From Actinomyces wuliandei (GTDB lineage: Bacteria > Actinomycetota > Actinomycetes > Actinomycetales > Actinomycetaceae), in NCBI RefSeq assembly GCF_004010955.1, contig NZ_CP025227.1, positions 2,666,001 to 2,730,000 of the forward strand: a DNA stretch of 64,000 bases, written 5' to 3'. This document shows positions 1-64,000 of the stretch, piece by piece. Position 1 is the stretch's first letter, and the number at the start of each line of letters is the position of its first letter. The notes under the pieces are model-generated. The model ran no database searches and was not told where the DNA came from. It saw nothing but the letters and a program-made list of their open reading frames with translations. A program made the translations under genes and the position numbers.

Positions 1-642
1 ACCGACCTCGAAGGGGCTGTGCCCGGTCAGCATGGCATAGGTCGTCGCACCGAGGGAGTAGACGTCGGAGGCAGGACTTGCCGAGCGGATCCCGACCAGC
101 TGCTCCGGCGGCGCCCAAGGCACGCTCATGCCCCTGAGCTCCTCAGTCCCCTCCGGGCCGCTCATCACGGAGATCCCGAAGTCCGACAGCACCGGACGCC
201 GGTAGGTGGTGAACAGGATGTTGGCGGGCTTGATGTCACGGTGGACGATCCCGGCGCGGTGCGCGGTCTCCACCGCGCCCGCGACCTGGATAGCGGTTGA
301 CAGAGCCTCTGCGACATTCAGGGCACCCTGACGCAGGATCGCCCCGAGGGTCGGGGGAGGGCAGTACTCCATCACCAGGAAGGGGTGGCCGTCGGCTGAC
401 ACGCCAGCACCGTAGATCGACAGGATAGCCGGATGGGAGGAGACCCGGGCCATGAGGTTGGCCTCGGACTCGAAACGGCTGGCGCTCCTGTCTGCCACGT
501 CCGCGTTCATGACCTTGACGGCCACCTCACGACGCGGCATCTGCTGCTCAAAGAGATAGACCGTCGAGTAGCCCCCGGAGCCGAGGACACCGAGATGGGT
601 GAACCCGGCAATAACAGGAGGCGTTGTCTCCTGGCCCAGCAT
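1..642 (-). CDS. Serine/threonine protein kinase, N-terminal part (cut by window edge)
   Basis: Only the first 214 codons are inside the window and the reading frame is open to base 1. The visible part is most of a Hanks-type kinase domain: a glycine-rich loop (LGSGGYSTVYL, near residue 20), the VAVKVM lysine (near 43), the catalytic loop HRDIKPAN (near 140), DFG (near 158) and an APPEQL motif that ends the activation segment. All key catalytic residues are present, so it should be active. The ATG at 642 overlaps the TGA of the upstream FHA gene (ATGA arrangement), so the two are probably translationally coupled. A kinase next to two FHA (phosphothreonine-binding) proteins suggests a phospho-signalling module; such modules often sit beside type VII secretion genes in actinobacteria, but no secretion gene is visible here. 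Confidence 0.93.
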   Translation of the reverse strand, partial: MLGQETTPPVIAGFTHLGVLGSGGYSTVYLFEQQMPRREVAVKVMNADVADRSASRFESEANLMARVSSHPAILSIYGAGVSADGHPFLVMEYCPPPTLGAILRQGALNVAEALSTAIQVAGAVETAHRAGIVHRDIKPANILFTTYRRPVLSDFGISVMSGPEGTEELRGMSVPWAPPEQLVGIRSASPASDVYSLGATTYAMLTGHSPFEVG

Positions 643-3128
643 CAGGGCAGGTTCTCAAAGGTGAGGACCTGCCCGTCACCGACATCAAGCACGTCGCCGC
701 TGCGCAGCAGCACCGGGGCGGAGGAGGACAGGCGCACCGGGGCCTCGCCCTCCCTGGTGAGGACAGTGCCGTTGCAGTTGCCCAGGTCCTGGGCGAGCAC
801 GCTCCAGGCGTCCAGGTCGATGAGGACGTGGTTTCGCGAGACCAGCTGGTTGGGGCTGGGGACCGTCAGCACGCGTACCGGGACGTCGCTGCTGGTGGGG
901 ACGTCTGTCGGCGCCGGGCTACGTCCCACCAGGACAGGACGGTCCAGGTCGATGGACTCGCCGGATGAGGTAGTGAGGCGGCCCAGAGAGGGGCAGGCTA
1001 CCGACTTGGCCGGACGGTTGAGGTCCGCCCCGCACTGCCTGCAGGTCGTGTAGTTCGTCGGGTTGGGGTGCCCGTTGCCGCACACGGCCGACAGCACCAC
1101 GCGCACCGAGGTGGGCTCCGGTGCCGGTGCTGGCACCACGGAGGCTGTCGCACCCGGTCCGGGCACGTCACCACCTACCAGGGAGATCAGCTCGCCGACC
1201 AGGTCCTCAGGAAGGCCCGAGACGGTGTGACCGTCGTGATCACCGTAGGGTCTCGCCCTAGCGACCCGGGGAGCCGCCTCCCTCTGTGACACAGAGCCTC
1301 CTGAGAGGCCCTCCTCGCTCCTCGGCCCGGCCCAGGTGCTGGAAGGAGGTTGCGCCATCGTCTCCTCCTCGGGCTCGTCCGGACCGACCATCTCGTCGCG
1401 CAGCCGGTACGAGAGGTCCTCAGGAAGATCGGAGAGCGTGCTCCCGTCGTGGTCCCCGGCACGCTCCCCGGCAGCGGTGTCGTCGACCAGGGCACCAGCG
1501 CCGCCCGGCTCGTCGGAGTCGCCCCCGGAGCCACTCTCGGAACCACCGTCTGAGCCAGCAGGAGCGGCGTCAGCAGAGGTGTCAAGACCAGTACCAAGAC
1601 CGCTGCCAAGGCCGCCGTCAGCACCGCCACCAGCACTGTTGCCAGCACTGATGTCAAGAAGGCCATTGTCAGTGCCGACGTTCGTACCGTCATTAGTACC
1701 GCCGTCGGCGGGACTGCCAGTGCCACCGAGGCGCCCCTCTCCCTGACCGCCGCCAGAGCCAGGCAAGTTAGTGACGACAGGAGCCGCAGACAGTGCAGCC
1801 GCGTCCGAGGGAGTCGCCGCCGTCGCTGGAACCTCCTCAGACGGGGCAGGCGGGGCGTCTGGCCGCGCCCAGTCCTGCCTGCCGCCCTCACCCCTTGCGG
1901 ACACCTCATCCAGGGCACCAGAGGCCTGCGACCGGGCCAGACGGTGCATCGCACCGGTCCACTCGCCGGTCCAGGCCTCGGCCCACGTCCGCCGTCCGCT
2001 CTGGGCCGGGGCAGTGCTGACGGTGCTGTGTTCCGCGCTGCGGCTAGGTCCATAAGCAGGACCGTCACTAGGACCGTGGCCAGGACGATGACCTGCGTCA
2101 CGATCAGCACCCTCAGCCGCTGAGTCCTCTGAGTCCGTCGACTCCTCTGAGTCCGCCGAGCCCTCAGGGCCGGCACCCGTCTCCTCCCGCTCCTCCTGGG
2201 CAGCCACCTCAGCCGTACCGCCGCTGCCAGGGGGTGAGACAGGAACCTGCGTCGGCCGGTCGTCGTCTCCTGCCGCCTCAGGCGTCTCCTGGACCGTCTC
2301 GGAGTCCCCCTGATCCTGCTGAGCCCACGTGGCGATGTCAGCAGATGCGAGCCCGCCCCCTGCGTCGGCGCCTGCATCGCCAGGTGCCGAGGACGGTGCA
2401 GCATCCTCCTCCCGGCTGACTGCATCGGCGCCCCGCTCGTCCGGGACAGCGCCCGGGCTGTCCAGGGCCGGGGCCGCCCCGGCGTCCCGGCCGACGCTCT
2501 GGTCACTAAGCCCGGAAGGCCGGTCGGAGGACCAGGCGTAGGACTGGTCGGTGACAGCCCTGGACCTGCGCCGGAGCCGAGCAGCGGGGGCTCGCTCAGG
2601 GTCGGCGTCGTCGTCCGACTCCCCGGCGCCGGAAGCCGTCTGCCCCGGCTCGCTGCCAGAGCCGCCCGGCCTGCGGTCGCCGTCACTGCCAAGTGCAAGG
2701 GCTCCCGCAACCACCACAGCGTCAGCAACCGGGCGGTAGACGGACCCGGGCCGCTCAGGCGAGCGCGCCACCACGGACCTCGGGGAGGCGTAGGCCGTCT
2801 CCAGCCAGGTAGTGACGCTGGAGGCGTCGAGGGCCTGACCGTCAACCTCCAGCTGGGCTGAGCCCCGCAGCGCCACGTGCATCATGCCGTCCGGGGCGGA
2901 CACCGCGAGCGCGAAGTCGGGAATCGATCCCAGGCGCCCCCCCATACCGATGACGAGCTCGTCCAGGGCTTGGGTCAGGGACGCCTCCTCGCTGCGCAGC
3001 AGCCGCCACAGACGCTCCGTAAGGTCCTGAGGCACCGTGGGAGGCAGAAGCATCACCGCGCGGGCCGTGGCGACGCCTGTCCACGGCCCCTCAGACCACC
3101 ACGCAAGTTTATCCGTACTGTCAGTCAT
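642..3128 (-). CDS. FHA-domain protein with zinc ribbon and long low-complexity linker
   Basis: The frame is open further upstream to 3266, but the ATG at 3128 is preceded by a clear GAGGAG ribosome site and lies just after the stop of the upstream FHA gene, giving 828 residues. The N-terminal 150 residues form a compact acidic-hydrophobic domain I do not recognise. A very long linker rich in Gly, Ser, Asp, Glu and Pro follows (about residues 150-690). The C-terminus carries a zinc-ribbon pair (CGNGHPNPTNYTTCRQCG) and an FHA domain with GRS near its start and SRNH and NGT motifs, ending at the stop codon. FHA domains bind phosphothreonine, so a likely partner is the kinase encoded immediately downstream. 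No membrane segment or signal peptide is evident. The exact role is unknown. Confidence 0.85.
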   Translation of the reverse strand: MTDSTDKLAWWSEGPWTGVATARAVMLLPPTVPQDLTERLWRLLRSEEASLTQALDELVIGMGGRLGSIPDFALAVSAPDGMMHVALRGSAQLEVDGQALDASSVTTWLETAYASPRSVVARSPERPGSVYRPVADAVVVAGALALGSDGDRRPGGSGSEPGQTASGAGESDDDADPERAPAARLRRRSRAVTDQSYAWSSDRPSGLSDQSVGRDAGAAPALDSPGAVPDERGADAVSREEDAAPSSAPGDAGADAGGGLASADIATWAQQDQGDSETVQETPEAAGDDDRPTQVPVSPPGSGGTAEVAAQEEREETGAGPEGSADSEESTDSEDSAAEGADRDAGHRPGHGPSDGPAYGPSRSAEHSTVSTAPAQSGRRTWAEAWTGEWTGAMHRLARSQASGALDEVSARGEGGRQDWARPDAPPAPSEEVPATAATPSDAAALSAAPVVTNLPGSGGGQGEGRLGGTGSPADGGTNDGTNVGTDNGLLDISAGNSAGGGADGGLGSGLGTGLDTSADAAPAGSDGGSESGSGGDSDEPGGAGALVDDTAAGERAGDHDGSTLSDLPEDLSYRLRDEMVGPDEPEEETMAQPPSSTWAGPRSEEGLSGGSVSQREAAPRVARARPYGDHDGHTVSGLPEDLVGELISLVGGDVPGPGATASVVPAPAPEPTSVRVVLSAVCGNGHPNPTNYTTCRQCGADLNRPAKSVACPSLGRLTTSSGESIDLDRPVLVGRSPAPTDVPTSSDVPVRVLTVPSPNQLVSRNHVLIDLDAWSVLAQDLGNCNGTVLTREGEAPVRLSSSAPVLLRSGDVLDVGDGQVLTFENLP

Positions 3129-3138
3129 ATTTTTCTCC

Positions 3139-3876
3139 TCAGCGGACGACGCACACTCCGTCACCCAAGTATGCCTGCCGACCACGTCGCACGTACTCCT
3201 CTTGTCCTGGAGACAGGCGGTGAGCTCCGTGCGAGTCCTCCACGTAGGTACCGTTGGTGGAACCAAGGTCCGTCATGAGGACGCCGTCGGCACCCGGACA
3301 GACCAGCAGATGGGTCTTTGACACCGAGTCATCACCCCGGAGGACCGCCACGAGCCGCGCCTGCGGGTGGGAGTCGAGGGGCGAGGGCTGGCGCCCCAGC
3401 ACCAGCGGACCGGTCACCGCGACGGCCTCCCCGTCAAGGAGCAGCGTGCATGAGCTGGCAGAGACCGCCCGCGAGGAGATGAGGACCGTACCCGCCATGC
3501 GGTCGAACCACGACCTGCCTCCGCTCCGTAGTGCAGTTAGCCACAGGAGCAGCGCGGCGGCCCCGCCTGTGGGAACGGCAGCCAGCAGGACAAAAACTGC
3601 GTAAGTCACTGCGGCCCAGCCTGGAACCGTGCCCTGGGAGGCAATCCGACGGCGCCGGGTTCCGGTCACCAGACCCCCGGGGGAGGCGCCTGTCAATGCT
3701 GTCATGAGAGTCATCACAGCCATAAGACCCGCAGTGGCGCCAAGAGCGAATAAGATGCCGTGGTGCGCAGTCACCGCAAAGACTGCAAGAAGAAGCCCCG
3801 TATCTACGAGCGCTCGGACAGCCCGCCTGCCCGTCGAGGCTGGCACCATCGTCACGTGCGGCCCTCGGTCTCTCAC
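3139..3876 (-). CDS. RDD-like membrane protein with C-terminal FHA domain
   Basis: About 245 residues. The N-terminal half has hydrophobic segments (about residues 23-40, 43-62 and 88-112) and the layout of an RDD membrane domain, including the conserved-looking SWFDRMAGT near residue 124. The C-terminal half is an FHA domain (LGRQPSP, SKTHL, DLGSTNGTY). The GTG at 3876 has no good ribosome site; the internal ATG near 3849, with GAGGG upstream, is an equally likely start. It lies 10 bases ahead of the next FHA gene and is probably the first gene of the FHA-FHA-kinase operon, acting as the membrane anchor of a phospho-signalling complex. The function is inferred only from domains. Confidence 0.8.
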   Translation of the reverse strand: MRDRGPHVTMVPASTGRRAVRALVDTGLLLAVFAVTAHHGILFALGATAGLMAVMTLMTALTGASPGGLVTGTRRRRIASQGTVPGWAAVTYAVFVLLAAVPTGGAAALLLWLTALRSGGRSWFDRMAGTVLISSRAVSASSCTLLLDGEAVAVTGPLVLGRQPSPLDSHPQARLVAVLRGDDSVSKTHLLVCPGADGVLMTDLGSTNGTYVEDSHGAHRLSPGQEEYVRRGRQAYLGDGVCVVR

Positions 3877-3944
3877 AAGACAGACATCGTAGACATCTAG
3901 GCGACTACATTGTGTCGGACCACAGGTCTCGGAAGGAGCACGAC

Positions 3945-4487
3945 GTGCAGATCGCTGTCACGCCTGATCCCCAGTACTGGGTGATCATCCCGCCTTTCCC
4001 ACCCCCGGGATGGGCACGGGAGGAGGCGAGGCACCGCAGCGCCTACCTGGGCGTCACCGGGCCGCAGTGGCGCTCGGAGCTGGAGTCGCTGCTGGAGGAG
4101 CTCCAGGCCATGGAGCGTCAGGGGCGCTTTGCCCGTCTCATGCACATAGAGGACGCCGCCAAGCCTCCCTTCATGGTCGACCTCAGCCTGGAGATCGCCG
4201 AGGACGACGGGTCCAAGGAGGGACGCCGGGCCACCCAGCGCAGGATCATCGCCCAGATGCTGCCACAGGCAGAGCCGGTCCGCCTGCGCCCAGGTCACGA
4301 CATGGCGGGGTTCTCAGCCTTTGGGGACAGCACGGGCCCCACGCAGGGAGCGCTGGTACTCCGGCTGGCAGGTCTGCCGACGGTCCCGGTAGACCTGGTG
4401 ATGCGGCTGTGGGGCGCCAGCGTGAGCACTATCTCACCCCACCTTGACGACCTCGTCGAGCTGGCCCGCCAGGTCGCGCCCGTCTAG
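3945..4487 (+). CDS. Hypothetical protein
   Basis: About 180 residues, transcribed away from the FHA operon. The GTG at 3945 is chosen because GGAAGGAG lies six bases before it; an in-frame upstream GTG at 3912 has no ribosome site. The protein begins with a Pro-rich segment (VIIPPFPPPGW), has an amphipathic helix around LESLLEELQAMERQ and no membrane segments or signal peptide. I do not recognise a family. Its divergent position beside the kinase/FHA genes suggests the same functional neighbourhood but gives no activity. Coding is supported by the ribosome site and by the lack of any competing gene on the opposite strand. Confidence 0.7.
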   Translation: MQIAVTPDPQYWVIIPPFPPPGWAREEARHRSAYLGVTGPQWRSELESLLEELQAMERQGRFARLMHIEDAAKPPFMVDLSLEIAEDDGSKEGRRATQRRIIAQMLPQAEPVRLRPGHDMAGFSAFGDSTGPTQGALVLRLAGLPTVPVDLVMRLWGASVSTISPHLDDLVELARQVAPV

Positions 4488-4608
4488 TCCCGTCTGCGCC
4501 CCGTCGTCACCCTGTCTCGTCACCCTGTCATCGTCTCAGCTCAGTGCCTCAACTCAGTGCCTCAGTGTGGGCGGCCCTCCACCGCCCACACCAGCCAGGC
4601 CTGCCTGC

Positions 4609-6591
4609 TCACCCCTCCAGCGCCTGCGCCGTCTCCAGCCACTCCTCCTCCAGGGCGGCCCGGCTCTCCTCCGCCTGGGCCAGCTGCCTGCCCAGCTCGG
4701 CCAGCTCTTTCCCGGAGGAGGCGTCACAGGCGAGCTCAGCCATCCGCGCACCGAGCCGCTGGACGTCAGCGGCCGTCGTCTCCAGCCTGCGCTCGACACG
4801 GGCCAGCCTCTTGCTCATCTCACGACGGCGGGCACCGGTGAGGACCTCCCCGTCGGATGCCTCTGACCCGTCGGCCGAGCCAGCCGCGCCGCGTCTCCCC
4901 CGAGTGCCAGCACGACCGTCACCGTCACGGCGTGGCCCCACCTGCCCACGAGAACCATCGCGCGGGCCGTCCTGGGTCCCGCCACCATCGCGACGCAGCT
5001 CCAGGTACTGCTCCACGCCTCCGGGAAGGCTGCGCAGCGACCCGTCCCCCAGGAGCGCCACCTGGTGGTCAGTGACACGTTCCAGAAGGTAGCGGTCGTG
5101 GGAGACAACGACCAGGGTGCCCGGGAAGGAGTCGAGAACGTCCTCCACAGCAGCCAGGGTGCCGGTGTCTAGGTCGTTGGTGGGCTCGTCCAGCAGGAGC
5201 ACGTTGGGCTCCGCCATAAGGAGCCGGAGCAGCTGGAGCCGCCTTCGCTCTCCGCCGCTGAGGTCACGCACCCGGGTCCAGGCACGCCGCCGTGTGAAGC
5301 CCAGGCGCTCAACGAGCTGGGAGGCGGTCAGCTCCCTGCCTGACCCCCCGCCGCCTGGAACCACCACCCGCTCGCCGACAGAGGCCGCTGCCTCCACCAC
5401 CGTCATGTCCGCCAGGGCGTCGAGCTCGTGGGTGGACTGCGACAGCACCGCAACCTGGACGGTCCTGCCACGCTCGACGCTGCCCTGGTCCGGCTGCTGC
5501 ACGCCCTCCAGCAGTCGCAGCAAGGTGGTCTTTCCCGCGCCGTTGGCCCCGACCACGCCAACCCGCTCACCGGGCGCCAGACGCCATGTCACCTGGTGCA
5601 GGACGCGGTGCCTGCCGTCAGGGTCCCCCTGTCCTGGGCGTCCCTCTCCTGGACGGGGGTAGCTGACACTGACACTCTCCAGGTTGACGACCTTCCTGCC
5701 CAGCCTGGCCGAGGCCATGGCCGTCAGCTGTACGGAGTCCCGGGGCGGCGGCTCGTCAGCGATGAGGGCCTCGGCAGCCTCCGTGCGGAAGCGAGGTTTG
5801 GAGGTTCGGGCCGGCGCCCCACGGCGCAGCCAGGCCAGCTCCTTGCGCAGGAGACTCCGTCGCCGGGCAGCAGCAGCAGCGGCCTGCTGCTCCCGTTGCG
5901 CACGTGCCAGGACGTAGGCGCCGTAGCCTCCGCCATAGGTCTGGACGTGCCCGGGAACCTGCGCCCTGCCTCCTCCCGGGTCACTACCGGGGACGACGTC
6001 CCAGATGCTGGTGCACACCGCGTCCAGGAACCAGCGGTCGTGAGTGACGACCACCAGGCCCCCATGTCGTCTGCCCTTGGAAGCAAAGCGGTTGTCAAGG
6101 TGACGGGCCAGCCAGCTGACCCCCTCCACGTCAAGGTGGTTGGTCGGCTCGTCCAGAATGACGACGTCGGCCCGTGAGGCCAGCACGGCAGCCAGGGCGA
6201 CACGACGCCGCTGCCCTCCTGAGAGCCTGTCCACCTCAGTGTCCAGGTCCAGACCCGCCAACAGTCCCGAGTGGATGTCACGCGTCGAGGGCTGTGAAGC
6301 CCACTCATAGTCGGGCACGCTGCCGTGGACCGCCTGGCGCACTGTCGTGCCTGGTACCAGGAAGTCCGTCTGGCTGAGCGCAACCAGCTCCACGCCCCCG
6401 GCCCGGGTCACGCGTCCCGCCTCAGGCTCACGCCTGCCAGCCAGGACCGCCAGAAGCGTCGACTTGCCCGCACCGTTAGGCCCCAGGACACCGGCGCGCG
6501 TGCCGTCGTCCACTCCCAGCGTGACCGACTCCAGCAGCCGTCGTCCCCCGACGGAGATCTCAAGCCCCTCGGTGCCCAGCAGGTGCGCCAT
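4609..6591 (-). CDS. ABC-F family ATPase (Uup/EttA-like)
   Basis: 660 residues with two ABC domains and no membrane segments, the ABC-F layout. Domain 1: Walker A GPNGAGKST (near residue 38), signature LSGGQRRR, Walker B VVILDEPTNHLD. Domain 2: Walker A GANGAGKTT, signature LSGGERRR, Walker B LLLDEPTNDLD. A basic, Arg-rich linker separates them and the C-terminal 80 residues form a charged coiled coil, as in Uup. ABC-F proteins act on the ribosome, resolving stalled states, and some give antibiotic resistance; nothing in this sequence alone identifies a resistance type. The start ATG shares a base with the ispE stop (TGATG), so it is translationally coupled in the rsmA-ispE-ABC-F operon, a common actinobacterial order. 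Confidence 0.93.
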   Translation of the reverse strand: MAHLLGTEGLEISVGGRRLLESVTLGVDDGTRAGVLGPNGAGKSTLLAVLAGRREPEAGRVTRAGGVELVALSQTDFLVPGTTVRQAVHGSVPDYEWASQPSTRDIHSGLLAGLDLDTEVDRLSGGQRRRVALAAVLASRADVVILDEPTNHLDVEGVSWLARHLDNRFASKGRRHGGLVVVTHDRWFLDAVCTSIWDVVPGSDPGGGRAQVPGHVQTYGGGYGAYVLARAQREQQAAAAAARRRSLLRKELAWLRRGAPARTSKPRFRTEAAEALIADEPPPRDSVQLTAMASARLGRKVVNLESVSVSYPRPGEGRPGQGDPDGRHRVLHQVTWRLAPGERVGVVGANGAGKTTLLRLLEGVQQPDQGSVERGRTVQVAVLSQSTHELDALADMTVVEAAASVGERVVVPGGGGSGRELTASQLVERLGFTRRRAWTRVRDLSGGERRRLQLLRLLMAEPNVLLLDEPTNDLDTGTLAAVEDVLDSFPGTLVVVSHDRYLLERVTDHQVALLGDGSLRSLPGGVEQYLELRRDGGGTQDGPRDGSRGQVGPRRDGDGRAGTRGRRGAAGSADGSEASDGEVLTGARRREMSKRLARVERRLETTAADVQRLGARMAELACDASSGKELAELGRQLAQAEESRAALEEEWLETAQALEG

Positions 6592-7568
6592 CAGCCCACC
6601 ACCCGTGCGCCAGCCACCGGGGCGTCAGTACGCAGCACCCGCGAGCACAGGCCTGAGGCGCGCAGCGCGCGGTGGACCCGCTGCGCAGCACCGGTGTCAC
6701 GAACGAGCGCCGCCACCGTTGGTCCCGCCCCCGAGACGACGGCACGCAGGGCACCGGCCTCCTGGGCAACCCTGATCACCTCGGCGAGCTCGGGACGCAG
6801 GTCTACCGCTGCGTCCTGGAGGTCGTTGCGCATGGTGGCAGCCAGGGCGACAGGGTCCCCGCTGCGCAGCGCTGCGGTAAGAGGACCGGGAACCTCCTCG
6901 GCTACCGGGTGGGTGCCGACAGCAGCACCCAGCTCATCGAAGCGCGCGAAGACCTCCGGGGTCGACAGCCCCTTCTCCTGGAGGGCAAGCACCCACTGGT
7001 AGGTACCACGGGTCATCACAGGGGCCACAGTGTCGCCTCGGCCACGACCGATCGCCGTCGCCCCGAGGAGCGGGAAGGGGACGTCCGCGCCAAGGCGGGC
7101 CGCCAGGACCGTCAGCTCGGAGACGTCCAGGCCTGTCCCCCACAACGCGTTGCAGGCCACCAGCGCCGCCGCCGCGTCCGCCGAGCCCCCGGCCATGCCC
7201 CCGGCCACAGGGACACGCTTGCGCAGCAGGAGGTCAACCCCCTCAGTCACCCCCGTCGCCTCGGCTAGGAGGCCAGCCGCCCGGACAGCCAGGTTGGAGT
7301 GGTCGGTGGGAACCATGGCGTCGGGCTCCTCCAGGACCAGGCTCACCCTGCCGTGGGCCTGCCTCGACTGGCGCCGGGCAGTGACCGTCTCGATCAGACG
7401 CACCGCCTGGAAGACGGTCACCAGCGGGTGATAGCCGTCCTTCCTGGGCGCTCCCACGGACAGGAACAGGTTGACCTTCCCCGGCGCCTCCACCCGCACA
7501 GAGGTGGCGGAGCCTGAGCGGGCGGGACTGGACCCTGTCGGGCCGGAAACAGGACGCAGGTGGCTCAT
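6591..7568 (-). CDS. ispE: 4-diphosphocytidyl-2-C-methyl-D-erythritol kinase
   Basis: 325 residues, GHMP kinase fold. The protein phosphorylates CDP-methylerythritol in the non-mevalonate (MEP) isoprenoid pathway. Visible motifs: [12 protein letters not shown] near residue 28 (substrate-binding Lys and Asn), the ATP loop [17 protein letters not shown] near 145 and the C-terminal [11 protein letters not shown]. The first 25 residues are a Ser/Pro-rich extension, so a later start is possible. It overlaps the rsmA gene by four bases and the ABC-F start by one, placing it in a coupled rsmA-ispE-ABC-F operon, the usual actinobacterial context. MEP-derived prenyl diphosphates would also be the precursors for the prenyltransferases of the island at 31-36 kb. 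Confidence 0.96.
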
Positions 7569-8479
7569 GGACGCTCCTCACAGACACGGCGCAGGTGCTG
7601 GGTCAAAGTGGCAAAGGCCATCACATCTAGGCGTTCACCACGGTCACCGGGGTCGATACCGGCGGCACGAAGAGCCGACTCGGCACCAGCGGCGCTGCCC
7701 GCCACGGGAGCCAGCGCCTGCCGCAGCGTCTTACGACGCTGGGCAAAAGCAGCATCAATGACGGCGAAGACCTCATCCCGGGAGGCACGGGTGGCTGGAG
7801 GCTCCCGCCGCCGCAGGTGGACCAGCGCGGAGTCGACGCGGGGAACCGGCCAGAAGACACCTCGGGACACGGCTCCTGCGCGACGGACCGAGGCGTACCA
7901 GGCGGCCTTGGCGCTCGGGGCGCCGTAGGTGCGCGACCCCGGAAGTGCGGCGAGACGGTCAGCGACCTCCGCCTGGACCATGACCGTCAGCGTCTCCAGG
8001 CTCGGTAGGCGGGCCAGAGCGGTGAGCAGCACGGGGACTGCCACGTTGTAGGGCAGGTTGGCCACCATCCGGGTCGGCAGGAGGCCCTCCAGGTGCTCGG
8101 GCCCGCTCAGGCTCAGCGCGTCCATCGTCACGACTTTCAGCCGGTGGGACGCCCAGGGCATGTGGCTGGCCACAGTCTGCGGCAGCGCTCCGGCCAGCAC
8201 GGGATCAACCTCAACGGCGACCACCTGCGCGCCTGCCTCCAGGAGAGCCAGGGTCAGGGAGCCCAGTCCCGGTCCCACCTCAAGAGTCGCCTCCCCCTTC
8301 TGCACGTCGGCGGTACGCACGATGCGGCGCACGGTACCGGCGTCGTGGACGAAGTTCTGGCCCAGGGCCTTGGCGGGACGGATCCCCAGGTCACGGCACA
8401 GGCTGCGGACCTCAGTCGGCCCGAGGAGCCTGCCCGCCTGCCGGCCGGAGTCCTGGCATGTGCGCTGGCCCGCGTGCAC
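7565..8479 (-). CDS. rsmA: 16S rRNA dimethyladenosine methyltransferase
   Basis: RsmA/KsgA dimethylates two adjacent adenosines in the 3' hairpin of 16S rRNA late in small-subunit assembly. The protein contains LGQNFVHD before the SAM-binding motif [15 protein letters not shown], the acidic VVAVEVDP, and the catalytic NLPYNVA motif. The frame is open to 8566, but that would overlap the upstream G5 gene (stop at 8521). I chose the GTG at 8479, which has GGGAGA a few bases upstream; a GTG at 8512 is an alternative. It heads the rsmA-ispE-ABC-F operon. The G5/Rpf gene immediately upstream on the same strand is the common actinobacterial neighbour (rpfB-ksgA-ispE order in mycobacteria). Confidence 0.94.
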
Positions 8480-8520
8480 CGTCTCCCGACAGCCTCTTTC
8501 GACTCCTGGCACGCGCGTGG

Positions 8521-9453
8521 TCAGAGCAGCCCCAGCTGGGCGGCGCAGTGGGGCCACTGGCCCCATCCGGCCGCTGCCTGGAGCCGCTTGGCAACAGCGG
8601 TCTGCTCAGCAGCGGAGGCCTCTGACGGCAGGCCGGAACCACCGTAGGCCTGCCAGGTGCTCAACGAGAACTGATACATCCCGTAATAGCCGTTACCAGT
8701 GTTTGCTGTCGGGTCTCCTCCGGACTCGCACTGGGCCAGCGCCGCCCAGACGTCGTCAGAGCCTGCCTCCGAGGAGCCAGAGGACCCGGAGGATGCCTCA
8801 CCCCCGGAGCCGGCGCCCTCCGAGCCTTCCTGTGAGCCGCTGGTGTCTGAGGGCTGCTCCTGGGACGCCTCGGTCTCCTGCCCGGAGGAGCCACCAGAGG
8901 ACGGGGAGGAGTCCTCCGAGGTGGACGCGGTGGGCTCGGCCGCCTCCTGCGCACCGGTGCCGACCTGGACCACCTCGTCAACCTTCTCCGAGACCACCAC
9001 CGAGGACACCGCCTGACGCGAGACCTCCTCACCGTCAACAGTGGTCACCTGGTAGACCGTACGCACCACACCGTCAGCACCCTCGGTCACCACCCGCCTC
9101 TCACCCTCAGGCAGGTCACCCGTCTCCTGCTCCACGGTCCCGTGAGCCTCAGTAGCCTCCTCCGTGACCGTCGACACCTCAGCACCAGACCCCTCCACGA
9201 CGACGCCCTCTCCCTGGGCGGTAGAGGGGTGAGCCTCACCGCCCAGCGACGCCGCCGAGGTGTCCTGCCCTGAGGACCCTCCGGAAGTCACCCGCACAGC
9301 CGCGTAGGCGCCGCCAGACAGGGCCAGCGACAAGACGGCAGCAGCGACACCCGCACGCAGCCAGGCGGAACGCCGACTCGCCGTCGAGTCCACGGCTGCG
9401 TCCGCACGGTCAGGGCTGTCGCTCTCGGACACGCTCTTCAGGTGACGACCCAC
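8521..9453 (-). CDS. Resuscitation-promoting factor-like protein (G5 + Rpf domain)
   Basis: 310 residues. The GTG start at 9453 has GAGGGAGGG just upstream. A short cytoplasmic stretch is followed by a membrane/signal segment (about residues 32-52). A G5 domain (about 83-170) binds cell-wall sugars, a Ser/Gly-rich linker follows, and the C-terminal 80 residues are an Rpf domain ([14 protein letters not shown] with the catalytic Glu, then [14 protein letters not shown]). Rpf proteins are peptidoglycan-cleaving, lysozyme-like enzymes that act outside the cell and promote regrowth. The protein is shorter than mycobacterial RpfB because the N-terminal DUF348 repeats are missing. Its G5 coding sequence is identical at DNA level to that of the next gene upstream. 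The position beside rsmA and ispE matches rpfB synteny. Confidence 0.92.
8933..9202. repeat. 270-bp perfect direct repeat, copy 1 (G5 module)
   Basis: Bases 8933-9202 match 9962-10231 (offset 1029) without any mismatch when read side by side. The repeat covers the G5 domain of both cell-wall genes in the same frame. The flanking coding sequence is similar in protein but diverges in DNA, so the identity has sharp edges. Confidence 0.95.
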
Positions 9454-9543
9454 GAGACCCTCCCTCTTTCATTGACGGTGGGGGTCACCGTAGCCGACCG
9501 GCCGCAGAGGGGCAACCTGTCGCGCACAACCCTGGAGGACTCG

Positions 9544-10539
9544 TCAGTACCAGCCCACAGACTCCGAGTGCGCCCAGGCGGAGCAGGGAGTGCCGTACCG
9601 ACCAGAGATGTAGCCCAGCCCCCAGGTGATCTGAGTCACCGGGTTGGTCTGCCAGTCCGAACCAGTCTCCGCCATCTTGGAGCCCGGCAGGGCCTGCGGG
9701 ATGCCGTAGGCGCCTGAGGAGGGGTTCTGAGCCTGGTAGTTCCAGTTGGACTCACGGTTCCACAGGTTGACCAGGCAGGAGAACTCAGCGTCGTCCCAGC
9801 CGTAGCCAGCCATCATCGACTTCGCGATCGCCTGGGCGCTGGCAGGGTCAGTGCCCCCACTGGCGGCAGCCTGCACGTCCCCGGCTCCGCTGGAGGAGGT
9901 GTCAGAGGAGTCACCCGGGGCAGGCTCCTCCGAGGAGCCGCCGGAGGAGGAGTCGGCAGCAGGCTCGGCCGCCTCCTGCGCACCGGTGCCGACCTGGACC
10001 ACCTCGTCAACCTTCTCCGAGACCACCACCGAGGACACCGCCTGACGCGAGACCTCCTCACCGTCAACAGTGGTCACCTGGTAGACCGTACGCACCACAC
10101 CGTCAGCACCCTCGGTCACCACCCGCCTCTCACCCTCAGGCAGGTCACCCGTCTCCTGCTCCACGGTCCCGTGAGCCTCAGTAGCCTCCTCCGTGACCGT
10201 CGACACCTCAGCACCAGACCCCTCCACGACGGTAGCCTGGCCGCCTCCCTGCTCCGCAGGCGTCGGCGCCTCCGCGCCCAGGGCACCGAAGGCGCCGTCG
10301 GCGGAGGTGCCCTCCTCACCCTGGGAGGAGACAGCCGCGTACGCGCCACCAGAGACGGCGATCGACAGGGCAGCAGCCACACCGCCGGCACGGAAGAGCA
10401 TGGGGGCGAAGGGGGTGCTTGCAGGACCCTCGGCGCGCCGCCTGCCGTGCCCGTTGGCGGGAGTCAGGCCCCTGGAGGCCAGGGCACCGAGCTCCACCAG
10501 GGTGGTGTTCAGAGAGCTTGTCTGAGAGTGACGACCCAC
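9544..10539 (-). CDS. G5-domain secreted protein with SLT-like transglycosylase domain
   Basis: 331 residues from the GTG at 10539, chosen because AAAGGAAG precedes it and because the start (GRHSQ) mirrors that of the neighbouring Rpf gene (GRHLK). It has a membrane/signal segment, a G5 domain identical to the neighbour's, a Ser-rich linker and a C-terminal domain containing LVNLWNRESNWNYQAQNPSS and GAYGIPQALPG, typical of actinobacterial lytic-transglycosylase-like proteins. It likely cleaves or remodels peptidoglycan outside the cell. The two genes are probably a tandem duplication that kept the secretion and G5 modules but carries different catalytic domains. Confidence 0.9.
   Translation of the reverse strand: MGRHSQTSSLNTTLVELGALASRGLTPANGHGRRRAEGPASTPFAPMLFRAGGVAAALSIAVSGGAYAAVSSQGEEGTSADGAFGALGAEAPTPAEQGGGQATVVEGSGAEVSTVTEEATEAHGTVEQETGDLPEGERRVVTEGADGVVRTVYQVTTVDGEEVSRQAVSSVVVSEKVDEVVQVGTGAQEAAEPAADSSSGGSSEEPAPGDSSDTSSSGAGDVQAAASGGTDPASAQAIAKSMMAGYGWDDAEFSCLVNLWNRESNWNYQAQNPSSGAYGIPQALPGSKMAETGSDWQTNPVTQITWGLGYISGRYGTPCSAWAHSESVGWY
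9962..10231. repeat. 270-bp perfect direct repeat, copy 2 (G5 module)
   Basis: Second copy of the repeat described at 8933-9202, inside the SLT-type G5 gene. Perfect identity including third codon positions suggests recent gene conversion or a recent duplication. Confidence 0.95.
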
Positions 10540-10605
10540 GATATGACTTCCTTTGCTCGACGAACTCGGGCCACGGTAGCGGACAAACAGCGGAAACGAC
10601 AATGT

Positions 10606-10641
10606 ATCTGCTCACATCCCGGCATCTGCTCACATCCCGCC
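10606..10641. repeat. Tandem 18-bp repeat upstream of the G5/SLT gene
   Basis: Two adjacent copies of an 18-base unit beginning ATCTGCTCACATCCCG (10606-10623 and 10624-10641, differing at one base near the end). They lie 67-102 bases upstream of the GTG at 10539, in the probable promoter region, and could bind a regulator. Confidence 0.6.
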
Positions 10642-10699
10642 TCCCGCTCACGTGCGACAGAAACGGTGCAGGTCTCAACTGGTCCCGCCCTGGGGCGCG

Positions 10700-10729
10700 A
10701 CTGACAGAACACTGACAGCAGCACTGACA
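10700..10729. promoter_or_regulatory. Three helically phased ACTGACA repeats
   Basis: The heptamer ACTGACA occurs at 10700, 10711 and 10723, that is at 11- and 12-base spacing, on one face of the helix. The stretch is the gene-free 340 bases upstream of the G5/SLT gene and downstream of the tatD stop. This is a plausible operator array; the regulator is unknown. The rest of 10540-10881 shows no gene. Confidence 0.45.
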
Positions 10730-10881
10730 ACGCAGTTGATGGCGCCACCGCCAGCCCCGGTGGCAGCACCTCGTGAGCGGCAGCAGGGTCGGCACCGGCG
10801 CGGCAGCGTCGGTGCCGACAACGAAGCCGCAGGCACGGGAGGTACGGAAAGCACGAAAGGCATCGTGGCAAGGCATCGTGC

Positions 10882-11823
10882 TCAGACCACCGCCTCCGGC
10901 CACGTACCGTAGACGAGCCGGGTCGTCTCCTGAAGACGCTGGCAGATGCGCTCCTCGTCACTGTCCCGCAGCTCGGCCAGACAGCGCACCGTGGCACCCA
11001 TGAGGTAGGAGCCGTTGGGGCGACCACGCCACTGCCTGGGCGGAAGGTAGGGGGCGTCGGTCTCCACCAGCAGCAGCTCCGCCGGGACAGTGGCCAAGGC
11101 CTCACGCAGCCACCCGTTGGAGGGGTAGGTCACCGGACCCGCGACCGAGACGTACCACCCGTTGTCCGCACAGGCTGCCGCCAGCGAGGTCCCGCCGGAG
11201 AAGCAGTGGAAGACCGTGCGCCGGGGAGGCCCGTCAGCCAGGAGGAGCGACACGCAGTCCTCGTGCGCGTCACGGTCGTGGACCTGCAGCGGGAGGTCGA
11301 GGTCCTTGGCCAGGGCGACGTGGGCACGGAAAGCCTCCTTCTGGGCCTGCGCCCCTCGCGGACCGGTGCGGAAGTAGTCCAGACCGGTCTCCCCGATCGC
11401 CACCACAAGGTCGCGGTGAGTACGCGCAACCTGCTCCAGCCGGGCCAGGACGTCGTCCAGCGGCTCCTCGTGGTGCGCGCTGGTACGCGGCTCCAGGCCG
11501 TCAGGGCCGACCTCGCGCACGCCCGCGTGGGCCACGGCCTCATTGGGGTGGACGGCAAGGGCCACCCGCACGCCCGCCAGGTCCTGGGCCAGGGACAGCG
11601 AGGGCTTCCAGGTCGGCACCTCGCAGGCTGAGGTGATGATCCTGGTCACCCCGACGGCCTGCGCCCTGGCGACCAGCTCGTCGGCGCGCACCGGCTGGGC
11701 ACCGCCGGGCAGGCTCACGTCCGCAGGCACGGGCAGGTGGGCGTGGTTGTCCGTGACCGGCAGGGCCAGGGGCTCGACGGCGTCGGCGGGTGGCCACGAC
11801 CGATCTGTTCTCCTGGGGCTCAC
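10882..11823 (-). CDS. tatD: TatD family metal-dependent hydrolase
   Basis: 313 residues, TIM-barrel amidohydrolase fold. TatD enzymes are 3'-5' exonucleases/DNases. Metal ligands are visible in order: DNHAHL (the HxH motif, near residue 25), GETGLDYF (Glu), QVHDRDAHED (His), FHCFSGG (His) and VETDAPYLPP (Asp). The GTG start at 11823 has GGGAG upstream. It sits 21 bases downstream of metG in the same direction; metG-tatD-rpfB-ksgA is a classic actinobacterial gene order and agrees with the genes that follow here. Confidence 0.94.
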   Translation of the reverse strand: MSPRRTDRSWPPADAVEPLALPVTDNHAHLPVPADVSLPGGAQPVRADELVARAQAVGVTRIITSACEVPTWKPSLSLAQDLAGVRVALAVHPNEAVAHAGVREVGPDGLEPRTSAHHEEPLDDVLARLEQVARTHRDLVVAIGETGLDYFRTGPRGAQAQKEAFRAHVALAKDLDLPLQVHDRDAHEDCVSLLLADGPPRRTVFHCFSGGTSLAAACADNGWYVSVAGPVTYPSNGWLREALATVPAELLLVETDAPYLPPRQWRGRPNGSYLMGATVRCLAELRDSDEERICQRLQETTRLVYGTWPEAVV

Positions 11824-11844
11824 AGGCTGCTCCCGTCTGCCTGC

Positions 11845-13698
11845 TCAGGCACCGGCGTCGTCGGCCTCGGGAGGCACCAGGGCTGCGTAGCGAGCCAGCT
11901 CCTCCTCCACGACTGCCTCGTCCAGCTTGGTGAACACGGGCACAGGCCTGGCGACCTCCGCCCCCACGACGACCTGGTGGCGCCCCCATGTCGGCGCGCC
12001 GGTGTAGTCGCCGGTGATCACCGGGTAGCCCTGGCGTCCGGCAAGGGCCTCCGGCAGGACCTCCGGGTCCAGCTCGTCGACCTCCTCGGCACGGGGCATA
12101 GGCGCCACCGTCCCCTCACCGCCCAGGATCCTGTCGATGTCGTTGGCTGCGTGGGGAAGGAAGGGTGAGAGCATGAGGTTGAGGTCGGCCACGACCTGGG
12201 CCAGCGTGTGGAGCACGGTGGCCAGCCGCTCCCGGGTCTCCTCGTCCTCCCCCCGGAGCTTGAAGGGCTGGGTGTCGGCCACGTACTTGTTCGCCTCACC
12301 CACCAGGCGCATCGCCTCTGCCAGGGCTGCCTTCTGGCGGTGCCGGGCGATGAGGCCACCCACCGTGGCGAACCCGGCCTCGACGGCGTCAAGAAGGGCA
12401 CGGTCCACGTCCTGGAGCCTTCCGGGGGCCGGGACGGCCCCGAAGCGCTTGTGGATCATGGAGGCGGTGCGGTTGACCAGGTTGCCCCAGCCCGCGACCA
12501 GCTCCCCGTTGGTGCGGCGCACGAACTCCGCCCAGGTGAAGTCCGCGTCGGCGGTCTCCGGCCCGGCGGCGCAGATGAAGTAGCGCAGGGCGTCAGCCTG
12601 GTACCTCTGGAGGAAGTCACGTACGTAGATAACGATGCCGTGACTGGAGGAAAACTTCCTGCCCTCCATGGTGAGGAACTCGCTGGAGACCACCTCGGTG
12701 GGCAGGTTCAGGGTCCCCAGGTCCCCGGCCGCTCCTCCGCGGTCCCCCTCGCCGTCGTAGCCCAGGAGCTCGGCCGGCCAGATCTGGGAGTGGAAGACGA
12801 TGTTGTCCTTGCCCATGAAGTAGTAGGACAGGGCGGCAGGGTCGTTCCACCATGCCCGCCAGGCCTCGGGGTCCCCGCTGCGCCGGGCCCACTCGACAGA
12901 GGCCGACAGGTAGCCGATAACGGCGTCGAACCACACGTAGAGACGCTTGGTGGGCTGGTCCTCCCAGCCCGGGACAGGAATTCCCCAGTCGATGTCGCGC
13001 GTCATAGCCCGGGGGCGCACGTCGTCGAGAAGGTTCTGGGAGAACCGGATGACGTTGGGCCTCCAGGTCCCCGAGGCCGCGCGCTCCTCCAGCCAGGCCC
13101 CCAGGGAGGAGGCCAGGGCGGGCAGATCCAGGAACCAGTGGGTGGACTCCACGAACTCAGGCACCTCCCCGTTGATCCGCGAGCGCGGGCTGACCAGGTC
13201 GGTGGGGTCCAGCTGGTTGCCGCAGGAGTCGCACTGGTCGCCCCTGGCCCGGGAGGAGCCACAGATAGGACAGGTCCCCTCAATGTAGCGGTCCGGCAGG
13301 GTACGGCCCGTGGAGGGGGAGATGGCCGAGCGGGTGACCTTCTGAACCATGTAGCCGTTGTCCCGCACCGTTCGGAACATGTCCTGCACCACCCGGTAGT
13401 GGTTGCCTGCCGTGGTACGGGTGAACAGGTCGTAGGACAGGCCCAGGGCCACCAGGTCCTCGACGATGAGACGGTTGTTGCGGTCCGCCAGCTCACGGGC
13501 GCTGACCCCCTCCTCGTCGGCAGCGACGAGGATCGGGGTGCCGTGCTCGTCCGTGCCCGACACCATGAGCACGTCGTGACCCGCCATGCGCATGTACCGG
13601 GAGAAGACGTCGGAGGGGACTCCGAAGCCGGCGACGTGGCCGATGTGGCGCGGGCCGTTGGCGTAAGGCCAGGCGACTGCGGACAGGATGTGGGTCAT
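11845..13698 (-). CDS. metG: Methionyl-tRNA synthetase
   Basis: 617 residues; charges tRNA-Met in the cytoplasm. The class I signature is present as [13 protein letters not shown] near residue 12, and the KMSKS loop as KFSSSHG. A zinc knuckle is visible (CPICG and CDSCG near residues 145 and 158). The helical anticodon-binding domain follows, and the protein ends with a charged tail without the C-terminal tRNA-binding module of some MetGs, which is normal for actinobacteria. The ATG at 13698 gives the expected N-terminus [15 protein letters not shown]. The gene heads a minus-strand run through tatD. Confidence 0.97.
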
Positions 13699-13953
13699 GG
13701 GGTCACCTTATCTGCTCGCGCCAGGCTCGACCGTGGTTGACAAGCCCGCTGTGGACACCGTGGACGACGTCACGGCGTTGCAGGACACGGAAGGACAGGC
13801 ACGCAGGTCTGACGCTATGGTGGCCCTGGTCGGAGCGTGCGCACTGCCGTCCAGTGTTGCGGCGCTGTCGTCACCGCCGCCAGCGCCGCCAGCCCCGCGT
13901 CGGCAGTGCCCCGGTCCTTCTCACGAGTCCACGCAGCATCACGAAGGCCAGTC

Positions 13954-14994
13954 ATGACTCAGTTCCCAGGATCTCAGCCGCCAGGCCCCTCGCCCTACCC
14001 GGCTGGCCACGGCCCTGGCACGGGCTCCAGCCACCCCGGTCCTGCCAGCACCCCTGGCGCGGTGCCTGGCTACGGCTACGGCCCCGCAGGTCAGCCCCTC
14101 CCCTACGCGACGACATCCCCGGGGCCGTCGCCTGTACCGTCTGGACCCGGAGGCGACGCGTCCTCCAGGTCGCTACGGGGGCCGGTGGTCCTGCTGGTAG
14201 CAGGGATCCTCCTCCTGCTCCTGGGTGCCGCCCTCTTCCTTTACGCCAGCCTGCGTCCCGTCGCCAGTGCGGCGTCGCTCAGCCAGCTCAGCACGGGCTA
14301 CGAGATGCAGGCCAAGCTAGAGGGCAACACCACCTACGGCCTGTACTACGACGACTCTGGGTCCACCCCGAGCTGCCGGGTGGCCTCACCACACGATGAC
14401 GACGTCAGCGTCAGCACGAACATCACCGGCACCGTCACCGTCAACAACCACACCCTGTTCGCGACCTTCGTCACCAATGAGGCCGGCGACTACACCATCA
14501 CCTGTACCAGCAGCACCGAGCAGGAGGTCTATATTGGCTTGACGACAAGCGTGAGCGACGTCTTCCGGCTCATTGGGGGTGTCCTGGTCGCACAGGTGGT
14601 CACCGCGCTGATCGGCACGGCTGGCCTTGTCATGGCCGTCGGCGGCCTGATCTGGCTCACCAGGCGCCGCAGCAGCCGGAGCTCCCAGCCCCCGGCCACC
14701 ACCCCCGCTGCCGCCGCCCCGCCAGTGGCTGCACAGCCCGGGACCTACGCACACACGCAGACGGCCAGTACTGGCTACGCGGCACACACAGCGCCCGGGC
14801 AGGGCTACAGCCTTCCCCCAGGAACCAGCAGCGGCCGCGCCGTGCCGACCTCATCACCCACGTCACCAGCCACGGACGCGCAGCAGCCTCCTGCCGGAGC
14901 CTCGCCAACGGCCTCGCCTCCCGCCCAGGGCACAGGCTCCTACTACGGCAGGTACCAGGGCGGACACGGCCAAGGGGGGTGGTCCCGAGGCTGA
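13954..14994 (+). CDS. Pro-rich membrane protein, function unknown
   Basis: 346 residues from the ATG at 13954 (the frame is open to 13837, but the upstream part is Ala/Ser-rich and has no ribosome site). The N-terminal 70 residues are Pro/Gly/Ser-rich. A strong membrane helix follows (VVLLVAGILLLLLGAALFLY), then an extracytoplasmic domain of about 110 residues with a likely disulfide pair, a second helix pair (about residues 190-232) and a Pro/Ala/Gln-rich tail ending in Gly/Tyr-rich sequence. The layout suggests an envelope protein. It is flanked by convergent rsmI and divergent metG and has no obvious operon partner. Confidence 0.75.
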   Translation: MTQFPGSQPPGPSPYPAGHGPGTGSSHPGPASTPGAVPGYGYGPAGQPLPYATTSPGPSPVPSGPGGDASSRSLRGPVVLLVAGILLLLLGAALFLYASLRPVASAASLSQLSTGYEMQAKLEGNTTYGLYYDDSGSTPSCRVASPHDDDVSVSTNITGTVTVNNHTLFATFVTNEAGDYTITCTSSTEQEVYIGLTTSVSDVFRLIGGVLVAQVVTALIGTAGLVMAVGGLIWLTRRRSSRSSQPPATTPAAAAPPVAAQPGTYAHTQTASTGYAAHTAPGQGYSLPPGTSSGRAVPTSSPTSPATDAQQPPAGASPTASPPAQGTGSYYGRYQGGHGQGGWSRG

Positions 14995-15008
14995 CTGGCC
15001 TGGCGCGC

Positions 15009-16019
15009 TCAGTGACCCCGCTGGGCCAGCGCGGCACGGTAGACCTCGTTGGGACGCAGCCCGGCTGCCCCGGCGACCTGGGCTGCCGCCTCCCTGAGCC
15101 GCGTACCGTTGTCTGCCAGGGCAAGAGCCTCGCGGGCCGCCGCCTGGGCGTCAGCCACCGGGGGCCGGGCGCCAGCAACCACAAGAACGACCTCCCCCCG
15201 GACACCGTCAGCAGCGAGCCTCGCGAGATCGCCCAGCCCTGCCCGGAGCACCTCCTCGAACGTCTTGGTCATCTCCCGGCACAGGGCGGCGGGCCGGTCG
15301 GTACCGAGGACCTCGGCCATGACCTGCAAGGTGGTGCCGACCCGACGAGGCGACTCGAAGAAGACCATGGTGCGCGTCTGGGCCGCGAGGGCGTGCAGCA
15401 CCCGGCGCCGCTCGCTGTCCTTGCGGGGCAGGAAGCCCTCGAAGCAGAAGCGGTCGGTCGGTAGCCCCGACAGCACCAGGGCGGTGAGCACCGCTGAGGG
15501 GCCGGGAAGCACAGTAACTGGGACACCGACCTGGGCTGCTGCCGTGACAAGACGGTAGCCCGGGTCCGAGACCGCAGGCATACCCGCGTCCGAGACCACG
15601 ACGACGCTGCGTCCCTCCTGGGCGGCAGAGACAAGGTCGGCGGCACGAGCACACTCGTTGTGCTCGTGGAAGGAGACCACCCGCCCCCTGGGAACCACGC
15701 CTAGTCGCCGCATCAGGTTTGTCAGGCGTCGCGTGTCCTCCGCAGCGACAAGGTCCGCCCCCTCCAGGTGGCTGCGCAGTCGTGGGGAGGCGTCGTCCAC
15801 ATGACCGATCGGGGTCGCGGCCAGGGTGATAGTCCCCGGCTGCGGCCCGGAGGCCGTTGATACGCCAGGATCGCCGACCGGCACCACGGCACCGTCCCGT
15901 CTCCGCTCGCAGGCCGGGGCCGACAGGGCACACCTGGCAGGCTCGGCGAGGTCCTCCTGAGCCCTCTCGGGCCCCGGGGCACCGGAAACGCTGCCAGCGG
16001 AGAAGGTGCGGTCATCCAT
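15009..16019 (-). CDS. rsmI: 16S rRNA (cytidine-2'-O)-methyltransferase
   Basis: RsmI methylates the 2'-OH of C1402 in 16S rRNA using SAM. The tetrapyrrole-methylase fold is shown by LAATPIGHVDDASPR, VAAEDTRRLTNLMRRLG, the SDAGMPAVSDPG loop and LPGPSAVLTALVLSG. The C-terminus has the usual Ala-rich helical tail. As written it has about 60 extra N-terminal residues of low complexity compared with family members, so the real start may be internal. It is divergent from the mannosyltransferase gene with only 34 bases between them, an arrangement (rsmI-pmt) common in actinobacteria. Confidence 0.95.
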   Translation of the reverse strand: MDDRTFSAGSVSGAPGPERAQEDLAEPARCALSAPACERRRDGAVVPVGDPGVSTASGPQPGTITLAATPIGHVDDASPRLRSHLEGADLVAAEDTRRLTNLMRRLGVVPRGRVVSFHEHNECARAADLVSAAQEGRSVVVVSDAGMPAVSDPGYRLVTAAAQVGVPVTVLPGPSAVLTALVLSGLPTDRFCFEGFLPRKDSERRRVLHALAAQTRTMVFFESPRRVGTTLQVMAEVLGTDRPAALCREMTKTFEEVLRAGLGDLARLAADGVRGEVVLVVAGARPPVADAQAAAREALALADNGTRLREAAAQVAGAAGLRPNEVYRAALAQRGH

Positions 16020-16053
16020 GGGGCCAGTATGACCGCCCCCCTAGACTCGCGGA

Positions 16054-18090
16054 GTGACCACAGCGAGTACGTCGTCCCCCGACAAGGCTGCCGACACACA
16101 GGCAGAAACGCCTGGAGCCGACCTGCGGGACGCGGCCAGCCCACCCCCGTCTGGCACCGAGGGGGCTGTGGCCCCAGCTCCTCCCGGCAGCCTCGCGGAC
16201 GGCCATCGCACTGAGGACGACCTCCGCGCCGCGCTGGGGCTTGAGCCCGTGGGGTGGACGGCTCCCCGGGCCGTCCGGGTCCGAGGCTGGGTGGCGACCG
16301 GGGTGGCCGGGCTCGTTGCCGCCCTGCTCAGGCTTGTCGGGCTGGCTCACCCCAGCAGCCTCATGTTTGACGAGATCTACTACGTCAAGGACGCCTACGC
16401 CTTGTGGACCGTGGGCTACGAGGCGCAGTGGGCTGAAGGGTCGGACGAGCTGTTCGCGGCGGGGGACTTCTCCGGTATGTCGACAGAGCCCAGCTTCGTT
16501 GTCCACCCCCAGCTCGGCAAGTGGCTGATCGGCCTGGGTATGCAGGTCCTTGGACCCGAGTCTGCGGTAGGTTGGAGGATTGTCCCCGCGATCGCTGGCA
16601 TCCTCACCGTTGTACTCCTGGCCCGTCTGACATTCCGCCTGACCGGCTCCCCGGTCCTGACGGGGCTGGCGGGGCTGCTGCTGGCCATCGACGGGGTCGC
16701 CCTCACCGAGTCCAGGATCGGGCTGCTGGACGTCTTCGTGGGCCTGTTCGCGACCCTCACGATGTACTGCGTGGTGCGCGACCGCCAGTGGTCCCGGGCG
16801 AGGCTGGCCCGGGACCTTGCCGGCACGGGCGCTGGCCACCTCGCTCCTCGCGCGCACGCGCGCCCCTGGTTGTGGGCAGCAGGAGCGGCACTGGGGCTGA
16901 CCTGCTCCATCAAGTGGTCCGGCCTGTACCTGCTGGCGGTTGTGGGAGTCATGGTCGTGGTGTGGGACACCCAGGCCCTGAGGAAGGTGCAGGCGAAGGC
17001 GTGGTTCCTGGAGGGAACCATTGCACGCGGGATCGGTGACTTTATCCGTCTTGTCCCCACGGCCGCCGCAGTCTACCTCCTCATGTGGTGGTCGTGGTTC
17101 ACGCACGACAGCGCCTACAAGCACGGCTGGGCCGCGCAGCAGCGAGCGGTAGGGGGAACGGCACGGTCCTGGTTGCCTGACGCCCTCAACGACCTGGTGG
17201 AGTACCACCTGTCCATGTACACCTTTCACGTGGGCCTGGACTCCGAGCACCCCTACCAGTCCCGCCCCGCAGGATGGCTGCTGCAGCTGCGACCGACCTC
17301 GTTCTACTGGGTTGGCGAGGAGGAGATGGCAGGACAGGGCTGCGGATCGCAGCGGTGCGTCCAAGCCATCACCTCCATCGGCAACATCCCGATATGGTGG
17401 GCCGCCTGCGTGGCGCTAGTCGCCGTGGTCCTCCTGGCGACCGTCGGCCGCGACTGGCGCGCCTGGGTCCCGCTCGCTGGCTACCTGGGCCTGTACGTGC
17501 CGTGGTTCCAGTACCCCGACCGCACCATCTTCACCTTCTACACGGTAGCCTTCGTACCCTTTGTGGTGCTGGTGCTGGTGCTGGGGCTGGGCATGGCCTC
17601 GGGCCTGCTTCCTCCGCGCCCGGGGACGCCGCCTACCGCCGCTGAAGGAGGAAGTGGCCTGTTCGCCAGGACGACATGGCGGTGGCCCGGCAGCCGGGCA
17701 CGGCTGTCCTCTGGTGCTCTCCAGGCCGAGGCTGACGACGGGCACGCCCGTGGGCGGGACTGTAGCGGACAGGACAAGGCAGCTGACCCCAGCGGGCCTG
17801 GCACAGCGGCCAGCGCCGATAGGGGTGTGGCGCCTGGTTCTGGACAGCGGGACGACCCGGTGGTGGCCGGTCCGGGGTGGCCGCTGCGGGTGCCGGGGAA
17901 GTTGTCACCTGTCGTCCAGCACTGGACGGCTGTGCCCTCCGGAACTGTACGCCGTGGTGGTGTGGTCCTGGTTGGCGTGGTAGTTGCATCGGCCGTAGCG
18001 TTCGCGGTGGTTTGGTGGCCTGTGTGGGTGGGGTGGGTGGTGTCCTACGAGTTCTGGCGGTGGCACATGCTGCTGGGGTCGTGGGTGTGA
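16054..18090 (+). CDS. pmt: Dolichyl-phosphate-mannose-protein mannosyltransferase
   Basis: 678 residues, GT39 family membrane enzyme that transfers mannose from polyprenyl-phosphate mannose to Ser/Thr of secreted proteins. The GTG start lies 34 bases from the divergent rsmI start. After a disordered N-terminal 85 residues come multiple membrane helices; the conserved acidic loop is visible as SLMFDEIYYVKDAY (catalytic Asp-Glu). The C-terminal four-helix PMT domain is interrupted by a low-complexity insertion of about 100 residues (roughly 530-630, Gly/Ser/Asp/Arg-rich). The gene ends 85 bases before the left IS110-type element. Confidence 0.93.
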   Translation: MTTASTSSPDKAADTQAETPGADLRDAASPPPSGTEGAVAPAPPGSLADGHRTEDDLRAALGLEPVGWTAPRAVRVRGWVATGVAGLVAALLRLVGLAHPSSLMFDEIYYVKDAYALWTVGYEAQWAEGSDELFAAGDFSGMSTEPSFVVHPQLGKWLIGLGMQVLGPESAVGWRIVPAIAGILTVVLLARLTFRLTGSPVLTGLAGLLLAIDGVALTESRIGLLDVFVGLFATLTMYCVVRDRQWSRARLARDLAGTGAGHLAPRAHARPWLWAAGAALGLTCSIKWSGLYLLAVVGVMVVVWDTQALRKVQAKAWFLEGTIARGIGDFIRLVPTAAAVYLLMWWSWFTHDSAYKHGWAAQQRAVGGTARSWLPDALNDLVEYHLSMYTFHVGLDSEHPYQSRPAGWLLQLRPTSFYWVGEEEMAGQGCGSQRCVQAITSIGNIPIWWAACVALVAVVLLATVGRDWRAWVPLAGYLGLYVPWFQYPDRTIFTFYTVAFVPFVVLVLVLGLGMASGLLPPRPGTPPTAAEGGSGLFARTTWRWPGSRARLSSGALQAEADDGHARGRDCSGQDKAADPSGPGTAASADRGVAPGSGQRDDPVVAGPGWPLRVPGKLSPVVQHWTAVPSGTVRRGGVVLVGVVVASAVAFAVVWWPVWVGWVVSYEFWRWHMLLGSWV

Positions 18091-18093
18091 CCC

Positions 18094-18187
18094 CCCCCCG
18101 GGGGGTGTCCCTGCTGCTGGACGGCCTGGGTTCCTGCCTTGTTGCCTGGTCGCTGGCTGTGCTGACCGCCCCCCCGGGGGGTGGCCC
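18094..18187. repeat. GC-palindrome direct repeats at the IS110 junction
   Basis: The motif CCCCCCGGGGGGTG followed by TCCCT or GCCCT appears near 18096 and again near 18170, where it runs into the IS element. The first copy, just after the pmt stop, may work as a terminator; the second coincides with the edge of the IS homology. Confidence 0.4.
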
Positions 18188-19372
18188 TATGTTGTTTGTC
18201 AAGCGGCGGCGGGTAGTTGTTGGGTTGGTTGGGGGGTGTAGAGGGCGCCGTCTCGGGTCATGGCGTAGAGGGTGAGGATGCGGCGGTGGGCGAGGGCGGG
18301 CAGGGCCTGGTTGTGGCGCTTGCCCTGGTCTCGTTTGCGCTGGTAGCAGGCGCGGGATGCCGGGTCTGTCCTGAGGGCGGCGAAGGCCGCTAGGAACATG
18401 GCGCGTTTGAGCCTCTTGCTGCCGGCGTGGGAGACGTGCTCACCGCGGACGGAGGACCCCGACCGCCGGGTGAGTGGGGTGAGGCCTGCGCAGGCAGGCC
18501 AGGTGCGCGCCGGTGTCGAAGGATCTGCCGAGGGTCTCGGCCAGGAAGACGGCGGCGGTCCTGACCCCCACCCCGGGCACCGGTGGCCAGGGACCGGCGT
18601 GAGGAGGGTGGGCCTCCACCAGGGCCTCAACCTGGGCGGCGACGTCGTCGCGCTGGGCGTGCAGGAGGTGGTGAGCCGGACGGGGCCCGGGTGGGGCAGC
18701 ACCACGCCAGCGGCGTCGGTGCCGACGACCACCACTGTCTGCTTGCCCAGGGCGTCGGTGATTGTCTTTGCCCAGGTGGTGTGCCGTCTGCACCCGTTGG
18801 CTTTGAGCTTGGCGTCAATACGCGCCCTGCCGGCCTTCTTCAGTGATTGTGGCGTGGGCCAGGCGGCGATCACCTCCAGCACGGCGTCGTGCTCCAGCCA
18901 CGGCCCCAGCACAGTCTCAAGGGCTGGGTGGATCTGGGTGTACAGGCCCCGGACACGGTTTGCGGTCTGGCTGGTCCTGGCGGGCCAGGTCCAGGTCGAA
19001 ACCGGTCAACATCGACAAGGAGGCGGCGTCCTCGTCCGAGGTGCTGATGGACCTGAGCGTGTGGGGCGTGGTGCGGGCCGCCTCGGCGATCACGGCCGCG
19101 TCTTTTGCGTCGGTCCTGGCGCTGCCTGGTGTCAGGTCCGCGATGCGGCGCATGGACAGGCCGGGCAGGTAGCCCACGGTGGTACCCATGGCCTGGGCGA
19201 CCGCGACCGCCAGGGCGCCGATCGTCGCCGGCTGGTCGACCGCCACCAGGACTCGGCCGTGGCTGCCGAGCCGCTCGTACAGGCCTCTAAGCCTGGACTC
19301 GTCGTTGGGCAGGGCCTTGTCGAGGACCTTCCTCCCGCCGGTAGTCAGGGCGGTCGCCCAGTGCTCAGCCTT
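18175..19372 (-). mobile_element. IS110-type element, left copy, truncated
   Basis: Bases 18175-19372 match 39078-40275 base for base where compared (constant offset 20903). The matching sequence stops at 19372, inside the 5' part of the transposase gene, where the reading frame continues into the GntP permease gene. The element's own start codon and upstream non-coding end are therefore missing. At the other end the match starts within a G run next to a GC palindrome. Confidence 0.85.
18199..19372 (-). pseudogene. IS110-family transposase remnant (5'-truncated, frameshifted)
   Basis: Reading in pieces gives an IS110-like transposase: the N-terminal DEDD-type half (AEHWATALTTGG, VAVDQPATIGALAVAVAQAM, RTDAKDAAVIAEAART), then in other frames VRGLYTQIHPALETVLGPW and the Tnp_IS116/IS110/IS902 end (TGAHLA, AGLTPLTRRSGSSVRG). 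At least three frame changes are needed, near 18917, near 18690 and near 18500, and the first codons are missing. The same lesions occur in the right copy. It cannot make a full-length protein. The 5' break fuses it in frame to GntP codons, making an open frame of 290 codons. Confidence 0.85.
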
Positions 19373-20769
19373 GGAGCCTGTCAAGTTGTCTGTGTGTGCA
19401 TGGATGAACACGCTCATGAGCATGACCCCTGCCAGCCCCAGGACGCTGAGCGCCGTGGTGTAGGTGGTGCGTGTCTTGATGGCCTCGGTGACGGAGAGGT
19501 TGAAGTACTCCTTGAACATCCAGAACCCGGGGTCGTTGACGTGGCTGAAGGCGACCGAGCCGCAGGTGGTGGCCAGGACCATCAGCTCAGGTGACACCGA
19601 GCCGGTGACCAGCGGGGCGGCGATCCCGGCGGCCGTGGTGACCGCGACCGTCGCCGAGCCCAGGGCGATACGCAGGATCACAGCGATCAGCCAGGCCAGC
19701 AGGAGCGGGCTGACCGGTCCAGGTCCGGGTGACCTCGGCAATGTACTCGTCCACCCCGATGGCGTCGAGCACCTCCTTGAAGGCACCACCGGCCCCGATG
19801 ACCATGAGGATCATGGCCATGGCCCTGGCCCCTCCGGACATGGACTCGCCGACCTCCGAGAGGGTGCGTCCGACGTGGGGGCCGAACACCCAGCACGCGA
19901 CGAGCAGGCACGCGAGCAGGGCGACGGGCGGCGAGCCGACGAAGGCGATGACGTCGGTCAGCAGGTTGTCGGCCGACCGGGTCATGTCGTAGATGGCGGC
20001 CCCGGCGATGAGCACCACTGGCAGGGGGGCGACGGACAGCGAGGGTAGGAGGCCGGGCATCTGCTCCTCGGTGAGCTCCTTGTCGCTTATGAGGCCCTCG
20101 GGGATCTGGGGGCTCATCCTCCTGACCAGGGACAGGCGCGGCCACAGCCAGGAGATGAGCGCACCCACGGGCAGGGCCACGACCAGACCGATGGCCAGTG
20201 TCAGGCCGACGGAGACGTTGTAGAAGCCGGCTACTGCCGTGGGGCCGGGGTGGGGTGGCAGGAAGCTGTGCATCGTGGACAGGGTGATGGACATGGGCAG
20301 CCCGACCCACAGCAGGGGCCTGCCCGTGGCGCGGACCAGGGTGAAGGCGACCGGGACGATGATGACGAAGGCGACCTCGTAGAACATGGTCACCTCGATA
20401 AGGACGGAGGTGACGGTCATGGCCCACTGCACACCGCGCTCGCCGAGCCTATCGATGATCGTGACCGCGATGCGCCGCGCGGCCCCGGCGTCGCCGACAA
20501 CGCGGCCGATCATGGCGCCCAGGCCGATGACCAGGAGCGTGGAGCCGAACTGGCCGCCTAGGCCGCTCTCGGTGATCTCGGGGATCTGGGCGAGGCCCCG
20601 GGGACCGGCTCCCCGCTGTCAGGATCCTCGTAGGTCAGCGTGCCCGAGGCGACGCCGTACACACCCCCCAGAGCCGAGACGGACAGCAGAGCGACGAACC
20701 CGTTCGCCTGAGGCGGGTCATGAGGAGGACGAGCAGGACGACCGCGACGGCGACGATGACGAGCGGCAT
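19373..20769 (-). pseudogene. GntP-family gluconate/organic acid permease, broken
   Basis: Pieces in three frames read as a GntP-type symporter: an N-terminal helix starting MPLVIVAVAVVLLVLL at 20769, then NGFVALLSVSALGGVYGVASG, GLGAMIGRVVGDAGAARRIA, SFLPPHPGPTAVA (a GntP signature), GAGGAFKEVLDAIGVDEY and HVNDPGFWMFKEYF near the end. Frame breaks lie near 20700, near 20600 and near 19720. The 3' end is replaced by the IS110-type element, joined in frame after FIHAHTDNLTGS. The family imports gluconate, glycerate or similar acids with protons. The nearby IclR and glycerate kinase genes suggest a glycerate-type substrate. Confidence 0.85.
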
Positions 20770-20963
20770 GAGGTGCTCCTTTGCTGACTCTTCCGCCAGG
20801 GCCGAGGGCGAGGCGTCAAGCTCTTACTTGGACGGTCATCCCCAGTCGTGTCTCATATTTACATATAAGGACAACACGGCACAAAGAGAGCGTGATGACG
20901 TCCTGTCGGCTCGGTGCTGTGGTAGACAGGCCCCAGGTCCTGCTGCTCAGAGGAGGGAGACCC

Positions 20964-21734
20964 GTGTCAGCGGACGGTGGTGGGGTGCGCGAGGTGAAGT
21001 CGGCGGCGCGCACGATCGACGTGCTGGAGTACCTGGCCGGGCGACAGGGCACCCAGACGCGCCTGCGCGACGTCGCCGACGCCCTGGGCGCGCCACGGTC
21101 CTCGGTCTACGCGCTGCTGCAGACCCTGGTGGGGCGCGGGTGGGTGGCCGTGGACCCGACGGGCACCCACTACTCCATCGGCATCCGCACCCTCCTGGCA
21201 GGAACCAGCTACCTTGACCGCGACCCGCGGGTGCGCCTGGTGCGGCCGGTCATCATGGACGCCGCGCGGCGGCTGGGCGAGACCGTCCACCTGGCCCGGC
21301 TCGACGGCGACCAGGTGGTGTACCTGGCCACCGCTGAGTCGCACGAGTACACCCGCGTCCTGCTGAGGGTCGGGCGCCGCCTGCCTGCCGTGTACACCTC
21401 CCTGGGCAAGGCGATCATGGCCCACAACCGCACGTCGGCTCCCGAGGTGCTCCCGCCCCCGCTGACAGCCATGTCCGTCAGGGACCCGGCCGTGCTCGCC
21501 GCCGACCTAGAGCGCACGCGCCAGCGCGGCTACGCCGTGGACGACCAGGAGAACATCGTGGGCATCAGCTGCTACGGGTTCGCGCTGCGCTACGACGTCC
21601 CGGTGCGTGACGCCATCAGCTGCTCGGTTCCGCGCAGCCGACTGAGCCAGACCCACACGGAGCAGATCCTTGAGGTCACGGAGGAGGCACGTGCCCGGAT
21701 CGAGGGCTCGGCGCCGGCCGTCCCCCAGGCCTGA
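20964..21734 (+). CDS. IclR-family transcriptional regulator
   Basis: About 256 residues from the GTG at 20964, which has AGAGGAGGGAG upstream; the frame is open to 20781 but the earlier part does not look like protein. An N-terminal winged helix (AARTIDVLEYLAG, DVADALGAPRSSVYALLQTL) is followed by the IclR effector domain (GETVHLARLDGDQVVYLATAES, LPAVYTSLGKAIMA). It is divergent from the broken gntP gene and next to the broken glycerate kinase gene, so it most likely controlled that pathway and has lost its targets here. The 195-base divergent region contains AT-rich CATATTTACATATAAGG, a likely promoter/operator. The regulator itself shows no break. Confidence 0.88.
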   Translation: MSADGGGVREVKSAARTIDVLEYLAGRQGTQTRLRDVADALGAPRSSVYALLQTLVGRGWVAVDPTGTHYSIGIRTLLAGTSYLDRDPRVRLVRPVIMDAARRLGETVHLARLDGDQVVYLATAESHEYTRVLLRVGRRLPAVYTSLGKAIMAHNRTSAPEVLPPPLTAMSVRDPAVLAADLERTRQRGYAVDDQENIVGISCYGFALRYDVPVRDAISCSVPRSRLSQTHTEQILEVTEEARARIEGSAPAVPQA

Positions 21735-21850
21735 GGGCCGCGGGTGCCGTGCTGCACGGGGCACGACTGCGTGCTGGCGCGCCTCCTGGGCCAGTAGGCT
21801 GCCGGGACCGGGCCTCCCTGCCTCTATAGATTGCTGGAGTGCCAGCCTTC

Positions 21851-22999
21851 TCAGACCGGGGCCGGGCTGCTGCCCTGGGACCGGCCTGACACCCACCGGG
21901 CCACGGCGGAGCGCAGGTTCTGGGCACCCTGCGCCAGGGCCTGCTCCAGGGGGTGCCCTCCGGGGTGACCTGGACCAGGTCGCTCACCCCCTACTCCAGG
22001 AGCACGGAGGCACCGGGCTGCACCCGCCCGGCGAAGATGGCGACCGGGACGCCTGCGGCGCGGGCCGCCCGGGTCACCCCTGCCGCCGTCTTGCCGGTCA
22101 GCGTCTGGCTGTCCACCGAGCCCTCCCCGGTGAGCACGGCGGTGGCCCCCTCCAGCGCCTCCGGCAGCCGGCTGGCCTCGATGACCAGCTCCACACCTGG
22201 ACGCATCCGGGCACGGAGGAAGGCCATGAGCGCCCACCCCAGGCCGCCCGCGGCCCCGGCGCCGGGCCGCGACCTCGGTACCGGACCGCCCGTCGGGCGT
22301 CGTGGTCAGGGAGACCAGGCGGGACAGGAGGCTGTCCAGCAGCGCCACCTGCTCGCTGGTCGCGCCCTTCTGGGGGCCGAACACCGCGCTGGCCCCCTGG
22401 GGCCCAGCAGGGGGGAGGAGACGTCGCAGGCGGCCTGGACCGTGACCTCCTCCAGTCGGGGGTCCAGGCCGGAGGCGTCCACGCTGGCCACCCGGACCAG
22501 GTGTTCCGGGACGGGATCCAGCCCGTGCTCGTCGAGGAGGCGGACCCCCAGGGCCGTGAGCATGCCGGCCCCGCCGTCGTTCGTGGCCGAGCCTCCCAGT
22601 CCGACGACGATCTCGCGGGCACCGTGGTCCAGGGCCGCCAGGACGAGCTCTCCCACGCCCAGCGAGTTGGACCGCATGATGTCGCGGTGCGGCGGGGCCA
22701 CCTGCTCCAGCCCCGCCGCGGTGGCCACGTCCAGCAGCGCCGTCGGCGTGGTGGCTCCTGCCAGGTAGAGGGCGCCGCGCGCAGGCCTGCCCCGGGCGTC
22801 GTGCACGGGCACCTCGCGCGGCGCGCCCAGCGGGACGGCCAGGGTCTCGGCAAAGCCCTCGCCCCCGTCAGCCATTGGTCTCAGGAGGCAGGTGGCCTGC
22901 GGGTTGGCGTCGTGCACGCCCGCCGCCATCGCCTGGGCCGCCTCCAGGGCGGTCATGGACTCCTTGAAGGAGTCGGGGGGCCAGGACGTAGGTGGTCAT
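21851..22999 (-). pseudogene. Glycerate 2-kinase, broken by frameshifts
   Basis: Pieces in three frames add up to a GlxK-type glycerate kinase: MTTYVLAP at 22999, then after a frame change in a C-run the expected DSFKESMTALEAAQAM, ADGGEGF, VGLGGSATNDGGAGML and ACDVSSPLLG, another break near 22390 before VFGPQKGATSEQV, a third near 22260 before ELVIEASRLPEALEG and VLTGEGSVDSQTLTGKT, and a last near 21995 before PLEQALAQGAQNLRSAVARW. The enzyme phosphorylates D-glycerate. At least four frame changes make it non-functional. The partners (permease, regulator) lie just upstream, so a small glycerate-use locus has decayed. Confidence 0.85.
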
Positions 23000-23620
23000 G
23001 CCCCAGGGTCTCACACCTGGTTGGCGCGGGGTGCGTGAACGGGTGCAGGGAACAGGCGGGGACGAGGACACAGGGGCGCCTGCGGTCCCAGGGGCGTCCC
23101 AGGAGCAGGGTCATCGTCCGCGGCGTCGGCTGGCCAGGACGGCCTTCCTCCAGGACCTGCGGGCGTGAAGGTGCAGGCCTGGTCCCGTGCGGACCAGGGA
23201 TCTGGCACGTCTCAGCATAGTGAGACTTTTTCACTAGGGTGTGTGGTCGAGGTTGGTTATGACGAGGGCGGCTGCGGTGGTGGTGATGGTTGTGGGGCTG
23301 AGCGCGACTCGTGTGAGGGCCTCGGAGCTGCTCGAGCATGGCACTGGCCCTCTTGGCAGGGATGCGCAGGACGGTGCGGATGGGGTGTCGGTGGCGTCAC
23401 CAAGGCCACCGGACCACCCGCTCACGCTCTTGGTCAGCAGGCACGCACCGAGCCTACGGGCGTCTGGTACCACGGCGTGTCTCGATGGCACGACTCATCC
23501 AGCGGGCCAATGACGTGTGCTAGACAACAGATCCTATCCGCGCGGCCTCTTGGTCTGCTAATCTTACTTCAGGCCCGCGCTAGTGGGACTTCCAAGTAGC
23601 CGACCTTGATCTGGAGGAGT
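23000..23620. other. Gene-free stretch, possible transposase remnant
   Basis: About 620 bases between the broken glycerate kinase gene and the ABC transporter. On the minus strand, 23241-23330 reads EALTRVALSPTTITTTAAAL followed by VITNLDHTP and a stop, which resembles the C-terminal end of actinobacterial transposases, but only a short piece remains. An AT-rich patch (GTGAGACTTTTTCACTAG, with a GTGA/TCAC inverted repeat) at 23220-23237 may belong to a promoter or a terminator. The base pairs just ahead of 23620 (CTAATCTTACTTCAGG) are relatively AT-rich and may hold the ABC operon promoter. Confidence 0.35.
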
Positions 23621-23630
23621 GGATGGCTAC

Positions 23631-24245
23631 ATGAGCGCTGCGGACAGCATGCCAGCCCTCGCCGTTAGGGGGGTAAGTAAACGCTTCGGGCGGACGGAGG
23701 TGTTCAGGGATGTCTCCTTCACGGTGGCGCCTGGGCGGTCCCTGGCCGTTGTGGGGGCGAACGGGTGCGGCAAGTCGACGTTGCTGAAGATCTGCGCCGG
23801 CCTCGTGTCCCCTACCGCCGGTGAGGTGCGTGTGACGGGACGGCTCGGGTACTGCCCGCAGCACGCGGACCTCGCGCCCCGTCTCACGGCGCAGGATCAC
23901 ATTACGTGGCTCGGCAGTGGTCTCGGCCTCGCCGCCGCCGTGGCACGACGTCAAGGAGAGCAGATCGCCTCTGCCCTGCACATGAGGGACTCCCGCAGAC
24001 AGGTTCGCAGGTTGAGTGGCGGTACGGCGCAGAAGGTCAACCTGGTCTGCTCGATGATGGGCGGGCCAGATGTCCTGCTCCTGGACGAGCCGTACCAGGG
24101 CTTTGACGAGGGTGCCTACCTGGACTTCTGGGACCTCGTGGAGTCCTGGTGCAGGCAGGGGATCGCGGTGGTCGTCGTGACGCACATGCTGCGCGAGCTG
24201 CACCGTGTGGACTTCGTCCTCGACCTGGGGGGAAGGGCCGAGTGA
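23631..24245 (+). CDS. ABC transporter ATP-binding protein
   Basis: 204 residues with a single ABC domain: Walker A VGANGCGKST (near residue 43), Q-loop region LGYCPQHADLAP, signature LSGGTAQKVNL, Walker B VLLLDEPYQGFD and the switch His in VVVTHM. The start is uncertain: ATG 23631 or GTG 23619, both within reach of the GGAGGAG at 23611. It is translationally coupled to the membrane gene (TGATG). The ATPase is drug-exporter-like (two separate genes, one ATPase, one membrane protein). As the first pair at the edge of the phosphoglycolipid-type cluster it is a good candidate for product export or self-protection; that is inference from position. Moenomycin clusters also carry ABC transporters. 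Confidence 0.88.
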   Translation: MSAADSMPALAVRGVSKRFGRTEVFRDVSFTVAPGRSLAVVGANGCGKSTLLKICAGLVSPTAGEVRVTGRLGYCPQHADLAPRLTAQDHITWLGSGLGLAAAVARRQGEQIASALHMRDSRRQVRRLSGGTAQKVNLVCSMMGGPDVLLLDEPYQGFDEGAYLDFWDLVESWCRQGIAVVVVTHMLRELHRVDFVLDLGGRAE

Positions 24246-24976
24246 TGCGAGTGCTCCGTACCACCGAGATGACCCTGCGCGACCTCTTCGGCCGAGGGTG
24301 GGTCCTGGTGCTGCTCATGCTGCTGCCGCTCGTTTTCTACGCTGCGCGACGCTCGGACGCCGGCTGGCAGGCCTTGCGCATGGGCTGCATGGGGCTGGCG
24401 TGGGCTGTGGGGACGGTCTCCCTGTTCGCACAGCAAACCGTGAGAGACTTGGACCCGCGCCTGCGTCTGGCCGGGGTCCGCGCATGGGAGATCTTCGTGG
24501 GCCGGCTGCTGGCATTGTTGGGGGTCGCCCTCGTCGTCGGCTCGCTATACGCCGTAGGGCTCGTGCTCGACCAGGACGTCCTGCACGGGTGGTCGGTCGT
24601 CGCGGCCCTCCTGCTGTCCGCAGCGCTCCCCGTTCCGGTGGGGATGGTCGTGGGACTCCTGATCCCCCGCGAGCTTGAGGGGATGCTGGTCCTCATCATG
24701 GTCGTCGGTCTGCAGACGATCGTGGACCCGGGGCGTTCCCTGGCCGAGATACTGCCTCTGTGGTCAACCCGTAACCTCCTGAACTACGGTGTCGACGGGG
24801 TGGGTAGTCTGGAGGACTCGTGGCTGCATGCCGCTGTCTACGGTGGTGCATGTCTGCTGGTGGGTTTCGTGGTGTCGGCTGTTCGCCTGCGCAGGCGCAG
24901 GCACCTGGTGCTTCTGCCACGAGCGCAGGCCTTGCCGGGCTCCGGAGCCCGGACAGCCGGCCCGTCCAGCGGCTAA
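24245..24976 (+). CDS. ABC transporter membrane protein
   Basis: 243 residues. The ATG at 24245 overlaps the TGA of the ATPase gene by one base. Six hydrophobic segments can be traced: GWVLVLLMLLPLVFY, LRMGCMGLAWAVGTVSLFA, LLALLGVALVVGSLYAVGLV, WSVVAALLLSAALPVPVGMV, GMLVLIMVVGLQTIV and AAVYGGACLLVGFVVSAVR, as expected for an ABC-2-like exporter half. The C-terminal 35 residues are basic and probably cytoplasmic. No sequence motif reveals the substrate. Together with the preceding ATPase it would form an exporter; position suggests the cluster's own product. Confidence 0.85.
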   Translation: MRVLRTTEMTLRDLFGRGWVLVLLMLLPLVFYAARRSDAGWQALRMGCMGLAWAVGTVSLFAQQTVRDLDPRLRLAGVRAWEIFVGRLLALLGVALVVGSLYAVGLVLDQDVLHGWSVVAALLLSAALPVPVGMVVGLLIPRELEGMLVLIMVVGLQTIVDPGRSLAEILPLWSTRNLLNYGVDGVGSLEDSWLHAAVYGGACLLVGFVVSAVRLRRRRHLVLLPRAQALPGSGARTAGPSSG

Positions 24977-25053
24977 GAGGACCGGGTACCCGTGGCCCTG
25001 GCCAGAGGTGTCGGCGCGCATGACGCCGGTCCGTTTCCTCGGAAACTGAGTTG

Positions 25054-26892
25054 ATGTGCGGCCTGGCCGGCGTCGTCGGTGACCCGGACGCACGACAGGG
25101 CCTGGTGGCGATGCTCGCGCGTCTTGTTCATCGTGGACCTGATGGGGAGGGCCGGTGGCATGAGGGCGGCACCGCCCTTGGCCATCGCCCCCCCGTCGTC
25201 GGAGACCTCGGCACCGGAGGCGTGCAGCCCGTCGTCTCCGCCGACGGTTCGCTCGTGCTCGTGTTCGACGGCCAGCTCTGCAACCGCAGGGACCTTCGGC
25301 GGCAGTTCGAGGGCAGGGGGCACAGGTTCACGACCCGGTGCGACGGTGAAATCGTCGTCGCCGCGCTGCAGGAGCACGGAGTGGATGCCCTGCGGCGGTT
25401 CGAGGGCGTGTTCACGCTGGCGTGGTGGGACCGTCGGGCCGGGAGCCTGTGGATGGCTCGCGATCGGGTCGGTGAGAAGCCCCTGTACTACCTCGAGGAC
25501 CGTGGGCGGTTCGCCTTCGCCTCTGAGATCGGTGCCCTGACTGCACTGGGATGGGATGACGGCGGCATAGACCCGGAGGCGGTCGCTCTGCTGCTCTCCC
25601 GGCGGTGTGTACCGTCGCCGTGGACGATCCATCGCCGCATCCGCCAGTTGCCACCCGGCTCGGTGCTGGAGTTGTCGAGAGGCCGCACCCGGATCGCACC
25701 GTACTGGAGCGCCATCGAGGCGGTGACCACGGGCCAGGAGCGTACGCGGATCTCCGACCACTGGGAAGTGGAGCGGGCACTGCGGAGGGCGGTCAGCCGC
25801 CAGCTGGAAGCCGACGTCCCCCTCGGAGTGCTCCTGTCCGGCGGCACGGACTCGTCGCTGGTCGCGGCGCTAGCGGGCGAGCAGCATGACGCCCCTGTCA
25901 CGGCCTTCACCCTTAGTTGGCAGGACCGGGACCTTGATGAGGCCAGTGCCGCCGGGGCCACTGCCAACGCGCTCGGGATGGATCACGTTGTGGTCCCTCT
26001 GAAGGACCCTGAGCTGGTCGACACGGTCCTGGCCGTGCAACGGGTCTTCGGTGAGCCGTTCGCTGACCCGGGCGCGGTGCCCCTGATGGTGCTCTCCGCC
26101 TGTGCGGCTCAGCACGTCACGGCCTGCCTGACAGGTGATGGTGGGGACGAGTGCTTTGGTGGGTACCGTCGATACTCTCGCTTGTCGAGACTCGGACGAC
26201 CGGCGTCCCGTGCGCACGCGCTCCGGCCGCTGGTCGAGCGCCTCCCACGCGGCTTACGCTCGTCACGTCTACGCTTCCTGGGACGTTCCCTGGCGGAGAT
26301 CTACACGCTGGTGAGTGCCTCGTGGGACCCGCTGGTCAGCGGTGAACTGGCGGGGCTCAGCGTGCCACCCTATCCTCCCACGGCAGCCTTCGATGTCAGT
26401 GATCTGAGCGTGCGGAGGATGGCGATGCTGACCGACTTCATGGGATATCTTCCCGACCAGCTCCTCGCTAAGACGGACCGCACCTGTATGGCGAACTCGC
26501 TGGAGGCGCGGGCGCCCCTGCTCGATCCCTGCGTCGTCAACCTGTCCTTCGCCCTCGACGACAGGCTGATCGTGGGCAAGAGGGTCCTGCGGGATATTGT
26601 GGCCTGCCGCCTGCCTCATCTGTCGCGGCAGGCGGTCAAGCGCGGGTTCGAGACCCCTACCGAGCGTTGGCTGCGTGGGCCCTTGCGCAGCCTCGTGTCG
26701 GAGACCATCCGCAAGGAGTCTCTTGAGGCACGGGGCATCGCACGGCCAGAGATCGCGCTGGACATGGTTGCGCGCCAACGTGCAGGCGAGCCCCTGTCGC
26801 GCATCGTATGGCCTCTGCTGATGCTGACGCTCTGGGAGCCGGGCGGCGGGCCGCGTCCCTCGGCGGCCGGTCTCAGCCGCCACGCCCAGTGA
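25054..26892 (+). CDS. Asparagine-synthetase-like amidotransferase (AsnB family), copy 1
   Basis: 612 residues starting MCGLAGVVG, so Cys2 becomes the N-terminal nucleophile of the class II glutamine amidotransferase domain after Met removal. The glutaminase domain has VHRGPDGEG and RCDGEIV, but the residue equivalent to E. coli AsnB Asn74 is Asp (VFDGQLCN) and Glu76 is Gln. The synthetase domain has the pyrophosphate loop SGGTDSS (near residue 268) and TGDGGDECFGGYRR. Such enzymes activate a carboxylate with ATP and amidate it. Inferred role: amidation of a uronic acid or of another carboxylate of the phosphoglycolipid (compare MoeF5/MoeH5 of moenomycin). Its last 20 bases overlap the convergent acetyltransferase gene. 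It lies 77 bases after the exporter genes in the same direction. Confidence 0.9.
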   Translation: MCGLAGVVGDPDARQGLVAMLARLVHRGPDGEGRWHEGGTALGHRPPVVGDLGTGGVQPVVSADGSLVLVFDGQLCNRRDLRRQFEGRGHRFTTRCDGEIVVAALQEHGVDALRRFEGVFTLAWWDRRAGSLWMARDRVGEKPLYYLEDRGRFAFASEIGALTALGWDDGGIDPEAVALLLSRRCVPSPWTIHRRIRQLPPGSVLELSRGRTRIAPYWSAIEAVTTGQERTRISDHWEVERALRRAVSRQLEADVPLGVLLSGGTDSSLVAALAGEQHDAPVTAFTLSWQDRDLDEASAAGATANALGMDHVVVPLKDPELVDTVLAVQRVFGEPFADPGAVPLMVLSACAAQHVTACLTGDGGDECFGGYRRYSRLSRLGRPASRAHALRPLVERLPRGLRSSRLRFLGRSLAEIYTLVSASWDPLVSGELAGLSVPPYPPTAAFDVSDLSVRRMAMLTDFMGYLPDQLLAKTDRTCMANSLEARAPLLDPCVVNLSFALDDRLIVGKRVLRDIVACRLPHLSRQAVKRGFETPTERWLRGPLRSLVSETIRKESLEARGIARPEIALDMVARQRAGEPLSRIVWPLLMLTLWEPGGGPRPSAAGLSRHAQ

Positions 26893-27433
26893 TGACGGCG
26901 GGAAGAGCGCGGGCCTTGCCTCCGGGTGGCACATCACGTGTCACGACGGCATTCGCGCCCACATGTGCATCCTCACCAATAGTGATACCACCAACCACAA
27001 CCGCTCCTGCGCCGAACTCGACCCTGTCGCCGATGACAGGGCAGGCGCCTCCGCGCCGGGCGACACCGATCGTCACATTGTGCCGGAGCAGCACGTGGCT
27101 CCCGAGCACCGCGCCGTCATGAACCACCAATCCAACGCCGTGATCCAGCCGTAGGCCTGACCCCACCCGCGCGCCAGAGCGAAGTTCCACGCCCAGAACG
27201 CCCTCGGTGACGAAGCGATAGGTCGCCACGGTCAGAAGGCGGAGCGGCCGTGGCAGCCTCGAGTCCTGACGGATGGCGTGGGTGGCCCTGAACAGCGGCA
27301 GCACAGCCAAGGCCTTCACGTTGCCCCGGTTGGCCTCCAGGTCGGAACGGATGAGTGCCATAACGGAGGGATCGGCCTTGGTCCCACGGGGCCTCATTGC
27401 CCGACACAGGCGGCCGAACACGCTGAGCGTCAC
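26873..27433 (-). CDS. Hexapeptide-repeat O-acetyltransferase (CysE/serine acetyltransferase-like)
   Basis: 186 residues. The C-terminal half is a left-handed beta-helix with I/V-G-x4 hexapeptide repeats (GARVGSGLRLDHGVGLVVHDG, then IGDRVEFGAGAVVVGG and ITIGEDAHVGANAVVTRDVP). LDHG resembles the catalytic Asp-His of serine acetyltransferases, and LRHNVTIGV the HHGVTLGG stretch. The N-terminal part is shorter than in true CysE and has a helix LPLFRATHAIRQ. It overlaps the GT2 gene by four bases (ATGA), so both are co-expressed. Members of this subfamily often acetylate sugars in polysaccharide loci; here it may acetylate a sugar of the cluster product. A biosynthetic cysteine role cannot be excluded but is less likely in this context. 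Confidence 0.82.
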   Translation of the reverse strand: MTLSVFGRLCRAMRPRGTKADPSVMALIRSDLEANRGNVKALAVLPLFRATHAIRQDSRLPRPLRLLTVATYRFVTEGVLGVELRSGARVGSGLRLDHGVGLVVHDGAVLGSHVLLRHNVTIGVARRGGACPVIGDRVEFGAGAVVVGGITIGEDAHVGANAVVTRDVPPGGKARALPAVITGRGG

Positions 27434-28299
27434 TGTTCCAGCCCGATCTCAAGAACCTCGCCCGGGCGGAGCCCCGTCATGCCTTCGCGCAGCTGGGACA
27501 CGGCACGGGCTTGTTCGGCCCGCTGGGCGGAGGTCACCAAGGAATCGACCAGCCGTGCGACAGCCGGCAGCAACGACTTGTCGCAAGATCGGCTCTCGGC
27601 GTGCGCGAGAAGATCCCGCCAGGCGTGCACGAGACGCTCTACGTAGTCCGCTCGTGCAGGGCTTCCGACTCCGATCGTCCTCGACCGGGAGAGCGAGCCG
27701 TTGCGCCGCCGTCGATGGTACAGTGGCACATCAACGTAACCGAGAGCGTTGCACACGTAAAGAGAGTTGACGATAAAACTGTCGAAGGCGTAAGCCGTGC
27801 CGCCGAAGTAGCCACCAGCAGCAAGCAGGCCCTCTCGTGAGTACAGCCCGTGATGGCGAGCGCGGTCCAGATACCAGTCCGGTCGCAGCGGCGCGCAGAA
27901 TGTGGTGGCGTAGCTCTGGTACAGGCCCTCGTAGAACTGTCCAGACGTGACTCCGACCAACGGGCGACGCATGAGCTCCGCCAGGAGGGTCGCGACCCGA
28001 CACTCCTCCGACCAGTCATCGGCGTCCTGAATGAGGAGCCACCGCGCGTCCGTGGCGGAGCGCAGGACCATGTCATGGATGAAGTAGGGGCCTCGGGAGG
28101 ATGTCAGCCGGGCTCGTTTGAGACGAGGGTCCTTGATCGACGCCAGGACGTCCCACGGCCCGTCGTCGTCCCCGTCACTAACCACGACCACCTCGAGGTC
28201 ATCATAGGTCTGACTCAGCACGCTCCTCACCGCTTGATACAGGTGGTCCGTGCAGTGACGGGTCGGTACGGACACCACAACATGACCTGACAGTTCCAT
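27430..28299 (-). CDS. Family 2 glycosyltransferase
   Basis: 289 residues, ATG at 28299 with AAAGGAT upstream. The GT-A fold is shown by VVVSVPTRHC, AVRSVLSQTYDDLEVVVVSD and the metal-binding QDADDW near residue 93. No membrane helices are evident, so it is cytosolic or peripheral. The C-terminal 60 residues are helical. It is coupled to the acetyltransferase gene and lies downstream of an IS630-type insertion and a gene remnant, which together separate it from the seven-gene operon on the same strand. Inferred role: adds one sugar of the oligosaccharide part of the product. Confidence 0.85.
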   Translation of the reverse strand: MELSGHVVVSVPTRHCTDHLYQAVRSVLSQTYDDLEVVVVSDGDDDGPWDVLASIKDPRLKRARLTSSRGPYFIHDMVLRSATDARWLLIQDADDWSEECRVATLLAELMRRPLVGVTSGQFYEGLYQSYATTFCAPLRPDWYLDRARHHGLYSREGLLAAGGYFGGTAYAFDSFIVNSLYVCNALGYVDVPLYHRRRRNGSLSRSRTIGVGSPARADYVERLVHAWRDLLAHAESRSCDKSLLPAVARLVDSLVTSAQRAEQARAVSQLREGMTGLRPGEVLEIGLEQ

Positions 28300-28529
28300 A
28301 GATATCCTTTCACAATGTCCGTGGCCTCTGAGGCGGATGTGCAGAGCATGCCAGACCGTGTCCGACGGAGCTGGTGCTACGCCGCTCAGTTCGCGCGGTC
28401 GGCACCTGGGTCGGTTGAAGGGCAGATGGTCTCCAGCAGCGTCGTACGGGCCCCGGGTGCGGCGTCAACCCGCTCGAAACCGCCCACCGAGGTCCGAAAA
28501 GCGAGGTCGACTGAAGATGGTGCTGGTAG

Positions 28530-28910
28530 TCCGAAAGGAGGTGGTCCTTAATGCCGCCGACGTGACGCTGCTGCTCAACGGCGTCGTAGGGAGTGCCGCG
28601 CAGGAACATGCGCTGGAGAGGACGTGACGCGCTGCTGTCGGAATCCCAGGTGGCCGGCTGCTCCGCCTCAGCGGTGACGTGGAGCATGGCGATCGGGGTA
28701 GCCCGAGTGCTCCATGAGCAGCTCGGCGTACGAGGGTCTGCAGGGCGCTTGCCAGGCGTTCTGGTAACGGCAGACTGCGGCCCAGACGTCAGCGGCCGAC
28801 TCGAGCTTGCCGAGATCGAGCCACGAGTCGAGTGCGCAGCAGCTGCCGAACGCGCATCCCTCCACATCATGCTGGTCCGCCTTGAGGGCGCCGCCGGAGA
28901 CCGGCAGGTC
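28530..28910 (-). pseudogene. Remnant of an unidentified protein gene in the cluster
   Basis: Two minus-strand frames read like natural protein: about 28670-28905 (starting DLPVSGGALKADQHDVEGCA, later LESAADVWAAVCRYQNAW and SYAELLMEHSG), then after a frame change near 28690, 28536-28640 (QRMFLRGTPYDAV, HVGGIKDHLLSDYQHH). Stops interrupt both and no start with a ribosome site is seen. I cannot name the family. The codon pattern is GC-rich like its neighbours. It lies between the GT2 gene and the IS630-type element, so it may be a lost member of the cluster, perhaps the gene whose 5' part the IS displaced. The surrounding 28300-28530 and 28910-29220 show no further gene. Confidence 0.5.
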
Positions 28911-29221
28911 CTACGTGTACGGTGTGGTGGAGGCGCCCGCCGCAGGCGGGTGGGACCACGTCCCTTGGCATCATCCCAGTGGCCCCTTGGTAGCCCCAGG
29001 GCCAGCGGCGTGCGAGGGGCGCGCAGTGGAGATGCGTCCCCCGTCAGTTGATTGACGCCACATGCGTCACGACTAGTGCCTGACACCTCGACGGACCGAG
29101 TGATCCCAACTGTCCCATGGTGCTGGATGCACGACGCGCCACTCGCTGGTACAACGCCGTGGATCCACAGGATCATGATCTCATCCTCCTCCGACGTGCA
29201 GGACTCGCCGACAACACAGCC

Positions 29222-30329
29222 CTAGTGTCGCGTGCTTGAAGTTGTTGGACGGTTGGCTTTGGTGAGTACCTGTTGGGCGGTCCTGGTCCAGATGAAGGGG
29301 TGGGCACGTTTGTTCCAGGCGTTGACGTAGGTGCGGATGGTGTGGTTGAGGTCCTTGACCGACCTGGACACCGAGCGTCGTAGCGCCTGGCGCTCCAGGA
29401 GGGAGAACCAGACCTCGACGAGGTTCGTCCAGGAGGCGTGGGTGGGGTGAAGTGGACGTGGAAGCGTGGGTTGGCCTCCAGCCAGGCACGTACGTCCTTG
29501 TGCTTGTGGGTGGCGTAGCCGTCCATGATCAGGTGCAGCTCGACGGGGCGGCCCTGCTCGTCGACGGCGTCGTGGTGGGCCCGCTCGACCTGGCGCAGGA
29601 AGGCGAGGAGCTCCTGGTGGCGGTGCCTGGGCCTGAGCGCCGCAGTGACCCGGCCGGTGGCGACCTCCAGGGCGGCGAACAGGGTGGTGGTGCCGTGCCG
29701 GTGGTAGTCGTGGGAGCGGCGCCCGATCCGCCCGGGCTGCATGGGCAGGACCGGAACCGTCCGGTCCAGGGCCTGGATCTGGGACTTCTCGTCCACGCTG
29801 AGCACGATCGCGCTGGCCGGGACGTCCTCGTTCGTGCTCAGGTAGAGCCCGCAGACGTCGGTGACCTTGCCGACGAACTCGGGGGCGGTGGAGAACCGGA
29901 AGGACTGCGCCCGCCAGGGCTGGATCCCGTAGGCCCGCCAGGCCCGGGCCACCGTGGCGGGCGAGACCCCCAGGCGGGGTGCCAGCAGGCGGGTCGACCA
30001 GTGCGTGATCCCCAACGACCTCGGGGGTGGGGTCAGTGTAGCGGCCACCACCCTGGCGTGGTCGACCCGGCGGGGCCGTCCCGGGCGCGGGGCGTCGTCC
30101 AGCCCCTCCAGGCCCCTGGCCAGGTAGCGGCCCCGCCAGGTCACCACCGTCTGGCGCGAGACCCCACGCGCTGGGCGATCTCGGTGTTTGACACGCCCTG
30201 GGCCGCCAGCAGGACGATCCGCGACCTGGCAGCCAGGCCAGACCGCACGCTGCGCGACCGGGTCCAGGACTCAAGGACCTCACGGTTGCCCTCACGCAGC
30301 ACCAGACCAGGAGCAGGACGATTCGCCAT
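29222..30329 (-). pseudogene. IS630-family transposase, two frameshifts
   Basis: The frames combine into an IS630 DDE transposase of about 365 residues: N-terminal helix-turn-helix (LLAAQGVSNTEIAQRVG), TVVTWRGRYLARGLEGL, VARAWRAYGIQPWRAQSF, first Asp in VLSVDEKSQIQALDRT, second in LIMDGYATHKHKDV and Glu in SWTNLVEVWFSLLERQ. One base is missing near 30155 (between QRVG and SRQTVVTW) and one near 29450 (between HFTP and THASW), so the copy as read cannot make one protein. All three catalytic acids are present across the pieces. The DE spacing fits the family. Confidence 0.88.
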
Positions 30330-30384
30330 GCTCCCGATCTTTTCACAACACCAACCGTCCAACAACTAACGACACGCGACACTA
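29223..30384 (-). mobile_element. IS630-type insertion element
   Basis: About 1.16 kb bounded by imperfect inverted repeats of about 33 bases: CTAGTGTCGCGTG at 29222 and its complement CACGCGACACTAG ending at 30385, each followed inwards by GTTGTTGGACGGTTGG or its complement. Both ends sit on TA (29223-29224 and 30383-30384), the usual IS630/Tc1 target duplication. It lies just past the stop of the GT25 gene (30411) and separates the seven-gene operon from the downstream genes. Confidence 0.85.
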
Positions 30385-30410
30385 GGGTTATCAGGTCGCG
30401 GGGTCCGCTC

Positions 30411-31241
30411 TTAAGTCCCACGTTCATGCTGGTGCGCCGAGAGCTTCACGCCTGCCACCGTATGCAGCAGGCGGCCGTACTCTTGCACGGCGTAGTCTCT
30501 CCACCGGCCATACACGTGGTGGTGTCGAAAGTACCGTGAGGAACTAACGATGGACATAACGTTGGTGATGCGTTTCCATACAGGAGCTGAAACTGGTTCC
30601 CATCCTCGCCATGCTCCAATCATTGATGGGTAGTCCCCCGCACGAACCACAACGGGACAAACCTGAAAAAAAGACACCCGTGCGACCCACGGGTATGGCC
30701 AGTCCGCGACACCCGTGACGGGTCCGTCGACTGGGTACGTACTGATCGCCGCACGATTGAGCATATACCCCACCGCCCCCTCGGGCAGGCCCACAGGACG
30801 ACGCAACAACGGGTGCCCGAACTCCGGCAACGTCCTCAGCAGGGGGTCGCGGTAGAGACTCAGCGCTACCGGTCTTGCGAACGACAGGCGCAACAAGCGT
30901 CGCAACACATCCCCGAAGCCCTCCTCAATCTCGGCGTCATCCTCAAGGAATACTCCCCAGGGCTGGTGGTCAGCATGAGCCAGCTCGACCGCCGAGCGGT
31001 GCGCCAACGCTGCGGCAACCTCCCCCGGCAGAAGGGCTCGGTGCTTCAGGACAGCCGATCGGGTGGCATCAACAAAGTCTGCGGGCAGGCGTTCCAGGAG
31101 ATCCCTGGGACAGCCCGGAGTAAGGGTCGGGAGACATCCTTGGGACCGTAGGTCATCAACCAGCCGTGCGTTTCTGAGGCCGTCCGGCGGGCCTACGATG
31201 TATACGTGAGGCGACAACGCCCCTACGGGATGCTGCCTCAT
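30411..31241 (-). CDS. Family 25 (LPS-type) glycosyltransferase
   Basis: 276 residues from the ATG at 31241, which overlaps the stop of the upstream gene (ATGA). The GT25 core is visible as WGVFLEDDAEI near residue 95 (the acidic metal-binding motif), preceded by an arginine/alanine-rich helix and followed by VGYMLNRAAI and VADWPYPW, typical of this family's acceptor half. No membrane segment. GT25 enzymes usually transfer galactose or similar sugars in LPS and glycan synthesis. It is the last gene of the seven-gene operon, directly before the IS630-type insertion. I do not know of a GT25 in the Streptomyces moenomycin pathway, so this gene may make a structural difference in the product. Confidence 0.82.
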   Translation of the reverse strand: MRQHPVGALSPHVYIVGPPDGLRNARLVDDLRSQGCLPTLTPGCPRDLLERLPADFVDATRSAVLKHRALLPGEVAAALAHRSAVELAHADHQPWGVFLEDDAEIEEGFGDVLRRLLRLSFARPVALSLYRDPLLRTLPEFGHPLLRRPVGLPEGAVGYMLNRAAISTYPVDGPVTGVADWPYPWVARVSFFQVCPVVVRAGDYPSMIGAWRGWEPVSAPVWKRITNVMSIVSSSRYFRHHHVYGRWRDYAVQEYGRLLHTVAGVKLSAHQHERGT

Positions 31242-32092
31242 CGGAGGTAAACCGGTCCTAAACCATCTACAGTTGAGGCCAGGTCGTCCAGATGCCATCG
31301 AATAACAGGGGCGAGGTCGATGTCTGGGTCCTGCGCCGACGCAGCGTCGATGCCTTCCCGGGCGCACTTCCTCGCCAAAGCGAGCAGCTCAGCGCGGCGC
31401 TCGTCGTCGTCGCCAACGATATAGCGCAGGTTGCCCACACGTTCATGGTGCTTCTCATAGTCCGCCCAGTCGTCACTCATCGCGATGAGGATGCCCAGCG
31501 CTCGGCCTGCTGCGGCCGCGGAGGCGGCCGCAGCAGGCCGCCCTCCCGCCACGCATGCCAGTCGTCCGTACATGGCGAGAAAATCTCCTCCGAATCCCAA
31601 AGCGGCCTCCGCCCACTCAGCCACCGAGTCGGGCGGCTTGCGTCCGCCTGCCACCATCTGTCGACAGACAGTCAGGAGAGACTCTTCCAAGTCCCTCAGC
31701 AGCTCGACAGCACTTGGGGCGGACCTGGCAAGCAGCGTAGTGGCCCGTTGGCAGAGTGCCACGGACGCACAGACGAGCTCTGTTCGCGACAGGGGGGTGT
31801 CCCCGTCGATTGTGTCGTCCATCAGCTTCATTCCAAAAATATGCATTGCTAGCGCTGGCGCCAGCCTGGTGGTGGTGTCCTCATCGAGCCAGGCACACAT
31901 CATCGTGGGAACCCGAAAGTAACCGCGTGCGTGAAGCACGCGCGCGCAGACTTCGTCGCACGCGTCCACATCATTCAGGACTGCGGTCGTCGCGCGCTGG
32001 CATTCTGCCTGCGCATCGTCCAGGCGGCGACCAAGATCAACCAGGTAGAGGCGATCGGCCGGTTTCAGGTTGCTGGACTGCGCTTCAGTCAC
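31238..32092 (-). CDS. Isoprenyl-diphosphate-synthase-fold prenyltransferase (MoeN5-like role)
   Basis: 284 residues, all-helical. Two Asp-rich motifs are seen: MKLMDDTIDGD near residue 91 and MSDDWADYEKH near residue 210, the positions expected for the first and second DDxxD motifs of trans-prenyl synthases. The GTG start overlaps the carbamoyltransferase stop by four bases. Family knowledge: these enzymes join or modify prenyl diphosphates. In moenomycin biosynthesis MoeN5, of this fold, lengthens the C15 lipid to the C25 moenocinol chain. With the MoeO5-like enzyme in the same operon I infer the same kind of lipid-chain step here. A simple GGPP/FPP synthase supplying substrate is the alternative. 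Confidence 0.82.
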   Translation of the reverse strand: MTEAQSSNLKPADRLYLVDLGRRLDDAQAECQRATTAVLNDVDACDEVCARVLHARGYFRVPTMMCAWLDEDTTTRLAPALAMHIFGMKLMDDTIDGDTPLSRTELVCASVALCQRATTLLARSAPSAVELLRDLEESLLTVCRQMVAGGRKPPDSVAEWAEAALGFGGDFLAMYGRLACVAGGRPAAAASAAAAGRALGILIAMSDDWADYEKHHERVGNLRYIVGDDDERRAELLALARKCAREGIDAASAQDPDIDLAPVIRWHLDDLASTVDGLGPVYLR

Positions 32093-33669
32093 AGCTGCCT
32101 CGCCATGAAGTCGCCACTCACGAACAGATCGACTTCCGTCCGCAGGAAGTCGGTCAGCATGTCGTCGGTGGTCTGAGCGATTGACCGCCCAGCCGAATTG
32201 AGGGAGGTGTTGATCAGTCCAGGCACTCCCGTGCGTGCCGAAAAACTCGTAAGCAGGCTATGCAGCACAGGATCGCTGCTCCGCGACAGGGTCTGCAGGC
32301 GGCTCGTGCCGTCACGATGCCGTGCCTCCGGCATCATTGATGCTGGAATCTTGTAGTCGAATAGCATGTGAGGGCTGTCGGGGCATCCCGGCAGCATCTC
32401 GGCGAACCTCTCCTTCGTCATCAGTCCCGCTAGAGGACGATACCACTCGCGCGCCTTCAGTCTCTGTGAGACCCTCTCCTTCATGCCTTTGATACGAGGA
32501 TTGGCGAGCAGTGACCTGTGGCCGAGTGCTCTCGGCCCGCTCTCTGCGAGACCGTGGTTCATTGCGACGACTCCTCCCTCGGCCAGAACCTCCACCACAG
32601 TGTCCTCGTCGTAGGCGAGCGGAGTCAGGTTGCCTGCACGAAGCGCCTCACGACGCTGCGACGGCGTTTCTTCGACGCCGACGTTGTAAACCGAGAAGGG
32701 AAGCAGGTGGCTTCCTGATAGCAGGTACCAGGCGTAGGCGGCAGCACCCAGAGGGTGACCAGAGTCGTTACATGCCGGGGCGATAGACGGTGCCAGTCCG
32801 TGAATATCTCGCAGCGCAGTGTTGGTGACGATATTCAGGGCGCAACCGCCTCCCAAGGCCAATGCGCCACATTGATGGCGCTCCATCGCCTCAGCTACGG
32901 TCGAGGTGACAGCCTGGGTGAAGAGTTCCTGGAAGGTGCATATTATGTCGGCTCGCCGCTGGAAGCCGTCCGCGAAGTGGGCGTCACGCAGCTCGGTGGC
33001 GACGTCGTAGGCGTAGGAGCGGTCAGTGACGATCCTGTCCGGTATTCCGACCAGTTGTTCGCGAATAGCCTTGTCAGGCTGGCCGTAAGCCGACAACGCC
33101 ATCAGCCTGCCCGCTACGCCGGGGCTGTTCCCCATGTCGAATAGCACGCCCATGCCGGTCCAGCCAAGTCCGCGGCCCCACCAGGGAAGGACGTCGCTGT
33201 CAACCCAGTCCAGGTGGCCGTCGCGATAGGTGAATAGGGCATTCTGCGTGAACTGTCCCTGACCTTCGTTCACAAGGACCAGACAGTCCTCGGCGTATCC
33301 AGAGTAATGGGCGGCCAGCATCGCGTGGCTGACCTCGTGGGTGACCACTATGCACGGTAGTCTCTGCCCCCTGATCTCACACGTCGTCTCCACGTGAAGC
33401 TCGCGCCGTCCCCGCAGGCGCTCCATAACCTGAGCCTGATCTGGCACCGTCGCCGCGGGATGACCGATAGGTGTTGTCAGCGCGACCCAGTCGAAGCTGT
33501 TCAAGGGGTGCTCGGGCTGACTGGTGACAGCGCCTATGGCCAAGTCGACCCTGTGGTCGTATCGACGCCGAGTGAGTCGTTCCGTCTCGATGCTGTAGAT
33601 AACGCGCCCATCCTCGACTACGGCGGCGCCGCTGTCGTGACCAACGGAGTGCAAAGCAAGAACTTTCAT
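32089..33669 (-). CDS. NodU/CmcH-type carbamoyltransferase (MoeM5-like role)
   Basis: 526 residues. N-terminal ASKHA-like domain with LHSVGHDSGAAVVEDG, VVTHEVSHAMLAAHYSG (the metal-binding histidines) and LALGGGCALNIVTN; C-terminal domain with AMNHGLAESGPRALGHRSLL and FARMTGVP-like ARTGVPGLINTSLN, both hallmarks of the carbamoyltransferase C domain. It transfers the carbamoyl group of carbamoyl phosphate to a hydroxyl of a sugar or other acceptor through a carbamoyl-adenylate. Coupled by ATGA overlap to the GT2 gene upstream and to the prenyltransferase gene downstream. In moenomycin MoeM5, of this family, carbamoylates a sugar; the same role fits here. Confidence 0.93.
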   Translation of the reverse strand: MKVLALHSVGHDSGAAVVEDGRVIYSIETERLTRRRYDHRVDLAIGAVTSQPEHPLNSFDWVALTTPIGHPAATVPDQAQVMERLRGRRELHVETTCEIRGQRLPCIVVTHEVSHAMLAAHYSGYAEDCLVLVNEGQGQFTQNALFTYRDGHLDWVDSDVLPWWGRGLGWTGMGVLFDMGNSPGVAGRLMALSAYGQPDKAIREQLVGIPDRIVTDRSYAYDVATELRDAHFADGFQRRADIICTFQELFTQAVTSTVAEAMERHQCGALALGGGCALNIVTNTALRDIHGLAPSIAPACNDSGHPLGAAAYAWYLLSGSHLLPFSVYNVGVEETPSQRREALRAGNLTPLAYDEDTVVEVLAEGGVVAMNHGLAESGPRALGHRSLLANPRIKGMKERVSQRLKAREWYRPLAGLMTKERFAEMLPGCPDSPHMLFDYKIPASMMPEARHRDGTSRLQTLSRSSDPVLHSLLTSFSARTGVPGLINTSLNSAGRSIAQTTDDMLTDFLRTEVDLFVSGDFMARQL

Positions 33670-34790
33670 TTCTCATTCCTCCTTGTTGTGAGAACGGCAT
33701 TCCGATCAGTTGTTGTCGGACTTCCCCACCCGATCCCGCTGAGCGGGAGCCTGAGCAGTCCCCTCAGGGCCAGCTCGCCAGCCAGCAGAAGAGTGCTGAG
33801 GACATGGACCCACGAGTACAGGCAGCGCTCGAGTGTCGTTGTGCTGATCCGCCCCTCCCGCAGGGTGATCGGCAGGAGGCTCACGCCGTTCAGCAGGCAG
33901 TGGTGAAGGTAGCAGCGACTGACCGGCGCCGGCGCCTCCGCCATCAGCAGCAGCTGCCCGATGCGTTGGCGCCGCAGACGTCGCAGAGTTGACGAGAGAG
34001 CGCCTCCGACGATGTAGCTGACCGAGGCTACGGGCACCAGGCGCATCCTCCACAGGGCGTTGTCCGCTGCTGGGTCCAGCAGCTGGAAGCACACCCAACC
34101 GTCGTCGCTGGCGTAGCGCTCCGGTATGCCGCGCCCTATAACGTCTGCCGTTACGATCATCGCGCACCCATGGGGATAGTTCATCGCTGATGGCATGACC
34201 CCCTTGGCTCGCGCCAGCGCGTGGCTTGTCCGGTGAGGTGAGCGATGAGGTACCTTCGTGGCACCTACTGCAGCTGGTGCTGGCATGCGTCGGATCTCCT
34301 GCAGGAGGCGGGTGAGCGTTCCCTGGCCCAGCTCCACGTCGTCGTCGACCCACCCCACGAAGCGCACGGTCGGCGCCGCGAGCCGGAAGGCGGTGTTGAG
34401 CGCTGCGATCTTGCCGGCCCTGGAGGCGACCACGGTGGTGATGTGCTGGTCGTCAAGGGCGAGGAGGGCGTCCCCATGTGACTCGGCGAGCCGTCGCTCC
34501 TGGCTGCTGGCGTACTGGATGACGACGACCAGCGCGACCTGGTACCCCTGCGCCCTCTCTGCGGCGACTGCCTGGGCCGAGAGTTCGCGAGCTGTGTCCG
34601 TGAGCGCCTCTGGCGACAGGCGTGCGGGCCGCGTGGGCAGGACCATCATCACGTCGCCCCCTATCGCGAGCTCGGCGAGCGGGCGCCATCCTCCTGATGC
34701 ACGGTACCGGGCCGTCCTGTCATGGTTGGGTGCGTCGGAGACACCGCGCGAAATCATGCGACGGAGGAGGGCGGTGCCAGCCACCGTCAC
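33666..34790 (-). CDS. Membrane-associated family 2 glycosyltransferase
   Basis: 374 residues, GTG start overlapping the stop of the upstream gene (GTGA). The GT-A domain shows ITTVVASRAGKIAALNTAFR, the metal-binding VGWVDDDVELGQ near residue 145, and YASDDGWVCFQLL. The C-terminal part has basic stretches (LRRLRRQRIGQLL) and hydrophobic helices (SWVHVLSTLLLAGELALRGL), as in GT2 enzymes that act on lipid-linked acceptors at the membrane. Position in the operon between the MoeO5-like and carbamoyltransferase genes points to sugar transfer onto the phosphoglycolipid. The sugar cannot be told from sequence. Confidence 0.85.
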   Translation of the reverse strand: MTVAGTALLRRMISRGVSDAPNHDRTARYRASGGWRPLAELAIGGDVMMVLPTRPARLSPEALTDTARELSAQAVAAERAQGYQVALVVVIQYASSQERRLAESHGDALLALDDQHITTVVASRAGKIAALNTAFRLAAPTVRFVGWVDDDVELGQGTLTRLLQEIRRMPAPAAVGATKVPHRSPHRTSHALARAKGVMPSAMNYPHGCAMIVTADVIGRGIPERYASDDGWVCFQLLDPAADNALWRMRLVPVASVSYIVGGALSSTLRRLRRQRIGQLLLMAEAPAPVSRCYLHHCLLNGVSLLPITLREGRISTTTLERCLYSWVHVLSTLLLAGELALRGLLRLPLSGIGWGSPTTTDRNAVLTTRRNEK

Positions 34791-35566
34791 ACGCTCCTCA
34801 TGGTGAGGAGGTCGGGCATGCGTTCGCGCCAGTCGGGTCCTTCGCAGGCGCCGGCGAACCCCACGAAGTCTGCGCCTGCATCCAGGTGCTGCGCTATGTC
34901 CTCGCCGGTGCGTATGTTGCCGCTTACGAAGATCAGCTGGTCAGGAAGAATCTCCTCTCGGAACATCGTGCACGTCCGTGGGTCCACCCTCTGGTTCCTC
35001 GAGTAGAGGTAGACCATGTCCAGGCCGAGCACTCGCACTAGGCATGCGGTCTCATGGACGGCCTGACGGCTCTCCTCCAGGCTGTACGTGCTCAGGACGG
35101 ACTCGCTCAGGTAGTCCGGGCCCACGGTCAGTGCGGCGCACAGGATGGGCTCGGGAGGCGTGGCGCCGGCCAGGAGGGCGGGCCACCGGGCGGCTGATTC
35201 CAGCAGGCTCTGCCATACGAAGTAGGGGTCCCGACTCATGAGGAGCGCCGGCCACAGGTATCCGGCCGCGCCCTGGACGACGGGAAGGCCTTCTCCGCGG
35301 GTCGGAGGAAAATGCAGGAGAGTCGGCACGGAGACGGCCCTGCTCACCTCTGGGACGAGAGTCGTCATCCGTTCCCTGAAATTGGGGTGGTCGGTGGAGG
35401 CGAGGACGATGAACGGGCTACCGAGTTCCTCTGCCGCCTCCGCCCGTTCCAGAACCTCGTCGTCGGCCAGCTTGAACGGGTCGATGATACAGACTGCCGA
35501 ACCTGTGGTGTCGTGAAGATAGGTCACCAGCTCGCGAGCGCGCCACCCTGGGGTCGCTCCCTGCAT
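34787..35566 (-). CDS. GGGP-synthase-family prenyltransferase (MoeO5-like)
   Basis: 259 residues from the ATG at 35566, which follows the GT28 stop by five bases and has GAAGGAG within that gene's end; the longer frame to 35716 only copies the upstream gene. A TIM-barrel prenyltransferase of the PcrB/GGGPS family is shown by VTYLHDTTGSAVCIIDPFK (phosphate/metal Asp after strand 1), SPFIVLASTDH, VPTLLHFPP, MVYLYSRNQ and FVSGNIRTGEDIAQHLDAGA, the last matching the phosphate loop IVGGGIRS of GGGPS with SGN replacing GGG. In moenomycin biosynthesis MoeO5, of this family, joins farnesyl diphosphate to 3-phosphoglycerate as the first committed step. This gene is the strongest marker that the operon makes a phosphoglycolipid. 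A GGGP- or heptaprenylglyceryl-phosphate role is the alternative. Confidence 0.85.
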   Translation of the reverse strand: MQGATPGWRARELVTYLHDTTGSAVCIIDPFKLADDEVLERAEAAEELGSPFIVLASTDHPNFRERMTTLVPEVSRAVSVPTLLHFPPTRGEGLPVVQGAAGYLWPALLMSRDPYFVWQSLLESAARWPALLAGATPPEPILCAALTVGPDYLSESVLSTYSLEESRQAVHETACLVRVLGLDMVYLYSRNQRVDPRTCTMFREEILPDQLIFVSGNIRTGEDIAQHLDAGADFVGFAGACEGPDWRERMPDLLTMRSV

Positions 35567-35571
35567 CAGGC

Positions 35572-36729
35572 TCACACTCCTTCGAGCAGTAGGTCGTCCG
35601 CGACGCGGAGGACGTTCTCCTCCGCTTGCGCCTGATTCAGCCGGGTGCGGCGAAAACGGTCGCACGCGGCTCGGATCTTGGCGGTCGCGCCGGGTACCCG
35701 CCAGAGATCCATGCACCGGATCAGTTCATCAGCGGAGTACACCGTGCGGCCGATATCGTGTTGCAGGACGAATTCCGGCACCCACTCCTCCTGCGGGAGC
35801 CCAGAGGGAAGCGCGAGGAGCGGAATTCCCTGGTAGGCCGCCTCGTACACGGTTGCGGGGCTCGCCTTGCACACGAGGAAGGAGCCGGGGGAGCACGATG
35901 CTTCTGCGAGGATTTGCAAGTACCGCTCCTGCGGAAGCCGTTCGTGTATCTCCCAGCCCCGCGAGACGAATGGCTTCGACAGAGCGGCCGCCTCGGAGGG
36001 CTGGTCCACGGTGAGGTAGACCACCTTAAAGTCGTCCCGCGCCCGAAGAAGGTGTTCGACGGCGTCAGGGAAGACGGAACCGCCTCGGTTGTTGAATAGC
36101 AGGATGACGGGACGTCGCGGCTCAGGGGAGCTTGCCGGGGCGGGCGGCATCGAACGGGCGGCGAGCAGGGGACCAGTGACACGCACGCTGGCGCGAGGGA
36201 GCGCCACGAGCTGGAGCAGGCGGTCCCTGTTACCCGGCCACGGTACCGAGGTGACGTGAGCGTCCGGGCAGTGGTGCATGGGCATCTCGGCTAGGCCGGG
36301 GTTCGTCACATAGTGCCAGATCTTGGTGCTTAGCCCGGTTTCCCGGACCGCCCACACCAGCATCCTGGCGATGACCCCCTTGGTTGCCACGGCGATGTCG
36401 GGGCGCTGCCGCTCCAGGTCCTGCACCACGCCACCAAGGTCGACCGGGGGAGCCGTCCGGCTGGTCTCGAAGCCCGGCGGCAGCGCCTCCGCGGAACGAC
36501 CTGCGAAGCCCCGGTAGGTCCGGTTGAGTTCCTCCCGGCTGTTCGCCAACAGATTTATATCTCGAATCTCGTGCCCGGCGCTTCGCATGAACGGCACAAG
36601 ATCCTCCGATGCCGTGACGGTGACTGTATGGCGTCCGTCGCGAGCTAGCACTCGGCTGAGGTGGGCAGCCGCCACGAAATTGCCCATGGCGCCCCAGGTG
36701 CGCGCGGCGTACACGTTCACGATAGCCAT
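35572..36729 (-). CDS. MurG/GT28-like glycosyltransferase
   Basis: 385 residues, ATG at 36729 sharing a base with the stop of the amidotransferase gene (TGATG). GT-B fold: N-terminal MAIVNVYAARTWGAMGNFVAAAHLSR, middle TKGVIARMLVWAV, and the nucleotide-sugar-binding C-terminal half (VILLFNNRGGSVFPD, LVCKASPATVYEAAYQGIP, LLALPSGLPQEEW). MurG-like enzymes put a sugar on a lipid-linked acceptor. Several moenomycin glycosyltransferases (for example MoeGT1, 4 and 5) belong to this group; the first of them transfers a uronic acid to the prenyl-phosphoglycerate. Location immediately before the MoeO5-like gene supports an early sugar-addition step. Confidence 0.87.
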   Translation of the reverse strand: MAIVNVYAARTWGAMGNFVAAAHLSRVLARDGRHTVTVTASEDLVPFMRSAGHEIRDINLLANSREELNRTYRGFAGRSAEALPPGFETSRTAPPVDLGGVVQDLERQRPDIAVATKGVIARMLVWAVRETGLSTKIWHYVTNPGLAEMPMHHCPDAHVTSVPWPGNRDRLLQLVALPRASVRVTGPLLAARSMPPAPASSPEPRRPVILLFNNRGGSVFPDAVEHLLRARDDFKVVYLTVDQPSEAAALSKPFVSRGWEIHERLPQERYLQILAEASCSPGSFLVCKASPATVYEAAYQGIPLLALPSGLPQEEWVPEFVLQHDIGRTVYSADELIRCMDLWRVPGATAKIRAACDRFRRTRLNQAQAEENVLRVADDLLLEGV

Positions 36730-38603
36730 CAGGGCGCTGTCACCCCCACTTCGTGCCCTTGAGCGCATCTCTCCCGCCAGGACTCGTACACGAGCAGCGT
36801 CCACAGGATCTGAGTCCGATCCACCCCGCGGACCATGTGGTCCCGGACGAGCTCGTCGACCGTGACAGGGTCCCACCGTCCGGTGTCGCGCAAGCGGTCG
36901 CTGGCCAGCCGTGACTCGACGAGCGGGCGCAAGGGGCCTCGCAGGACCGCCGCCAGGGGGGCACGAAATCCCTGTTTCCTGCGCAGCGCCGGGCGTCGAC
37001 CCACCAGGTCCTTCACCAGCGCTCGCACGGGTGCCTTGCCCAACCGTCCCCTACGGCAGTCCGTGGGGCGGAGCGAGAGCCCCCAGGCGACCAGGTCTTC
37101 ATCCAGGAAAGGTGAACGCGCCTCAACACCATACGCCATGGTCGCGCGATCGATCTTCGTGATAACCAGGTCAACGAGGAAGCGCCGGAATATGCCATCG
37201 CGGGACCGCGCCAGCGCGTCGTCGCGGCTGCGGGCTGTCCGGTGGTCCTCGGGGTGGACGGCAGTGGAGCCGCCGAGGAGCCGGAGGAGGGTCTCGGGTG
37301 GTGCCCCTGCGTGCGCCAGCAGAAATTGCTTGTCCGGCGGGGCGCCGACGCTGGCGGCGATGTCGGCGGCGAACGGGGTGATGGGCAGTCCCAGTCCGCG
37401 CAGCCTCTGGGATCCCAGGGTGAGGAGCGACTGCCTCACGACCGGGTCGGGCACGCGGCGCAGGAGGTGCAGCAGATGCTGTACCTCAAACCACCGGTAC
37501 CCGTAGAACAGCTCGTCCGCGCCGTCACCCGTCAGTACCACCTCTGTGTGACATGAGGCCAGTCGTGCGGCACGGCGTGTCACCACCAGCGACGGGTCGG
37601 CCATGGGCTCGTCCAGGTCCTGCAGGGCCGCTAGCGACTCGTCCGCGAGGTCGTCCACGTTGGGGTGCTCGACGTGGACACGCACACCCATGTCGTCGGC
37701 GAGGAGGCGGATCCAGCGCTCCTCCTCCGACGAGCTCACGACGCAGAAGGCGTCGACCGGTCTTGGGGTTACTCGGTTGAGGAGCGCACCGACTGCCGTC
37801 GAGTCAACCCCTCCGCTGAACAACAGCCCTGGCTGCTGCGACAGTGGGACCGTGCGGCGGTCTATGGCGCGGGCCAGCAGGGTCCGAAGGTCCGGTGCCG
37901 GTGTGCGGGGTGCTGGTCCGGCCCCTCGCACAGACCGGTTGAGTAGCGCGGAGACCTTTCCGTGCCGAATCGTCATCACCTCGCCGGGGCGGATCTTGAA
38001 GACTCCGCGAAAGGCCGTCCCGGGGGCGGGAACGCAGCGTGTGCGCACGTAGTCGGTGAGCACCTCCGTCGCCGGTGGCGGGCTGTCGTGCAGGCCCGAG
38101 CTCAGGGCGTCGAGCACGGAGGCGAAGACCACCTCGCCCCGGTCCCCGGCCTCGGACGGCTGCCAGGTGTAGTAGAGCGGCTTCTTGCCGAGCCGGTCTC
38201 GTGCCAGGGTCAGCTCGGCCCGCTGGGGATCCCATATCGCGATCGAGTACATCCCGCGGAGTCGGGACAGACTCGCAGCACCATGGTGCTTGACCATGAG
38301 TGCTAGGAGGGGGGCCTCCCCGGGGAACCTGGTGTCGGCACCAAACTCCTCTGAGGACAGTTCGCGCGCGTTGTATATCTCACCACTGAATGTGACGGCG
38401 GTGCCATCATCGGCCACCCAGGGCTGTTCCGTCGCGTTGGCATAAAGAGGCAGTGCCATGTGCCCGAAGGCGCCGTGCCCCGGTAGTGTCTGGACGCGGG
38501 AGCCATGGGGCCCTCGCTGCTCCATGCTGTCGAGCATGGCCGTCACGCGCGGCTCAGTGTCAGGTGACAACCTGGGTGTGACTATACCAGCGATTCCGCA
38601 CAT
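36729..38603 (-). CDS. Asparagine-synthetase-like amidotransferase (AsnB family), copy 2
   Basis: 624 residues, starting MCGIAGIVT at the ATG at 38603 with GGGGGAG upstream; the in-frame extension to 38672 is not supported. Cys2 is the expected nucleophile, but the glutaminase pocket is changed: the Asn74 equivalent is Ser (VTFSGEIYN), the Asp98 equivalent is lost (RFPGEAPLL) and RGPDD is RGPHG. The synthetase domain is complete: SGGVDSTAV, EVVLTGDGADELFYGYRW, DRATMAYGVEARSPFLDEDL. First gene of the operon. Inferred role: amide formation on the phosphoglycolipid (MoeF5/MoeH5 role), perhaps with free ammonia or another amine. Asparagine synthesis is unlikely given the context. The promoter should be within 38604-39077. 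Confidence 0.9.
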   Translation of the reverse strand: MCGIAGIVTPRLSPDTEPRVTAMLDSMEQRGPHGSRVQTLPGHGAFGHMALPLYANATEQPWVADDGTAVTFSGEIYNARELSSEEFGADTRFPGEAPLLALMVKHHGAASLSRLRGMYSIAIWDPQRAELTLARDRLGKKPLYYTWQPSEAGDRGEVVFASVLDALSSGLHDSPPPATEVLTDYVRTRCVPAPGTAFRGVFKIRPGEVMTIRHGKVSALLNRSVRGAGPAPRTPAPDLRTLLARAIDRRTVPLSQQPGLLFSGGVDSTAVGALLNRVTPRPVDAFCVVSSSEEERWIRLLADDMGVRVHVEHPNVDDLADESLAALQDLDEPMADPSLVVTRRAARLASCHTEVVLTGDGADELFYGYRWFEVQHLLHLLRRVPDPVVRQSLLTLGSQRLRGLGLPITPFAADIAASVGAPPDKQFLLAHAGAPPETLLRLLGGSTAVHPEDHRTARSRDDALARSRDGIFRRFLVDLVITKIDRATMAYGVEARSPFLDEDLVAWGLSLRPTDCRRGRLGKAPVRALVKDLVGRRPALRRKQGFRAPLAAVLRGPLRPLVESRLASDRLRDTGRWDPVTVDELVRDHMVRGVDRTQILWTLLVYESWRERCAQGHEVGVTAP

Positions 38604-39077
38604 ACGCTCCCCCCGATACTCGCTGGCGGCAGCTGGACACTCCCGTTGGAGGAAGGCATCGTGGAGAACCACCCCCGGAAGTCCTCTCCGCCCTGCTGGC
38701 GCCAGGACGCCCGCTCACCACGCTGAGCCGCCAGGAAGTCAAACACCACATCCGGCAGCCCCCACCAGCCTGTTCGCGCTCACGCCACCCGCCTCTCCCG
38801 CTGCGGTCTGCGACAGGCGCCAGTAACGGGGCGCCGGTCACCCGGAAATGACAAAATACGATACCCACGCGGTCGGGCGCGAGCGCAAGAACCCACTCTG
38901 TTTTGAGATGTAAATCACGTTCACATCCCAGGCCGACGCGCAGGAAGCACCCACCCACTTCCCGGCAGCCGGTCGCTACCGCGCCCCGCCAACCAGGGAA
39001 GACAGGATGGCCAGGGCCGCCTCCGGTGCGTCACGGGCTCCTTGCCGGGTGCGGGATCCAGGACGCAGGTGATCAGG
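38604..39077 (-). promoter_or_regulatory. Upstream region of the seven-gene operon
   Basis: About 470 bases without a gene between the operon's first start and the right IS110-type element. Short AT-richer stretches stand out on the minus strand (TATCGTATTTTGTCA near 38862-38848 and AAAACAGAG near 38904), the most promoter-like in an otherwise GC-rich block. No clear operator or riboswitch was seen. Confidence 0.3.
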
Positions 39078-40320
39078 CGGGGGGTGGCCCTATGTTGTTT
39101 GTCAAGCGGCGGCGGGTAGTTGTTGGGTTGGTTGGGGGGTGTAGAGGGCGCCGTCTCGGGTCATGGCGTAGAGGGTGAGGATGCGGCGGTGGGCGAGGGC
39201 GGGCAGGGCCTGGTTGTGGCGCTTGCCCTGGTCTCGTTTGCGCTGGTAGCAGGCGCGGGATGCCGGGTCTGTCCTGAGGGCGGCGAAGGCCGCTAGGAAC
39301 ATGGCGCGTTTGAGCCTCTTGCTGCCGGCGTGGGAGACGTGCTCACCGCGGACGGAGGACCCCGACCGCCGGGTGAGTGGGGTGAGGCCTGCGCAGGCAG
39401 GCCAGGTGCGCGCCGGTGTCGAAGGATCTGCCGAGGGTCTCGGCCAGGAAGACGGCGGCGGTCCTGACCCCCACCCCGGGCACCGGTGGCCAGGGACCGG
39501 CGTGAGGAGGGTGGGCCTCCACCAGGGCCTCAACCTGGGCGGCGACGTCGTCGCGCTGGGCGTGCAGGAGGTGGTGAGCCGGACGGGGCCCGGGTGGGGC
39601 AGCACCACGCCAGCGGCGTCGGTGCCGACGACCACCACTGTCTGCTTGCCCAGGGCGTCGGTGATTGTCTTTGCCCAGGTGGTGTGCCGTCTGCACCCGT
39701 TGGCTTTGAGCTTGGCGTCAATACGCGCCCTGCCGGCCTTCTTCAGTGATTGTGGCGTGGGCCAGGCGGCGATCACCTCCAGCACGGCGTCGTGCTCCAG
39801 CCACGGCCCCAGCACAGTCTCAAGGGCTGGGTGGATCTGGGTGTACAGGCCCCGGACACGGTTTGCGGTCTGGCTGGTCCTGGCGGGCCAGGTCCAGGTC
39901 GAAACCGGTCAACATCGACAAGGAGGCGGCGTCCTCGTCCGAGGTGCTGATGGACCTGAGCGTGTGGGGCGTGGTGCGGGCCGCCTCGGCGATCACGGCC
40001 GCGTCTTTTGCGTCGGTCCTGGCGCTGCCTGGTGTCAGGTCCGCGATGCGGCGCATGGACAGGCCGGGCAGGTAGCCCACGGTGGTACCCATGGCCTGGG
40101 CGACCGCGACCGCCAGGGCGCCGATCGTCGCCGGCTGGTCGACCGCCACCAGGACTCGGCCGTGGCTGCCGAGCCGCTCGTACAGGCCTCTAAGCCTGGA
40201 CTCGTCGTTGGGCAGGGCCTTGTCGAGGACCTTCCTCCCGCCGGTAGTCAGGGCGGTCGCCCAGTGCTCAGCCTTACCCACATCAATACCGACGAAGACG
40301 TCCACGTCCTCGATACCCAT
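39078..40320 (-). mobile_element. IS110-type element, right copy
   Basis: The same sequence as 18175-19372 (offset 20903), here continuing past the point where the left copy stops, to at least the transposase start at 40320. IS110-type elements lack clear inverted repeats and carry a non-coding end upstream of the transposase (the bridge-RNA region); here that would be some of 40321-40560, but I cannot mark the edge. The left edge starts within a G-run (39078), with the same sequence as the left copy. Confidence 0.8.
39102..40320 (-). pseudogene. IS110-family transposase, three frameshifts
   Basis: This copy keeps the N-terminus: MGIEDVDVFVGIDVGKAEHW at 40320, with the first catalytic Asp in VGIDVGK. 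Downstream VAVDQPATIGALAVAVAQAM and RTDAKDAAVIAEAART hold further DEDD residues. At least three frame changes (near 39820, 39590 and 39410) separate the N-terminal domain, the QIHPALE piece and the C-terminal serine-bearing domain (SGSSVRGEHVSHAGSKRLKRA). The lesions are the same as in the left copy, so they were present before the two copies separated. It is non-functional as read. Confidence 0.85.
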
Positions 40321-40614
40321 TATTCTGCGCCCTTCCGTGTGCTGGTGGGTCAGCCTGTCAGGCAGACGGTCCCGCACCCACGTTACGAAAGGACTCTAGG
40401 GCTAAGGTGCCTCGGTCCGTCCCCCTTATCAGCGGTCACCATCCGCCCGCCACCATGGGTGACAATACCCCCCGGATCATTGCATAGACAGGGGCAGGAT
40501 ATCATACCCACAGCGGCTAGCCCGACCCCGGACCACCAGGGACCACCAACAAGGTAACGGGTGTCCCTTGTCCCTGCTGGCCCCCCGGTGGGGGGTGTCG
40601 GTGGGGTAAGGAGC
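40321..40614. other. Non-coding stretch between IS110 transposase and rRNA operon
   Basis: About 290 bases. The part next to the transposase start is probably the non-coding end of the IS110-type element; the part next to the rRNA operon contains the GC hairpin CCCCCCGGTGGGGGG at 40581-40595. No gene seen. Confidence 0.4.
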
Positions 40615-40647
40615 GGGGGGAGGAGGCCGTGGTGGCCTCCTCCCCCC
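40615..40647 (-). terminator. Terminator of the rRNA operon
   Basis: A perfect 14-bp stem (40615-40628 paired with 40634-40647) around a five-base loop, GGGGGGAGGAGGCC / GGCCTCCTCCCCCC. It lies 13 bases past the end of 5S rRNA on the minus strand. No U-run follows, as often in high-GC actinobacteria. Confidence 0.75.
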
Positions 40648-40659
40648 GGGTGGGTGTGT

Positions 40660-40778
40660 GCTCGGTGGTGTCCTGCTCTCCCGTCCCCTGGCGGGGACAG
40701 TACCATCGGCGCTGGCAGGCTTAGCTTCCGGGTTCGGGATGGGACCGGGCGTGACCCTGCCGCTGTGACCACCGAGAC
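40660..40778 (-). rRNA. rrf: 5S ribosomal RNA
   Basis: About 119 nt. On the minus strand it starts GTCTCGGTGGTCACAGCGGC, contains the conserved CCCGAACCCGGAAGCTAAGC and CGCCGATGGTACTG, and ends in a 3' strand complementary to the 5' end (CCACCGAG). Last gene of the operon; 5' and 3' ends are estimated by pairing. Confidence 0.92.
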
Positions 40779-40994
40779 GTGGTCCGGGACCCCCAACCCC
40801 CCCTTCTGGGGGGTGGGTGGGTGCCTGGCAGCCACCCACCCACCCCTCTGTGTGTGAGGGGGGTGGTGGGGTGGGGTGGTCATGGACCGTACAGCGGGCG
40901 CGCCCCCCACAGTGGGGGGGGTCTGTCGTCGTGGTGGCACCAGTGCGTGCTCCTGGCTGGCGCACCAGCACGTGAGGCTGCGCGTGTGGGTGCT

Positions 40995-46288
<5,294 letters not shown>

Positions 46289-46438
46289 AAAACAAGAACA
46301 ACCACGCGCACGACCACCCACACAGGCAGCCCCACACGCAGCACAACAAACCAGGCAGAACCACCACAGCCCACCACACACACGCGCAGCAGACCACAAC
46401 AGCCCCACCCACACAGGCATAAAAGAAAACAAGACACA

Positions 46439-46462
46439 CTATCGAGATCTCAAACCAACACA
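46439..46462 (-). promoter_or_regulatory. rRNA leader antitermination/processing element
   Basis: Minus strand GGTTTGAGATCTCGATAGTG lies about 150 bases ahead of 16S. It closely resembles the TTTGAGAACTCAATAGTGTG stretch known from actinobacterial rRNA leaders, where it takes part in antitermination and processing. Confidence 0.6.
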
Positions 46463-46635
46463 CCCACAAGCCAGCCACACCACCACACCAGCAGCAGCAC
46501 AACCCAGCAAGAGCAACCCGACAACGCACCAAGACTGCTGCAATTACCTCAGAATGGAGTAACCCACACAGCGGAACGTTATTGAGTCTGGTATGCCTCC
46601 GTTCCGGGCACTGCCCTTTCCGGCGACAGACGAGT

Positions 46636-46664
46636 ACTTAACCACCTCCGGAACTCCAGGTCAA
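46636..46664 (-). promoter_or_regulatory. Probable rRNA operon promoter
   Basis: Minus strand TTGACC (46664-46659), 17-base spacer, TTAAGT (46641-46636). This lies about 350 bases ahead of 16S and 130 bases downstream of the DUF4342 stop. The -35 is near perfect and the spacer is ideal; the -10 is weak. Further promoters may exist; the remaining 46289-46796 has no gene. Confidence 0.55.
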
Positions 46665-46796
46665 CTTTGTGGCGAGTGACCCTCGACACTCGTTCGCTCC
46701 AGCTCCAGGGCAGCCTCGAAACGTCGCCGTCGGCCCACCTGCAGCCAGAGGCTCCGGGCCGACAGCCCTCCTTCCACTCGCCCCGCTCCACCCGCC

Positions 46797-47273
46797 TCAG
46801 TCAGTCTCGCCGGCGGCCGGGGACACCTCATCGGCCCTCCTCTCCCCCGGCGGGAGGGAGAGGAGGGCCTCAGGAGCCGGGTCCGTGCCGGTTGCTGGCA
46901 CCACTCCGTCCGCCTTCCCACCCGCTCCATAGCCAGCGGCTGTCGTCTCAGGCCCAGCATCAGTACGCTCCACCTCCAAGGTCACCCTGGTGACCATGGC
47001 GGCGACAACGCCGACAGCGGCAAGCACTGGTGCGGCCAGGACCGTGACACCTCCGACTACCGCACCAGCAGTCAGCGGAATAGTGAGCAGCTCCCGCCCC
47101 GAGGAGTCCCGCAGGATCACGCGGCGGACACTGCCACCTGCCACGAGCTGCCTCACGGTAACGAGAAGCTGGTCCCCAGCCACGTCGATCCACTCCAGGA
47201 CCGTGCGAGAACCGCCCTGCTGACTGGTACCAGGCTGCTGTCGGTCGCCTGCCCCGGGTGTCTGTGTCGTCAT
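46797..47273 (-). CDS. DUF4342-domain protein
   Basis: 158 residues. The central part (about residues 22-100) matches the DUF4342 pattern: an amphipathic region (VAGDQLLVTVRQLVAGG), the conserved SVRRVILRDSSGRELLTIPL, then a glycine/alanine-rich hydrophobic hairpin (VVGGVTVLAAPVLAAVGVVAAM) and VTRVTLEVER. Its N- and C-terminal extensions are low-complexity. The role of the family is unknown; the hydrophobic hairpin suggests membrane contact. The gene is upstream of, and on the same strand as, the rRNA operon but separated from it by the promoter region. ATG at 47273. Confidence 0.82.
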   Translation of the reverse strand: MTTQTPGAGDRQQPGTSQQGGSRTVLEWIDVAGDQLLVTVRQLVAGGSVRRVILRDSSGRELLTIPLTAGAVVGGVTVLAAPVLAAVGVVAAMVTRVTLEVERTDAGPETTAAGYGAGGKADGVVPATGTDPAPEALLSLPPGERRADEVSPAAGETD

Positions 47274-47630
47274 GCGGCCCAGTCTGCTCGCTGTCGCCTG
47301 CCCCTGCTATCGGGGAGCACCCTGATCCTCCCCTGGGTCCGGCTCCTGCGGTCCCTAACCTGCGCTGGAGTGCCCAGACAGTGATCAGGCAGCGAGGTCG
47401 GCACAGCGGACACCGCCGCACCTACCCGCCCCGGGCGCCTTGACGTCCGTGACACGTCCCGGCACCTCCCAGACGGGGACCGATCACAGCCCGTGGCCCA
47501 GGACCGTGACACCAGGACCAAGTAGTGCCAGCATGGTGGTGGCGTTCGCGACGCGCCAGCCAACCATGCAGGACCAGGGGTGTCCGGGACGCCTTCCCAT
47601 CACGACGAGGTGACACTGGAGGACAGGACC
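47274..47630. other. Gene-free divergent region
   Basis: About 350 bases between the DUF4342 gene (minus) and the SDR gene (plus). No open frame with protein-like composition, tRNA or clear hairpin was seen; it should hold both promoters. Confidence 0.5.
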
Positions 47631-48371
47631 ATGCACGACACCATGCGCGACTTCGACGGACGAACAGTCCTGGTCACAGGCGCGAGCGGAGGGATCGGAG
47701 GCGCGACCGCGCGCATGCTGGCGGCTCGCGGCGCCCAGGTACTGGCATGCGGACGCAATGAGGAGGCCCTGGGTGCCCTCACCGCCCGGACCGGCGCCAC
47801 TGCCCTGCGCTTCGACGTCACCAAGGAGGACGAGGTCCGTGACGCTGTCGAGGGACGAGACCTTGACGGCGTGGTCAACTGCGCCGGCTGGGGAGGGGCG
47901 ATCGAGACGCCGCAGGATGCTGACGTCGAGGTCTTCGACACGGTCATGGCGGTCAACGCCCGCAGCACGCTGCTGGTCACCAAGTACGCCTCGCGGCAGA
48001 TGATCCGTCACGGCCGGGGCGGCTCCATCGTCAACGTCTCCAGCCAGGCCAGCCTCGTGGGACTCACCGGGCACATCGCCTACGGGTCCTCCAAGGCGGC
48101 GATGGACAACATGACCCGGGTCAGCGCGTTGGAGCTGGGCCGCTACAACATCCGTGTCAACAGCGTCAACCCGACCGTCGTGATGACCCCTATGTCTGCC
48201 TGGTACTGGGGGCGGCCCGAGATCGAGGGCCCATTCCTTGAACAGATGCCGTTGGGGCGGTGGGCCTCCGAGGACGACATCGCCGGCCCCATTGTCTTTC
48301 TCCTCAGCGACCAGGCGGCCATGATCACCGGAGTCTGCCTGCCCATCGACGGGGGCTACACCAACAGGTAG
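47631..48371 (+). CDS. Short-chain dehydrogenase/reductase (xylulose-reductase-like)
   Basis: 246 residues from the ATG at 47631, which has GGAGG eight bases ahead. Rossmann fold with the cofactor loop TGASGGIGGATARM, VNCAGW, the catalytic Ser (SIVNVSSQASL), Tyr and Lys (AYGSSKAAM), then VNSVNPTVVMTPM and ending LPIDGGYTNR. The Arg in ACGRNEEAL after strand 2 suggests NADPH. The sequence resembles the L-xylulose/dicarbonyl reductase subgroup. It is followed by remnants of an MFS transporter on the same strand, so it may once have served uptake and reduction of a sugar or polyol; that is inference. Confidence 0.9.
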   Translation: MHDTMRDFDGRTVLVTGASGGIGGATARMLAARGAQVLACGRNEEALGALTARTGATALRFDVTKEDEVRDAVEGRDLDGVVNCAGWGGAIETPQDADVEVFDTVMAVNARSTLLVTKYASRQMIRHGRGGSIVNVSSQASLVGLTGHIAYGSSKAAMDNMTRVSALELGRYNIRVNSVNPTVVMTPMSAWYWGRPEIEGPFLEQMPLGRWASEDDIAGPIVFLLSDQAAMITGVCLPIDGGYTNR

Positions 48372-48516
48372 GCACTCTGCCCTGATGCCGGTGGCGCCGA
48401 CCGGCAGACGCCGGCGGGCGCCACCGGCCACGCGGCCAGCCAGCCGGGGTCAGCAAAGCAGGGGTCAACAAAGTACCAACCTGCGAGATGCGAGACTCTA
48501 GGACCTCACCCAGACC

Positions 48517-49061
48517 GTGGCCACCTCCAGGCTCGCCTCAGCCATGGGATGGTTCTGGACCTCCTACTCCATCGGCATCGACGTGCTCGGAGCCTACCTG
48601 CCCAGCTGGATCGTGCCCGCCGTCGGGGACTACCGCGCCCTGTGGATCTCACTGCCCTGGGCGAGCATGGGCACCATCATCTGCCTCACGCTGCTTCTGC
48701 GCTGCAAGGACCCTGACCTTCTACTACGTCCCCCAGGTCGTCGGCGGCAACCTCTGGCTCCTGTGCGCTGCCGCCACGCTGCTGGGGATGGGCTTTCCGC
48801 CCTCGTTCCTACGGGCGCAATCGTCCCCGCTGTCGCCCCGGAGCACCGTGGTGCGGCGATCTCGGCACACAACCTGGCCTCAGGCCTGAGCGCCTTCCTC
48901 GGCCCTGCCATCACAACTGCGCTGCTGCCTTCGCCGGCTTCGGCGGAGTGTGCTGGGCCTACGCGCTGCTCCACCTGCTGGGCTCGCTCATCACAGTGTT
49001 CATCCACCCGCCCCAGCCGGGCTTCACCCCCGAGGGACGTTGGCTGGGGCAGGACCCCTGA
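48517..49061 (+). pseudogene. Major facilitator superfamily transporter, C-terminal remnant
   Basis: Pieces in three frames show membrane helices of an MFS protein: MGWFWTSYSIGIDVLGAYLP and LWISLPWASMGTIICLTLLL (first frame), FYYVPQVVGGNLWLLCAAAT and LLGMGFPPSF (second), VAPEHRGAAISAHNLASGLS and AFLGPAITTALLP (first frame again), then CWAYALLHLLGSLITVFIHP (third) to the stop at 49061. The N-terminal half is missing. At least three frame changes, so it is a dead gene. It follows the SDR gene by about 145 bases and may have formed an operon with it. Confidence 0.75.
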
Positions 49062-49185
49062 GCACGCCATGACGACCTAGCACAGGAGACTTGACCGCAG
49101 TGGGGACACCAGCATCGTGCTCAGGCAGGCAAAGCAGGCACCGCGTGACCCACTCCAAGGCCGATCCTGACCCAGTCGTTCCTTG

Positions 49186-49258
49186 TGGAGCTAGGGGGAC
49201 TCGAACCCCCGACCTTCTCATTGCGAACGAGACGCGCTACCAACTGCGCCATAGCCCC
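49186..49258 (-). tRNA. tRNA-Ala (anticodon CGC)
   Basis: 73 nt cloverleaf: acceptor strand GGGGCTA pairs with TAGCTCC, D arm GGCGCAGTTGGTAGCGC, anticodon stem TCTCG/TGAGA around loop TTCGCAA (anticodon CGC, reads GCG), T arm GGGGGTTCGAGTCCCCC. CCA is not encoded. Confidence 0.95.
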
Positions 49259-49358
49259 AGGTGCCCCATGATGGTAGCACCACCGCCGTCGCCTACGCCA
49301 ACGGCACCTGCGGTGAGACCGCCCACCCAGCAGCCAGCAGGCTCACCGACCTGCCGCT

Positions 49359-50714
49359 TTACTCGCCTGCCGCACGGCGACGCTCCAGGACGGCGTCCAG
49401 GTCGATCGGCTGGAAGTCACGCTCCTCAAAGTCCGGTGCGGCAAAGGTCCTGACCCGGTTCGGACGGGCTGGCACCGGGGCGGAGCCGCCCTGCTCCACC
49501 ACCGGCTCCTCGTAGGCACGTCGAGGCGCCCGGGCAGCGAGCGTGTAGGTGGGGGCAGGAACATGGACCGGGCGCCAGCCCTGGGGCGGCGTCGCCGTCG
49601 GGACCTCAGCACGCCCCTTCCCCGCACGCCCCCGGCTCGGCTCGTCCTGAGTGGCGTCCTGCCGCGCGCCAGCCGTCGGGAGGTCGCCTGCGGTGACGGC
49701 CCGGCCCACCGAGGCGCCGTCCTTCACCTGACCCACAGCCTCGGCGTCACCACCGTCACCTGCCTCAGGCGGTGAGGCAGGGCTCTTCCGCAGCTCCTCC
49801 GACAACCCCGCCCGAGAGGCCTGCGGGCCAGGCCGCCGACTCACGCCGTCGGCGCCCGCCGTCGCGGCGCCCCGCACAGGCGCCGAGGCGGCCGCTGCTG
49901 CGTCTGGCACCTCGTCAGTCGTCCTGACCTGGACCGAGGTAGCGGAGCTCTCAGTCCGGGGGGACGTCCTTGACTGCGTCCGCACCCGGAACGACTCCTG
50001 GACGAACCGGGGCGCGACATGGACCGAGGCCTGCTGCTGCCCGGACAGGACGGCGTCGTCAAAGCCCGGCGCCTGGGTGTGCGACTGCGACTCGGGCTGC
50101 GCCTGCGTGCGCAGAGAAGGTCTGCTGGCCACGACTGGCACCGTGGGACGCCGCCCAGTCAGTCCCGTCAGCTCGCGCTCCAGCTCAGCGATCCGGTGCC
50201 GCTCGCGCCGGTCGGCCTGCGCCGAGGCCACCGCTGCCCGTCGTCCCGCCACCATGGAGACCCCCATGAGCGCCGTCGGCACCAGGGCGGGCCACCAGGG
50301 CAGCACCGTCAGCGCCCCCACGACCCACGCCCCCAGGGAGACCCCGAGCAGGACGCAGGCAAGGACACCACGGTGGGCCGCCGCCACTCGACGATGCTCC
50401 CGAGCCTGGGCATGGGCCTTCCGGGCACGCCCGAGCTCACGCTCTGTGCGCAGGGCTCTTACGTTCCTCACCGCGGGCCTGTTCATCGCCTTGACCTCCG
50501 GTCGCCGTCGAAAGAGTTCCGCGTGCCCGCCGCGCCCGCACCCACCGTCAGCAACCGCCGCCGTGGCTCCCGTGTCCAGCACCCGCAGCTCAGCAGAGTA
50601 GCGGTCCTGGATGTTGGACTGGCCAGTCATCTCACGACGCCGCACCAGAAACGGGAAAAGGTACACAGCGAGAACTGCGACGAGGGCAGCGAACGCCCAG
50701 ACCTCAACTCCCAC
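49359..50714 (-). CDS. GlpR-like membrane protein (partner of the MoeA/Glp-like protein)
   Basis: 451 residues, GTG start. One N-terminal membrane helix (VWAFAALVAVLAVYLFPFLV), a cytoplasmic basic stretch with Arg/Ala-rich helix, a helix pair (about residues 117-155: VLACVLLGVSLGAWVVGALT and PWWPALVPTALMGVSMVAG), then a long disordered cytoplasmic tail. Its position matches that of GlpR, the membrane receptor reported in Corynebacterium glutamicum to bind the gephyrin-like protein Glp at the division site, encoded beside rimJ and a moeA paralogue. The same order (moeA-like, GNAT, membrane protein) occurs here. The function is inferred from this synteny and topology, not from motifs. About 137 bases separate it from the GNAT gene. 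Confidence 0.72.
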   Translation of the reverse strand: MGVEVWAFAALVAVLAVYLFPFLVRRREMTGQSNIQDRYSAELRVLDTGATAAVADGGCGRGGHAELFRRRPEVKAMNRPAVRNVRALRTERELGRARKAHAQAREHRRVAAAHRGVLACVLLGVSLGAWVVGALTVLPWWPALVPTALMGVSMVAGRRAAVASAQADRRERHRIAELERELTGLTGRRPTVPVVASRPSLRTQAQPESQSHTQAPGFDDAVLSGQQQASVHVAPRFVQESFRVRTQSRTSPRTESSATSVQVRTTDEVPDAAAAASAPVRGAATAGADGVSRRPGPQASRAGLSEELRKSPASPPEAGDGGDAEAVGQVKDGASVGRAVTAGDLPTAGARQDATQDEPSRGRAGKGRAEVPTATPPQGWRPVHVPAPTYTLAARAPRRAYEEPVVEQGGSAPVPARPNRVRTFAAPDFEERDFQPIDLDAVLERRRAAGE

Positions 50715-50851
50715 ATCTCAACCGTATGCGTATCAACGAGCACAGCATCGGAGGAACACTCCGTGCGTCGGCAAGTCGTCGGCCGGGCAGCCGGAAATGT
50801 CCACACCCACGTCTACCTTTCAACTCATTAACCACCAGCGTATCGATGACC

Positions 50852-51622
50852 TCATGAGTCACACGCGCCTCGTGGCCGAGCTCGCGCCTCCAGCCGCGCC
50901 ACCATCCCCGCGCCACCGAGCTCCTCAGAAAGAACCGCAAAGGACACATGATCGGCCCAGTCCCCGGCTATATGCATAAAAGCACGACGCAGCCCCTCCT
51001 CACGCAGTCCCAGCGCGCGGCACAGCGCAATACTGCGCCGGTTCCCCGGACGCACATTGACCTCGACGCGGTGCAGGCCTACCTGGGCTCCCATCAGGTG
51101 GTCCACGACCATGGCGACAGCAAGACGCATCACCCCCCGCCCCTCATAGGCAGAGGCGATCCAGTAGCCCACCTGGGCACTGCGCACGGACCCCCACTGG
51201 ATCGGGTCGGCACTCACCTGTCCCGCCAGCACCCCGTCGACCTCCAGCGCAAAGGGCATAGCCCGCCCCTGCCGGGCGTGCCGCGCCTGCTGACGCACGT
51301 AGTCGGGAAACTCGGGCAGGTCCTCCTGCGCCCCGGGAGGGCAGGTCGCCTCCCAGGACGCAAGCCGACCCGCCTCGGACAGGCGCAGCCGGAGCCACTC
51401 CTCCTCGTCGCCAGGCCGCAGCTCTCGCAGGCACACCACGCCCGCTCCCCGCACCAGGCCTCGGACAGCGACGTCCTCCTGGCACAGGCGCACAGGCCAC
51501 CGGTAGCGGGAGGACACCGCCGACCTGCGCCGGGGCAGGTCAGCCACCCACGACCACCACCTCGCTTGAGAGTCCTCCGAGTCTCGATCCGGCTGCCTGC
51601 GTGTGGGGACCAGTCTGCGCAT
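50852..51622 (-). CDS. GNAT-family (RimJ-like) N-acetyltransferase
   Basis: 256 residues from the ATG at 51622; the frame is open further upstream only as a by-product of the MoeA-like gene. The first 60 residues are basic and variable. The GNAT core follows: VCLRELRPGDEEEWLRLRL, MPFALEVDGVLAGQVSADPI, VGYWIASAYEGRGVMRLAVA (acetyl-CoA loop) and LHRVEVNVRPGNRRSIALCR. RimJ-like enzymes acetylate protein N-termini or small molecules; no substrate is shown. It follows the MoeA-like gene by 43 bases on the same strand and precedes the GlpR-like gene, as in mycobacteria and corynebacteria. Confidence 0.88.
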   Translation of the reverse strand: MRRLVPTRRQPDRDSEDSQARWWSWVADLPRRRSAVSSRYRWPVRLCQEDVAVRGLVRGAGVVCLRELRPGDEEEWLRLRLSEAGRLASWEATCPPGAQEDLPEFPDYVRQQARHARQGRAMPFALEVDGVLAGQVSADPIQWGSVRSAQVGYWIASAYEGRGVMRLAVAMVVDHLMGAQVGLHRVEVNVRPGNRRSIALCRALGLREEGLRRAFMHIAGDWADHVSFAVLSEELGGAGMVARLEARARPRGACDS

Positions 51623-51665
51623 ACCCTGACCATAGCCGGACGAGAGGCGGTACGCCCCGCCCCCG

Positions 51666-52877
51666 TCAGGTGTCCAGAAGAAGGCAGTGCAGGGTGTCCC
51701 CGGCGACGACGGTGTGCGTGTCCTCCGGGACCACGGCGATCGCGTTCGCTCTGGCCAGGCCATAGAGCCGCGCGGCCCCAGGCTGTGCCGTCGGCTCAGC
51801 ACGGTACCCGCGCGAGGGGGAGCCGACCAGGCGGACCGGGACGAACTCGCGCATCCCCGCCGGGGAGTGCCAGCCCACCGACACCGCGGCGGGAAGAGAG
51901 CCGCGGTGCAGACTGGTGTACCCGGCAACCTGACGCAGGACCGGACGGACAAAGGTCTCAAAGGCGATGAGCGCGCTGACCGGGTCCCCGGGCAGGCAGA
52001 AGACCGGTGTGCCCTCGACCGTCCCAAGCCCCAGCTGCCTGCCCGGCGTCATGGCCACCGAGTCGAAGCGGACGGTCCCCAGCGGCGCCAGGACCTCCTT
52101 GACGCAGTCGCTCTGGCCTGCCGAGAGCCCACCGGTGGTCACGATGAGGTCGGCCCGCACCAGCTGGTCCTCCAGGGTCTCCTGCACGGCACGCGGGTCA
52201 TCGGGCACCGCCGCCACCCTGAAAGCCTGCCCGCCGGCCTCGGTCACAGCGGAGGCCAGGGCGGCACCGTTAGCGTCACAGACCTCCTCGACCTCACGGA
52301 CGGGCGTCGGCTCGACCAGCTCGCCCCCGACCGGGACCACGACGACACGGGGGGCGGGGCGAACAGGCACCCGGCTCAGTCCCAGGTTGGCAAGCAGGGC
52401 CACCTGCCTGGCAGTGACCCTGGTGCCTCGGGCCAGCACCGTCACCCCGGCTCCGACGTCCTCCGCACGGTGGCGCACACCATGTCCTCCAGGCACGGCG
52501 CTGTAGACCGCGACACGGTCCGCACCACGGTCGGTCTGCGTCCACGGCACCACGGCATCGGCACCCACAGGCATGACCGCCCCGGAGTCAACCAGGACCG
52601 CGCAGCCGGGCACCAGCCGGCCGGAGCGCCCCTCCCCGGCCCGCACGGCATCCACCACCCTGAGGGTGACGGGGGCCGCGAGGGAGGCGCCTGCCAGGTC
52701 GGCGGAGGCGACGGCGTAGCCGTCAGCTCCCGCCAGGTCGACTACAGGCAGGTCTGCCCCGGCCACGACGTCCTGGGCGAGCACGCACTCCACGGCGTCA
52801 GGAAGGGCGACGTCCAGCGGCGCAGCCGCCTGGGCAGTCTCAAGGCACGCAGCCAGGTGCTCGGCGACTGTTCTCAT
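51666..52877 (-). CDS. MoeA-family protein, gephyrin-like (Glp candidate)
   Basis: 403 residues with the full MoeA domain order: domain I/II (VAGADLPVVDLAGADGYAVA), molybdopterin-binding MoCF domain (TTGGLSAGQSDCVKEVL, MTPGRQLGLG, FCLPGDPVSALIAFETFV) and C-terminal barrel. MoeA inserts molybdate into molybdopterin. Two family motifs are altered: the usual N/D-SAMDGYAV is LAGADGYAV, and LPGNPVS is LPGDPVS. In Corynebacterium a MoeA paralogue of this locus, Glp, instead binds FtsZ and the membrane protein GlpR. The locus here has the same order with a GlpR-like protein, so a division role is as likely as a molybdenum role. No other molybdopterin gene is in the window. Confidence 0.85.
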   Translation of the reverse strand: MRTVAEHLAACLETAQAAAPLDVALPDAVECVLAQDVVAGADLPVVDLAGADGYAVASADLAGASLAAPVTLRVVDAVRAGEGRSGRLVPGCAVLVDSGAVMPVGADAVVPWTQTDRGADRVAVYSAVPGGHGVRHRAEDVGAGVTVLARGTRVTARQVALLANLGLSRVPVRPAPRVVVVPVGGELVEPTPVREVEEVCDANGAALASAVTEAGGQAFRVAAVPDDPRAVQETLEDQLVRADLIVTTGGLSAGQSDCVKEVLAPLGTVRFDSVAMTPGRQLGLGTVEGTPVFCLPGDPVSALIAFETFVRPVLRQVAGYTSLHRGSLPAAVSVGWHSPAGMREFVPVRLVGSPSRGYRAEPTAQPGAARLYGLARANAIAVVPEDTHTVVAGDTLHCLLLDT

Positions 52878-53052
52878 GGCCCCAGGCTACCGCCCAGCCA
52901 CAGGAACCACCGCGCAGCCCTCACCGTCAGCACCAGCAGGGCGGAGTGGAGTCACGAGTGGGCACACGGAGCACGACAGGTGCGCGCACCTCATACGCCC
53001 GCCGTACGCACCCGGTATGTACCTGGCTGAGGGAACCTGAGACAATGACGTC

Positions 53053-53715
53053 ATGAGCAACGGCGCCCGCCCCCTCCCCGACACCGGAGCCCTCACGACT
53101 GACGACGCCAAGGAGCGGCTGCGCGAGGTGCTCCGGGACCGCCGGTCCTCCCTCCACCGCCATCCCACCCACGGCCACGGCCCCGGGTGCGAGGCACTGA
53201 CCAGCCACGCCCTCCAGGCTGTCAACGGCGCCCGGTGCGTGGCCGCCTTTGTCTCCGTGGGGTCCGAGCCCTGCACCCGGCTCCTGCTGGAACGGCTGGG
53301 CGAGCAGGGGGTGGAGGTGCTCCTGCCCGTCCTGGGCCCACGCCTGGCCCGCTGCTGGGGCCGCTTCAGCGGCAGCCACGACCTGGCTGAGCGCTCACCG
53401 GGACGCCCGCCCGAGCCCGGGGGGCAGGCACTGCCCGCACAGGCAGTGGCACAGGCAGAGGCACTCATCGTCCCGGCCCTGGCGGTGGACCGCTCAGGCC
53501 AGCGGCTGGGACAAGGAGGCGGCTGGTACGACCGCATGCTGCCCCTGCGCCGCGACGGCACCCCCGCCTTCGCGGTCGTCCACCCCGACGAGCTGTTCAC
53601 CGACCATCTCCCGGTCGAGCCGCACGACCAGCGTGTTGACGCCATCATCTGCGAGGAGCAGTGGTTCCTGCTGGAGGGCTCGCAGTTCTCCTCCAGCGGC
53701 CCGCCCCCGGCCTGA
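53053..53715 (+). CDS. 5-formyltetrahydrofolate cyclo-ligase
   Basis: 220 residues. The enzyme converts 5-formyl-THF to 5,10-methenyl-THF using ATP. Family motifs are present: basic N-terminal helix LREVLRDRRSSLH, VAAFVSVGSEPCT, LLPVLGPRLARCWGRF, and the C-terminal RLGQGGGWYDRML (phosphate-binding/catalytic loop) followed by VHPDELFTDHLPVEPHD. ATG at 53053. It is divergent from the MoeA-like gene over 175 bases. The neighbours SAF protein and MscL on the same strand reproduce the order known from other actinobacteria. Confidence 0.95.
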   Translation: MSNGARPLPDTGALTTDDAKERLREVLRDRRSSLHRHPTHGHGPGCEALTSHALQAVNGARCVAAFVSVGSEPCTRLLLERLGEQGVEVLLPVLGPRLARCWGRFSGSHDLAERSPGRPPEPGGQALPAQAVAQAEALIVPALAVDRSGQRLGQGGGWYDRMLPLRRDGTPAFAVVHPDELFTDHLPVEPHDQRVDAIICEEQWFLLEGSQFSSSGPPPA

Positions 53716-53879
53716 CCCCGTCCCGACCGCCCCTCGCGCGCCGACCGGCCTCACCCGCCCCGGGCCGCCCACTCAGGCGAGAGCAGGACAGGTCACCACA
53801 GACCGGACCTGGTCCGCCTCGTCAACAGGAAGCAGTGCCGGGGGCACCTGATAACCAGGAGGACCGGCACCATGGCCGC

Positions 53880-54635
53880 ATGATCGTAGGTCGTCGCACA
53901 CACCGAACCAGGCCCTCCTCCCCCTCCCCACGACCGCGGACACAGCCCCGTACCCGAGCACCACGCCCCTCCCGCCTGCTGTGGAGGCACCGGCACCTGG
54001 TCGTGGCCGCCTGCCTGGCAACCGCAGTGGTGGCGGCGCTGAACGTGCTGCGCCCCGCCCCGCCCCCGACGCAGGAGGTGCTGGTGGCCGCCAGGGAGGT
54101 CAGCGCCGGCGCGCTCGTCACCGAGGACGACGTGGCCCGACGCAACGTCCCCGCGCAGGGGCTGCCCGAGTCCGGCCTGGCCGGGGAGGAGGTGGTCGGG
54201 CAGCGCTCAGCCATCACCCTGGAGCCTGGAACGGTCCTCACGAGCTCCATGACGAGCGCGGCACTGACCCAGGGGCTCGATCCCGACCAGCGAGTCGTCC
54301 AGGTACCGGTCGGTGTCGGAGCAGAGCTGGCGGAGCCAGGGGCGCAGGTAGACGTCATCGACGCACGTGCCACCAGCAGCATCGCGCAGGCCGTTGAGAG
54401 CCCTTCTGAGGAGGCTCCCCCTGTCCTGTCCAGCCCGGTATCCACCCAGAGGCCACAGACCACCGTGCTGACACGACGGGCACGGGTCCTCATGACCCAG
54501 CCGGGTGACGACAGCACCCCCTGGGGAACAGGGACGAAAGTCACACTCATAACCATTGCTGTTTCCTCAGGTGACGCTACCCTGGTTGCCGCTGCGGCCA
54601 CCACTGGAGCGCTCGGTATTGTCCTGAGCCCGTGA
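53880..54635 (+). CDS. SAF-domain protein (CpaB/RcpC-like)
   Basis: 251 residues starting at the ATG at 53880; the same frame is open to 53661 but that part overlaps the cyclo-ligase. AGGAGG lies about 20 bases upstream, so the start is uncertain. A basic Pro/Arg-rich N-terminus (35 residues) precedes one membrane helix (LVVAACLATAVVAALNVL). The SAF domain follows (EVLVAAREVSAGALVTEDDV), then a beta-rich part with VVQVPVGVGAELAEPGAQVDVIDARA. This is the CpaB layout of Flp pilus assembly, but no pilus gene is near, and actinobacterial copies next to mscL are of unknown role. Likely membrane-anchored and extracytoplasmic. Confidence 0.85.
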   Translation: MIVGRRTHRTRPSSPSPRPRTQPRTRAPRPSRLLWRHRHLVVAACLATAVVAALNVLRPAPPPTQEVLVAAREVSAGALVTEDDVARRNVPAQGLPESGLAGEEVVGQRSAITLEPGTVLTSSMTSAALTQGLDPDQRVVQVPVGVGAELAEPGAQVDVIDARATSSIAQAVESPSEEAPPVLSSPVSTQRPQTTVLTRRARVLMTQPGDDSTPWGTGTKVTLITIAVSSGDATLVAAAATTGALGIVLSP

Positions 54636-54725
54636 GCCGCTGTGGCCGCTTGCAGAGCGCGCCTGTTCCGTTCCCCCGATGGCGCATGATGGCTGAGACG
54701 CCAGCGCCACTATGAAAGGACCGAC

Positions 54726-55109
54726 ATGATCAAGGGCTTCAGGGACTTTATCTCCCAGGGCAACGTCCTCGACCTCGCCGTCGCCGTCATCATCGGCGCT
54801 GCTTTCGCCCCTATCGTTGAGGCCGTCACCAACGTCATCATGGGTATTGTCGGCGCCCTGGTGGGCCAGCCGAACTTCGACTCCGTCGGTGAGTTCTCCA
54901 TCAACGGCTCGGACATGATCCAGCCCGGCACGATCGTCACCCAGGTCGTCAACTTCCTGCTTGTCGCCGCAGCCGTCTACTTCTGCATCGTCATGCCCAT
55001 GAACAGGCTTAACGAGCGTCGTAAGAAGGCGGCCGAGGAGGCCGCCGAGCCGACCGACGTCGAGCTGCTGACCGAGATCCGGGACCTGCTCTCCCAGCAG
55101 CGGGGCTAG
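54726..55109 (+). CDS. mscL: Large-conductance mechanosensitive channel
   Basis: 127 residues, typical MscL length. N-terminal amphipathic helix MIKGFRDFISQGNVLDLAVA, first membrane helix with VAVIIGAAFAPIVEAVTN, the periplasmic loop, second helix VVNFLLVAAAVYFCIVMP, and a C-terminal charged bundle (NRLNERRKKAAEE, LLTEIRDLL). It opens under membrane tension to release solutes on osmotic downshock. Good ribosome site GAAAGGA before the ATG at 54726. Lies 90 bases after the SAF gene on the same strand. Confidence 0.97.
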   Translation: MIKGFRDFISQGNVLDLAVAVIIGAAFAPIVEAVTNVIMGIVGALVGQPNFDSVGEFSINGSDMIQPGTIVTQVVNFLLVAAAVYFCIVMPMNRLNERRKKAAEEAAEPTDVELLTEIRDLLSQQRG

Positions 55110-55160
55110 GCACCACCCACCCTGCGGCAGCCAGGACAGGCTGTCGCAGGCATCTAGCCA

Positions 55161-55218
55161 CAGGACCCCCTGGCCAGGGCACCCACACCACACTGCGTGC
55201 TGCGGCCGGGGGGTCCTG
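55161..55218. terminator. Inverted repeat between mscL and the convergent helicase-like gene
   Basis: CAGGACCCCCTGGCC (55161-55175) pairs with GGCCGGGGGGTCCTG (55204-55218), 15 bases with one mismatch-like wobble, around a 28-base loop. It lies 51 bases past the mscL stop and could end transcription from either side. The rest of 55110-55620 (about 500 bases) shows no convincing gene. Confidence 0.5.
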
Positions 55219-55620
55219 CGCGCAGGGATGACCTGTGGAGACCTGCGACGGGCCATGGCGAGGGCACGGCAGGGACGAGGCCGCACAGCCCAGGCCCGTC
55301 CCGGACAGCCCCCTGGCACCAGAACCGTCCCAGCGCCTGGAAGGACTACCAGTGGGGTGGGACGTCACGCAGCAGACGGGCGTCATTAGCGTCGGCATCG
55401 CCTGCACGGACGACGCCGTCAGCCCAGCCAGCGCCACCGCTGCTGTCATAGGCGCTGCCGGGACCAGTCTCACCGCAGGCAGCCGCGCTCCTCAGGGCGC
55501 CAGTGGTGGAGCCAGCCTGCGCCAGGTCCTCAGGCACCTCGCCACGGGCCACACGATCCCGGTCCCTGGAGGACAGGACCACAACCCTCCGGTGCCTGCG
55601 GCGGCCTCCTGAGGACACGC

Positions 55621-58600
55621 TCACCGTGCCCGCCGCACCGCGTTGGTCAGGACAGCATCGATACCGGAGCCACGTCGGCGCAGCGCCAGGGCCGCCCTGA
55701 GCTCCTCGATCTCCTCCTCCTCCTCACGAACCACGCCGTCGGAGCGGATCCAGGCCACCAGGTCATCCAGCTGGTCGTCGGAGTAGGCCTGCAGCGGCAG
55801 CCCCTGGGCGATAGGTGGGCGCTGAACTCGGTTGTCCCACGGCACGGCCATGGGGTCGCTGGGCTCCGGCGCAGGCGCCGGAGCCGGGGCACGGTCTGCA
55901 GCCACGGGCACCCAGGAGGCAGCCTCCGGGCCCACTGGGGCAGGCGCACTGGGCAGAGAGGACCGGGAGACCGCAGCAGCAGAGCCCGAGGCTGCTGGCA
56001 GGGTCGGCTCCGTGTCGTCAACGTGGTCGGGAAGCGCCTCCCCCGGAGCCATTGCCCGGGCCTCCTGGCGTGCCACCAGCTCGGACAGCACCAGGTCCTC
56101 GACCCGGCCCGCCTCCGCCTGTGGGTCCACAAAGACCCCGACCGAGTATGCGATGTGCACGCGCCACCCCCGCTGCTCCAGCCGTTCCACCCGGTGCCGG
56201 TCACGGCGACGCAGACTCGGCTCGGCCACGTAGTCGGTGTCATCCGTGAGCACCGCGACCAGGAGCTCGTCAGGGTAGTCCGGGTGACCAATCGCCAAGG
56301 GGATACGCACGCCTCCCTCCACCCCGTACCGGGGGACCACAGACAGCCCCTTGCGCCACAGGTGCTCCGCCAGGTCCACCAGGAGGCGGTCCGGGACCCT
56401 GCCAGCAGAACCGCCGGGAATCGCCGCTGCCTCAGCGCGCGCCAGCACCTCGCGCAGCAGCTGCGCCCCTGCCGACCGCAGACGCTCAGGATCGATGTCG
56501 TCGGCCGCCAGGCAGGAGACGACCTGGGTGCGCCCCCGTGAGGCGCACAGGGCCTCCACCAGGCCAACCATCCCGTCGTGGTCGGAGATCGCCCCAAAGC
56601 TGTGGATGGTGCGGCCGTGGGGGGTCTTGGCATAGCCGACGCTCACAATGACGTGGTCACGGCGCAGGGCACGAGCCCCGGAAAGGTCCACCACGACAAA
56701 GGGCTCGTCCGCGCCGGGGGAGAAGAAGCGCTCCAGGGCCGGGGAGCCCGCCACCGCCTGGGCCACCGCTGAGCGCACCGCGTCAGCGTGCAGGGTGTTG
56801 AGGGCGACCACCCCCAGGGACTCCTCAGGACAGGTCAGTGCCCGGTCGATCACCAGGTCGACGACGCGGTCCACCTCCGCCGACACCGTCTCCACCGCAG
56901 TCTGCCCAGGAGCAGGCATGCCCCTGCCGTCCACGAGGTCAAGGCTGAGGGTCCCTTCTCCCGGCGGGGAGGGGACCGCGTCCACCACGCCCTGGTAGCC
57001 GTGGGAGGACAGGAAGGCGGCGATCCCGGCGTCCAAGGTGTTGCGGAAGGTGGGCAGGGTCACCGAGGGGAGGAGAGGACCGAGCTCAGCAGCCATGCCG
57101 CTGGAGGAGCGGCGCGGGTCCCCGACGACCAGGACCTGCTCAGCACGCACGAAGGTGGGCAGGACCTGGGACACCGGCAGGTGCCCGCTCGCGTCCATGA
57201 CCACCAGGTCCACCACAGCCATCGGGTCCAGGACCTGCGGTACCAGCGTCGGCGGGATGATCCACACCGGCTTGGCCAGCAGGGCCACCGGGTGGGCCGC
57301 CAGGATCTCACGCATGGGCACGCCGTCATCCCGGGCGAGCGCGATGTAGAGCGCCCGGGCGTCATCCTTGTCCGCCTCTACCGCAGCCCGCACCCGCCGT
57401 GCGTAGGCCTGGGTCACCGGCCCGGGCAGGGACTGCGACTGTGCGGCATCCAGGTCACGCAGCCGGGAGGACAGCTCCGTCAGTGCCCGGGCGTCCAGCC
57501 CGCCTATGTCGGGGTCCTCACGCAGGATGTAGGCCAGCACCGATGACCACCAGCAGTAGGTCAGCTCGCTGTCCAGCCGGCCCTCCTCGACCCCGCGCTG
57601 CGCCAGGTCCTCGACAAGGGGCCCCAGGCCCAGCCTCTCCAGCTCGGCCCGGATTCGGTTGACCTCGGGAAGCCTCTGCGCCGTCAGGTCGTCGGCAGCC
57701 AGGGCGTTGACGTAATCGACAAGCTCGTCCAGGGGGTAGTCGACCAGCACCGAGGTGTCCTGGGTACGAGCCAGAATCGGCTGGACCTCCTCAACGGCGC
57801 GATGAGCCGTGGCGGCCGCGCGGGTCATCTCGTCCAGGCCGTGAGGCAGGCTGGGCCAGCCGTCGTCAGGGTCGTAGCGGCGCCAGGCCTCCCGGCAGCG
57901 CTGGACCTTGACCAGCTCGCCGTGAAGGTCACTGACCACCCTCCCAGGCCTGACGAGGTCCTTGGCCTGCCTGGTGAAGCGACGGCGGCGGGCACCGTCC
58001 ATGGTGACGTGGTGCTCCTCCCGCCACCGTCGTGTCGCCGTCGCCGCCACCATGTCAGCGGCAGAACGCTCAAAGACCTCCGGCACAAAGACGTCAAGAG
58101 ACTCGCGCACGCCGTCGAGGACCCGGAGCTGGTCCATCCACTCTGACAGGGTCCCTGCCCGGGCCAGACCCGTCGACTGGGCTGTCTGCTCAACATGACG
58201 CTGCACGCCTGGCAGCAGCTCTCCCAGGGCGCGCAGGTGGACCAGCGCGTCAGTGGCCTCGTCCATGTCGCTGACGGCGATCCCGTTCCAGGCGCTGGTG
58301 GACACCTCAGAGGTGAAGATTCCCAGCGCGTAACCGCGACGAAGCAGTCCACGCGCGCGCTCCAGCCCCTCCTCGTCCAGGCGCTCCAGGAGGTCGGGGC
58401 TGACACGTACCCGGGTGGTGGCTCTGGAGGAGCGACGCCCTGTCAGCTCTGCCAGCGTCTGCAAGGCCTCGTAGGCCGAGACCCCCCAGGGCTGGCGCGA
58501 GCGGTGGAGCGCCCCGACATAGCGGTCCAGACGGGAGCGTACCTGCTGCAGGTGCTCACGCATCTCCATGATGCCAGCCACGTCCAGCGCGGGGGGCTGG

Positions 58601-60102
58601 ACCCCCAGCGCCTCCCGGATCGCCTCGGAGGCGTGCTGGCGCCAGGCCGGGTCCTCCGTGAGGTCGATGACCATGGCCCCGGCCCCGGCCTCACGCATCG
58701 CGGCCGCTACCGCATGTCCGTCGGCACTGGTCGCAGGCACGTGGACAACCGTGCGCCCCATCGCGGCGGCATCCGCAAACACGGCTGCCAGGGTGCCTGG
58801 GACGTCGGAGCCTGGCGGGGCGTCGACAAGAAGGTTCGCCCCCGTGCCCACGGCCTCGATGACTGCCAGCTGTGCCGGGTCGAGGTCGCCCACGCCACGC
58901 TCCGCCTCAGGAGCGCGGTCCCTCAGGTCAGGATCAGGGAGACCCACCTCCAAGGCGGTGCGGGCACCCTCGTCACCTGCGAGCGCCGCAACCAGGGCCG
59001 AGGTCCGCGAGCGCTCAATAACAGCGTCGAAGTCCTCCACCAGGGCCTGACCCGGGTGGACGAAGGCGCCTACGACAAGCCGCTCGTGAAACTCGAAGCC
59101 AGGCAGGTACTGCCGCCCCACGGCACCGATGCGCGCCAGGGCTGAGCGGGGGGTGAAGCCCTCGGCCGACAGGGCGGCCTGGGCGATCGCCTCCACGTCG
59201 GTGGCACACTGGTACCGGCGCAGCGCCCTGATAAGAACCGGGTTGACCTCAATGCTCGGCTCCAGAGCCAGCGTGGCGTCCGCGGTGGCGTTGGTCAGAC
59301 GCACCGGGCGCAGGAGCACCGGGGCGTTGACCGTGCGGACACGAGGGCTGTTCGGCTCCTCGGGGAACATGAAACCAGCGGCCGCCATCGCGGCCTGCGC
59401 CGCCTGTTCCGCAGCGATACGCGCCACCTGCGGGATCTGGACGGTACGGTCCTCGTCGACCCCCTGGGCGGCCCCGGCCGCCGCTGCTCTCTCACCGACA
59501 CCGAGGCTGCCTGGGCCGTCCGCAGGAGGCTCGCTGGCACCAGCGGTTCCGCCGTCACCGTCCGGGGTGTCTGAGGCCGAGACGGTCTCGTTCCACGTCG
59601 CGACGCCGATAGCCAGGTAGACCGGAGCCACCCCGAACCTCCGGGCCAGGAGCTCTGTCCTGGAGGCGACCTCGCGCAGCGACTGACGGGCGTCCCCCAG
59701 GGCAGCACGTTCGCGGACCAGGCTGGACAGGTGGGTGGCGCGTCCGGCGTAGAGCTGGGCCAGCCCCGAGGGGTGCGCCGCCGTGAGGTCGACGACGCCG
59801 TCGACAACAGTGATGTCGTCCAGGCTGGCCACGCCCCCGAGGTCCACCAGCTCGCTGCGCCAGGCCTCAAGAGCCGCCTCAATCTGCTCTCGTCGCAGTC
59901 CGTCCTCCTCCGTGATCGGAGGCTCGGGAACTGGGCGGGGCAGCTCAGGCAGAGCGGCAGGAGCGTCCGGCTCCACCGCTGGAGTCCCAGAGGGAGCAGG
60001 CGGGGGTGCCAAGCGGTGTGGCGCCTCCGCAGCCTCGCGTTCTTTCGCCCTGGAGGCGGCTTTACGCCGCTTGCGGCCGAAGGAGAACAACGAAGGTGTC
60101 AT
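55621..60102 (-). CDS. Very large degenerate SF1-helicase-like protein with nuclease-like C-terminus
   Basis: 1493 residues from the ATG at 60102 (frame open to 60180). Disordered N-terminus of about 90 residues. Features of a superfamily 1 (DNA2/NAM7-type) helicase can be seen but with lost catalytic residues: Walker A is LLVDAPPGSDVPGT near residue 425 (no GKT/GKS), motif II is LVVMDASGHLPVSQV near 965 (D-A-S instead of D-E-A-S/D-E-C), followed by VLVVGDPRRSSSG and, further on, VVALNTLHADAVRSAVAQAV. The C-terminal part (about 1235-1335; RYGVEGGVRIPLAIGHPDY, LVAVLTDDTDY, RVERLEQRGWRVHIAYSV) resembles the restriction-endonuclease-like domain that ends several such helicases. Likely an ancient helicase-nuclease relative with a non-catalytic role. 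No operon partner. Confidence 0.75.
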   Translation of the reverse strand: MTPSLFSFGRKRRKAASRAKEREAAEAPHRLAPPPAPSGTPAVEPDAPAALPELPRPVPEPPITEEDGLRREQIEAALEAWRSELVDLGGVASLDDITVVDGVVDLTAAHPSGLAQLYAGRATHLSSLVRERAALGDARQSLREVASRTELLARRFGVAPVYLAIGVATWNETVSASDTPDGDGGTAGASEPPADGPGSLGVGERAAAAGAAQGVDEDRTVQIPQVARIAAEQAAQAAMAAAGFMFPEEPNSPRVRTVNAPVLLRPVRLTNATADATLALEPSIEVNPVLIRALRRYQCATDVEAIAQAALSAEGFTPRSALARIGAVGRQYLPGFEFHERLVVGAFVHPGQALVEDFDAVIERSRTSALVAALAGDEGARTALEVGLPDPDLRDRAPEAERGVGDLDPAQLAVIEAVGTGANLLVDAPPGSDVPGTLAAVFADAAAMGRTVVHVPATSADGHAVAAAMREAGAGAMVIDLTEDPAWRQHASEAIREALGVQPPALDVAGIMEMREHLQQVRSRLDRYVGALHRSRQPWGVSAYEALQTLAELTGRRSSRATTRVRVSPDLLERLDEEGLERARGLLRRGYALGIFTSEVSTSAWNGIAVSDMDEATDALVHLRALGELLPGVQRHVEQTAQSTGLARAGTLSEWMDQLRVLDGVRESLDVFVPEVFERSAADMVAATATRRWREEHHVTMDGARRRRFTRQAKDLVRPGRVVSDLHGELVKVQRCREAWRRYDPDDGWPSLPHGLDEMTRAAATAHRAVEEVQPILARTQDTSVLVDYPLDELVDYVNALAADDLTAQRLPEVNRIRAELERLGLGPLVEDLAQRGVEEGRLDSELTYCWWSSVLAYILREDPDIGGLDARALTELSSRLRDLDAAQSQSLPGPVTQAYARRVRAAVEADKDDARALYIALARDDGVPMREILAAHPVALLAKPVWIIPPTLVPQVLDPMAVVDLVVMDASGHLPVSQVLPTFVRAEQVLVVGDPRRSSSGMAAELGPLLPSVTLPTFRNTLDAGIAAFLSSHGYQGVVDAVPSPPGEGTLSLDLVDGRGMPAPGQTAVETVSAEVDRVVDLVIDRALTCPEESLGVVALNTLHADAVRSAVAQAVAGSPALERFFSPGADEPFVVVDLSGARALRRDHVIVSVGYAKTPHGRTIHSFGAISDHDGMVGLVEALCASRGRTQVVSCLAADDIDPERLRSAGAQLLREVLARAEAAAIPGGSAGRVPDRLLVDLAEHLWRKGLSVVPRYGVEGGVRIPLAIGHPDYPDELLVAVLTDDTDYVAEPSLRRRDRHRVERLEQRGWRVHIAYSVGVFVDPQAEAGRVEDLVLSELVARQEARAMAPGEALPDHVDDTEPTLPAASGSAAAVSRSSLPSAPAPVGPEAASWVPVAADRAPAPAPAPEPSDPMAVPWDNRVQRPPIAQGLPLQAYSDDQLDDLVAWIRSDGVVREEEEEIEELRAALALRRRGSGIDAVLTNAVRRAR

Positions 60103-60272
60103 AGCGCCCAAGATAACGGGCTGCCGCAGTGAGATCGTGGAGACTCGTCGGTGCCAGGAGGGCTGTCTTCCTACAACCACCCCCAGCCCACGCCGCCGGG
60201 CACCGCCACCGCCCGGTCCGGGACGCTGCGAAGCCGTACGACTCCCACCGCCCCTGCGAGTAGGATGCTGCG

Positions 60273-60345
60273 TGCCCTCGGCGCGATTCGAACGCGCGAC
60301 ACCCGCTTTAGGAGAGCGGTGCTCTATCCCCTGAGCTACGAGGGC
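60273..60345 (-). tRNA. tRNA-Arg (anticodon CCT)
   Basis: 73 nt cloverleaf: GCCCTCG acceptor strand pairs with CGAGGGC, anticodon stem CCGCT/AGCGG around loop CTCCTAA (anticodon CCT, reads AGG), T arm CGCGCGTTCGAATCGCGC. CCA not encoded. Confidence 0.95.
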
Positions 60346-60472
60346 GTGCGCGCAAGCCTACCAGGAGCCAGGCCCGGTACCCAGCCGACAAGCGCGACAC
60401 AACCACGGGAGCGCCCAGGAACGGCCAGGGGCCGTCGTGCAGGAGCCCCAGGCAGCCCCAGGCCGCGACCGG

Positions 60473-61405
60473 CTAGGCCCGCCCCCACGGCGTCGAGGTG
60501 CGCGACGGGGCCTCGTCCCTGCTGCGCGAGGGAACCACCATCACGGGGCAGGAGGCGTGAGACAGCACAGCCTGGCTCGTCGAGCCCAGGAGCAGGCCGG
60601 AGAAGCCGCCGCGCCCCCGGGAGCCCACCACGACCAGGTCCACAGCGGTAGAGAACTCCGCCATCAGCTCAGCTGGGTTACCGTCCAGCGCGTGCCGGCG
60701 GACAACCACCTCGGAACGCCCCTCCAGCGCCTCAGCCACCGTCCGGTCCAGCCCGGAACGGACGTCGGCGAGGACCTGGTCCCGGTCAACGGCTGCAGGC
60801 AGCCAGGCCAGTGCGCCAGCGCCAGACGCCATCGGGACGGCGGCAATCGCCGTCAGCTCCGCCCCCCACGCCTGGGCCTCAGCCACCGCCCAGTGCAAGG
60901 CCTTGCGCGCCGAGGACGAGCCGTCCACCCCGACGACGATCCGCCGCACAGGGGTGTAGTCAGCCCCCTGAGTACGCTGAGGCACAACGACGGTCGGGCA
61001 GTGCCCGTGGGCTGGCAGCGCCGAGGAGACGGTCCCCAGGAGCCGGTCCGCGAACCCGCCGCCCCCACGGGTTCCCACGACTGCCAGCGTCGCCTCGTCG
61101 GAGAGGTCGACCAGGACTCCTGCCGGGTCACCGGTCTCCAGGGAGGAGGTCACCGTCACCCCGCTCCCCTGCGCCCTCGCGATAGCCTCGTCAACCACCG
61201 CCTGGGCGCCGGAGCGGATAGCCGAGTCGTCCAGCGCCGCGTAGCCGCCGTCAAGTGAGGCTGTCGTAAAGGACGGCAGGGAGTAGGCGCACAGGACGTG
61301 AACTCGCCATCCCTGGCGCGAGGCCCGTGCCACCGCCCAGTCCACGGCGGTCAACGACTGCGGCGAGCCGTCAACTCCGACAAGAACAACACTATCTCCA
61401 GCCAT
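60473..61405 (-). CDS. Tandem universal stress protein
   Basis: 310 residues with two UspA domains, the usual actinobacterial double form. Domain 1: VVLVGVDGSPQSLTAVDWAV at the start and the nucleotide loop VGTRGGGGFADRLLGTVSSA. Domain 2: IVVGVDGSSSARKALHWAV and VGSRGRGGFSGLLLGSTSQA. Both loops keep the G-x2-G-x9-G-S/T pattern of ATP-binding Usps. Such proteins help survive dormancy and stress. ATG at 61405. It follows the NlpC/P60 gene on the same strand after 210 bases; its own promoter is expected there. Confidence 0.93.
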   Translation of the reverse strand: MAGDSVVLVGVDGSPQSLTAVDWAVARASRQGWRVHVLCAYSLPSFTTASLDGGYAALDDSAIRSGAQAVVDEAIARAQGSGVTVTSSLETGDPAGVLVDLSDEATLAVVGTRGGGGFADRLLGTVSSALPAHGHCPTVVVPQRTQGADYTPVRRIVVGVDGSSSARKALHWAVAEAQAWGAELTAIAAVPMASGAGALAWLPAAVDRDQVLADVRSGLDRTVAEALEGRSEVVVRRHALDGNPAELMAEFSTAVDLVVVGSRGRGGFSGLLLGSTSQAVLSHASCPVMVVPSRSRDEAPSRTSTPWGRA

Positions 61406-61549
61406 GGGTCCGTTCCCTTCCTCCGGGGCGAGTCTGTGTCCTTGGTCATTCTGCCCTGAAACAACCTGTGGCGGTCAGCACACGCGCCGACGCGGGTCGT
61501 TTCCTGAAGGAGAACGCCCCTCCTCGTTCCGGGAGCTCCACGACACCGC

Positions 61550-61588
61550 TCGGGGGCGAGCACGTGCTTGCGCCGTGCCCGCCCCCGA
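61550..61588 (-). terminator. Hairpin between NlpC/P60 and Usp genes
   Basis: TCGGGGGCG (61550-61558) and CGCCCCCGA (61580-61588) form a perfect 9-bp stem around a 21-base loop that itself contains GCACGTGC. Located 28 bases past the NlpC/P60 stop on the minus strand. Confidence 0.5.
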
Positions 61589-61615
61589 AAGGCAGTGAAA
61601 AGCGTGGTGGGAGAA

Positions 61616-62476
61616 TCAGCCCAGGCGAATGTAGGTCGGTGAGCCCCAGATCTGACGGTAGACGACACCGGTCCCCGGGTTGGCGGCCTCAATCAGCATG
61701 CCGTCGCCAGCGTAGATAGCGACGTGACCGGGCCAGTAGAGCAGGTCACCAGGCTGGGCCTCCGCAGCAGAGACCGCGTAGCCTGCAGCACCCTGCGCGC
61801 CAGAGGTACGGGGCAGGGAGATCCCCACCTGGGAGTAGACGTAGGAGGTGAAGCCGGAGCAGTCGAAACCGGAGGGGCTGGAGCCGCCCCACACGTAGGG
61901 GGTACCCACGTACTGCATCGCGATGGCGACGACCGAGGAGGTGGAGGCAGCGCTCGGAGCAGCCTCCGTGGTCGGGGTGACCTCAGTCGCAGGGGCGGAG
62001 ACGCTCTCGACAGTGGTCTCCTCGACCTGCTCCTGGGTGGCGACCGCCTCCTCGGTGGCACCCTCCTCCTGGGGCTCGGTGACGGACTCGGCCTCGGTAG
62101 CGACGGCCTCGGTGGCCTGCGTCGCCTCGCCGACCTCAGGCTCGGGCTCCTCGACGACGGGAGCGACAGCCTGCACCTGGGTCGTCGCGTCCGTGGCCCA
62201 CTGCACGTTGTCCGCGACAGTGACAGCGGCGTTAGTGGCGGCGGCCTCGCGCGCCGAGGCGGCCAGGGCACCGACACCGGAGGCCTCAAGGGAGCCTGCG
62301 GAAGAGCCGACCTCAGTGGCGGTGCCAGCAGCCGTGGCACCAGAGGCGATCATGGTCAGCGCGAGACCGGAGGTGGCTGCGACAGCAAGACCACGACGAG
62401 CGGTGGGAGCAAAGTCGTCCAGCGGGGTCAGGGCGCGGGTGGCCTTGCGGTGACGTGCTGTGGTTCGTGAGGACAT
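61616..62476 (-). CDS. Secreted NlpC/P60 peptidoglycan hydrolase
   Basis: 286 residues from the ATG at 62476 with AGGAGA before it. Signal peptide: basic start (RTTARHRKATR) and hydrophobic core (GLAVAATSGLALTMIASGAT). A long Thr/Glu/Ala/Val linker follows (about 90-175). The C-terminal NlpC/P60 domain (about 178-286) has the catalytic Cys in GFDCSGFTSYVYSQVG, His in WPGHVAIYAGDGM and LPRTSGAQGAAG between them. These enzymes cut D-Glu to diamino-acid bonds of the peptide stem. Expression is probably under the ydaO-type riboswitch directly upstream, as for many actinobacterial NlpC/P60 and Rpf genes. Confidence 0.94.
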   Translation of the reverse strand: MSSRTTARHRKATRALTPLDDFAPTARRGLAVAATSGLALTMIASGATAAGTATEVGSSAGSLEASGVGALAASAREAAATNAAVTVADNVQWATDATTQVQAVAPVVEEPEPEVGEATQATEAVATEAESVTEPQEEGATEEAVATQEQVEETTVESVSAPATEVTPTTEAAPSAASTSSVVAIAMQYVGTPYVWGGSSPSGFDCSGFTSYVYSQVGISLPRTSGAQGAAGYAVSAAEAQPGDLLYWPGHVAIYAGDGMLIEAANPGTGVVYRQIWGSPTYIRLG

Positions 62477-62493
62477 GAATGCTTTCTCCTGGG

Positions 62494-62672
62494 TAGCCGA
62501 CGAGGTGAGCTGTCGGGTTCGGACTGGAGACGCCCGGCCCGCAGGGTCTTCTGCGGGCTTCACCCCAAGGCCAACCGGGCGCTGCCCGGACGACCATGAT
62601 TGGTTCCCCCGTTCCTGCCACGTTGTTGTTTCACTGGCCCCGGACCGAGCGGCAGGACTAAGCCTCGTTCCG
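62494..62672 (-). ncRNA. ydaO/yuaA-type cyclic di-AMP riboswitch
   Basis: Minus strand leader of the NlpC/P60 gene. Conserved pieces occur in order: AGGCTTAGTCCTGCCGCTCGG, GGAACGGGGGAACCAAT, TTGGGGTGAAGCCCGCAGAA and CCGAACCCGACAGCTCACCT ending CGTCGGC. These match the ydaO consensus (GGGGAACC; GGGGTGAATC; CCGAACCCGTCAGCTAACCTCGTAGGC). c-di-AMP binding is known to switch off genes for cell-wall hydrolases. It ends about 20 bases ahead of the start codon. Confidence 0.85.
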
Positions 62673-62964
62673 AAGCATCACCGGAGGACCTTGTCAGGGG
62701 GTCGCTCCGGCGACGTCGAGAACGCTACATGACTTGGAGCCGCGCCGTCACGGGAGGGTCACACACATTGGTGTGAAGCCAAGCACGTACCGAGCACCGG
62801 AATACCTTTCCCCTGGGTTCCCTCGGGCGGCAACGCCCTTGTTCAGGGCAGCAGCCTCCACAGAAAGACGGCTCAGAGCGAGCCAGAGTGAGAAAGACCG
62901 CATCTGTGGTCCACCCCGGACGGTCGACACCGGCACCGTGCGACAGCTAACGGGACTGCCCCGG
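62673..62964. other. Gene-free region between DtxR gene and the NlpC/P60 riboswitch
   Basis: About 290 bases. It should hold the promoter of the riboswitch-NlpC/P60 transcript. No open frame with protein character or clear hairpin was found. Confidence 0.4.
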
Positions 62965-63636
62965 TCAGCGCTCCAGGAACAGGTGGCGCGCGACGTCGTC
63001 GGGCAGGACGACAGGATCACCTGCCGGCCCGGTGACACGCACCCCCCCTGCCGTGCGGCGCAGCCCCACCTGCGCCCCGACGACGAGGGCCGCGTCCTCC
63101 ACGAGGGCGATGAGCTCCCCGTCAGCCTGGATAGGTTCTCCGACACGACGTATGACAGCGGACGTCGTCTCGCCGCCCGCAGCACGGTCCGCACCGATCT
63201 CGTCCCCTGCGGGGGCGGGGTGGTCAGTTCCCTTCGGGGGGACGTGGTTACCGAAGGGGTCGGTGGTCACCTCACCGAGGATCTGGGCCAGGCGCTCCTC
63301 AACCTGCTCGCTCATGACGTGCTCCCACCGGCAGGCCTCCTCGTGGACCAGCCTGCGGTCCAGTCCCACCACGTCCAGAAGCAGTCTTTCAGCAAGACGG
63401 TGCTTTCGCATAACTTCCGTGGCCCTGCGACGGCCTTCGTCGGTCAGCTTGAGGGACCGGTCCTGGGCAACTTTTATCAGGCCGTCACGCTCCATCCGGG
63501 CGACCGTCTGGGACACGGTCGGCCCTGAGTGGCCCAGCCGCTCCACGATGCGCGCCCGCAGCGGAGGAACACCGTCTTCCTCCAGCTCGTAGACGGTCTT
63601 GAGGTACATCTCGGTGGTGTCGATCAGATCGCTCAT
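62965..63636 (-). CDS. DtxR/IdeR-family metal-dependent repressor
   Basis: 223 residues, typical length. N-terminal winged helix (LIDTTEMYLKTVYELEEDG, RARIVERLGHSGPTVSQTVA), dimer/metal domain with the DtxR ligands visible: Met in DTTEMYL, His and Glu in RKHRLAERLLLD, and Cys, Glu and His in EEACRWEHVMSE. The SH3-like C-terminal domain follows (DAALVVGAQVGLRRTAGG). A variable loop (about residues 122-157) separates them. It represses iron-uptake and related genes when Fe2+ (or Mn2+) is bound. ATG at 63636. The upstream leader (62673-62964 on the other side holds no gene) and 63637-63690 are short. Confidence 0.94.
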   Translation of the reverse strand: MSDLIDTTEMYLKTVYELEEDGVPPLRARIVERLGHSGPTVSQTVARMERDGLIKVAQDRSLKLTDEGRRRATEVMRKHRLAERLLLDVVGLDRRLVHEEACRWEHVMSEQVEERLAQILGEVTTDPFGNHVPPKGTDHPAPAGDEIGADRAAGGETTSAVIRRVGEPIQADGELIALVEDAALVVGAQVGLRRTAGGVRVTGPAGDPVVLPDDVARHLFLER

Positions 63637-63690
63637 GCGCCTGAGCCTCCTGCCTGGCCTGGGTGAAATACAACAGCACGGCTCCCGGCT

Positions 63691-63711
63691 GAGGCCCGGG
63701 GGGAGGGCCTC
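63691..63711 (-). terminator. Short GC hairpin upstream of the DtxR gene
   Basis: GAGGCCC (63691-63697) pairs with GGGCCTC (63705-63711) around a seven-base loop. It lies after the stop of the membrane-protein gene at the right edge (63875) and before the DtxR start, and could end that transcript. Confidence 0.4.
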
Positions 63712-63874
63712 TGTCTGCCATGCGTCCTCTCACAGAATATGCAGTGGCAGGCTCGGATCCGTCAGGCAGGCAGGCGGCCCTGCCGACCCGCCTGTCTCAC
63801 GGGGCCGGACCGACGGGCAGCGGACGCAGCCGACGCCGCCGTCAGCCGACCCAGCCCCGGATGCTCCAGCCCGG

Positions 63875-64000
63875 CTAGTCCAGCCCCAGTATCGACCTGA
63901 TCGGCGCCAGGGTGAAGTAGATCACGAACAGCGCGCAGGCCACCCACATGAGCGGGTGGACCTGCCTGGCCCGCCTCGTGGCGAGCTGGACCACCAGGTA
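63875..64000 (-). CDS. Integral membrane protein, C-terminal end only
   Basis: The last 41 codons of a gene that enters from the right edge, ending TAG at 63877-63875. It reads ...RARQVHPLMWVACALFVIYF then TLAPIRSILGLD, with a basic stretch and one membrane helix ending close to the C-terminus. Too short to name; a permease is likely. In the same direction as the DtxR gene, about 240 bases ahead of it. Confidence 0.6.
   Translation of the reverse strand, partial: YLVVQLATRRARQVHPLMWVACALFVIYFTLAPIRSILGLD

Follow-up and report, generated by a model that had tools for sequence, protein, structure and literature searches.

A predicted moenomycin-type phosphoglycolipid biosynthetic cluster in an Actinomycetaceae-like genome

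The moenomycin class has so far come mainly from Streptomyces and Actinoplanes. The moe locus of S. viridosporus (ghanaensis) NRRL 2414 (L011) encodes MoeO5, MoeN5, MoeM5, MoeF5, MoeGT1, a MoeGT4-type glycosyltransferase and an ABC transporter pair, together with MoeK5, MoeH5, a second GT4/GT5-type glycosyltransferase, two GT2 enzymes and a Polysacc_synt_2 enzyme. The teichomycin cluster of Actinoplanes is of moenomycin type, and four ABC transporter genes are reported for the moenomycin and teichomycin clusters in PMC6804068. MoeO5 homologues from Actinomyces are already in print, in a figure legend of PMC13096315. The open-licence literature searched yielded no description of an Actinomyces or Cellulomonas moe cluster, and no publication on that of the Cellulomonas sp. 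MAG RM44_bin.080 compared below.

Here we analyzed a window of 64,000 nucleotides, meaning the whole stretch of DNA under study, in which the functions listed first for L011, from MoeO5 to the ABC pair, recur in a compact cluster of ~15 kb. An ORF check found open frames without inner stops for all the genes that an initial annotation had placed there, with two starts moved inward. Seven of them run along the minus strand from 38603 to 30411 in the order AsnB2, GTB, MoeO5, GT2b, MoeM5, MoeN5 and GTx; neighbors share 1 or 4 bases at five of these six boundaries, and GTB and MoeO5 are separated by a 5-base gap, in line with the single operon proposed earlier. Comparison with S. viridosporus enzymes and MoeN5 structures returned homologues spanning 28-50% identity, and comparison with moe loci identified counterparts of the MoeF5, GT1, GT4-type, MoeM5 and ABC genes. 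For the core, chance is ruled out by PDB matches at E 1.8e-60 (MoeO5) and E 2.9e-26 (MoeN5) and by 50% identity to the S. viridosporus enzyme over 527 columns (MoeM5). The moenomycin-type reading of the initial annotation is supported, neither of the two contrary outcomes it had named having been observed; the gene set does depart from that of Streptomyces in points it had overlooked, namely missing MoeK5 and MoeH5, an extra GT25, a second AsnB unlike MoeH5 and an acetyltransferase. Overall, these homologies indicate that the cluster very probably directs formation of a moenomycin-family phosphoglycolipid, a likely peptidoglycan glycosyltransferase inhibitor whose sugar decorations would be fewer than, and in part unlike, those of the Streptomyces products.

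The predicted MoeO5-type prenyl-phosphoglycerate synthase (34787..35566, minus strand), assigned with the help of a tree, is 43% identical to S. viridosporus MoeO5, and its best solved structure is MoeO5 itself (PDB 3vk5, 208 bits), with GGGPS 179 bits behind at 29 bits. One alternative is a membrane-lipid or capsule/exopolysaccharide locus built around a PcrB-type heptaprenylglyceryl phosphate synthase; the initial annotation had named both such a synthase and a capsule/exopolysaccharide locus as contrary to its reading. The protein does share Pfam model PF01884 with PcrB/GGGP synthases, exceeding this broad PcrB cut-off (28.1 versus 23.9), and surface-sugar loci also carry GT2, GT25, AsnB and acetyltransferase genes. 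However, the NCBIfam PcrB/GGGP models gave 48, 38 and 28 bits, far below their cut-offs of 247, 113 and 162, a MoeN5 counterpart is present by fold and sequence, and none of the cluster proteins run against Pfam matched a capsule/exopolysaccharide polymerase or flippase family. We consider such a locus highly improbable. A PF01884 search of the organism's own genome missed the window protein at first look and is uninformative on other PcrB genes.

Within the MoeO5 group, the window branch is long and lies apart from Streptomyces, which favors another alternative, a distant phosphoglycolipid like that of plu3366 from Photorhabdus, with a different acceptor or prenyl donor and a role other than inhibition of peptidoglycan synthesis. 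Plu3366 neither complemented a moeO5 deletion nor restored moenomycin production, according to PMC13096315, and a tree legend there puts the Photorhabdus homologues in one clade with those of Actinoplanes and Actinomyces. The same paper links Tyr199, Tyr201 and Asn230 to the placing of farnesyl and phosphate in MoeO5. Alignment to 3vk5, in the numbering of PMC13096315, equates these residues with Y186, Y188 and N217 of the window protein, all retained; position 230 of Plu3366 is a glycine. The distinction is weak, given that Plu3366 keeps both tyrosines and that TchO5 likewise departs at 230 yet complements (PMC13096315). Counterparts of MoeN5, MoeM5, GT1 and MoeF5 nonetheless accompany the window MoeO5, and a product of the plu3366 kind appears quite unlikely relative to a moenomycin-family compound.

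The predicted MoeN5-type head-to-middle prenyltransferase (31238..32092, minus strand) retains both Asp-rich motifs, and sequence, motif and fold agree on this putative identity, the VIA-align fold list being compatible also with other families. At 28-33% identity, it may use a different prenyl group or a different lipid as substrate. The adjoining predicted MoeM5-type carbamoyltransferase (32089..33669, minus strand) contains both the N- and C-terminal Pfam Carbam_trans domains. The coupled run opens with AsnB2, a predicted MoeF5-type amidotransferase (36729..38603, minus strand) with Pfam GATase_7 and Asn_synthase domains; S. viridosporus MoeF5 is its reciprocal best match, at 37% identity across 624 columns. 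AsnB1 (25054..26892, plus strand), a predicted second amidotransferase by Pfam, is 34% identical to MoeF5 and closer to it than to MoeH5, to which it aligns only partially (31% over 206 columns). Both retain an intact Met-Cys-Gly N-terminus and are the sole matches in the genome; with none in 40 congeners at E <= 1e-20, the pair is private among 41 genomes of the genus.

Four predicted glycosyltransferases complete the set. GTB (35572..36729, minus strand), of MoeGT1 type, is 36% identical to the glycosyltransferase beside moeF5 in L011 as a reciprocal best match, although no Pfam match was found; its true start is 36729 rather than the 36876 of the longest ORF, with a TGATG overlap with the preceding stop. 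GT2b (33666..34790, minus strand; Pfam GT2) resembles the glycosyltransferase adjoining moeM5 in Streptomyces, which we take to be MoeGT4-like, with 38% identity to L011:13280-14563 versus 31% to the paralogue at L011:6375-7583. GT2a (27430..28299, minus strand; Pfam Glycos_transf_2, 49.5 bits) matches GT2 genes weakly (29-39%) in six of 14 loci, and none in L011.

The fourth enzyme, GTx (30411..31241, minus strand), is predicted to be GT25-like from Pfam PF01755, for which, against a cut-off of 24, the window protein scored 13.7, P0023 17.4, P0024 21.1 and a Cellulomonas homologue 28.4 bits. Its start was set inward of the longest ORF, giving an ATGA overlap with the preceding stop; homology and this junction support the predicted frame against codon-bias gene calling, which favored plus-strand ORFs. 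A homologue occurs in one of the 14 named moeO5-bearing genomes, with zero matches in the 12 Streptomyces genomes and the single Actinoplanes genome examined and none in plasmid records. A structure prediction from three sequences (pLDDT 34.6) was unusable for fold search. Separately, a sulfotransferase assignment was rejected, its best profile reaching E 0.0023 over ~118 residues and conflicting with the GT25 result.

A predicted hexapeptide-repeat acetyltransferase (26873..27433, minus strand; Pfam Hexapep) overlaps GT2a by 4 bases. Its best NCBIfam model is EpsC (102.6 bits, short of the cut-off of 150), and relatives occur in 39 of 40 congeners at merely 32-40% identity. In the loci compared, AsnB1 and the acetyltransferase have no clear counterparts and GT2a only weak ones; a pathway role rests on position for the acetyltransferase and GT2a, and on position and rarity for AsnB1. 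One moe-type ABC pair was identified in the window, both genes on the plus strand. The ATP-binding subunit (23619..24245) is 50-55% identical to counterparts in 12 of 14 loci, as is the ABC-2 membrane subunit (24149..24976, start approximate) at 43-45%. As side observations, the acetyltransferase and the IS630 and IS110 genes described next were absent from the initial annotation.

Two IS110-family copies flank the cluster on the minus strand (18175..19372, with an NCBIfam IS110 match to the N-terminal part, and 39078..40275, where IS110 matches fall in two ORFs and the transposase is read in two frames). They are 1198 bp long, 100% identical and directly oriented; plasmid records contained nothing above 90% (406 records matched). 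An IS630-family transposase (29173..30147, minus strand; NCBIfam NF033545, 170 bits against a cut-off of 100), with imperfect arms at 29201-29261 and 30346-30406 (75%), sits between GTx and GT2a and may sever GT2a and the acetyltransferase from the coupled run. These insertions, together with adjacent gntP and glycerate kinase genes that appear split, would fit a moenomycin cluster that was formerly active and has since fallen silent or been disrupted. Yet the frames are open, the Asp motifs and Met-Cys-Gly starts are intact, and three genes recur in other sequenced material (P0007, P0021 and P0023; 82, 80 and 76% identical), and decay seems unlikely.

The identical flanking IS110 copies and the rarity of the genes within the family make horizontal acquisition likely. 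True moeO5 was found in one of 213 genomes of the family, namely this one; a second rarity count gave one of 396. Weak MoeO5 matches (one plus two, of 57-60 residues) fall within frames 344-532 residues long and were left out of the MoeO5 tally. Among 72,556 plasmid records, MoeO5 was present in three, all Streptomyces clavuligerus. With regard to a possible empty site, just one of 40 congeners matches the IclR gene left of the cluster (E <= 1e-30). On transfer, base composition is ambivalent, GC being low from GTx to MoeM5 (0.62-0.63) and near normal in AsnB1 and AsnB2. Consistent with the Actinomycetaceae-like origin first suggested, the 16S gene (44716-46289) matched Actinomyces oris full-length at 91.3% among the 12 listed of 533 plasmid-record matches, where the other 11 are at <=87% and two records at 95-99% lie outside the 12.

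All reactions of the proposed pathway are inferred from homology. MoeO5 would join a farnesyl chain to 3-phosphoglycerate, after which GTB would attach a uronic acid, AsnB2 convert it to the amide and MoeM5 carbamoylate it; the genome has two NDP-sugar dehydrogenases scoring above cut-off, which are a possible uronic acid source. GT2b would attach an N-acetylhexosamine, and MoeN5 a second prenyl group to give a branched lipid of ~C25. GTx and GT2a may take over sugar-chain extension from the absent Streptomyces transferases. Likely roles for the remaining proteins are amidation of a further acid group by AsnB1, O-acetylation of a sugar by the acetyltransferase and product export by the ABC pair. 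MoeK5, a radical-SAM C-methyltransferase present in 13 of the 14 moeO5 loci compared, is not matched by any cluster protein of the window, and the rest of the genome gives just partial alignments at 25-26%; the MoeH5 amide-cap enzyme is matched only by the partial AsnB1 alignment; the uronamide would therefore lack the C-methyl group and the product a MoeH5-type amide cap.

With its compactness, coupled seven-gene run, divergent MoeO5 and MoeN5 and novel genes for sugar tailoring, the cluster could be a practical enzyme source for lipid and sugar variants, and published S. viridosporus moeO5 and moeN5 deletion strains make direct testing feasible. Should the host prove to be a commensal of the mouth or of animals, which its nearest 16S match suggests but does not show, a cell-wall antibiotic of this class would be found inside an animal microbiota.

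Relative to the Streptomyces set, the predicted additions are the GT25-family glycosyltransferase, the second AsnB and the hexapeptide acetyltransferase. The genes of L011 lie in both orientations, whereas the window core runs on one strand; window proteins gave no matches to its MoeK5, two GT2s or Polysacc_synt_2 enzyme, a single window protein answers to its GT4/GT5 pair, and the S. viridosporus genome has no GTx match. The Actinoplanes liguriensis locus (L005) shares the one-strand order AsnB-GT1-...-MoeO5-...-GT4-MoeM5. Unlike the window, it encodes a radical-SAM MoeK5 (81% to S. viridosporus), and in it a squalene-hopene-cyclase-like gene lies between those for GT1 and MoeO5; a GTx match is absent from this genome.

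In Cellulomonas RM44_bin.080, the moeO5 contig (L004) has the order AsnB-GT1-O5-GT4-N5, as in the window, and a second contig (L030) carries GTx (GT25) and the ABC pair closest to that of the window (63% and 53% for the ATP-binding and membrane subunits). As in the window, MoeK5 matches are absent from both; unlike the window, the two contigs have no MoeM5, GT2a or acetyltransferase match but contain the second GT4/GT5-type glycosyltransferase, with a methyltransferase and a polyprenyl synthase nearby. L030 and L004 share 127 exact end bases, and the GT25 gene on a contig with this end in common with the moeO5 contig, together with the tree, points to a putative second, non-Streptomyces branch of moenomycin-type clusters. 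More tentatively, and with somewhat less than even confidence, we propose that this branch spans Actinomyces-like bacteria and Cellulomonas, with GT25 replacing Streptomyces sugar-adding enzymes and the C-methyl step lost, and that its representative here is mobile, bracketed by IS110, and specifies a carbamoylated, O-acetylated, non-methylated peptidoglycan glycosyltransferase inhibitor.

The window spans positions 2666001-2730000 in a genome that forms one contig (3,107,761 bases), and the Actinomycetaceae-like origin proposed in the initial annotation agrees with 16S comparison (91.3% to Actinomyces oris over the whole length, the top match among 533 plasmid records). Seven genes follow one another on the minus strand: the amidotransferase AsnB2 (38603-36729), the MoeGT1-type glycosyltransferase GTB (36729-35572), MoeO5 (35566-34787), the family 2 glycosyltransferase GT2b (34790-33666), MoeM5 (33669-32089), MoeN5 (32092-31238) and the GT25-like glycosyltransferase GTx (31241-30411). 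Five of their junctions are overlaps of 1 or 4 bases and one is a 5-base gap. An ABC pair and a second amidotransferase, AsnB1, occupy the plus strand (23619-26892), and the family 2 glycosyltransferase GT2a and an acetyltransferase, which overlap by 4 bases, lie past an IS630 transposase. Every gene named in the initial annotation is present as an open frame; its inventory lacked the acetyltransferase beside GT2a. Between GT2a and IS630, about 0.9 kb (28300-29200) gave no Pfam match in two scanned ORFs, 28310-29176 (minus) and 28593-29051 (plus).

In a search of solved structures, the 34787-35566 protein scores 208 bits against MoeO5 (3vk5) versus at most 29 bits against geranylgeranylglyceryl phosphate synthases, and it falls far below the cut-offs of curated PcrB/GGGP models, in line with its earlier assignment as MoeO5-like; it passes that of the broad Pfam model. 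A 2026 paper (PMC13096315) ties MoeO5 residues Tyr199, Tyr201 and Asn230 to placement of the farnesyl chain and phosphate; these correspond to Y186, Y188 and N217 by alignment to 3vk5, whose chain numbers run 5 ahead. Since TchO5, a MoeO5 counterpart, differs at position 230 but is functional according to the same paper, N217 alone decides nothing. Relatives of the protein number 14 among 5.8 billion, its own entry included. In a tree of 26 rows (14 from the protein alignment and 12 from moe loci, with L004 and L015 entered as P0011 and P0015), it groups with relatives P0007-P0011 at support 100/99; Streptomyces and Actinoplanes proteins, among others, make up 20 rows that stand apart from this group.

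True moeO5 was found solely in the window genome among 59 near relatives (one weak partial match discounted), 213 genomes of the family (two discounted) and 396 of the order. Two directly oriented, 100% identical IS110-family copies of 1198 bp (18175-19372 and 39078-40275, the right one with its transposase divided between two frames) flank a 19.7-kb segment (19373-39077) in which a gluconate/glycerate gene group accompanies the cluster. GC is 0.62-0.63 in the genes from GTx to MoeM5 versus 0.68-0.73 in seven other window genes, and is not lowered in AsnB1 (0.69) or AsnB2 (0.68). Acquisition of the cluster by transfer is likely, though not proven. The neighbouring glycerate/gluconate group looks, from its sequence, to be in decay: the glycerate kinase ORF (22306-22956) covers only profile positions 12-206 of 372, and lies close to an IclR regulator and a gntP divided over two ORFs. 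Elsewhere, the window carries a 270-bp perfect direct repeat (8933-9202 and 9962-10231, spaced about 1 kb, by self-comparison), a 1519-aa protein (55621-60180) in which Pfam recognises a single domain, MTES_1575 endonuclease-like (residues 1270-1361), and a c-di-AMP riboswitch (62480-62661, minus strand; Rfam RF00379, 58.8 bits).

Comparison with the Streptomyces viridosporus moe proteins gave reciprocal best matches for MoeF5-AsnB2, GT1-GTB, GT4-GT2b, MoeM5, MoeO5, MoeN5 and the ABC ATP-binding subunit; GT4 and GT5 are the names we assume for the S. viridosporus-type glycosyltransferases. Of 14 named moeO5-bearing loci, 12 come from Streptomyces and one each from Actinoplanes and a Cellulomonas MAG. 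At E 1e-4, GTB, GT2b and AsnB2 were each matched in all 14, MoeM5 and MoeN5 in 13 and the ABC pair in 12; the L004 (Cellulomonas) and L005 (Actinoplanes) contigs are short. GT2a weakly matches GT2 genes in six of the other loci. The radical-SAM C-methyltransferase MoeK5 occurs in 13/14 loci, the exception being L004; it has no match among window proteins or on a second contig of that MAG, L030, and the rest of the window genome yields 25-26% partial matches only. Nor do the S. viridosporus amide-cap enzyme MoeH5, Polysacc_synt_2 enzyme and two GT2s have a proper counterpart among window proteins; a 50% relative of the Polysacc_synt_2 enzyme lies elsewhere in the genome, far from the cluster. 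PMC8778134 places moeH5 after, and overlapping, moeGT1.

Overall, a pathway can be proposed in which MoeO5 would couple farnesyl diphosphate to 3-phosphoglycerate, GTB would attach a uronic acid, AsnB2 would amidate and MoeM5 carbamoylate it, GT2b would add an N-acetylhexosamine and MoeN5 a second prenyl group. GTx and GT2a may attach further sugars, AsnB1 may form a second amide and the acetyltransferase may add an acetyl group before putative export by the ABC pair. The sugar steps and their order presumably follow the Streptomyces pathway. Two NDP-sugar dehydrogenases in the genome could supply the uronic acid.

AsnB1 and AsnB2 are the sole proteins of their kind in the genome, and none occurred in 40 congeners (E 1e-20); acetyltransferase relatives occur in 39 of the 40, but at just 32-40% identity. 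GTx has two non-self relatives (76% and 46%) in a protein search among the 7999 candidates sharing most words, and within the 14 whole genomes behind the loci it is present in the Cellulomonas MAG only, whose homologue passes the GT25 Pfam cut-off that the window protein falls below. There, L030 carries GTx together with an ABC pair and a GT5-type glycosyltransferase, and a MoeF5-type gene that begins on L030 continues where L004 opens; the two contigs have an exact 127-base end in common. Therefore, GTx accompanies moe-type genes in two lineages. Also on L030, in the vicinity of the Cellulomonas cluster, are a polyprenyl synthetase gene (12298-13557), possibly for prenyl donor supply, and a methyltransferase gene (8859-10418), possibly for tailoring. 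We found no published account of the window cluster among the open-licence papers listed in literature searches; PMC13096315 already includes Actinomyces MoeO5 homologues in its tree. The L030 ABC pair is 63/53% identical to that of the window, above all 12 ABC pairs of the loci comparison. The moenomycin-type cluster is of a known kind, of which this gene set is a novel variation.
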